Shown here: in pieces, positions 1-64,000 of the stretch
How positions within the stretch are numbered: position 1 is the first letter of the stretch
How the letters are laid out: the number at the start of each line of letters is the position of its first letter
NCBI GenBank assembly: GCA_963662155.1
Contig: OY759270.1
Location: forward strand, 52,124,471-52,188,470
DNA: 64,000 bases
Reading direction: 5' to 3'
Origin: Lamellibrachia columna
Taxonomy: Eukaryota > Annelida > Polychaeta > Sabellida > Siboglinidae
Program-made: the position numbers and the translations under genes
Notes under the pieces: generated by a model
Databases searched by the model: none
What the model was told of the DNA's origin: nothing
The model's input: the letters and a program-made list of their open reading frames with translations, nothing else

Positions 1-130
1 CATCCAACTGGTCCAACAGACTGGATATCCCACTATACAAGAATGTGCCTTTACTTTACCATCCAACTGGTCCAACAGACTGGATATCCCGCTATATAAG
101 AATGTGCCTTTACTTTACCATCCAACGTCT
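1..130. repeat. 60-bp tandem duplication at the left edge
   Basis: Two copies plus a partial third of a 60-bp unit containing ATCCAACTGGTCCAACAGAC. They differ at only a couple of positions (CCACTATACAAG against CCGCTATATAAG). The array runs off the left edge, so its full size is unknown. From 131 to 333 I see nothing beyond AT-rich sequence. Confidence 0.8.
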
Positions 131-333
131 TCACTGTCCAAATGTGTTTTAATGAACCACATTAAAAACTGGTTTTACTGTTATCTGTTTAATTTTAATG
201 TTTCGGGGCAAATATCATGTTTGCATTTGGAGGGATATTAAGGTTATATACTTGTTGACAGCTGTTTGTTAATGTAGAGAATGGAAAAGTAGATATTCAT
301 AAACAGATAACAAGTTTTTTTCCCCGAAATGAG

Positions 334-446
334 CAAAAAACAAATTGAGGAGGGACAGGAGCCTCTCTTTCAGGTTACTTGACTTCTACAGGAAAGATAC
401 AAGGGCGGTGCGGGTGCCCATACACTTCAAGAGATTCTACCTCAAT
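334..446 (+). CDS. possible small exon upstream of the Cys-rich exon
   Basis: A pyrimidine-rich stretch (GTTTTTTTCCCC) is followed by AG at 332-333. The frame is then open to a strong donor, CTCAAT|GTAAGT, at 446/447. Two bases plus 37 codons give a basic peptide including FRLLDFYRKDTRAV and PIHFKRFYLN. The 3' phase (0) matches the Cys-rich exon at 2836. The evidence is only the open frame, the donor and the phase; no family was recognised. Confidence 0.3.
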
Positions 447-838
447 GTAAGTGTACCACTTCTAGAATTCACGATGTGTGAAATAGTCAGTGCATGTCCA
501 GTGACAGATTTAGTCGTTTATACAATTCTGCATTAATTGCGTCAATCAAGGACAATTCAGTTTGATTGCCACTATCATCAACCGTGATGTACAGTGATTG
601 GAATAAAAAACGAAGCATCAGTTTTTATTAACATGCAATATCGGGTGAAAAGTTAATTTGAATTTCTGTACAAAATTGGTGTAAACATCTGCTCATGGAA
701 AAGCAAGAAACATACACTCTACTTTCATAGGTTTTTAACGAACTCACACTTGTCGTTTTTGTGGAGTCATCATTTGGATGTTCTGTTCGCATTCACAGTG
801 AATGTATGTGTGAGAAAATGTGAAATTACTTGAGAACA
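447..838. other. no gene seen
   Basis: This is AT-rich sequence without a convincing frame, tandem array or element terminus. If the exon at 334-446 is real, this is the start of its intron. Confidence 0.5.
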
Positions 839-1331
839 CAAAGATAATGTGCCTTGAATGGCCCAGTGTGCCTAGAATGGCCTCGTGTGCCTAGAATGGC
901 CTCGTGTGCCTAGAATAGCCTCGTGTGCCTAGAATGGCCTCGTGTGCCTAGAATGGCCTCGTGTGCCTAGAATGGCCCAGTGTGCCTAGAATGGCCTCGT
1001 GTGCCTAGAATGGCCTCGTGTGCCTGGAATGGCCTTGTGTGCCTGGAATGGCCTCATGTGCCTAGAATGGCTTCGTGTGCCTAGAATGGCCTCGTGTGCC
1101 TAGAATGGCCTCGTGTGCCTAGAATGGCCTCGTGTGCCTAGAATGGCCTCATGTGCCTAGAATGGCCTCGTGTGCCTAAAATGGCCCCGTGTGCCTAGAA
1201 TGGCCTCGTGTGCCTAGAATGGCCTTGTGTACCTAGAATGGCCTCGTGTGCCTAGAATGGCCTCGTGTCCCTAGAATGGCCTCGTGTGCCTAGAATGGCC
1301 TCGTGTACCTAGAATGGCCTAGTGTGCAACA
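839..1331. repeat. 19-bp minisatellite, about 25 copies
   Basis: The consensus unit is GAATGGCCTCGTGTGCCTA, with scattered substitutions such as CCCAG for CTCGT and TGTACC for TGTGCC. No splice-like element is evident in the unit. Confidence 0.95.
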
Positions 1332-1408
1332 GATAGATAAATTTTACGATGAAAGGTTGTTTTGAAAATTACAAAAAAAGCAGGATATAGGGGGAAAAGT
1401 GGTATTGC

Positions 1409-2835
1409 ACAACTGTTTCATAATATACTCTACACACACAATAACATGGATGGTACTGTGTTTGTTATGTTCACTTGTAGAAGCTGTTTCATAATATACT
1501 CTACACACACAATAACATGGATGGTACTGTGTTTGTTATGTTCACTTGTAGAAACTGTTTCATAATATACTCTACACACACACACACAATAACATGGATG
1601 GTACTGTGTTTATTATGTTCACTTGTATAAGCTGTTTCATAATATACTCTACACACACAATAACATGGATGGTACTGTGTTTGTTATGTTCACTTGTAGA
1701 AGCTGTTTCATAATATACTCTACACACACAATAACATGGATGGTACTGTGTTTGTTATGTTCACTTGTAGAAACTGTTTCATAATATACTCTACACACAC
1801 AATAACATGGATGGTACTGTGTTTATTATGTTCACTTGTAGAAACTGTTTCATAATATACTCTACACACACAATAACATGGATGGTACTGTGTTTGTTAT
1901 GTTCACTTGTAGAAGCTGTTTCATAATATACTCTACACACACAATAACATGGATGGTACTGTGTTTGTTATGTTCACTTGTAAAAACTGTTTCATAATAT
2001 ACTCTACACACACAATAACATGGATGGTACTGTGTTTATTATGTTCACTTGTAGAAACTGTTTTATAATATACTCTACACACACAATAACATGGATGGTA
2101 CTGTGTTTGTTATGTTCACTTGTAGAAACTGTTTCATAATATACTCTACACACACAATAACATGGATGGTACTGTGTTTGTTATGTTCACTTGTAAAAAC
2201 TGTTTCATAATATACTCTACACACACAATAACATGGATGGTACTGTGTTTATTATGTTCACTTGTAGAAGCTGTTTCATAATATACTCTACACACACAAT
2301 AACATGGATGGTACTGTGTTTGTTATGTTCACTTGTAAAAACTGTTTTATAATATACTCTACACACACAATAACATGGATGGTACTGTGTTTGTTATGTT
2401 CACTTGTAGAAACTGTTTTATAATATACTCAACACACACAATAACATGGATGGTACTGTGTTTATTATGTTCACTTGTAGAAACTGTTTTATAATATACT
2501 CTACACACACAATAACATGGATGGTACTGTGTTTGTTATGTTCACTTGTAGAAACTGTTTCATAATATACTCTACACACACAATAACATGGATGGTACTG
2601 TGTTTGTTATGTTCACTTGTAGAAACTGTTTTATAATATACTCAACACACACAATAACATGGATGGTACTGTGTTTATTATGTTCACTTGTAGAAACTGT
2701 TTTATAATATACTCAACACACACAATAACATGGATGGTACTGTGTTTATTATGTTCACTTGTAGAAACTGTTTTATAATATACTCTACATACACAATAAC
2801 ATGGATGGTACTGTGTTTGTTATGTTCACTTGTAG
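1409..2835 (+). repeat. 71-bp minisatellite, about 20 copies, ending at the splice acceptor of the Cys-rich exon
   Basis: Each 71-bp unit contains CTGTTTCATAATATACTC, an ACACACAC run, ATGGATGGTACTGTG and TTATGTTCACTTGTAG followed by AAACTG or AAGCTG. The last TTCACTTGTAG at 2825-2835 is directly followed by the open frame AAACTGCGC. Every unit therefore repeats the acceptor and the first six bases of the next exon. Variants (TTTATTATG/TTTGTTATG, CTTGTAG/CTTGTAAAA, TTTCATAA/TTTTATAA) show higher-order shuffling. One copy, near 1575-1590, has an expanded CA run. Confidence 0.95.
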
Positions 2836-3192
2836 AAACTGCGCTGTCATGAGACGACATTCGCACAGAACGCCATGACCGGCATAAAGCCTATGAGCTT
2901 GTGTCACTTCTGTGCACGCAAAACGCGAGTGTTTGGGAGCACACCGTGGCTTGCCAAAGACACATGTTGCGTGTGTGGAGAGCTGACAGCAGCGAGAGGA
3001 ATGGGGAAAGAGGCCCAACTGTGCCGTAGACATGCCCCCTTCACCGCGCCCGGCGTGACGCGCTGTGGAATATGTGGCCACAATATCATGGGAGACATGG
3101 CACGCAAGATGACCAATGCAATCTTGTGCAACTTCTGCAACATGGGTTTGGTGTGGAACAAATGCTGTCAACTTGTAACTGATAGTTGCTGA
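2836..3192 (+). CDS. Cys-rich zinc-ribbon-like protein, terminal exon, unknown function
   Basis: The reading frame is open from a splice-acceptor-like site (TTCACTTGTAG, ending at 2835) to a TGA at 3190-3192, giving 118 codons. An ATG lies at 2875. It is unusually GC-rich and Cys-rich for its surroundings, with paired cysteines: C-H-F-C, C-C-V-C-G, C-G-I-C-G-H and C-N-F-C, then a late C-C. This is the spacing of several small zinc-binding knuckles or ribbons. I do not recognise the family. The preceding 71-bp repeats carry the same acceptor and share the first six exon bases. An upstream exon at 334-446 ends in phase 0 and could precede it. It might instead be a single-exon gene starting at 2875, or a captured gene. 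It lies on the strand opposite EED, and if EED has a last exon beyond the left edge this gene would be nested in an EED intron. Confidence 0.6.
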   Translation, partial: KLRCHETTFAQNAMTGIKPMSLCHFCARKTRVFGSTPWLAKDTCCVCGELTAARGMGKEAQLCRRHAPFTAPGVTRCGICGHNIMGDMARKMTNAILCNFCNMGLVWNKCCQLVTDSC

Positions 3193-3939
3193 ATATTGTC
3201 AGTAGATTGCAGCAGCAGGCATTCCTGTATGGGTTATTCGCCGGGCTAGTACTCCTTGCAGTCTTTGTCTTTTGTTGGGAACTCTGCCTACCAATCTTAG
3301 GTGTACTTTTATACTAATTAGAATTTAAGCTGCCAAATCACTGCAGATTCATCATAACAGTCTAGCGCCATCAACCTAACTGAGTATCATCCTCAGTCTA
3401 ACTGAGTATCATCCACTCTGACACCTCCACATCAACTTTGATGAGCTGGAACATCCTTCATCCACTGTCCCTGGCATCTTCTGGCCTTCAGTTCATCGTG
3501 TAACCCTTCAGCAGTTCATCTGTCTCTCCTTGTCAGCGAATCCTGTCCCAGCGCCACATGGTCGCGTTGTCACACACACACACGATGACACTACCGTCCC
3601 TGCTCAGTGTCGTCTGTCGTATTGCCGACATACACTTAGGGTGTGTCAGAACGGTGCACCTGAGATACAATGACAAACAGACAGGTCACAACCCCAGCAC
3701 TGAGGTCAAGTAGAATGTTTGTACCCGAGTCTAATAACATATAAATTTTGTGCTTCTGCCATGTGTGTGTGCGAGTGTGCATGCGTGCATGCATGCATGT
3801 ACATGCAATCACTGTTGTTTTGGTGTGTGCTCTCTAGCTATATTATAAATATACAATACAGATTAATTTTGACCCATAACTACAGTAAATGTGATTACAT
3901 TGTTTACATACATGTGAACATATTAATGTTGTGGTGTGG

Positions 3940-3974
<35 letters not shown>

Positions 3975-5453
3975 TACACAAATAAAACATAGACAATATT
4001 TCGTTAAGATTGTAGACTTATAGTTATAGTGTAATATGTATATATGGAATATAAAGTATTTACATAATGTACACTACATCATGTTCAGTTAAGCCAGACT
4101 ACACTAATGATCTTTCTGGTTTAACACACAGGTAGCAATTTTTTACCGGTTGCTTGTTTTCTGTAAAAATTTATATAACTGACCAATTTTGACATGGCTA
4201 ATCAGTACTTTTATGGTGACTGTTAGCAAGAATTTTTAAAAGCTGTAATATTTATGAATGTTTAATTTCTTACATAATTTTTTATTTACACAAGTTTTTG
4301 TGTGGTACAGAAAAATTCAATATTATAATTTATATTTTAATTTGATAGAAATGTTTGTTTCTGTATAGGAGTGTATACATAGTGCAATGTATTTTGCAAG
4401 AGAGAGTAATCTCTGCTTGATGTGGACCCTGAAATGTTATCAAATACCTCTCTCCGATGTGAGCATAACTGATAAAAGTACTACCCAAGTACCCAGGTAC
4501 TCGAATTTACCAAGTTCAGTTTGTACTTGATTTAGAATGAAACATTACTTACTTGAAATGCTGGAGTGTTTTACACAATGTCTCAAACAACATCAGACTC
4601 TGTGTCTTAATATGGAGTTACACTTAAATTGCATTTATGTATGTTAATGTACTTATTTATCTTTCTCAGTGCCATTACAGTAGCATAGCCACAGTGACCG
4701 TGTACACTCTACAAGTGTATGTATGGCACACTTCTGTATACTTTCTTGCTGTACTTAAAATACAAATAAAACATCATGTTTGTTTACTAACAGTGCAATG
4801 TTGTAAGTTAATATAATATTATTTTATTTTGTTTTAGTGTTTTTATTTGCTGTCTACATCAGTTCTTGGCACCTAGTTTCGCTCTGAACCGCAGCGATGA
4901 GTTCATGAGTAACCACTTCACTAGTGCACGGCTTCTGATGGTGAAAGTATTTGGCAAAATAAGGACCATTCTTTGAATAATTTTACAAAATACTACCTTA
5001 TATCTGATGCGTAGTTATGACAACTATCTATGTCTACAGCATAGGCAGTATAAGCAGTATGGGTGGTCATACCCCTGTTGACGGACCACCCCTCTTTTAC
5101 AGCCAAACCCTTTAATATTGTAATTGGTAAAAAATGGTCAAAGGATCTGTTTCACTGTATCTCCAAATATGTAGAAACATCCAATATTTTGATACCTCTG
5201 TAACTGACCTTTTTGTTACCATTTCATAATAATTACATTGGTGTATTCTGTTTTGCAAATTTACACTTGTGCCTTTACAGTGGTATACAATATATTGGCT
5301 GTCCTGATCATCACGGTTGTGTAATTTCTGCTACTATTATAACTATATATAATAATAATTATATGTTAATGCTCAGGGCCTGGCATGTCATAACCTCCTG
5401 GTACGTGAGTGTGTGTGTGTGTGTGTGCGTGCGTGCGTGTGTAGGAGCCTCAC
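3193..5453. other. non-coding stretch with an (AT)n run; EED last exon searched for and not found
   Basis: Both strands were read for a final EED WD-repeat exon and none was recognised. The stretch holds an (AT) run near 3941-3976, a (GT)/(GTGC) run near 5408-5440, and AT-rich unique sequence. A short duplicated CTAACTGAGTATCATCC occurs near 3376-3414. Confidence 0.5.
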
Positions 5454-8400
5454 CTGACTTGTGCGGAATCTTCCACATCAATGTCCCAGACAAACACACG
5501 GCCCACCTGGTTACCCAGGGCCAGGATCTGTAACACAACAATAGCAAGATTCGTTACACAACTACCCTCAATAGTACAACAATGCACCAGCAACAAGATC
5601 TATAACAAATATCTCATGGTATCCAGCCCTGCAAGAGTGTTTTATATTTCACCCCCTGGTAGACCATTCCAACCCCATCTCAACTTCACATATACATCAC
5701 TGTTTATAGCCAGGTATTCATTTATACAGCTGAGTGAACTGGAGCAATGTGGAGTGAATGAAATTGTCCAAGTTTCAAAATGACAGCAAGAGGACTCAAA
5801 ACCAAGATCTGTAACAAACAGCCTCACCAAATACTAATGTCACAGAAGACACTCAGTGGCTTCAGTGTATAGCTACAAGATGACCACTGGTCATCAGTGG
5901 TCACTACTCACCCTCTGCCAGTAGTCAAGGGAGAAGCGCATGAACCAGATGTCACACTCGCGGTACTCGAACTGGTGTAGGACAGACACAGTCGAGTCTG
6001 TCAGCTTGAGGGGGTAGTCAAGGTCTGTGAGACTGCCTGGCTTCCAGCACACGATGCGGTTCTCACAGGACTGCAGAAGAAGTAGGCATTGATGGAGTAA
6101 GAGACCATGAACAACAGGACTGCAGAAGTAGGCATTGGTGGAGTTATCACAGGACTGCAGAAGTAGGCATTGGTGGTGTTATCACAGGACTGCAGACAGA
6201 AGTAGGCATTGGTGGAGTATGAGAGTATGAACAACACACGATGCAGTTCCAACAGGACTGCAGAAGTAGGCATTGGTGGGGTTCTCACACGACTGCAGAC
6301 AGAAGTAGGCATTGGTGGAGTATGAGAGCACGAACAACACACGATGCAGTTCCAACAGGACTGCAGAAGTAGGCATTGGTGGAGTTCTCACAGGACTGCG
6401 GAAGTAGGCATTGGTGGTGTTATCACAGGACTGCAGACAGAAGTAGGCATTGGTGGAGTATGAGAGTATGAACAACACACGATGCAGTTCCAACAGGACT
6501 GCAGAAGTAGGCATTGGTGGGGTTCTCACACGACTGCAGACAGAAGTAGGCATTGGTGGAGTATGAGAGCACGAACAACACACGATGCAGTTCCAACAGG
6601 ACTGCAGAAGTAGGCATTGGTGGAGTTCTCACAGGACTGCAGACAGAAGTAGGCATTGGTGGAGTTCTCACATGACTGCAGACAGAAGTAGGCATTGGTG
6701 GAGTTCTCACACGATTGCAGACAGAAGTAGGCATTGGTGGAGTTCTCATAGGACTGCAGACAGAAGTACGCGTTGGTGGAGTTCTCGCAGCTAGGCTGAG
6801 GCTGACCACTCGCCATCAACATAACTGGTGATTAGAAACATAGAGTGAGGACAACAAAGAACACGCTGAAACTCACCTTTGAGAGAATGAACTTTTCCAT
6901 CCACTTGAAGCTCACCTTTGAGAGAATGAACTTTCCCATCCATTTGAAGCTCACCTTTAAGGAATGAACTTTCCCATCCATTTGAAGCTCACCTTTGAGA
7001 GAATGAACTTTCCCATCCATTTGAAGCTCACCTTTGAGAGAATGAACTTTCCCATCCATTTGACGCAGTCGACATAGTTACGATGGATGTCACGGGTCGA
7101 GAAGTCTGGGTAATGCTGCGCTACTGTGTCGAACGGACTGCAGAGATACAAACAAGAAAATATCACTACTCATATTGACTGGTACATTGAGTATGAGAAC
7201 AAGGAATGAGGAAACGAGAGAAGCACTCGTGTACTTTGACATCCTGACACGAGACACGGAAAAGAGAGGATGTTAAGACAGCAATGCAAGATAGACAAAC
7301 ATGGAAGGCCATCATGACTGGAAGAACTCACTCGACATAAGCAAGTAAGCTACTCATATTTGAAAATTATATGTGTGAATTGAAGGCACCATTACATTTT
7401 ATTTTAACATCCTTTATATTAGTATCTTCTATGTAATTGAATTAATTATATACAAATTACACAATTGACTGCAACCAAAGCTTATTCAAGTAATACACTA
7501 CTTTAATCAAAACCTGGGAGAAATTGCAAGCTTAGTAGGCTATCATTGAAGTGTCTGACAGAGACCTACCTACTGGTCTTGGCCGGGTCATACTTAATAG
7601 GCCATCACTGAAGTGCCTGACAGAGACCTACCTACTGGTCTTGGCCGGGTCATACTTAATAGGCCATCATTCAAATGCCTGACAGAGACCTACCTAATGG
7701 TCTTGGCCGGGTCATACTTAATAGGCCATCACTGAAGTGCCTGACAGAGACCTACCTACTGGTGTTGGCTGGGTCATACTTAGTAGACCATCGCTGAAGT
7801 GCCTGACAGAGACCTACCTACTGGTCTTGGCCGGGTCATACTGATACGAGCTCTCAATAGCGTCCGTGATACACTTATGGTTAGCACACCATATTTTGAG
7901 CGAGTGGTCCATGCCACAAGATGCAATCAGAGTCCCCTCGAGGTTGAAATCCTAACAATTAACAATATTATTATTATTGACGGCGAGTTATCTTATACTA
8001 GCAACATTGACAGCAAAAAAAAATATACTAAAGCCGCAAACGCAGGAAGAACACATCAATGAGTCAAATCTGATACCCATATTCAATAAAAAATAACCTT
8101 TCAAGTGCTATCCCATCAGCAGTGTAAGACAATAAGGGTGTACCTCACTGAGCACAATAAGTAACAGGACATACCTCACTGAGCACAATAAGTAACAGAA
8201 CATACCTCACTGAGCACAATAAGTAACAGAACATACCTCACTGAGCACAATAAGTAACAGGACATACCTCACTGAGCACAATAAGTAACAGAACATACCT
8301 CACTGAGCACAATAAGTAACAGAACATACCCCACTGAGCACAATAAGTAACAGGGCATACCCCACTGAGTACAATAAGTAACAGGACATACCTTACTGAG

Positions 8401-11400
8401 CACAATAAGTAACAGGACATACCTCACTGAGCACAATAAGTAACAGAACATACCTCACTGAGCACAATAAGTAACAGAACATACCTCACTGAGCACAATA
8501 AGTAACAGGACATACCTCACTGAGCACAATAAGTAACAGAACATACCTCACTGAGCACAATAAGTAACAGAACATACCTCACTGAGCACAATAAGTAACA
8601 GAACATACCCCACTGAGCACAATAAGTAACATGATATACCCCACCGAGTACAATAAGTAACAGGACATACCCCACCGAGTACAATAAGTAACAGGACATA
8701 CCCCACCGAGTACAATAAGTAACAGGACATATCCCACCGAGTACAATAAGTAACGGGGCATACCCCACCGAGTACAATAAGTAACAGGACATACCCCACC
8801 GAGTACAATAAGTAACAGGACATATCCCACCGAGTACAATAAGTAACAGGACATATCCCATCGAGTACAATAAGTAACAGGACATATCCCACCGAGTACA
8901 ATAAGTAACAGGACATACCCCATCGAGTACAATAAGTAACAGGACATACCCCACCGAGTACAATAAGTAACAGGACATACCCCACCGAGTACAATAAGTA
9001 ACAGGACATATCCCACCGAGTACAATAAGTAACAGGACATACCCCACCGAGTACAATAAGTAACAGGGCGTACCCCACCGAGTACAATAAGTAACAGGAC
9101 ATACCCCACCGAGTACAATAAGTAACAGGGCGTACCCCACCGAGTACAATAAGTAACAGGACATACCCCACCGAGTACAATAAGTAACAGGACATATCCC
9201 ATCGAGTACAATAAGTAACAGGACATATCCCACCGAGTAAAATAAGTAACAGGACATATCCCACCGAGTACAATAAGTAACAGGACATATCCCACCGAGT
9301 ACAATAAGTAACAGGGCATACCCCACCGAGTACAATAAGTAACAGGACATATCCCACCGAGTACAATAAGTAACAGGACATACCACTCCGAGTACAATAA
9401 GTAACAGGACATATCCCACTGAGTACAATAAGTAACAGGACATACCCCACTGAGTACAATAAGTAACAGGACATACCACTCCGAGTACAATAAGTAACAG
9501 GACATACCACTCCGAGTACAATAAGTAACAGGACATACCCCACCGAGTACAATAAGTAACAGGGCGTACCCCACCGAGTACAATAAGTAACAGGGCGTAC
9601 CCCACCGAGTACAATAAGTAACAGGACATACCCCACCGAGTACAATAAGTAACAGGACATACCCCACCGAGTACAATAAGTAACAGGGCGTACCCCACCG
9701 AGTACAATAAGTAACAGGACATACCCCACCGAGTACAATAAGTAACAGGACATATCCCATCGAGTACAATAAGTAACAAGACATATCCCACCGAGTAAAA
9801 TAAGTAACAGGACATACCCCACCGAGTACAATAAGTAACAGGACATATCCCACCGAGTACAATAAGTAACAAGACATATCCCACCGAGTAAAATAAGTAA
9901 CAGGACATATCCCATCGAGTACAATAAGTAACAGGACATACCCCACTGAGTATAATAAGTAACAGGACATACCCAACCGAGTACAATAAGTAACAGGACA
10001 TACCCCACTGAGTACAATAAGTAACAGGACATACCACTCCGAGTACAATAAGTAACAGGACATACCGCTCCGAGTACAATAAGTAACAGGACATACCGCT
10101 CCGAGTACAATAAGTAACAGGACATATCCCACCGAGTACAATAAGTAACAGGACATACCCCACCGAGTACAATAAGTAACAGGACATACCCCACCGAGTA
10201 CAATAAGTAACAGGACATACCTCACTGAGTACAATAAGTAACAGGACATACCCCACCGAGTACAATAAGTAACAGGACATATCCCACCGAGTACAATAAG
10301 TAACAGGACATACCTCACTGAGTACAATAAGTAACAGGACATACCCCACCGAGTACAATAAGTAACAGGACATACCTCACTGAGTACAATAAGTAACAGG
10401 ACATACCCCACCGAGTACAATAAGTAACAGGACATATCCCACCGAGTACAATAAGTAACAGGACATACCTCACTGAGTACAATAAGTAACAGGACATACC
10501 CCACCGAGTACAATAAGTAACAGGGCATACCCCACCGAGTACAATAAGTAACAGGACATACCCCACTGAGTACAATAAGTAACAGGACATACCTCACTGA
10601 GTACAATAAGTAACAGGACATACCCCACTGAGTACTTCATCTCGATGACCGTCAACGCCACCAAATATAGCGATGCAAACATCTGTTTTGATGTTCCATA
10701 GTCGCAGGGCATGATCTGTAAAAATCATGTCATGTTTATTTTTCTTCCTCCACAATAATAGTATTCTACATTTGCCATTTATTTTTCAATCTTCATTCAC
10801 AAAGGAAGCCTACAATTACAGGATTATAGAAACAGTTGAGTCTGTTTGTGTAAAGCTAATATGTTGTAATCATTATCGAACCTACACATGTCATTGGCCG
10901 GGACTAAGGAAGTAAACTCTGAGTGGTTCTAGTGGATCAATTATACACATTCCCCGTGCTTCAATGTGTGTCACTAACATTCACTGCTGGGGATTAGGTA
11001 GTGTTTTCATGGTCAACGGGTAAATTAAAATTACACATTAATCAAAATAGATTTTCCAATCACATAAGAAACCTGCTGCATGTCAAGCAAGTCAGAATGT
11101 GGGTTAACCAGATTTGTAGTTGCCATACCTAGTAATGATATGAATGATTAAACAACCTTGACCTACAACAACCTTGACCCACCTTTACTGACGGACAGCA
11201 GCAAGTTGCCATCTTTGGGGTGGACCTTTAGTTCGTTGATAGCGTTGCCGTGGCCTACGAAGTGCTACAAAAAGAAACGGTTGCATGCCCATTTTCCAAC
11301 GTATATTTAACAATTCTTGACCCATTATACATGTTTACTCACTTTGACATCATTTAAAGCTACAGTCAAGTTTAGGGTCCAAGTCCGCATTCTAAGAGAG

Positions 11401-14400
11401 GCATGATAATGCTGTGTTTCCATATCTGCCACCAGGAAAGCCACTAAACAAAAAGCAGTCGACACACCCACTGCACGAGGAATGCCACCGAAGCAACAGT
11501 GTGGCAGCCGCGCTGCCTGTACGCAGTTCATATAGCTTACTAAAAGTCAACTAGTGTCAATGTTTATGATGTTTAATTGTCATACACTGTTGAATGTTGA
11601 ACTGAATAAAATACATGTATTATATTATGGAATAGATGACAAGTCGACAATAGTTTGCTATGGTGTACATTCTGGTCCTTTCTTGAGTCATTAATAAAAA
11701 ATTGGATTAATAAAAATTTGTTGGAAGACTTCACAAAGGCTAAGTAGAAACAGAATTTGATGTACTTGTAACCCTGAACAGTTTTGCGACATTTTACTCT
11801 TTGTGTTGTTTGTCTTTCCGTCTTGTAGCCCTCACCTTGACGTTCTGCATGCTGACAGGACTGATGATACGGATGATACCACGGGAACCTGCGGCCGCCA
11901 ACAGGGGCTGACCAGTGGCGCCATCCTGTGTCCATGCACATGTGTAGAAGTTCTCCTCAGAGTCAGCATCTGTATATGCCTGCAGCAGTTTGATCTTGCC
12001 TCCGTCTTCACATTCATATACCGTCACCTGTGAGAGATAGTGTCAGTTACAAACATCAAGGACAACTGCATTCAAAGGTATAAAGGCTGATTGTTGTCTG
12101 CCCTGGTCCACCCTGATTGTGGTCCGCCCTGGTCCTCCCTGACTGTGGTCTGCCTGGTCCACCATTTAAGTGCTGATTGTGGTCCGCCCTGGTCCACCAT
12201 TTAAGTGCTGATTGTGGTCTGCCCTGGTCCACCATTTAAGTGCTGATTGTGGTCCGCCCTGGTCCACCATTTAAGTGCTGATTGTGGTCTGCCCTGGTCC
12301 ACCATTTAAGTGCTGATTGTGGTCTGCCCTGGTCCACCATTTAAGTGCTGATTGTGGTCCGCCCTGGTCCACCAATTAAGTGCTGATTGTGGTCCGCCCT
12401 GGTCCACCATTTAAGTGCTGATTGTGGTCTGCCCTGGTCCACCATTTAAGTGCTGATTGTGGTCCGCCCTGGTCCACCATTTAAGTGCTGATTGTGGTCT
12501 GCCCTGGTCCACCATTTAAGTGCTGATTGTGGTCCGCCCTGGTCCACCATTTAAGTGCTGATTGTGGTCCGCCCTGGTCCACCATTTAAGTGCTGATTGT
12601 GGTCTGCCCTGGTCCACCATTTAAGTGCTGATTGTGGTCTGCCCTGGTCCACCATTTAAGTGCTGATCGTGGTCCGCCCTGGTCCACCATTTAAGTGCTG
12701 ATCGTGGTCCGCCCTGGTCCACCATTTAAGTGCTGATCGTGGTCCGCCCTGGTCCACCATTTAAGTGCTGATCGTGGTCTGCCCAGGTCCACCATTTAAG
12801 TGCTGATCGTGGTCTGCCCTGGTCCACCATTTAAGTGCTGATCGTGGTCCGCCCTGGTCCACCATTTAAGTGCTGATTGTGGTCCGCCCTGGTCCACCAT
12901 TTAAGTGCTGATTGTGGTCCGCCCTGGTCCACCATTTAAGTGCTGATTGTGGTCCGCCCTGGTCCACCATTTAAGTGCTGATTGTGGTCCGCCCTGGTCC
13001 ACCATTTAAGTGCTGATTGTGGTCCGCCCTGGTCCACCATTTAAGTGCTGATTGTGGTCCGCCCTGGTCCACCATTTAAGTGCTGATTGTGGTCCGCCCT
13101 GGTCCACCATTTAAGTGCTGATTGTGGTCCGCCCTGGTCCACCATTTAAGTGCTGATTGTGGTCTGTCCTGGTCCACCATTTAAGTGCTGATTGTGGTCC
13201 GCCCTGGTCCACCATTTAAGTGCTGATCGTGGTCCGCCCTGGTCCACCACTTAAGTTGGCCCTCATTCAGCATGCAATATGCAAATATGCGATTCGACTC
13301 AAATCACTCAAATAAAAAATAAATTGTGGTCAATTAAAACATATTTGGACAGTCACGCTGTTTGAATAAATATAGTTTATACTATATAACTGATCACTTT
13401 ATAGTACAATAATAACATAACTGACAACTTTATACTATATAACTGATCACTTTATCACAAGTATTGCTGTTTCGTTATCATTAACACATGAATCAATGAA
13501 ATCGTTTGCTAGAAAATTTAGCATGACCAACGACTTTTGTTGCCCTGTCATCTAACATCTACGTCTCATAAGTGAATTTACCATCTGATTATCTCTCCAA
13601 ATGTGTTTAATTGTACTGTGCAACAAGAACACAAAATAATACACACACCCTGTTGCTGCCGACTGTTGCAAATATAAGCGGATCACCGTCTCTTGTGTTA
13701 TAGTTGAACTGTACGCCAAACAGAGGTTGTCCATGATCCTCCTGACAAAGAAAATAACATATATGTTTGTTACTTTGTGCCTTCTTGTACGTGCAAGTCT
13801 GCTGGAACACAAGCCATTGTCAAACCACATTAACTACTGGCATGATACAGATGCTTTCTACTTTGACACTTTGGGTAGAAACTCTTTTTTTAGTATATAA
13901 AAATCATAAAGTATTACACAAGTAACAATGATGTATAAACTTCTACGACACAGCCAGTTTAAGTAGTTTATTGTAAATTATTGATGGGAACAGCAAGACT
14001 GCAAAAATCTGTATTCGGGTCAAATTGAGAACATAACATTTAAAAGAACATCTAACAATGAATAATAACTCTAGTAGACATTAATTACAAGGCATATGGG
14101 TAATTAGTTATATACAGTTTGTTTGTTTCAAGAAAAATTAAATTATGTTTTCTGTTGCACATTGATAAGCAATATTTAGGGAAACCGTTATTTCATCAGT
14201 CAGTGGCATATAATGCGTTTTGCCACAAAACATTTTTTATGTGATTGTTGTTGTTATATTGATTATGTTATTTGATGTAGACCTGTTTTGCAGATAGACG
14301 CTTCTTTGCAACAAATTATGCACACACAAGAGTGAGTATGTCTGTGAGTACCTTGAGGTAGTTTGTACACTTGTACTGGAGTCTACACTTGTTATATTTG

Positions 14401-17400
14401 CCCTTGCCTCGTCTACGTCTCCCTCCCGTCTGTGTCGGGGTCTCACTGCGAGAACTGTCGTCTGCTATGCTACTGTTTGTCACGCTTAGAGAGTCATCCT
14501 GTAACCATGACAAAAGTTGTGTAACCATGACAACAATTATGTAACCATGTCAACACTGTCTTTTTACACACAACAAAATCTTTTAAGAACATTTTTGCCC
14601 AGGTCTGGGGTAATAGTACTATGTAACAGTAATTATTAAATATTCAAGTAATAGTAATATATGGAACAGAACACAGTGTAATAGTAATAGAGCTATTACT
14701 TTTGTATTACAATTGAATATTTAAATCACATATGAAACTTCTGTTTCATTAGGTTGCTATGCGTAAATATCAACCTGTGTGTTTGTGTTTAGCAATCTCC
14801 ATGTAAGCTGCCTTCACATACCAGACATCAAAGGAGTCTTCACTTGGGATTAATGCTGGCTTCTTCTGAGTTAGCTCCAACAGCCCATATAGACAATCAA
14901 GGCTGAGAGGCCATGTACTGTACATACAGCATTGAATGGTCCTTTGGAGCCAGCTCCCCTAGCCAACTATCGTTTTTTCACACAAGTCAATAGAGGGTCC
15001 CAAATTCATGGATGATCACTTATTGGATAAGGGTTCCAGCACTAAGTTGATTGTCTTAAAAAACCATCCTCAACTGATTTAGCCTATCACGAATCCGGTT
15101 CGTTGATATCCTAATGTGTAGTGTGTGAATAGCTAAAGTAATATTTGCAGTCAGTTTAATTAAAAAGTGCATACTTTTGTTCAAATCATGGAAAGAATTC
15201 ACTTAAGTCAAAGGCTCAAAATAGCAGATATCCAAAACAGTAAACACTTTATGGGGTCAAGGCTGGACATGACTTCCACCCTCTCAACGATCACGACAAA
15301 GTTATGAAATTTCACCAAGGGCGAAATTCATGTTTGTTTCTTAAATTTTCACTTCAATAAATTCTGGATCAAGTATTAGATAATTTAATAGTTTGCCTGA
15401 TTATTTCACAAAAACTACAAAAAATTTTGATAAACGAGCTAGCATGTTGTAGTGGATACCAGTGAACATAGCTTAAATTTTGACGTTTCAGCTCATATCA
15501 GATTGGATAGTGTAAAAAAGAGACGAACAAATCATAGATAATTGTTTGAATAAGGAATTCAACCTATATTTGTGGCAAGCCATACAGACAATCTTTTTTC
15601 ATTTTACCATTTTGTTCCAATTATTTAAACTTTTTATAACAACCAGGCTTGACATAACGCTTTATAAAACACATACACATATACTTGTATTGAATATATA
15701 ACATTAATGTAGTCAATTTGTTCTCATTATATTTAACACATTTTAATTATTTCTACTTTTATAACAAGACTGGCTTGCCATACATCTACCACAAAGGGCG
15801 ATTATTGTCACGTGCCCAAGAACGAGACACGTGTCAGCAGATGCTCAATAATAATGTCTGATAAGCATGCAAAGTCGGTTTTTATCAAGGTATGTATATC
15901 ATAAACGTGTTCCATGTTTTATTATATATCAAAATATATTTTGCTCAGACAAAACTCTGTATCGTTATTGTCGTAAACAAACACTGTGACTCTAACGCGA
16001 TATCAAGCGAGATTTCAAGCTTGAAAACTGCACCGGTAACTATACCACAATTCAGTGGGTGGCAACGATCACCAGCCGCAACATCTGGCATTATCAGATC
16101 AAATTTAGTGCGACTTGGCGCTAATCCCCTTTGCGTTCACACTAGCAATTTGAACCGGAGTAAAACTAAACCGGTGTGAAACAACCTCAAGGAGGTGGAG
16201 TAGTTTAATCCGGTTTAACTCACTGATCCGGTTTAGATTTTGTAGTGCGAACGCTCCACGGGAGCGAAACTGGCTTCGCACCGGATTAAAACTGCTAGTG
16301 TGAACGGGGTGTAGGAGTAGGGGAAGGCAGTGTTAGTTGAGCCACTGGGTTAGTTGAGCCACCCATGTTTCCCAGGTAACTACAGCAGCGACAGTTACAT
16401 GGTATTACCCAGTGATTGAACATGTTATTAGAACACGATTGACGTATAATAGGTTACATTTGTCACAATGACCAGAACATGTGAGTTGAAAGTACGTTTT
16501 TTATGTTTTTCTAAACTTTTGGTAATTGTGATTAATGTGTGCTGGTGTGTGTAAACTATCAATGCACGTGACCAGACTTTATTATTTTATTTGTGCACTT
16601 ACAAATGGTTTAACTATGCACAGAGAAGAAGATTATTTACATCACTTCGCACTCACATTAATGAGGCTAGTTGAGCCACCCAAGGCCCAAGGGAGGGTTA
16701 GTTGAGCAGCGGATAAAGAACGATGATGAGTATTCTTTACCTCAAAATACATCAAGCAATTCATTTTTCCGAGCAAATTGGGACATCAGATAGCTACAAG
16801 GCAACATATTAGCAGTTAGTTACATTGGTTGCGATTGGCCTATAAGTCTATATAAATTGTGTCGACTTATTAATTAAGCATGTAGACTTGTCAGAGACAT
16901 ATTGTACCCATTGGGTAGATGTGTTGGCTGAGATGTTATGAATTTTTTGCACAAGGCCTAAATAAATTATACAAAATAAAGAATTTACGCAACTTACATA
17001 ACACTGTGGCTCAACTTACCCCACACCACGTGTTAGCTGAGCCAGCTTACCAACCCTATTTGAATCAGCTATATAGACCTTATGAGACCTTATGACAATT
17101 CTGATTGCAGGATCCAGGTGGTTCCTCCATGATCAGATCTTTTTCAGAATCGAATATTAGGGGTTCATAATTTCCGGTTGCAGTAGTCATTGTTAAAGGA
17201 GATTCATAGTCATATATTATTACTTGGGGAGACCAGAATTTGTCTAGATGGTTTTTTAATGAGTTTATTGATGTAGCTTGTATTACAGAGTGTGGTAGAC
17301 TATTCCATGGTTATATTATATATAATTATCTATGCATGCTAGATATATTATCTTTGTATAAAATGATCTACTAATAATCATAGTTTATGTGAGCAAAAAC

Positions 17401-17905
17401 AATTTAGACTTATGAATATGATTGCGCCCTAGACATCAAAAAGAATGAAAACTGGCTCAACTAACACTGTCACTGACTGGCTTCCCCTACTGCATAGTCA
17501 CGTGATAGTGCATGTCCCCAAGGCAGACTCGTCCGCCCCACTCTTGGTCTCTGGGGCGGACATCCACGGCGGGATTTTGGTAAGCGCCGATTTGGGCTTT
17601 CCGTAGCCAAATGGCTGCAGAGCTGATAACTTAAGTTTTAAATGTGTCAATGACATATGACAAAGCTTGGTCTACAATTTATATTTCGCGGGCTTCGCGC
17701 ATCAAACTTCAAAGCCAAAGTAAACATGATAAACGTAATCGCAAAAGGCTTTATTATCCCACACTATAAGAAATAATTCTACAACACAATATGTAGGACA
17801 TACTATTTCATCTCCTGAAATGTCATTGTGAGCACAGTCTTCTGATTTCAATACCGATATGCGACTTTTCTTTCCCGACACAATAACATCCTCACTGTCC
17901 GACAT
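5454..17905 (-). CDS. EED: Polycomb protein EED (WD40 subunit of PRC2), ten exons, 3' end not found
   Basis: EED is the H3K27me3-reading WD40 scaffold of Polycomb repressive complex 2 in the nucleus. Exons read on the minus strand: 17905-17804, 14498-14352, 13741-13649, 12027-11836, 11264-11183, 10715-10624, 7951-7818, 7137-7032, 6070-5912, 5527-5454. All have AG/GT borders and all phases join. The first exon begins [13 protein letters not shown] and holds an acidic SGDE segment, as in vertebrate EED. Exon 2 has a basic [12 protein letters not shown] stretch. Diagnostic WD-repeat segments include [88 protein letters not shown] and LALGNQVG. The aromatic cage residues expected from vertebrate EED can be placed (F in QPLFGVQF, Y in FYTCAW, W in CDIWFM). 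About 400 residues are covered. The final exon (last WD repeat, roughly 40 aa in vertebrates) was not seen between 1 and 5453. Introns 6, 7 and 8 are largely tandem arrays built from the neighbouring splice junctions. Confidence 0.95.
6062..6800 (-). repeat. 39-bp and composite minisatellite derived from the EED exon 9 acceptor
   Basis: On the minus strand each unit reads CAATGCCTACTTCTGTCTGCAG then TCCTGTGAGAAC. The first part is the polypyrimidine tract and AG of the exon 9 acceptor; the second is the first 12 bases of exon 9 (Ser-Cys-Glu-Asn). Some units also carry a diverged copy of further exon bases (GCATCGTGTG) and a linker CATACTCCACC. About 17 to 18 AG sites with a pyrimidine tract are present. 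The real exon begins at 6070. A composite block of about 240 bp is itself duplicated (compare 6182-6345 with 6422-6590). Confidence 0.95.
6877..7060 (-). repeat. 39-bp minisatellite derived from the EED exon 8 donor, about 5 copies
   Basis: On the minus strand the unit contains AAATGGATGGGAAAGTTC, then ATTCTCTCAAAG|GTGAGCTTC. The part before the bar is the last ~30 bases of exon 8 ([10 protein letters not shown]) and the rest is its donor. The exon ends at 7032 at the first copy. The unit is 39 nt (13 codons), so use of a downstream copy's donor would add in-frame [13 protein letters not shown] blocks. One copy, near 6955, has a deletion that breaks the frame. Confidence 0.95.
7138..7530. other. 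unique part of EED intron 7
   Basis: This AT-rich intronic sequence lies between the exon 8 acceptor and the donor-derived array of exon 7. I saw no gene or element. Confidence 0.6.
7531..7840 (-). repeat. 62-bp minisatellite derived from the EED exon 7 donor, about 5 copies
   Basis: On the minus strand each unit contains GTATGACCCGGCCAAGACCA, then GTAG|GTAGGTCTCTGTCAGG. This reproduces the last ~24 bases of exon 7 (YDPAKTS) and its donor, followed by an intronic linker. The exon ends at 7818. Copies differ by a few substitutions (for example CTACTGGTGTTGGCTGGG near 7756). Confidence 0.95.
8139..10630 (-). repeat. 31-bp minisatellite derived from the EED exon 6 donor, about 80 copies
   Basis: On the minus strand the unit reads TACTCGGTGGGGTATGTCC, then TGTTACTTATTG. 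Exon 6 itself ends GTACTCAGTGGG|GTATGTCC at 10624, so the last ~11 exon bases and the donor are part of the unit. Units with GGGGTATGT or GAGGTATGT keep a good donor; units with GGGATATGT have lost the GT. Exon-proximal units share CTCAGTG with the exon, central ones carry CTCGGTG, and distal ones (8139-8640) carry GTGCTCAGTG and TTCTGTTAC. This gradient fits growth outward from the junction. The unit has no stop codon in any minus-strand frame. Confidence 0.97.
10716..11182. other. EED intron 5, no other feature seen
   Basis: This is AT-rich unique intron sequence between exons 5 and 6. No array overlaps its borders. Confidence 0.6.
11265..11835. other. EED intron 4, no other feature seen
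   Basis: Unique AT-rich intron. The open frames crossing it have no recognisable content. Confidence 0.6.
12090..13256. repeat. 35-bp minisatellite in EED intron 3, about 33 copies
   Basis: The unit contains GCCCTGGTCCACCATTTAAG, then TGCTGATTGTGGTCC. Main variants are C/T in GGTCC/GGTCT and ATTGT/ATCGT. The first units, near 12090-12170, are truncated (no CATTTAAG). Unlike the arrays in introns 6 to 8, this one does not reach either exon border. Confidence 0.95.
13257..13648. other. EED intron 3, remainder
   Basis: AT-rich, with a duplicated TATACTATATAACTGATCAC near 13376-13450. No gene seen. Confidence 0.5.
13742..14351. other. EED intron 2, no other feature seen
   Basis: AT-rich unique sequence with no recognised element. 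Confidence 0.5.
15060..15450. repeat. dispersed repeat family A, copy 1 (EED intron 1)
   Basis: The segment with CCTCAACTGATTTAGCCT, CACTTTATGGGGTCAAGGCT and TTTCACCAAGGGCGAAATTC is matched in the same order at 20633-21050, and more weakly near 37860-38080. This is an interspersed repeat of unknown class; I saw no coding capacity. Confidence 0.85.
16124..16312. mobile_element. short MITE with CGTTCACACTAGC inverted termini
   Basis: The left end, CCCCTTTGCGTTCACACTAGC, matches the reverse complement of the right end GCTAGTGTGAACGGGGTG. The ~190-bp interior has several CCGG-centred inverted motifs (AACCGGAGTAAAACTAAACC and relatives). It is non-coding and is abutted by the next element. Confidence 0.75.
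16320..17487. mobile_element. non-autonomous DNA transposon with GGGGAAGsCAGT termini and TA target duplication
   Basis: The left terminus GGGGAAGGCAGTGTTAGTTG is an inverted match of the right terminus CAACTAACACTGTCACTGAC followed by TGGCTTCCCC. The flanking dinucleotide is TA on both sides. The motif TTAGTTGAGCCA recurs internally (near 16332, 16349, 16668, 16690 and, inverted, 17007). The interior is ~1.17 kb without a transposase frame. A TA duplication fits the Tc1/mariner-like group or another TA-targeting family; the class is inferred. Confidence 0.8.
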
Positions 17906-18061
17906 TTTTAGTACCAGTGCCGCCGTCTATTGAATAATTATTGGGCACCCTAAAAGGCGGGCACGTAAAAAGGCGGACAAGCCTGGCAAGAATTAACAAT
18001 TATTGTCATGATGCAACGTGCATTCGTCCTATTGATAAATACTAAAGACTCATTTCTTTCG

Positions 18062-18723
<662 letters not shown>

Positions 18724-18822
18724 ATTAACTTTTTATTATTCTATGTAGTCTATTTATTTCATAATTATAATTTTTTATTATTAATATAATTATCAGTTAT
18801 CAGTTCAATACTTGCACCTGAT

Positions 18823-18827
<5 letters not shown>

Positions 18828-18900
<73 letters not shown>

Positions 18901-18902
18901 TG
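18828..18902. repeat. (TG)n then (GTGC)n microsatellite
   Basis: A TG dinucleotide run passes into a GTGC/TGCG tetranucleotide run. The GTGC type recurs at 20322, 22028, 23042 and 32198. Confidence 0.95.
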
Positions 18903-19439
18903 AGTGCGTGTGTGAAACCTGTGATTTATGTATTCATTGTACAATGTCAATGTATGCGTAAATACAAAAAAGGCTGAATGCTTCAAAGCTTTGACAAAAT
19001 GAATAACATTAATATTCTGACTATGCTTAGCTTGGTTTTATTGTTTTTATTTAACCTTTATTTTATATTTGTAGAACTATTGATAAAATACACCACAATG
19101 TACACATGCACGCACGCACGCACGAAAAGCAACAACAACTACAGCGCATGTAAAACGGGAGCACGGCAGTATTACGCATCCATGTTAATTCTTGCCAGCC
19201 TTGTCCGCCTTTTAAGTGCCCGCCTTTTAGGGTGCCCCCTAATTATAAACCACACTACCGCCTCTAGTACCGCCGTCTGCTGGATAAATTAGTAGCAATG
19301 ATCTCGATAAAATTATGATGTTGGCCCTACATGAATTATAATTGGCTTGGAATTTTCATAACGCACTATTCGTCTGGTAATGACATAGTCGACAACATCA
19401 ACTGATATAATTCATAAGGGGTGAAATATGATACCACCC

Positions 19440-19700
19440 GGTAATCCCATTTGCCCCAGTAAATATGGTTGGGGGGGGGTGGCAGATCGATCGAGGTCTC
19501 AACTTACCATCTCCCACCAGTTTGGGGGACCAACCTCTCATCTCCCCCCTGTTTGTGGGGCCAATCTCCCACCATTTTTTAAAGTTCATTTCCCACCTAT
19601 CGTACCTCCCTCGTACCTCCCACCTATTTTGTGGCCAATCTCCCACTTGCCACAATTTTTTAGGACCTACCTCCCCCCCGCCAACCCCCCTCCCCCGATG
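19440..19700. repeat. imperfect C/T-rich low-complexity repeat
   Basis: Degenerate reiterations of ATCTCCCACC- and CCTCCCACC-like units, including CTCATCTCCCCCCTGTTTG. The open frames through it are Pro-rich or His-rich artefacts. Confidence 0.6.
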
Positions 19701-19802
19701 AGAATGTGATGAAAGCTACTTTTTAGGCACGCGTGCAAAAAAAATTTCGCTTAAAATGAAATTTCATAGGCTGCATAATTATGAGAATATGCATGGGTGC
19801 TA

Positions 19803-20141
19803 CTCCGGGGGGAGGGGGTACTCCCTATACTTAGGTATACCTGTATGTGCCGCGCTGATGCCCCTGTTTTTGGCCATTTTCTCTCTGTCCGTAGAAAAAA
19901 TGTAAATGTTCCCTCTTTGTGCCCAAATTAAACCTGATAATTCTCTCTTTCAACGAACAGGAAATTTCCCAACGAAAACGTTCCGCCCGGGCTTACCTTA
20001 CACTTATAGATATTAGATAAATTGTTCAATAATTCTCTCTTGGTGACCCTAAATTTCTTGATTTCTCTCTCTTCGTGTGCTCCTGGGGCTCTGGTGGCAC
20101 ACCCCCACCGCTTTGGTTAGGCAGTATCCCCCCCGGGATCT
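19803..20141. mobile_element. G/C-ended MITE (GGGGGGAGGGGGTACTCCC terminus)
   Basis: The left end TCCGGGGGGAGGGGGTACTC is an imperfect inverted match of the right end GGCAGTATCCCCCCCGGGA. The ~340-bp interior is non-coding, with GGTATACCTGTATGTGCCGC near the left end. A fragment of the right end recurs near 39577-39635. I recall similar termini as common repeats in marine invertebrates, but have not checked this. Confidence 0.65.
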
Positions 20142-20321
20142 GTTGCTACAATGTTTTGCCCATGTGCCATGTACCCTACTTCCAACTAACGGAAGCTGGA
20201 GTTAGCTAGGGTCGGGTCCAGGGTTTGACCAAACAAGGTGCTAGGGGGTCTTTTTACTGTGTTTGGAAATATAAATTCTGGAACATTCGGGGGCAAAACG
20301 GGAGACGTACCCAAAAGTCCA

Positions 20322-20530
<209 letters not shown>

Positions 20531-20632
20531 ACCTTTGGCTTCACTGCTGGCGGTGTCACTAATTCCCGTAGTCGCAGCTGGCTATTTCTACGTCCCTGAT
20601 CAAGGAGACCTGGGGAAACCCCACTCAAACGG

Positions 20633-21050
20633 CATCCTCAACTGATTTAGCCTGGCTTGAATCCGGTTGGTTGATGTGTATGAATAGTTTAAGTAATATC
20701 CGCAGTCAGTTTAATTAAAAGTGCAAATTTTTTTCAAATCATCGAAAGAATTTACTTTAGTCATTAGATCTGGTAAGGCTCAGAATAGTGGATATCCAAA
20801 ACGGTAAACACTTTATGGGGTCAAGGCTGATCACGGGCATGACTTCCATCCTCTCACCGCTCACATGACCAAGTTATGAAGTTTCACCAAGGGCGAAATT
20901 CGTGAGTTTTCAGCGTTTCCATTTTCACTTCAATAAATTCTGCATGCAGAATTAAATAATTTAATAGTTTGTCTGATGATTTCACACCAAAAAAACGACA
21001 TACAAAAGTTGCACAAACGAGCTAGCGTGTCATAGTGGTAGGTTTGCATT
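20633..21050. repeat. dispersed repeat family A, copy 2
   Basis: Direct copy of the segment at 15060-15450, with similar order and spacing of CCTCAACTGATTTAGCCT, CACTTTATGGGGTCAAGGCT and CACCAAGGGCGAAATTC. It lies between the (ACGC)n tract and the vWA gene promoter region. Confidence 0.85.
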
Positions 21051-21652
21051 TTCGCAAAATGAATTTGAAATGAGACGAGCAAAAAAATAAAATTGATGAT
21101 GCACCTTTATCTTAGTCACCAAAGACATAGCGGTTCTTTTCAGCCAGGGGTGTGACCCGTGACCTTTGGTTTTGTATAAAATATTGCTCCTCTAACGACA
21201 ACACTGTTATGACTCCGATAAACACGGTAAACCCTTCGACAAGGACGGTGTTTAATTGAAATGGCGCCGCCCGCGCGTTTACTACTCCTGGTCGGGCGGC
21301 GGGCCATCGAGTGACGAGTCATGCCACTCCTCCGTCGGTTCAGCTCGGTACGTCATTCCGGCAGCTGTCCCTGTCCGCCACAGACAGCGTTCGACGATTT
21401 CGCCGGTCGGCGAACTCGAGTACTAATTTTATTAATGCCGTCGAGAGCCGATCGATCGGAAGGCATCATTATCAGCTAGACACACTCGTCCGCCCCGGCC
21501 GACCGGCTATTAATGCAGGAAGGTCGCTACGTTTGACCGTAACGTCGTACGTTCGCGTTGTTGTCAGCCGAAGTGTTGGCTTCGCTGCATGATCGATGAC
21601 GCCCGTGCAGCTATTGTAAACTTTGGAACCGTCGGCCTCCGAGGAAGCGGGC

Positions 21653-37467
<15,815 letters not shown>

Positions 37468-38940
37468 CGTCTTCATGTTCGTGTTGGATGACATGTTGTG
37501 GAAGATCCCTATGTTGCTTTCGCTTTCATGTTCTATTTTCTGGCAAGTAGACTATAGAACAAATTGATATTAACATATTTGATTTTCACAAAATGCCGAA
37601 TAACAAGTTGTGTCCAGCAAAGTAAATAGTGACCCGTCTCCTGTTGTGGCTGCATTCACAATGTGTTGCTGTGCCAGTTGGGATCATCCCGAAGAAGCGT
37701 CTTAGACTGAAATATTTCTGTTTAGCTTTTTGTTTCTGATGGCGAACGTTACAACGGCACACAGTGGTTGGTAGACGCCAGCAACGCCATCGACTGATAG
37801 CCAAAAAAGAATTAAGAACGAACATCTCTTAAAACTCCTTCCTCAATTCATCCAGCCCGGCCATTAAGCACGTCACGAATCAGATTCGTTGATGTTCACT
37901 GACTTTGATGAGGTAACTTGCGAAAGTATGAATTGCCTCTTGAATATAATTCATAGAGGCGGAGCTACTTTTTTCTTTGGTCCAGTCGAAAATAATTTAA
38001 CAGTTTGTCCGATGATTTCGTCAAAATGAAATAATACATTTGCTAGCATGTCGTGGTTGATACTACTACTGATAATAATAGATTTCAATGGCGCTTATAT
38101 CCTCATGAACCTGAGCTCAGAGGCGCAACAAAACAGAATCATTGAGCATAATCGTGAACAGGGTAGGTTTATTTTTTCGCGAAAGTATTCTACGACGAGA
38201 TGAGTGAAACATTGAATTGAGGGTGGCGCTTTAAATATGAAACCGCTGTTGACCTCGTCTCTATAACATCGCCGTCGTTTGAAAGTTTTACGACAGGCGA
38301 CTTTAGATGCCATGTCATGCGTTATGTATTGTTCTAATAAATATTATTTATTATTAAATTAATAAAAGACTGATGGCCTGTTCGCCATGTATAGTTGCCT
38401 TATATTGTCGCCTTATATAATCATTATACGTGTTACAGTAGCGTTGTTTCGTATGCATAGAACGCTTATTCCCCACCATTTCACAACTGCCACAACTTAT
38501 TTGATGTGCAGATTCTGCACATGCTTGCTTATTTCATTTGGTAAACTCAAAATTTTAGTCAAGAAATTTCCCAGTTTCAACTTCATACAATTGTGGACAG
38601 TGTTTGGACATCGATATTGAAAATGTGTCTATAAACACAATAACGTTCGTTTTTGTTTGAAACAATTTTGTGGTTTCAATGACGTGACAAATCGTAAACA
38701 ACATTGACTTTGCCGAGCCAACCAATCCTTCATTTCATATCACTCCGTAACTGTCCACTTTAAATTTATAATCAAGTTGTGGCAGTGGTGATGTGCTGAG
38801 TGGCGCCACTGTCGGGGAGTGTGGAGCTTGAAGGGATTCCAGGCTCACGCGCCAAACTACCCACCAGTGGCGCCACTAACCATTTCATCACTGGTACAAC
38901 TTACATTTGATGTGCAGATTCTCTTTTTGTTTATCCGCGT
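37468..38940. other. intergenic, no gene seen
   Basis: Downstream of the vWA stop codon. It contains the partial family A repeat and a ~50-bp duplicated segment (CCATTTCACAACTGCCACAA near 38477; CCATTTCATCACTGGTACAA near 38880, both followed by TTGATGTGCAGATTCT). Confidence 0.5.
37855..38080. repeat. dispersed repeat family A, copy 3 (partial)
   Basis: It shares GAATCAGATTCGTTGATG-like sequence, ATAATTTAACAGTTTGTCCG and GCTAGCATGTCGTGGTTGATAC with the other two copies. It is diverged and shorter, and lies just 3' of the vWA gene. Confidence 0.6.
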
Positions 38941-38943
38941 CTT

Positions 38944-39074
<131 letters not shown>

Positions 39075-39244
39075 CGCGTGCGTACGTGCCTGCGTGCGTG
39101 GGTGGGTGCGTACGTGTGTGCGTGCGTGCATTGATTGATTGCGTAGACGTGATAGAACAACCTGTACTTGTCGTTACGATTAGAATACCCGAATAGTTGC
39201 AACACCGAAACTACGCTTCCAAATGGTAATAACAACGTTATTTG

Positions 39245-39312
39245 CAACGTCGTCGGCGCCCGTGGACAACGTCGTCAGCGCCCGTGGACAACGGCATCGG
39301 CGCCCGTGGACA
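39245..39312. repeat. short ~24-bp GC-rich tandem, three copies
   Basis: Three copies of a unit containing GGCGCCCGTGGACAA, separated by CGTCGTC- or GGCATC-type variants. CpG-rich within AT-rich surroundings. Confidence 0.8.
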
Positions 39313-39479
39313 ATGCCTGTCATGGTTCGTTGCTGACCTCCTCCAGTAGAGACAACGCACTGCTTCGATTGCCCGTGAACATTACAAATATTACTAACTG
39401 ATTTGCGATATCTCGCAAGGATTTATTCCTGTTTACCAGCTAACAGGAAGTTGTGAATGTAGCATGTCTTATGTAACCT

Positions 39480-39485
39480 CTCTCG

Positions 39486-39566
<81 letters not shown>
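39480..39566. repeat. (CT)n microsatellite
   Basis: About 40 CT units followed by a fragment resembling the right end of the MITE at 19803-20141. Confidence 0.97.
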
Positions 39567-39571
<5 letters not shown>

Positions 39572-39922
39572 CGCTCTGATGGCACAACCCCATCGCTTTG
39601 GTATGGCAGTACGGGCCTGTACCCCCCCCCCAGTGGCAATATGCTCAATAGTGTGCACGAGACCGACAAACGGTGGCGCCACATCATGGTATTATATCGA
39701 AGGAGCGTTGAATACGCCATTTTGGTTAAATCTGCCCGCACAGCAAGATTGTCAACCTACTTTGTCTTTGAAGGTGCGTTTACATTACAAAAACAGTAAT
39801 AACAGTAAATCAGACATATTTACGTCAACGACAGAGTCGTGCTTCGATATATACAATAGACACGTTTTACGACGATAAAGAGGAAAATCCATCATAAAAC
39901 AGAATCCGTCGTTAACATTTAT

Positions 39923-42715
39923 TGGTAATCGTTTACTTAACTGGCCTAAATTATTAGGGCTTTATGCCGACGGTTTTTACAGCATTTTTGTACCTGAATG
40001 CGTTCCTTACATCATTCCGCATATGTTCCAGTAAAAAAGTTCATATGTTCTTTAAAAATATTGTGTTTTAGGCCACTTTTAATCAGTTTTACACAACAAA
40101 ACAGCGGAACCGATTGCAAGATAAACATGGCGCGTGTGTGATTTGCGCATTAGTCACGCCTCGGTGCCATCAGAACCGCGAAGGCGATGTTTGTGTGTAC
40201 TGGGCATACAATTACGCAACGTAAAAGAAATTAAGAGAACAAAATTGAGAAAATAGGCTCCAAAAATGTTTCAAACGAAGAAATTCTAGACAAAAAATTA
40301 AAACATTCTCCACAGTTTTCATATTAAACAACATTTGTAGAGCACATACAGTCACTTCTAACGTGATATTTTATATTTTATTTAATGAAATATTTGATGT
40401 TGCAAATATTATTTGTATGAAAATTATGTGGTCGATATTAGATGTTATGCGCATGCGCAACTACAAGGGGACATCTCATTGCATGTCATTGTAAATATAA
40501 TTAAATTTAAAAGAATGCATGGGTTAAATTATCTGTCGTTTGATGAACAAAGATTATTATTTTTGTAATTAAAAATTATACTGATGATATTGCTTGCATG
40601 TCATGCGCATGTGCAATTTTAAAGGGACAACTCATTGCATGTCATTAACATAATTAAATTAAAAAGAATGCATGGGTTAAATTATCTTTCGTTTTTGTGA
40701 GCAAAGGTTATTGTTTTTGTAATTAAAACATATACTGATGATATTGCATGTCATGCGCATGTGCAACTTAAAGGAGGGAGGAGTACTTTAGGAGCACTTT
40801 AATTTAATTAAGTCAATTTATATAAATTTAAGTCAATTTATATACATTTACAATTTAATGTACTCTCTTTACATTAACATGTTCATTTAAATAATTTAAA
40901 AATAATAATTTAATTATATGCATATTCATATTTTTGGGGAATACCAAATACATATTTAGTTTTTTAATATTTCTAAACTGGTGAGTAATCAAACCACATA
41001 TGTATCGCTTTTTACGTATATGCTGTGTCTATGTGCAGTTGTAGTATCACTGGATTTGTCTGAATACACATTTCTTGATCGAATGACTGATAACACATTC
41101 ACAGTTCATATCCAGTGGATACACAAACCTGTGCATTCAATGTGTATTCGACGGTTATGTGCCCGTCACAGCAGTTCGTGCAAATGCCACACAATTTCTT
41201 TTGTGCAACTGCCTCGGACCGAGGCCCTCGGTGCACGGAAGAAAGCCACACGATGTAAATACGTACAAAATAGTGTTATTATTTAGGCTTGGACAAGGAT
41301 TTCCTACAGCAATTTACCTTATTTCTGCCAAGCAGCAGTATGAGTTACACCAGCAGACACCTTTAAAACACCATTGTTACTTAGCGATTTTCCTTCAAAT
41401 AAATATAAGAAACTTTTACAATAGTTTGTTCATGGAGTTCTTTACATATAACTGGCCATTGATGGTAATGATAATGAAACTGACAATGATGGCTTGTAAT
41501 GATAATGAAAAGTTATGTAGTCCCATAATGATAACAATACATTTATGTTTTTACGTAATTATTGTGGCAAGGATACTGAATACTCTATGACGACTCCATC
41601 CCTCTAAGAAAGCTAAATAACTGTAAACTGTTGTGTTTTATTTATTACACATCAAAATCATACTAGCAGTTACAATAGTGTAGCACGTTGATTAATTAAT
41701 TATTAATATGTTAATTAATGTTATATATTTTGTTGAACGTGTGTATGCGCAATGAAAGGATGCTTTTAAATCACATGTATTATGAGAAAGTAATTAATGT
41801 TATTTAATATGAACAATTAAAATTGTTTCTGAGCTATATCTTCTTCTTCCCATTAATCACTGGCAAGGCGGTACTACATCACGATTTCTCCGCAGGATAT
41901 TGCTGTGAAAACGGACAACACAGAATACCTCCCTCCCTCCCTCCCTCCCAACAATACCCCTCCCCATCAGAAGGAAACCACGCTGACATGCAATATCACC
42001 ATAATTAAAAAAAACCTTTGTTCACCAAACGACAGATAATTTAACCCCTGCATTCTTTTAAATTTAATTATATTAACAATGACAATGAATTGTCCCTTTA
42101 AAGATGCACATGACATGCAATATCATCAGTATGTTTTAATTACAAAAACAATAACCTTTGCTCACCAAATGACAGATAATTTAACCCATGCATTCTTTTA
42201 AATTTAATTATATTAATTTTCATACAAATAATATTTGCAACATCAAATATTTAATTAAATACATATGAAATATTACGTTAGAAGTGACTGTACGTGCTCT
42301 ACAAATGTTGCGTTTAATATTAAAACTGTGGAGAATGTTTTAATTTTTTTTCTAGAATTTCTTCTTTTGAAACATTTTTGGAGCCTATTTTCTATTTTGT
42401 TCTCTTAATTTTTTTACGTTGCGTAATTGTATGCCCAATACACGCAAACATCGCCTTCGCGGTTCTGATGGCACCGAGGCGTGACTAATGCGCAAATCGC
42501 ACACGCGCCATGTTTATCTTGCAATCGGTTCCGCTGTTTTGATGTGTAAAACTGATTAAAAGTGGCCTAAAACACAATATTTTAAAAGAATATATGAACT
42601 TTTTTTACTGGAACATATGCGGAATGATGTAAGGAACGCATTCAGGTATAAAAATGCTGTAAAAACCGTCGGCATAAAGCCGTAATAATTTAGGCCAGTT
42701 ATGTAAACGATTACC
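39923..42715. mobile_element. 2.8-kb element with ~0.7-0.8-kb inverted termini and CATTTAT target duplication
   Basis: The left end (GGTAATCGTTTACTTAACTG, GCCTAAATTATTA) and the right end (TAATAATTTAGGCCAGTTAT, GTAAACGATTACC) are inverted. The match continues inward for 700 bases or more: CGGTGCCATCAGAACCGCGA at 40162 matches inverted TCGCGGTTCTGATGGCACCG at 42457. Direct CATTTAT copies flank it (39916-39922 and 42716-42722). Within each arm a GCATGGGTTAAATTATCT segment is itself repeated. The unique centre (~40.8-42.0 kb) shows no recognised transposase. Probably non-autonomous or foldback type. Confidence 0.85.
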
Positions 42716-42914
42716 CATTTATGTATTATGAGCATTTTCAAAATGCGTTTCACGACACTAAGTCTAAGTTATTAAGTCTAAGATGCTCATAAAGTCCACC
42801 ATAAGCTTCATAGGACCATAATGTCCATACACATACAGTACCATGTTATTACAGGGATAACCGTGACACATTGGCGAAAGTGGGTATAACTATAAATGTT
42901 GATAATTCAGATAA

Positions 42915-43264
42915 ATGGGTAATTACGAACTAGACTAGAGTGGCCTAAATTATTTACGCCGCTGAACGACATGTTTACCTCATTTGTTCTATGCCGATGC
43001 ATTCATTCAATCATTCCACAAATTTCCACGTACAAAAAGCATAATTCTTCTTTAAAACATTGTGTTTTTGCCCTCATTTTCGGTCAAATTAGCACAGCGA
43101 CGCGGATGCCATCTGCAGCACTATTTGAACCACAAAAAAACGCAATATTCATAATGAATGTGTGGTTTTTGTACGTGGAATGATTGAATGAATGCATTTG
43201 AACAGAAAATTGAGGTAAGAATGTTGTTCAGCGGCGTAAATAAATTAGGCTAATCTAGTTCATG
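42915..43264. mobile_element. ~350-bp palindromic MITE related to the 2.8-kb element
   Basis: The left end (GGGTAATTACGAACTAGACT, GTGGCCTAAATTATTTACGC, CGCTGAAC) is the inverted repeat of the right end (GTTCAGCGGCGTAAATAAAT, TAGGCTAATCTAGTTCATGA, TTACCCC). An inner pair (CATTCATTCAATCATTCCAC and GTGGAATGATTGAATGAATG) extends the fold. GGTAAT and GGCCTAAATTATT are shared with the termini of the preceding element, so the two belong to one family. Confidence 0.8.
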
Positions 43265-45414
43265 ATTACCCCAGCCCAGGCCTTCGCTTTGAGAAACAGA
43301 AATCACTGTCCCTGTACTACTGTAGTGACAATCTCTTGAACTATTTGTTATGGCTGTCTTATGTCACGTGCACTTGGTGTATACGTGTTAAGCTCCGCCC
43401 ACTTGGTAGGTTTTATAGAAACACTTGCTTAATTGCTGCATTTTAACTATTTGTAAAATATCTAACTTGTATGCAGCTATGTAATAATCAATTCATTACA
43501 CAGGAATCAAACTGTTGTTGTCATTATGATTTGTCAGCATTGGATTGCGTGTCCCAACATCATATAGCGCCCAATTCCATGACTCAGTATTGTATCATTT
43601 TCCACTACCGTATATCTCCTTGGCCTTGGGTCAGAGTTTATGCTAAACTGTCAGCATCAATTCTTTATACACTTAGCTGACATGTCTTCATTCAGTGGAA
43701 ATGTTTTAGCTGTGAATAACAAGATGCACGACATTAGGCAACTTAGGTATATATTTTTGTGCATACATAGCCCCTGTCAGACCCATGTATACGTGATTAC
43801 ATGTCCTTGGCATATATCTATCTATTTATATATATCTTCCTAATATGACGGTAATCTTGAGTACAGCTGCTCCACTAATATAAACCATTTAGATATTTTA
43901 CGTGACACACTATAAATATTAATAATTTTTATACATGATTAGATTTGTCTTTTGCAGTAGACAATGAACCAATCACAAAATAATTAGATAACATGCCACA
44001 AGTCAGTACATTAAGCATAATTTGTTTTACATGATTACAATCATGATTACAATCTCAATTACAAATATTTTTATGTATATGTCTGTTTCCTAGGTGTCAC
44101 TACAATGCAAGCAGGATTTTCTCTTCATTTTGTGTCTAATGCATACACAGAGAGTGTATTTTAATAGGGTTTGATTTTGTCTTGACTAACACTGATCACA
44201 ATGACAACATGAGGGTTTTTATTAATTTCATTATGTCAATTATATTCTTGAATGTAATTATGCTTGTAATCATGATTACATACAAAATTCATCATAATCA
44301 ATAACACTCGGTTTCTAAGTAAATTATGCTTGTAATCATACTCAAATTTTAACAGTAATTGTAATTGATTTCATTTGTGATGTAACCCATCTCTCCTATT
44401 CAATACAATAACGTTAGATAATGAATTGTATCAATCACAGAGTAACTAAATTGCAGAGGAAGTAATTGAAAAAAGCCATCATTGGCATCTTTATTATAGA
44501 AAAACAAATCTGTTACAGGTCCATAAACAAATTAATAATAATAATGGTCTTTGTTTATATATGCTGGATTCTAGTCACTAGTGCAGTCTAGTATATACTT
44601 TGTTCATTTGTGTGCAGCATCTACTGTTCCATGTCCAACGCTCAGCTTCAGTATTACCTTTATGTTTGGTCCATCATTGATTAATTACTTGACACAATAA
44701 TTAGCTGTGGTTTATTAATTCAAAACTACTTTCAATGACTTGTGGTTCCATAAATCCATGTAGCACACTTTCTGTAATTGACGTTCATAATGATGCAAGT
44801 GATTCTTCCATATCGTTAGAGATAACCTGAAAATATACATAATATTATGTTAATTAGAATAATAATAAAAAAGTACCTTCTAAAAGCACTTTACACTTGA
44901 TGGCTGTACAACACAAAAAAGTATATAAATTGCCTCAAGCAATAGTCTCCAAAAATCCTGTAATCTTAATCCGCATTTTAAAGGCATTGATCATAGCTAA
45001 GCTCTCCTAGTTGATCAGCTCAGTTGCTCATGTGTCTATACTTATCAGTTTGCCTATATTCTTCTGATATGGTCTCCATGACTGAATGCAATATTCAAAG
45101 TGGAGTCTAATAAATATTTTTTTGTTAAATTGAATAACATCTACCAGTCCCAACCTTGATGGTGTTTTCATGAATGCTTGTTAGATAATGGTTTCTTATT
45201 ATAATACATAAACAACATTTTAATGACAACAAACTGTTCATACTACAAGCCTGCAAAACGTTAGCAAATATGACAGTAGTTCACTAGTCAGTTCACTTGT
45301 GGCTGTGTTCATGTCTTTCGTGACACTTTCTGAAGCTTGTGATTAAGATATTTAATTTTATATAGGATTATTTACATAATCAGAAAATATGGTTTAAAAA
45401 TAATACATGCGAAA
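43265..45414. other. intergenic, no gene seen
   Basis: AT-rich, with a cluster of ATGATTACAATCATGATTAC-like motifs near 44030-44350. No recognised exon or terminus. Confidence 0.45.
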
Positions 45415-45416
45415 TG

Positions 45417-45503
45417 CGGCATATTACACACAAAAGCGACCGGGAAAGCATCGATCGTTGTAGGTAGTCCATCTTTTGGTACGATGTCGCAAACGTTCGG
45501 ACA
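45417..45503 (-). pseudogene. Polinton-type cysteine protease fragment
   Basis: Immediately downstream of the capsid fossil on the same strand, a short frame reads VCDIVPKDGLPTTIDAFPV and continues AFVC before the similarity stops. This fits the N-terminal part of the adenovirus-like (Ulp1-fold) protease of these elements. Fewer than 30 residues remain; no catalytic residues are present. Its order next to the capsid gene supports a Polinton origin. Confidence 0.6.
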
Positions 45504-45578
45504 TGTTCATATGTCTCTCGCCAGGAGATGCACAATATGGCTTGTCTCCATCAGAAATCGTAGATGACATTCCTGCTC

Positions 45579-46320
45579 TTATTCGAATTCTGCATACACA
45601 ACGATGTTGATGGTCTGTTGGAGCACTGCAGTGAAATGCATCTCGATACGCAGATTGCCCTTTTGTACCAGATGGTAGCATGATCCATGACACGCGTCTG
45701 GGGTCAGGTCAAAACCAAATAAGGTGTACCGATCACTGAAGTCGTCACGAGTCAGACCGTTCCCTTCATCCTGTGAAACCTTGCAAGTCGAGATGAACAG
45801 GTTGAGGCAACTTCTGATGAATCGATTCTCGTCAAAATTTGGCTGGAGATGTTTGGAGAGTACTTGTTGACCGTCCATGTAAACGGCGAGGAAGTTGATG
45901 TTGTTGTGCTTGGCATATGAACTGTTGTACGCGTTGTTGTCTATGCAGCACAGCACCAGACGTTTAGGTTAGGTACCGAGGAACATGTTCTCATGCGTGT
46001 GCGACATGGCCCCTATGGGAATGAAGTAAAATTTGCAGTTGACGGAATGCAGTGGGTACTTGGCCATGCCCTTGTCAAGTGCCTTTATGTGCCCCATCTG
46101 AACGGCCGGATTCATTGTGGCTTTCCTCACTAAAATGGTGGCATTGATGATGTGTACTTTATAATCGGGGTTGGCACCGCCGGCCATGAGCACGAGCATA
46201 TCCTTGCTTCGCACCAATCGTATCTTAACGTCGACACCATTGAGCAGGAAACAATCTTGTATGAACAGGTCCACGTGTAGTAAACAGTGCACCAGCCTGT
46301 TCACGAGCACCACAATGCTG
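45579..46320 (-). pseudogene. Polinton/Maverick-type major capsid protein fossil (F54H12.2-like)
   Basis: The minus-strand frame shows the capsid family I know from Polinton/adintovirus-like elements, often labelled F54H12.2-like in invertebrate databases. Visible landmarks are FLLNGVDVKIRL, ALDKGMAKYPLHS, HENMFLG, NFLAVYMDGQQV, LFGFDLTPD, KGNLRIEMHF and VVYAEFE. It would form a double-jelly-roll capsid. It is broken: an in-frame TAA (45969-45971) splits it, a short stretch is missing after the SSYAK motif, and the C-terminus is cut soon after YAEFE. The N-terminus is also absent. Only the C-terminal two-thirds or so survives. An old integrated or transposed copy, not functional. Confidence 0.85.
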
Positions 46321-46399
46321 GAGGGAAGATGTTAGAACTGCTAGTGAAATTTAATCTAGCTGCCGCTTCAGCAATGTTTCAGCGGACCAATAAACATAT

Positions 46400-47915
46400 A
46401 GGTTGTTAGAACACTAGCAGTGACGACAGCACATGCTACAAAGGCGGTCGCTTCGGTCAGCTGGACTATGTCTGCATGTCGGTAAAATGGCTCTCACGCG
46501 TTCGAAGCTCTGTGGTAAAGTGTGCTAGGCATCGACAGGCGGGTCGCAAGTATGGCCTTGTGGAGATTGTCTGGACTTCGATATTCTCGAGCCCCAGGAA
46601 GGATGTTCGCAGAACCTGAATGTTGCTTCACTAGATATTCAACCCCGGTCATAGTGGAGTTCGAGCCAATACGGAAATCTTATCTGGGCGGTTAGTGTCC
46701 AGAACTATCAAGGAGGCATATCAACAAGGCAACATAGTTACTCTTGGTACGTAAGTGCGTGCCCATGCGCAAACAGTGTCCAGGTGGTAAAATGTTCCTA
46801 CTAATGTACGAGGCAAGGCTGGTTGGGAGGATTGGCAATCGTACATTGAAGGCATCATCCGCAACATGCAGAGAACAGAATCAACCGGCAACATGAAGGA
46901 GGTGAGCCACCTAGGTAAAATTGGTGGTTGAATGAACCCAAATAAATCTGCTGATGATACCCCCACCACCTCGTCAGAACAGCTTCTGGGCATGTCGCAT
47001 AAGTTGACGGAGAACAAGTTCGCCTCAGTTGACGACCAACACTCTCGTCTACTCGCTGAATACTGATGCTGTGGTCGAGGATGGAGATTGGCTTGAGAAA
47101 AAGGAGTTCAATTTAGCTCTGACTCTGTCCGCGGCATGAACTCATCATGCAGATCTGGAATTAGGAGACAGTAACGAAAGCTGTATCCCAGGGTGAGATT
47201 GTGAAACTTTTCAAGAAGGGTGATTGCAACTTTGTGCTGTATGTTTCACAAATCTTACATGCAAGGTGTTAGCTGTCGTGGTGCTGGGACGCATCAAGAA
47301 GGATGTGGGGAAGAATCTCCCTGACTTGCAAGTCGGCTTCTGACCAAACCAGGGTTGCAGACACAGACATCGGCAATATGAAGTTCCTACACAAGTGTCC
47401 AGACAGCCCGTGAACGTTCACTACCTCTCTCGGTTGGTGCACTTTGGCCAAGGGTACAAAGTAGAAACGTCTGGTTAAGCACACTAATTGCTCTATCGCC
47501 CACGCCTCACTGCATCGGTACAGTTTTGTTGTGTGACGAGATACTATAGAGGATACTGGTCGCAAGATGAGGGTGCATGCACCGCAGACCATAAAACTCA
47601 GAACGGACGTGATGGTTGGTTGATTCACTTTGCTGTGTGTCTGTGAAGACTCTGAACCCCCGCGAAGCATGAAGGCGCGCCTATACAAGATCGGGGTCCA
47701 GCAGGTGCACGAATAGACATCATCAACATCATTTGACGTCGAGGAGGTTGTGGGGACACGCAAATGGAGATAGTTTGGTCACATCTTGTGAATGAGCGAG
47801 GACCGTCTAGTGCGCCGCACACTTGCATCGCTACCGAAACCAGCATACAACCCCCGCTCACTGCTGGCGGGCATTGGACAACCCATCGCCAACTGCCTCG
47901 AGGATTATGCTGCTG
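46400..47915 (+). mobile_element. heavily decayed LINE (reverse-transcriptase C-terminal half)
   Basis: Many stops and frameshifts, but pieces typical of non-LTR reverse transcriptases are readable on the plus strand: a maturase-like VKLFKKGDCNFVL-type segment near 47200, CKSASDQT near 47330, and a C-terminal FGHIL-MSEDRLVRRTLAS segment near 47775-47835 (a common end motif of these ORFs). It lies ~190 bp upstream of the transporter's first coding exon. The subfamily could not be assigned. Confidence 0.6.
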
Positions 47916-48104
47916 AATCTGATATCAGGAATTCAATAAATATTCATATATATTATTGCACTACTATTTGTCATTGTATTGTTCTTTGTGTTGATGGAAA
48001 TAAATTCAATGCAATAAACACATGCACACTGATATGCACAGCACCATAGGCACTATTACCATCACCACGAGCACTACTTTTTACAGCCAACTAAAATACC
48101 GAAG

Positions 48105-51100
48105 ATGATGGACACGGACTACCACATCAAGCTCTATAAGAAGTATGTTAGGTCGAAGAGCATCAAGCCGGACAGTTCGGTAAGTCTGCACTACGCCTTT
48201 GCCTGCAGATCACCACATTATAGTCATAGGGCTTAGCCTACTGTTACATTTCCCATTGGCAACCATTTTAACGTTTTGCATGATTATAAGAAAATGGGAC
48301 CATCAGAAATTTAGAAACTTCTTACCTGCCGTTGTCATCATCTCATTGACATGTTGATCGAGTTTAGTCAAAGTCACATACTTCTAACTCGTTTAAAATG
48401 CCTGAACGTGCCACACCCATCAATGTTTACCAATTTCTGCATGAATTACTACGCACACGTGCCTTGTGGTGAAAAAATTGCCAAAAATCCTTCCGCCTAT
48501 TGAAATCATCTAAAAATCCACAGTTACACTGTCAATATATTCTACCAGCAAACTTGCCAGTGTGCCTGCTTAGATGCCGTTATGTCAGATGATATGATTT
48601 AAAAAAAAATACACATAAAATTACTATGCCCTACATTCGTGTGTAACACACCAGGAAGTGTAACTGAGGCATGATCCCGTACAGGGAAGCTTTTTTCTGA
48701 GAAAGTGTCCAATTTTATATCAATGCGGCACAATGTATATGTAAACCCATTATGGAACACTCCTGCTTGTCACCTCATTATTATTTGTTTCACAGCCAAA
48801 TCAAAACAATGCCCTGTCCATAATAGCTGAAAACCAGTCACATGATTTAATTATAAGTAAATTTTGACACATGATAAATCATAGACCATATACACTAGAT
48901 TTCTAGAGCATTGCGAACCAATGAAACCTACTTACTGTCTCTTTAAATATACCAACTACTTATTTTCAAATTTATATTTAAATAATTGCTTGAATTTTAA
49001 CCAAATAAAATATTATGGCAAAACTTTGTTAAATTTTATTGTTGATGTGACTGCTTTCATGTTTCTACTTGATAGGGTACATGGCGTACTGCTTGATTTG
49101 ACTGCATGATCCCTAGAGGATTTTTAGATGATTTCAATAGGCGGAAGGATTTTTGGCATTGTTTTTGCCGCAAGGCACGTGCATGGTAATTCGTGCAGAA
49201 ATTGGTAAAAATTGACGGGTATGCCATACAAAACGTTAACATGGTCACCAATGGAAAACGTAACAGTAGGCTGAACCCAAATAGGTACCCTGGCAACAGA
49301 AATGTGGTAGCCATCTAACATTCATGGAGGAGGGTTTTAATAAAAAAATGTACTGATAAAATGCATGAAAACGTGTCTTTCACCAAACAATGAGTGTGTA
49401 CTATGCTGCACAAAAGGAAGAATTGTTAAATATGGAGTTATTAATTGTCGACTCAGATGTGGCTACAGTTGTGCAGTGACAGTGTATAGGCTCAGTTACA
49501 TGCTTCAACATAGAATCACACGAATAAATCAAAACGGCTGCTAACTTGCCTCATGTTGCGTGCGTTTGACTTAGAAAATTGTCCATGTCAGGCTAGTTAA
49601 TATTATATTATTATATATATTTTATTGATTCCATCTAGTCAACCGGATTTTTAGATGATTTTAATACGCGGAAGAATTTTTGGCAATTTTTTCGCCACAA
49701 GGCATGAATGCGTAGTAATTCATGCAGAAATTGGTAAACATTTATGGGTATGGCACTTTTAGCTATTTTAAAAGTGTTAGAAATATGTGATTTTGACAAA
49801 ACAGCAGGTAAGCAGTTTTAAGAATTTTGTATGGTCCCGTTTTCTTTTGCCAATGGGAAATGTAACTGTAGGCTGATCCCAAGTACGCGGGCATCGTGGT
49901 CACAGCACTGTTATAAAATTTCGATATGCTTATGTTTTAGTCGTCGTTAGCTTAATTGTGGATATTGCAGGTAATTTGGATGAAATTATTAGTTTGTTAT
50001 AACACGTTTCTTAGAATTTCGATAATTTGCAATTCCGATAATATAATCAGGGTTCATATTTTCGAAAATAAATAAAAACGGCTGCTAACCTGCCCCATGT
50101 GTGTGTTTCACATAGAAAATTATCAGTGTCATGGTAGTTAATATTACATTATTATATTTTATTGATTTCATTTAGTCAACAAGATCATTATTTATTAAGC
50201 GCCACTTTTATATAAATTTTTTACCGTCTCCTTTACGAGGTGTCCTATAACTGACCTACTATGTAGCAAAAATGTCAAATAAATATACATTTTAATGTTG
50301 TGCTATAACATTTGATGTGCATCAGCTGATATGTTATACAATTTGATGTTTAATAAGATATTTAATTGTTAAAAAACAAAAATAAAATTCATTTTCCATG
50401 TGTTAAAATTGTACGAAAGAGCTTATGATAAGCTAAACACTTAAAATAAGCATTTTTTGTATAGAAAATAATCATTGCGTTTCATAAATGTCTATTCACC
50501 ATGCCTCGGTACGCGTTTCATGTTGTGTGCAGTTCTTTGTGCCTGGGCACAAGGAAATTAAGGTGCGCAACCCAAACTGTAATTAACCCTGTCTCTAGCT
50601 AGCTACATCCTAGGCTAACCCCATCTCTAGCTAACCCCGTTCCTAGCTAACCCTAACCCTGAAGTGGTTTACAGAAGATATAACCATTCCCATAGGCACA
50701 GGTTGATAAGAAAAGTGAACAGTTTGCCTGGAAAAGGCAGACAGCAGTAACAATCACGAGTAGCATGGTACAGAGGGGATGCCAAAATGGAAATTTGGTC
50801 AAAATTAGGGCACCAGTTTATGAGGGAGCAGTTAGCTATTTTGCACAAGCACAATCATTGGTGATATTTGTTGTGTGGCCCAGTGCATTGGTTCCACTGT
50901 GTAGCAAATTTGGACATAATAGCATTTTCAAGTCAGGCTGCAAAGGGTATCTGGTCATGTGATGCCCCGTTATGGTGGCGTATCGAAATCAAGCAGTGTG
51001 CCTTGTATCTTCTCAACTAGAAGCATGAAAGCAGTCACATAAACAATAAAATTTAACAATTCTGACACATTGGAAATCACTCAAAATCTTGTTAAATATG

Positions 51101-53494
51101 ATCAATTGTCACTTCTGACAAAATTACGCCATGTTTGGATAAAAATCAAGCAATTATATAATATTAATTTGAAAATCAATTAATTGGTATATTTATAGAG
51201 ACAGTAAGCAGGCTTCATTGGTTCGCAGTGTTCTGGAAATCTAGTGTACATAATCTATGATTTATGAAGTGTCAAAATTAACCTATAATTAAATTATGTG
51301 ACTGGTTTTCAACTTTTCAGGCAGGGCATTGTGTTGATTTGGCTGTCAAACAAATAATGATGAGACAAGCTGAAGTGTTCCATAATATGTCTACATATGC
51401 TTTGTGCCATAACTTGATATAAAATTGGACACTTTCTCAGAAAAAGTTTCCCTATTTGGGATCATGCCTCAGTTAGCCTTCCTGGTGTGTTAGATATGAA
51501 TGTAGGGCATAGTAAGTTTGGATATAGGATGTTTTAAAAATTTCATATCTCACATAAGTGCGTTTGAGAATTGCCATGTTTGCTGGTAGAAACTGTTGAC
51601 TGTAACTGGATTTTTAGATGATTTTAATAGGCGGAAGAATTTTTGGCAATTTTTTCACCACAAGGCACGAGTGCGTAGTAATTCATGCAGAAATTTTTAA
51701 CATTGACGGGTATGGCACGTTCAGCCATTTTAAAAGAGTTAGAAATATGTGATTTTGACAAAACTCGACCAGCATGTCAATAAGATGATGACAACAGCAG
51801 GTCAGAAGTTTTGATGGTCCTGTTTTCTTATGATCATGCAAAACGTTAACATGGTCACCAATGTAACTGTAGGCTGAAACGTAGCCTCGATTATCCAGGC
51901 TCCGTGCTGTGGCGCCACCGGTTGCTGCACATATTATCGTCTGGATGCAACGTGTACTTTTCACTTTGACGGAAATTATGTATACACCCAGATTCTTGGT
52001 GCATACATAATTAGCTAATTATGGTGCTGTCCGAGCATTTGGTTAATTCATAAAATAAGAGTTGAACTTTTATCAGTTAATGCGATGAAATTCGAATTAA
52101 CTTTAAACCTTGATTATATTGATTGACACAACTGTCAGAATGAAAAGTTAAATCAAGCAAACAAAATGTTTAGTGTAGAATCTCTATAATGACGCTGATT
52201 GGTTGCTAATGCTTTGTGGGAACGCCTACACAAAATGTGGTGTCAGTGGGTAACAACGATACCACGCCTCTGAGGTCAGACTCTTCTCGGTGAATTCATG
52301 AAAGCGAGTGAGAGTCGGATAAGCGAGACTGGCTAAAACTAGGCACTTCACTTTTTTAACTGTTTTGATCGTAAAATCATTTTATGTAGTACACATGATA
52401 TATTATACTATGATTATTCTAACATATCAGGCCGCTGAAATGTGTTTTAATGAAGTAGAAGCAATTTTTATTTAAATTGTTTAATTTTTACAAAAGTTGA
52501 CCTCGGTGTTCAGTGCAAATTTTTAATAGCTCTAGGATATTTCAGTTAATTGTTGCGAATCATAAGATCAGAGCTTCTAATCGGAGTGCACTACTCCCCA
52601 TAAAGTTGGTGTCCATGGATACAAGTGAATTGTCGACCTATAATTATTTTGCATGCGTGGTATTCAGTACCATCATACATAAATTTGTAAACATTGTCAC
52701 TGATGATGTATAATATGTATATATTAAAACAAACGTAAACTTGAAAACACTCATGCGAGTGCGCGCGCGCGTGCACACACACACACATATATATAAAATA
52801 CTGGAAGCACATTGAGGATTAATCAGTCTGGTGGTTGAATGTTTCAGCTTGTATACTGGATCAAGAAAAACATCATCCTGGTTGCGACAGTATCATCTGT
52901 GTTCCTTGGCTCCATCATCGGGTTAGCCGGACGTTTATTCAACCCGAGTGAAGAAACCATCATACTGGTTGCCTTTCCTGGAGAAATACTTATGAGAATG
53001 TTAAATATGATTGTCCTGCCCATGATAGCATCCAGTATTATAACAGGTCAGTGGCGTCTTCCTGTCTTCTCCTATGGCATGGTCACCTCACGTGTAAGTT
53101 CAACATGTCTGGCACTGCATGGTTTCGTTCACTGCTGCGTGTCTGATGATACATACAACTTTAATTTTGAAACACCTAACCATGTACTGACATCCATTTG
53201 CAAAGCAAGCCTTTATCTAAGCACAGTTCTCATTGTAACATTTCTGTCACTCGTATATTTACCATTGCAGCCTTGGCACAGCTTAAGGCACACCAATGTG
53301 GTCACGTAGGCACTCGTGCACTTGTCTATTACATGGCCACCACTTGCATCGCAGCTAGTATTGGCGTTTCATGTGTGCAGTTCATCCAACCTGGCGTAAC
53401 CCCAGACACAGAACACGTTGATCTTCATGAACATGAACTGACTCCAATGGATACAGTTTTTGACTTTTTTAGGTAGTTTTTGACTTTTTTAGTA

Positions 53495-53535
<41 letters not shown>

Positions 53536-54040
53536 GTTTAGGGAATAACACATAGTTTGTTGATGTCACGAGAGTGTTTTCAGCCACATAGCATCACTAG
53601 TGCCGGAGGCTGGAGGCACACAAGTGATGTTATCTGGCTGATAACACTTTTAATAAGATTTAACAAGATTGCCATCAAAGGCAAAAGCCCAGATGGCAAA
53701 TGGACAAGGAAGCCATTGGTTTATCGAGATTCCAATCTATGTGTAATCCGCCCTCCTCAAATATGTGTCAACCTTGTTTTTAAACATATTCACGCTGCTA
53801 GCAGTAGTACAATCGATAGAGAATTTGTTCCATTCATTGGTTGTCCTCTGTGAAAACTAGTACTTCCTGATATCCAATCTACACTAATGTTTCCTCATGT
53901 CCTCTAGTTCTATTATCTTGAGTGAGAACAAAATATTTCTATCAATATTTTCATACCCATTCAATATCTTAAAAACTTCATTTTGATCTCTTTGTGTCAA
54001 CTGCAAATTTTAATACGTTGTTTGTTATATTATCGTCATT

Positions 54041-54114
<74 letters not shown>

Positions 54115-57100
54115 GTCCTAATACTGATCCTTGTGGTACCCCACTCAAAACTGATTTCCAGTTTAAAACCTCCTAATCTACTACAACATGCCATCTCCTG
54201 TTTTCTCTCTTTTTAAACGTTTTCTTTATCACTATAGTATTCCAAAGTGCCTATTTGTAATTTGTGTAGTCTTCTGGTACTCCTATAAACCCTCCACATA
54301 GTTTGTTTGTACGCTATTTTTTAGTAGCTTATTTTGACAAGTGTTTCTTTCTAGACTGTTTTCCTTGTTTTTTCAAGGGAACATATTGATCAATGATACT
54401 CTCAATTACATATTTTAGAATGTTCTGACATTCAGTTGCGATTTTATTATTTTATGTTATTTCAATCTAGCTTTGCTAAGTATTTTCTCATATCTTTATA
54501 TTTACCTTTGTGGAAGTTTCTCCTGTATTTTTGTGTACTTTCTGATTTTACTGTGATGTCAAAATATATGTGATTATGAAATCTGTTATCTAATGGCTCA
54601 TGTATTTTGACATTGTCCACTAATTCAGTTTGTGAAGATAAAACTAAATCTAATACATTCTCTCCCTGGTTGGTTCTAGCACGTGTTGAGTAATGAAGCT
54701 ATCCTGAGTTAAATGTAGAAACTGTTGGTCCTCACCACCTGTACTCTCTACAGATTTCCATTCTATGTATCTGGTTAAAATCTATTATGATATATTCCCC
54801 TTTACTAACTTCCTTTATAGTGTTTTGTATTTTTCTGTTGTCCTCTTCGTTTATGTTTGGACTTCGGTAAACTAATCCAATAGTTAATGTTGAATTTCCT
54901 GTAATTATATTCAGGGATGAGATTTTTCTGGTTTTTCCCGGATTTCCGGTTTTTCCAGGGCCAAAAATACCATTTTTGTGATTCGTGTGAATCTGGTTTA
55001 AAAATCTGGGGGGATAGGGTGATCGTATTTTTCATTTGCTTTTCGTGTGTTTGCTGGAGAACTCTACCCACGTTACTACCCACGTGTTACTTCCCATTGA
55101 CGTCAACAAACGTTTCTCCAACTATTTTCGATACGATCACTGTGATTGGATGAATATGCAGTGTGTTGGCCCTCTCCACCAATTGGATCATTTAAAAGAA
55201 ACAAGACTTGCATCTGCTTGTCTTGCCAATGGCTGCCAAATGAACAGGAAAGGTATAAATAACTTCAGTGTAAAATATGTTTAATATATTCCCCATTGAA
55301 AGCCATCCACTCATACAACCACACAAATGGCTAATAAAATATAATCATTTGATCAATTTCATGAATTTTTTCTTGCCCCCTCTATTAATTTGGTCAGAAA
55401 TTGATTTTAAAAATAGTTTCTTTTTCGCTATCCATGTATCCAATCAGGGCCCGAAAATTCTAATTGGGGCCTACATCAACTCTTCCTCAGTTTTTCTCTC
55501 AATTTGTGATGACACATCAAATTCAGAGTAATTAATATCTGAAGTTGTTTTAATATGTGTCCCAACCATCAAATTTTTAGCTTATTCACGAGTGCTAAGT
55601 GAGCGATAATATGCGCTAAATCTAATATGTGTTCATCTTGTATCTCGTATTTTGAATGGAGGTAGGGTATTACTTTAATGGGGATAGGCTAATTAAAACA
55701 AAAATCGATCTGGTAAAATATTTTCAGTTAAAGCTAGAATCTACTTAATTAAAAAGACTTAAGAATTTAGATTTTGTTAAAATAAAAAATTTACACGTAT
55801 AGTGGAACCCAACTGTCAAAATGTTGATGACACTTGTTAAGCATGTTAAAAACCATGACCAGATCAGATGGATCAAGCAGTTTGCAGCGTAGCTATTAGA
55901 TAACCCTGTAGGTTACCCCCAACTCCTCCCAATCTGAAATGTATTTTGTTTTAGAAAAAGTCAGAATTGTTATTTGAGTCCTGATTTTGAACATTTTGTT
56001 TTGGCTCCAAAGTGTCAGAATTCACCACAGAGCATCTTATTAAAAAAAAAATCCTGGTCAGACCCCCCTAGCATGAGAGTTCCTTCCCACACCCTCTACC
56101 GCGTTGACCTTTGGCCGACACTCGCTTCTTTCGGGCCTCTGCCTGTCACATCCCTGTATATTGCACCAAACAGCTTCATCGCAATTTGCTTCCCTTTCTA
56201 ATTTTATTTCATAAGCCTGAATAGATTCTTTAATATATAAAATAACCCCCCCTTCTTCCTATTCAAATTCTCCTAAACATTACATATCCTGTCAGTCCTA
56301 ATTCAGCATCTGTTATGTCTTTGTTGGCCCATGATTCGGTTATACCAGTTATGTGAGGGTTAATATTTTCTGCCATAATGTTTAATTCATTTTTCTTATT
56401 TAGTATACTCCTTGCAATTAAACACACGCATTTATAACCAGCTTCATAAATGTTTTCCAGACATTTTGTTACTGGTTTGTGTGTACTGGTGGTCTCTTGT
56501 CCCTTGAGTGACATCAACTAACACTATGTTATTCCCGTTATATAAACACAAATTAACATTAAACATACTTTTTCCCACCCTACCTTTGTATGTACACGTA
56601 GTACTACTGACAAGTAACACTTGGAAGTTGATTTTGTGGATTTGTGGGGAAGTTTTGTTGGAAGGGATGATATGTACATGAAGGACGGGCTTCATCTAAG
56701 TGGAAAGGGGGCAGCAGTGTTTGCGGATGGACTCTCAGCAGCAGTAGACAGTGGCATGGGTAGCATATAACTAATATTTTTGGTAGTAAACACTATTTAA
56801 ACTAGAAGCGCAGGGGGGGTTACTTAGAGATGCCTCAAGCAGGACAAGAGGCCACTAGTACAGATAAACCAATAACAAAATGTCCGCAAAACATGTCTGA
56901 AGCAGGTTATAGATGTGTGCGTTTAAATGCTAGGAGTATAGTAAATAAGAAAAGCAAATTAAACATACATTATGGTAGAAAATATTGACCCTCACATAAT
57001 TGGTATTACCGAATCATGGGCCAACACAGACATAACAGATGCTGAATTAGGATTGACAGGATACGTAATGTTTAGGAGAGATCGAATAGGAAGAAGGGGA

Positions 57101-60100
57101 GGGGGAGTTATTTTATATGTTAAAGAATCTATTCAGGCATATGAAATAAAATTAGAAAGGGTGCTCTTTGGTGCAAAATAGTTTCAGGAAATAAAAAATT
57201 AGCTATTGGATTAGTTTACCAAAGTCCAAACATAAACGAAGAGGATAACACAAAAATACAAAATGCTATAAAGGAAGTTAGTAAAGGGAATGTATCATAA
57301 TAGGAGATTTTAACCATGGACACATACAATGGAAATCTCTAGAGAGTACAGGGGGTGAGGACCAACAATTTCTATTTTTATTCAGGATAGCTTCCCTACT
57401 CAGCACGTGCTTGAACCAACCAGGGGAGAAAATGTATTAGATTGGGTAACAGTGACCACAATCAAATACATTGTGACATCAATGTAAAATCAGAAAGTAA
57501 AAATAAAAAAACGTATAGGAGAAACTTCCACAAAGGTAACTATAAAGATATGAGAAAATACTTACCAAAGCTAGATTGGAATAACATGCTGATGAATAAG
57601 ACCGCAATTGAATGTTGGAATATTCTAAAATATGAAATTGAGAGTATCATCGATAAATTTGTTCCCTTGAAAAAACCAAGAAAACGGTGTAGAAAGAAAC
57701 ACTTGTCAAAAGAAGCTATAAGAAAAATAATGTTTAAGCAAACTATGTGGAGGGTATATAGGGTGACCAGAAAGACTAAGCAAATTCCAAAGAGGCACTT
57801 AACCTAGCTACAGCTGAAATTAAAAAATCTAAATAAAAAAAAATTGGCAGGTAATATAAAAAATGACAGCAAGAGTTTCTATGCTTATGTAAGAAGTAAA
57901 CAGAAAATTCGAGATAAGGTCGGACCACTGGAAAACAACAGGGGAAACATAATTTCAGACGGGTTTCAAATGGCAGAGGTCCTGAATGAGTATTTCAGCT
58001 CAGTTTTTACCACTGAAGATATCAGCTCACTTCCAGTTCCATTTACTAAATTTGAGGGCAATAAATCAGAACATTTAGGGCAGTTATTTGTAACTCCTGA
58101 AATGATAGCAAAGAAAATTAAGAATATGAAAGATAATAAATCACCTGGAGTTGATGGGATACCATCAAAACTGCTTAAGGAAATTGTTGAGCAAATTAGT
58201 ACACCACTTGCAAAATTGTTTAACTTGTCACTAGAAGAAGGAATAGTTCCTTCAGAATGGAAAGAAGCAAATATTACGCCACTATTGAAGAAGGAATCGA
58301 GGAGCAAGCCAGAAAATTATAGACCAGTGAGTTTAACATCAGTTGTATGTAAATTACTCGAAACATTAATCAGAGACCACATGGTGGAATTCCTTGTAAA
58401 ACATAAATTAATAAATACATCTCAACATGGGTTCCTAAAAGCAAGGTCATGTCACCAACCTCTTATGTTTTTTTGCAGAAATTACAAAGTGGGTAGATGA
58501 CGGGTCACCAGTGGATGTTGTGTACTTAGATTTTCAGAAAGCTTTCGATAAAATGCCCCATCAAAGATTGTTACTTAAACTAAAAGCCCATGGTATAGGT
58601 AATGATGTAATCAACTGGATAGAAATGTGGCTTACACACAGAAGACAGAGAGTAATAGTAGATGGTGAGATTTCAAACTGGAAATCTGTTTTGAGTGGGG
58701 TACCACAGGGATCAGTATTAGGCCCTATACTGTTTTTAATATATATAAATGATTTGGAAGAAGACATATCTAGCAAAGTACTCAAACATACATGTTAAGT
58801 TTCAGAAATGCCAATCCAGGAGATTTAGACATAAATCGGAGTGTCTCGGAAAAACGGGGATTTATACGTAAATCGGGTAGTCTCGGAAAATTAGGGACTT
58901 GTATGTAAATCGGGTCTAAGAGTACAAAATATTACAAAAAGAATACTTTCCATGACAGTAACAACCATGTTTTATTATCACCAATCACCAACAGTTCATA
59001 TATGATACAAAAGCACATTATATATATATTCACCAATAACTCATCAGCTCTAGACATCTGGCACAGAAGAATAACGCCCATGTCGATCTAACGTAGACCA
59101 TGCAGGAAGACTTTACCATGCATGACAGGCACACGCCTATAATTTATGAAAACCCTCACACATATATCACAAATCTACCAGAGAAGAATAACGTCTATGT
59201 CGATCTCACAGAGAATGTACAACAGACGCAAGCCTACACATTTACTGGTGAACCTTCACATAATCCCATGTCGCAACCTTGGCCAACTTGAGAAGATCCT
59301 TCTCTGGCACAAAGAATAGCAAGGATCGTCTGTGTTGATTTTGCATGATAGCAGTGCACGCAGGGTGTCGTTGCCGAGCTGTGACCGAGAGTCAGTGTTG
59401 ACTCAGAAAATCATACTCGAGTCAGCCGGAAATAAAACCCAATTAGGCCATGCCGAGTTCGGAAAATAACATAGAAAATTTTTTTTATTTGGTTTCACTG
59501 AAAATCCAGGAGATTGGTTCTCCTTTCCAGGAGATCAGGAGATTTGATGGATTTCCAGGAATCTCCTGGCGAATGCAGGAGACTTAACATGTATGCTCAA
59601 ATTTGCAGATGACACAAAAGTATTCAGAAAGGTTACTAATGATACAGATAAACAAAGTTTACAGGATGATCTAGATAAATTAGTTAAATGGTCAGAAAAA
59701 TGGCAAATGTTATTCAGTTTTGGGAAGTGCAAATGTATACACATAGGACATGGAAACATGGACGAAGAATATAAAATGGGGGATGCTGTACTAGGTAGAA
59801 CCACACAAGAAAAGGACTTAGGAGTAACATTTAGTGCTGACATGAAAGTTTCAGAGCAATGTGGGATTGCTGCTTCGAAAGGAAATCAAATTCTAGGGCT
59901 AATTAGGAGAACTATCACGTATAAAGAAAAACAGCTAATTGTACCCCTGTACAAAGCAATAGTTAGACCACATTTGGAATATTGTATTCAGGCATGGAGG
60001 CCGTATCGTAAAAAGGACATAGACAAGCAAGAAAGAATACAACGAAGAGCAACTAAAATGATTCCAGAATTGAGAGACCTTAGTTACAAAAGTCGCTTAT

Positions 60101-61550
60101 TACAATGTGGCTTGACAACACTAGAGACCAGGAGACTAAGAGGAGACCAAATAGAAGTGTTTAAAATAATGAACGGTTATGAGGATGTTGATAGGAATGT
60201 GTTCTTCAAACTTAAAAAAGGCAGTAGAACCAGAGGACACAAAGCAGCATTAGTTAAGGAGCAGTGTAGGTTGGACATGAGAAAGAACTCTTTCTCACAG
60301 AGGGTGATAAATGAATGGAACAAACTACCAAATGATTGTGTTAATGCTAGTAGTGTGAATATGTTTAAAAATAGAATTGACAGATATTTGATAAGGGCGG
60401 GCTACACATAGATGAGAAAATTGTTGGACTCTCGATAAGCCAATGGCTTCCTTGTCCACTTGCCATCTGGAACTTGTTGCTTGGGATGGCAATCTTTTTA
60501 AATCTTGTTAAATACTAGATCATGACTGTGCCGTGGCAGTGTTGCCACTGTCGTGCCGTATTCAAAATATACCAGCGTCATTCATCAAAAGAAGCGCTGT
60601 AACATGCACCGTCCTAAGTGTCACGTGTTTATTTTGACCATGTTGAGCCAAAAAGGAAACTTTATTGTTGTCTTGAAATTTGGGAAGGGAAACCACTGCT
60701 GAAGTGGTGCACGGTTGATCGCACGGTTGTGCTCGATCGCATTCCAAATGACCAATCAGGTAGTCTTATTATCTTATTACTGTGACATATCCATCCAGAT
60801 AATGCACGGATGCCTCGTTCTGAGAATTGTATTTTAAACATACATTTGCGTACGTTGAGTGGATATCGGCACGGCTAGCCATTGTATATATATATATATA
60901 AATTATGTGTGTACATGTATATACGTGTGTGTGTGTGTGTACATGTGTGTATATATATTTATTTATATATATATATTATGTATATATATACGTATATTAA
61001 AATAACAGATGACAGATGTTGACTTTAGAATGTACATGACTGATAATAGAACAGTGTTGGTTTCCACACATAAAAACAAATTAACATGGTCATAAGTTGA
61101 GAACTGACTGTCATTTCATTTATCATTTCGAGATAGCAGTCACCATATTTGTATTATTGTAAAGTAAATGGGAACACAAACACTGTTAAAAATGGATCCA
61201 ATTAAAACAATGTTTGCATTATAAGATCCGCTGTTTAAATTTAAATTGTAGTAGTAGTAGAGTAGTGTTTTAATAAACTAGTATGCAAAAACATAATTGA
61301 TTTAATGCATTTTAGCCAAAGGTCATGTAGTGTGATTATAGTTGTTATTGCGGTTTGTACAGGAACCTGATTCCAAGTAATCTGATGACGGCCTGCTTCC
61401 AACGAGAAGCTACTGTCTTCAAGCATATAAGACAACCACGCACAGCCTACAAGAAACCCGATCCCGGCTGGGTGTTCTTGAAAGATGATATGATCTTTAT
61501 TGATAGTGAAGTTCGCGAACTCCGAAGAATTGATGGGATGAATGTTATTG
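48105..61550 (+). CDS. excitatory amino-acid transporter (EAAT/SLC1 family), first four coding exons, continues past the window
   Basis: SLC1 proteins couple Na+, H+ and K+ gradients to glutamate/aspartate uptake at the plasma membrane. Exons: 48105-48179, 52848-53046, 53271-53472, 61363-61550, all GT-AG and in phase (0, 1, 2, then 1). A basic cytosolic N-terminus (YHIKLYKKYVRSKSIKP) is followed by TM1 (IILVATVSSVFLGSIIGLA), TM2 with the family signature region (FPGEILMRMLNMIVLPMIAS), TM3 (ALVYYMATTCIAASIGV) and the extracellular FIQPG motif. The fourth exon begins RNLIPSNLMTACFQR, matching the family's RN-x-PxNLxxACF segment, and ends DGMNVIG. There are two in-frame ATGs (48105 and 48108). 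The paralogue cannot be assigned from this part. The substrate- and ion-binding C-terminal core lies beyond the right edge. Intron 1 holds a foldback element; intron 3 holds two LINEs and two DNA transposons. Confidence 0.92.
48240..51880. mobile_element. 3.6-kb foldback element with ~0.85-kb inverted arms, in EAAT intron 1
   Basis: The left arm (48240-49090) is the inverted repeat of the right arm (~51010-51880): AGCCTACTGTTACATT against AATGTAACTGTAGGCT, then TAACGTTTTGCATGAT, GATCATGCAAAACGTTA, the ATAGCTGAAAACCAGTCACA region and the GTGACTGCTTTCATG region all match in order. Direct partial copies of the right terminal ~250 bp also sit inside (49110-49290 and 49630-49885). The interior matches the element at 24466-26738. 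No transposase frame was seen. Confidence 0.85.
51881..52847. other. EAAT intron 1, remainder
   Basis: AT-rich. It holds a GCGC/ACAC/ATAT compound microsatellite near 52755-52796 just before the exon 2 acceptor. No gene seen. Confidence 0.5.
53454..53495 (+). repeat. 20-bp tandem duplication across the EAAT exon 3 donor
   Basis: AGTTTTTGACTTTTTTAGGT is followed at once by AGTTTTTGACTTTTTTAGTA. The exon ends at 53472 within the first copy (TTTTTTAG|GTAGTT). The second copy keeps the exon-like bases but has TA where the GT would be. An AT/GT microsatellite follows. Confidence 0.9.
54043..54112. repeat. (AT)n microsatellite
   Basis: About 34 AT units within the minus-strand LINE copy. Confidence 0.97.
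54912..56156. mobile_element. 1245-bp DNA transposon with CAGGGATG termini and 6-bp target duplication
   Basis: It starts CAGGGATGAGATTTTTC and ends GTCACATCCCTG, an inverted match of the outer eight bases and several further in. TATATT is duplicated at 54906-54911 and 56157-56162, and removing the insert restores the LINE alignment. The CAGGG ending is typical of hAT elements, which make 8-bp duplications, so the 6-bp duplication is a mismatch to that class. No transposase frame. Confidence 0.85.
56625..60500 (+). mobile_element. CR1/L2-like LINE, near full length, plus strand, with a nested DNA transposon
   Basis: Order: the end of an ORF1 with an esterase-like D-x-x-H block (MYMKDGLHLSGKG, ~56665-56710); endonuclease start (IDPHIIGITESWANTDITDA at 56977) with GGGVILYV; an RT linker; then RT: DNKSPGVDGIPSKLL (58133), PENYRPVSLTSVVCKLLE (58312), VVYLDFQKAFDKMPHQRL (58517), SGVPQGSVLGPILFLIYIND (58694). 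After the insertion come the catalytic FADDTKVF (59600), KDLGVTFS, the C-terminal YKAIVRPHLEYCIQAW (59950) and RRATKMIPELRDLSY. Stops or frameshifts near 57180, 57300, 57807 and 58470 make it inactive. An AAACTA-type junction with the inverted copy lies near 56600-56625. Confidence 0.9.
58787..59595. mobile_element. 809-bp DNA transposon with perfect 14-bp TIRs and 6-bp target duplication, inside LINE RT
   Basis: It starts CATACATGTTAAGT and ends ACTTAACATGTATG, a perfect inverted repeat. CTCAAA is duplicated at 58781-58786 and 59596-59601. Excision in silico joins the RT frame exactly between the palm segment and FADD. Internal near-repeats contain CAGGAGATTT and TCCAGGAGAT motifs. It has no coding capacity beyond a 63-aa open frame without recognisable content. 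Confidence 0.93.
60501..61362. other. EAAT intron 3, remainder before exon 4
   Basis: AT-rich, with (AT)/(GT) microsatellite runs near 60884-60980 and short TAG repeats near 61248-61262. No gene seen. Confidence 0.5.
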
Positions 61551-61769
61551 GTAGGTATTAAGCTGTGGGCTGCAGCATGACACCATACGGAGCACTGCAT
61601 ATTTGGGAGTGTCTTCAAAATCTTCTACTGCTATTTAGTTATAATATGTTGCATGTGTTTCAAATGTTCTCACAAGGCACAAAAGGTCTGAAAATACAGA
61701 GATTTTGTTCTCAGTTCACGCTGTTGTGAAGGGGGCTTGTCTGTCTCTGCAGAATCCATTAGAGCATGT

Positions 61770-62258
61770 AATACATGGTAGCTAAAAAAATAAAGGCAAT
61801 GAAGGACAATAAATCACCTGGAGTGGATGGAATTCCTCCAAAACTACTAATGGAAACAGTAGAACAAATTAGTATACCACTTTCAAGACTGTTCAATTTG
61901 TCACTAAAAGAGGGAGTGGTTCCTGTTGAATGGAAAGTAGCAAACATCATGCCATTATTTAAAAAGGGTTCGAGAAATAAGTCAGAGAATTACAGACCAG
62001 TGAGTTTAACATCAGTGATTTGTAAATTATTACAAAGGTTAATCAAAGACCATATGGTGGACTTCCTTGTTAGGCATAAATTATTAAATACATCTCAACA
62101 TAGATTCCTAAAAGCGAGGTCATACTTAACAAATATGATGTTTTTTTGGAAAAAATCACTAAGTGGCTAGACGAGGGATCACCAGTAAATATTATACACT
62201 TAGATACTCAGAAAGCTTTTGACAAAGTGCCACATCAAAGATTACCGGTACTACTTAA
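61770..62258 (+). mobile_element. LINE fragment (RT fingers/palm), same family as 56625-60500
   Basis: It encodes KDNKSPGVDGIPPKLL, NYRPVSLTSVICKLLQRL and, after a frameshift near 62145, EKITKWLDEGSPVNIIHLD and QKAFDKVPHQRLPVLLK, then stops abruptly at 62258. Both ends are truncated. It lies in EAAT intron 4. Confidence 0.9.
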
Positions 62259-62511
62259 GGTGTCGCTTGGGTCTAAACACATTTTATTTTCTTATTTCAT
62301 TATCACTGAACCTACAGAGCTGAAATTTTCAGATATTGTAAGTCCAGGTAACAGTAATGCTGTAAAATATTTTCAGAAAGTTTCGTACAGATTTTCCCAC
62401 GGTATGCAGCCATCTTGGATTAAATGTTGCGTGTGACTTATATCAATAACCATTGGATTTAGAGGACTCAAATTTTTTTTACATCTGAATGTATTTTTTC
62501 ATTATGAAATT

Positions 62512-63010
62512 TTACATTGATGGTTCAATATATAAAATATAGGTAATGTTTTCTAAAAAAGTTCTGCATATATAACAGTTAATAATAGTACAAGCATTTT
62601 GATACCTTTCAATAATGTATCTTTTAATATAGGTGGAGAATCCATGGATACTGTGGGTGAATATTTTATTAATAATGATATCAGGAGAATTATTAAATAT
62701 CTTTGTTATGCTGAACCTGATGTTTCTTTTTGCGAATTCGTGATTGACTCTAGGGATAAATACATTTGTGCCTGCCCTAGTGGCATGTTGATGGCGCTGG
62801 GTATTGTATAAGAGTAGGTTTTGATTGAAATAATCAGGCAGCTGCTTGTTGATCAATTTGTAAATAAATTTGAGTAGTTGAATTCTATATATGTCATCAA
62901 GCTTTAAGAGGTAAAGTTTCTTAAAAATTGGTTCACTGTGAGCCAGGTAATTACTAGAAGTTATAATTCTAACTGCCCTTTTCTGTAATTTGACAATTTT
63001 ATTATTTAGA
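62512..63010 (-). mobile_element. LINE reverse-transcriptase C-terminal region, unique part
   Basis: The minus-strand frame KIVKLQKRAVRIIT, YLAHSEPIFKKLYLLKLDDI, NQNLLLYNTQRHQHATRAG and GFSTYIKRYIIERY is the thumb/C-terminal part of a jockey/CR1-type reverse transcriptase. It differs from the family at 56-60 kb. The ORF ends near 62512 with the LINE's 3' end close by. It continues upstream without a break into the 66-bp array. Confidence 0.88.
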
Positions 63011-64000
63011 TTACTCTGAGTCCCCCAGACCAACACTCCATAATTGAGGTGGCATACGACTAGGGAGTTATTAAGGTTACTCTGAGTCCCCCAGACCAAC
63101 ACTCCATAATTGAGGTGACATACGACTAGGGAGTTATTAAGGTTACTCTGAGTCCCCCAGACCAACACTCCATAATTGAGGTGACATACGACTAGGGAGT
63201 TATTAAGGTTACTCTGAGTCCCCCAGACCAACACTCCATAATTGAGGTGGCATACGACTAGGGAGTTATTAAGGTTACTCTGAGTCCCCCAGACCAACAC
63301 TCCATAATTGAGGTGGCATACGACTAGGGAGTTATTAAGGTTACTCTGAGTCCCCCAGACCAACACTCCATAATTGAGGTGGCATACGACTAGGGAGTTA
63401 TTAAGGTTACTCTGAGTCCCCCAGACCAACACTCCATAATTGAGGTGGCATACGACTAGGGAGTTATTAAGGTTACTCTGAGTCCCCCAGACCAACACTC
63501 CATAATTGAGGTGGCATACGACTAGGGAGTTATTAAGGTTACTCTGAGTCCCCCAGACCAACACTCCATAATTGAGGTGACATACGACTAGGGAGTTATT
63601 AAGGTTACTCTGAGTCCCCCAGACCAACACTCCATAATTGAGGTGACATACGACTAGGGAGTTATTAAGGTTACTCTGAGTCCCCCAGACCAACACTCCA
63701 TAATTGAGGTGACATACGACTAGGGAGTTATTAAGGTTACTCTGAGTCCCCCAGACCAACACTCCATAATTGAGGTGACATACGACTAGGGAGTTATTAA
63801 GGTTACTCTGAGTCCCCCAGACCAACACTCCATAATTGAGGTGACATACGACTAGGGAGTTATTAAGGTTACTCTGAGTCCCCCAGACCAACACTCCATA
63901 ATTGAGGTGACATACGACTAGGGAGTTATTAAGGTTACTCTGAGTCCCCCAGACCAACACCCCATAATTGAGGTGACATACGACTAGGGAGTTATGGATT
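63005..64000 (-). repeat. 66-bp in-frame tandem array inside the LINE RT, at least 15 copies, runs off the window
   Basis: The unit is 66 nt (22 codons) encoding SLVVCHLNYGVLVWGTQSN plus LNN. The HLNYGVLVWG part is the conserved C-terminal RT motif normally present once. Copies are almost identical, differing mainly at GGTGGCATA/GGTGACATA. The frame is open across all copies to the right edge, giving at least 482 codons with the unique part. Confidence 0.97.

Follow-up and report, generated by a model that had tools for sequence, protein, structure and literature searches.

How do four splice junctions of a single gene come to lie inside tandem arrays, and which of the many repeated splice sites would then be used? 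The question is raised by a gene in the 64,000-nucleotide stretch of Lamellibrachia columna DNA analyzed here (the window), in which positions 5454-10715 run from the end of its exon 10 to the start of its exon 6 (Table 1). Judging from the predicted protein, this appears to be a tubeworm copy of the Polycomb gene EED. The nearest EED among the matches listed is that of Ridgeia piscesae, a tubeworm, with 417 of 435 residues the same (96%) and 18 different, on which grounds both amphioxus and Ridgeia itself were rejected as the source of the DNA. A match to EED in the PDB extends over a 310-residue part (E 3e-153), placing the protein, with full-length homology, in the EED/ESC Polycomb WD40 family.

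Table 1. Gene structures and tandem arrays in the window, with coordinates as window positions.
Feature	Position	Strand	Basis or remark
EED coding region, 11 exons	3533..17905	-	1308 nt including stop, 435 aa; tblastn, GT-AG and frame
EED exon 1	17804-17905	-	
EED exon 2	14352-14498	-	
EED exon 3	13649-13741	-	
EED exon 4	11836-12027	-	
EED exon 5	11183-11264	-	
EED exon 6	10624..10715	-	tblastn with Ridgeia EED, 31/31 residues; GT-AG and frame; last exon base 10624
EED exon 7	7818..7951	-	homology to Ridgeia EED, GT-AG and frame
EED exon 8	7032..7137	-	homology to Ridgeia EED, GT-AG and frame
EED exon 9	5912..6070	-	homology to Ridgeia EED, GT-AG and frame
EED exon 10	5454-5527	-	
EED exon 11	3533-3659	-	
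31-bp minisatellite, intron 6	8141..10635	-	TRF score 4080, 80.5 copies; register and donor census
62-bp minisatellite, intron 7	7531..7842	-	TRF, 5.0 copies counting junction; register check
39-bp (one 38-bp) minisatellite, intron 8	6867..7063	-	TRF, 5.1 copies; 5 counting junction; register check
Compound 39/35/103-bp minisatellite, intron 8	6071..6790	-	TRF 6112/6123-6790 (39/103/241 bp); repeat families D4, D5, D8
35-bp minisatellite, 32 copies, intron 3	12087..13256	-	TRF; negative case inside EED
Two 16-bp tandem copies	11151..11182	-	start exactly at exon 5 donor GT; family D14, score 9.5
2.8 20-bp tandem copies	14500..14555	-	adjoin exon 2 acceptor, 1 nt off; TRF score 84, family D11, coverage-test score 19.5
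Control gene, VWA-domain protein, 7 exons	21653..37467	+	VWA_2 by Pfam
VWA gene exons	21653-21689, 23517-23596, 31190-31492, 32046-32152, 32549-33089, 36273-36482, 36940-37467	+	

A preliminary description had proposed that four EED junctions each sit in their own array, and the repeat registers bear this out. Three donors, those of exons 6, 7 and 8 (between 10623 and 10624, 7817 and 7818, and 7031 and 7032) and the acceptor of exon 9 (between 6070 and 6071) all fall inside the exon-edge copy of the adjoining array. The 31-bp unit consists of 12 nt of the exon 6 end, the donor and the intron start; the 62-bp unit has 25 nt from exon 7 with the donor TAG/GTAGGT, and the 39-bp unit on the donor side of intron 8 about 35 nt from exon 8 with AAG/GTGAGC. 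In all three the presumed exon donor is copy 0. At exon 9 the order is reversed, the units comprising the 3' end of intron 8, the acceptor CAG and between 12 and 26 nt from exon 9, with the junction in the last copy. These exon matches (12, 25, about 35 and 12-26 nt) allow a few mismatches. Unit lengths of 31, 62, 39 and 39 bp had been given; the first three stand, but the exon 9 array is compound (39/35/103 bp). The units are unrelated, as proposed, no pairwise blastn alignment (7-nt words) exceeding 8 nt, and with 80 or 5 near-identical copies chance is excluded as their source. Introns 6 and 8 are indeed almost entirely junction-derived, array sequence making up 92.9% and 92% of them (the latter figure takes in 6071-6111, as repeat families D5 and D8 indicate); for intron 7 the share is 42%.

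Most of the additional copies carry intact splice sites. In the 31-bp array 60 of the 79 decoys keep GT and 19 have AT; all four exon 7 decoys are intact, with 9-mers identical to the presumed donor, and all four at exon 8 keep GT, three with identical 9-mers and one with T at +6. At exon 9, AG is kept in 13 of 15. By computation, 79 of the 81 intact decoys would lead to a premature stop (60/60 at exon 6, 4/4 at exon 7, 3/4 at exon 8 and 12/13 at exon 9), the exceptions being in-frame additions of 13 aa by one exon 8 decoy and of 28 aa by one exon 9 decoy. Predicted U1 pairing is slightly better than at the presumed site in 17 of 81 exon 6 array copies. At all four junctions the presumed site is the one that gives the shortest exon. 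From protein homology the exon-edge copies are presumed to be the sites used and the others intronic, and a spliceosome that tolerates decoys would be expected on the same grounds; an exon-centric proximity rule (PMC9225289) would favor such tolerance.

An amphioxus precedent, mentioned in the preliminary description, was traced to mirages, minisatellite-like duplications of an intron-exon boundary (PMC3087553; PMC3902484, both citing Canestro 2002 for the original account). The genes named there are Adh3, troponin C, the globins BflGb6 and BflGb9, and PGBD5, with units of 10-72 bp in Adh3, 150-160 bp in the globins, and 60 and 108 bp in PGBD5, and splicing is described as apparently normal (PMC3087553). 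As in those accounts, the EED duplications span the exon-intron border at donors or acceptors, the units hold exon end, splice site and intron start (the reverse at the acceptor), GT or AG is kept in many but not all units (60/79, 4/4, 4/4 and 13/15), unit lengths (31, 62, 39 and 39/35/103 bp) fall within the reported 10-160 bp, and the presumed junction is the exon-edge copy, in agreement with protein homology. In structure, then, the EED arrays match amphioxus mirages, and their kind is already known. Unlike those mirages, they occur in an annelid rather than a cephalochordate; a single gene has four of them, mutually unrelated and each at its own junction, within 5.3 kb, and one donor has about 80 copies, versus the 6 and 3 reported for two BflGb6 haplotypes.

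Other described systems share some features with EED. In human genes within segmental duplications, internal tandem repeats (minisatellites with units of about 30 bp) also occupy exon-intron boundaries and go along with altered introns, but these differ from one recent paralogue to another and can affect the transcript (PMC2812944), whereas the EED borders are those that the conserved protein predicts. The Rogers model, as cited in PMC3087553, likewise has a tandem duplication crossing an intron-exon border; in the case given there a new intron was detected, whereas the EED copies enlarge introns, and comparison with the Ridgeia protein shows no additional coding exon (a mirage-derived intron gain being a repeat copy that becomes a new exon, with remnants of the repeat in a new intron). 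Earthworm metallothionein genes share large minisatellite arrays in annelid introns, but the passages on them place the arrays inside intron 1 and do not mention a splice site in the unit (PMC12783039), which EED units contain. Among the matches listed by a literature search that took in few subscription papers, no annelid mirage or junction minisatellite was found.

We consider it probable that these are mirage-type minisatellites: border-straddling duplications expanded on the intron side, kept near neutral, with exon definition ignoring the extra copies. A short tandem duplication would have straddled the exon-intron border and then expanded toward the intron, and near-neutrality would let the arrays persist. 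Every intron next to exons 6 to 9 measures at least 384 nt, so exon definition should pair the nearest sites across the exon; additional copies, lying beyond those sites, would be ignored, so that unequal exchange could freely add or remove units. The shortest-exon choice would favor this explanation, as it agrees with an exon-centric proximity rule (PMC9225289). In the experiments described there, when a strong 5' splice site was present in two identical copies and the flanking introns were 365 nt long, only the upstream copy was used in the five minigenes tested, and larger constructs with weakened sites showed exon skipping; across the human genome the upstream 5' preference is a tendency (60% of near-equal-strength events). 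At acceptors the preference for the upstream site is reduced, not reversed, so the exon 9 array is less well explained. Borders may also be preferred sites of birth. Against the explanation, neutral persistence alone does not predict four of five EED arrays at junctions, birth bias alone does not predict none of seven in the VWA gene, and the exonic part of exon 7 is weakly conserved.

Conservation bears on which came first, junction or array. Identity to this EED was taken across 120 listed of 789 homologues found. In that set VLS reaches 0.99-1.0, whereas the G after it is at just 0.06; six of the eight residues of SCENRIVC are at 0.98-1.0, and five of a further ten-residue stretch at 1.0. 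The exonic unit parts at exons 6, 8 and 9 encode conserved EED residues, so there the junction preceded and seeded the array. An older intronic repeat that supplied the splice site, with the exon edge captured from it, would likewise put the junction inside the unit, and at exon 7 the low identity of YDPAKTS (0.03-0.57) leaves room for it; but residues common to distant animals at the other three exons make the exonic part older than the arrays there, and array-first origin is very improbable overall. At exon 7 a junction-first order is likely, though less firmly shown. It is improbable, too, that decoys serve regulated splicing, making EED variants or non-productive mRNA. Intact decoy sites and the two in-frame outcomes (13 aa at exon 8, 28 aa at exon 9) are what this would lead one to expect, but 79 of 81 intact decoys yield premature stops, GT is lost in 19 of 79 exon 6 decoys, so that decoys are not uniformly preserved, and amphioxus mirages appear harmless to regular splicing in the account of PMC3087553. 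Assembling such arrays is difficult, an aberrantly assembled amphioxus mirage is mentioned in a supplementary legend (PMC3087553), and copy numbers may be off; an assembly artefact or decayed gene copy is nevertheless very improbable given a frame that stays open over 435 codons and 11 exons with GT-AG borders, four different units, and a 31-bp array whose single sequence has internal subfamilies and a similarity between copies that drops with distance.

More weight, though still on the unlikely side, goes to coincidence, by which EED arrays in minisatellite-rich introns would overlap borders with no bias of birth or retention. Minisatellites make up 17.6% of the window (19 arrays chosen by hand from the TRF table), and of the 20 EED junctions, repeats cover five at score 12-18 or four at score at least 20, against 35-37% of 674 random EED positions, which is no junction excess. 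The VWA gene, whose product has 85% identity over the whole 562-residue query to a protein encoded on a 2.7-kb contig, has none of its seven intronic arrays at any of its 12 junctions. Placement of founder units argues the other way. In EED four of five intronic arrays span a junction (P 2e-5 to 5e-5; 1.4e-4 with three short arrays added), and over both mapped genes four of 12 do (P 9e-4, or 4.5e-4 with four 33-bp arrays counted once); two short arrays, at exons 5 and 2, also lie within 1 nt of junctions. Both the window and its two mapped genes were tested post hoc, one window in all; TRF arrays of period below 10 (microsatellites) were left out, overlapping TRF rows were merged, and arrays below TRF score 98 entered only one set (C) of the EED founder-unit test. 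Junction bias is thus only moderately supported. The preliminary description's further step, to a mechanism that starts duplications at borders, was not demonstrated: the per-array excess (4/5) rests on one gene, the VWA gene shows 0/7, and the coverage test has no excess.

Several other repeats were considered. The tandem duplications at exons 5 and 2 are weaker than the four main arrays, and the one at the exon 5 donor is a possible young case of a junction array. The 35-bp array in intron 3 was not accepted as a fifth case, since some 60 nt separate it from the acceptor of exon 4. A copy of the exon 10 acceptor at 5802-5816 (15 nt, 93%, 281 nt away) was also rejected, being by rough estimate no better than chance. 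Another candidate for a fifth case, the array at 1411-2841 (score 118.5), which ends TTGTAG/AAACTG before a plus-strand ORF at 2875-3189, was left out of all junction tests; its acceptor is unproven because the only homologue found for the ORF starts at an internal Met. A 24-nt piece of the 31-bp unit had no match in viral contigs, a search of GTDB contigs for EED relatives gave nine pattern matches and no confirmed one, and an Rfam scan (at gathering scores) and a tRNA search of the window gave no hits.

Four junction arrays in an annelid EED suggest that the pattern can arise more than once, and it is the annelid host that surprises more. Should the finding stand, something named and discussed for amphioxus is present in an annelid as well, and a general cause is needed. 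The arrays form a natural experiment on splice-site choice: with local context repeated up to 80 times per junction, position must largely decide which copy is chosen. Under exon definition, we infer, the exon-nearest copy should be used at donors and at the acceptor; under intron definition it should be the copy at the opposite end; and a rule by which the first site transcribed is taken would suit the donors but not the exon 9 acceptor. Annotation pipelines are likely to stumble over such introns. Tentatively, and as something we think doubtful at present, birth of minisatellites at splice junctions may recur in long-intron animal genes rather than being a cephalochordate oddity, driven by a bias of duplication toward exon borders that may be linked to transcription or splicing, with exon definition giving shelter. 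If so, vestimentiferan genomes would carry junction arrays at many genes, their introns becoming junction-derived DNA, and would offer natural settings in which to test how a splice site is chosen from dozens that are nearly identical.

The Ridgeia piscesae EED protein (P0001) maps to the minus strand of the window in 11 exons, which joined at GT-AG borders give 1308 nucleotides including the stop codon and encode 435 residues, 417 of them the same as in Ridgeia. A 310-residue part of this protein matches EED in the PDB (E 3e-153); used as a query, it has its top match among 789 proteins in the siboglinid annelid Ridgeia (97% over the 310 residues), followed by Paralvinella (78%). From this the DNA is probably that of a vestimentiferan tubeworm distinct from Ridgeia. 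The introns around exons 6 to 9 measure 467, 2672, 680, 961 and 384 nucleotides.

TRF describes the four arrays in question as 31-bp units in 80.5 copies, 62-bp units in 5.0 copies, 39-bp units in 5.1 copies and, for the fourth, a compound of 39/103/241 bp. Register alignments show each simple array to have a donor as its exon-edge copy (exon 6 for the 31-bp, exon 7 for the 62-bp and exon 8 for the 39-bp array), and the compound array to have the acceptor of exon 9 there. As the preliminary description had it, each of these sites lies within its own tandem array; the unit sizes given there hold for the three donors, and the simple 39-bp unit assigned to exon 9 gives way to the compound structure. 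Each unit includes 12 (exon 6), 25 (exon 7), about 35 (exon 8) or 12 to 26 (exon 9) exonic nucleotides, a few mismatches counted in. The longest blastn alignment between any two of the four units is at most 8 nucleotides, and the arrays therefore go back to four separate founders, in agreement with the independent origins first proposed. Arrays account for 92.9% and 92% of introns 6 and 8 respectively, bearing out the claim that these two are nearly all junction-derived, and for 42% of intron 7. Within the 31-bp array of intron 6, copy similarity falls with distance (0.946 at lag 1, 0.896 at lag 60); the copies most similar to the junction copy are the ten next to the exon (0.961 versus 0.914 to 0.939 elsewhere). 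The observation of arrays at EED splice sites is real and well described. The exon 8 donor array and the exon 9 acceptor array, which lie at opposite ends of the same intron, each have 39-nucleotide open-frame units.

We measured conservation of the exonic unit parts across 120 listed EED homologues of the 789. The exon 6 part, VLS, is conserved, five of the ten residues of the exon 8 part are at identity 1.0, and six of the eight in the exon 9 part, SCENRIVC, reach at least 0.98; at exon 7, YDPAKTS shows weak conservation (0.03 to 0.57). At exons 6, 8 and 9 the coding sequence therefore predates the arrays, and there the splice junction gave rise to the repeat.

Further copies of the splice sites, here called decoys, lie on the intron side. 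Among the 79 downstream copies of the exon 6 array, GT is kept in 60 and AT stands in 19; judged by duplex energy, 17 of 81 array copies have a slightly stronger pairing with U1 than the presumed donor has. All four exon 7 decoys have the same sequence as the presumed donor, GT is retained in 4/4 at exon 8, and AG in 13/15 at exon 9. Splicing to decoys in silico leads to a premature stop in 60/60 cases at exon 6, 4/4 at exon 7, 3/4 at exon 8 and 12/13 at exon 9, the in-frame outcomes being one at exon 8 (13 added residues) and one at exon 9 (28 added residues). All four presumed sites are the choice giving the shortest exon, and on protein homology we take them to be those in use. The +1 position, where 19 of 79 decoy donors (8141-10635) have A in place of G, ranks among the three most variable of the 31-bp unit; the change may reflect drift or the removal of harmful decoys.

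In the most likely account, a duplication straddling the border leaves the mRNA as before when the exon-nearest copy is used, and the arrays are then free to lengthen or shorten like ordinary minisatellites. Carranza and colleagues (PMC9225289) report that long flanking introns favour the splice sites nearest each other across the exon, and that in five minigenes with 365-nucleotide introns and two identical strong 5' sites, splicing went exclusively to the upstream site. Counting against this account, they describe the upstream 5' preference in human data as a tendency (60% of near-equal events), with weak sites leading to skipping in larger constructs. For acceptors they describe the upstream preference as merely reduced, and because of this the exon 9 array is the least explained of the four.

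Three tests of whether junctions are favoured, all post hoc, on one window and with microsatellites left out, differ in tone. By coverage there is no excess: repeats hold 5/20 junctions of EED at a score of 12 to 18, or 4/20 at 20 or more, compared with 35 to 37% for 674 random positions in EED and 20 to 22% for 3000 in the window. By founder units there is one: of five strong EED arrays, four span a junction (P 2e-5 to 5e-5), and adding three short arrays brings P to 1.4e-4. Once the VWA gene, the second one mapped, is included, the figure is 4/12 arrays (P 9e-4, or 4.5e-4 when its four 33-bp arrays are counted once). The VWA gene by itself has 0/12 junctions within arrays (scores 2.5 to 6.0). 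Its seven-exon model is backed, at 85% identity, by a protein that a 2.7-kb contig encodes. By eye, the units of its four 33-bp arrays resemble each other, and its 84-bp pair is apparently very recent. The 71-bp array is a candidate for a fifth junction array, in this case acceptor-based, in a gene adjoining EED and convergent with it.

Repeats and other features of the window
Feature	Positions	Strand	Remarks
Exon 9 acceptor array	6071-6790		EED
Exon 8 donor array	6867-7063		EED
2 x 16 bp tandem duplication			adjoins exon 5 donor, at most 1 nt away
2.8 x 20 bp tandem duplication			adjoins exon 2 acceptor, at most 1 nt away
71-bp array, 20 copies	1411-2841	+	ends TTCACTTGTAG followed by AAACTG, just 5' of cysteine-rich ORF
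Cysteine-rich ORF	2836-3189	+	one homologue found, P0121, 69%
Four separate arrays, 33-bp units	24115-24465, 26739-27104, 27612-28086, 28551-29512		inside VWA gene intron 2
Perfect 84-bp tandem pair	34340-34499		VWA gene intron 5; TRF 1.9 copies, 100%
Exon-like ORF	52839-53306	+	weak PF00375 (sodium:dicarboxylate symporter) match, below gathering score
LINE-type reverse transcriptase-like open frames, fragments	57415-60408, 61772-62433	+	motifs by eye

This kind of feature is already known. The intron-border minisatellites of amphioxus mentioned in the preliminary description are the mirages named in Adh3 and also reported in globin genes (PMC3087553), with further cases in PGBD5 and troponin C (PMC3902484); according to both papers, the duplicated splice sites seem to be without effect on splicing. 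Human paralogues are likewise reported to have repeats at exon-intron boundaries (PMC2812944), and a boundary-crossing duplication is described for potato (PMC4974935). The literature matches listed include no annelid mirage or junction minisatellite, which is not proof of absence, and the available portions of the Ridgeia genome paper, which covers repeats and intron lengths, make no mention of any such arrays at splice sites (PMC9921365). As far as we have searched the literature, the annelid host is new. Four such arrays within one gene are striking; a junction-directed mutational mechanism is so far a hypothesis.
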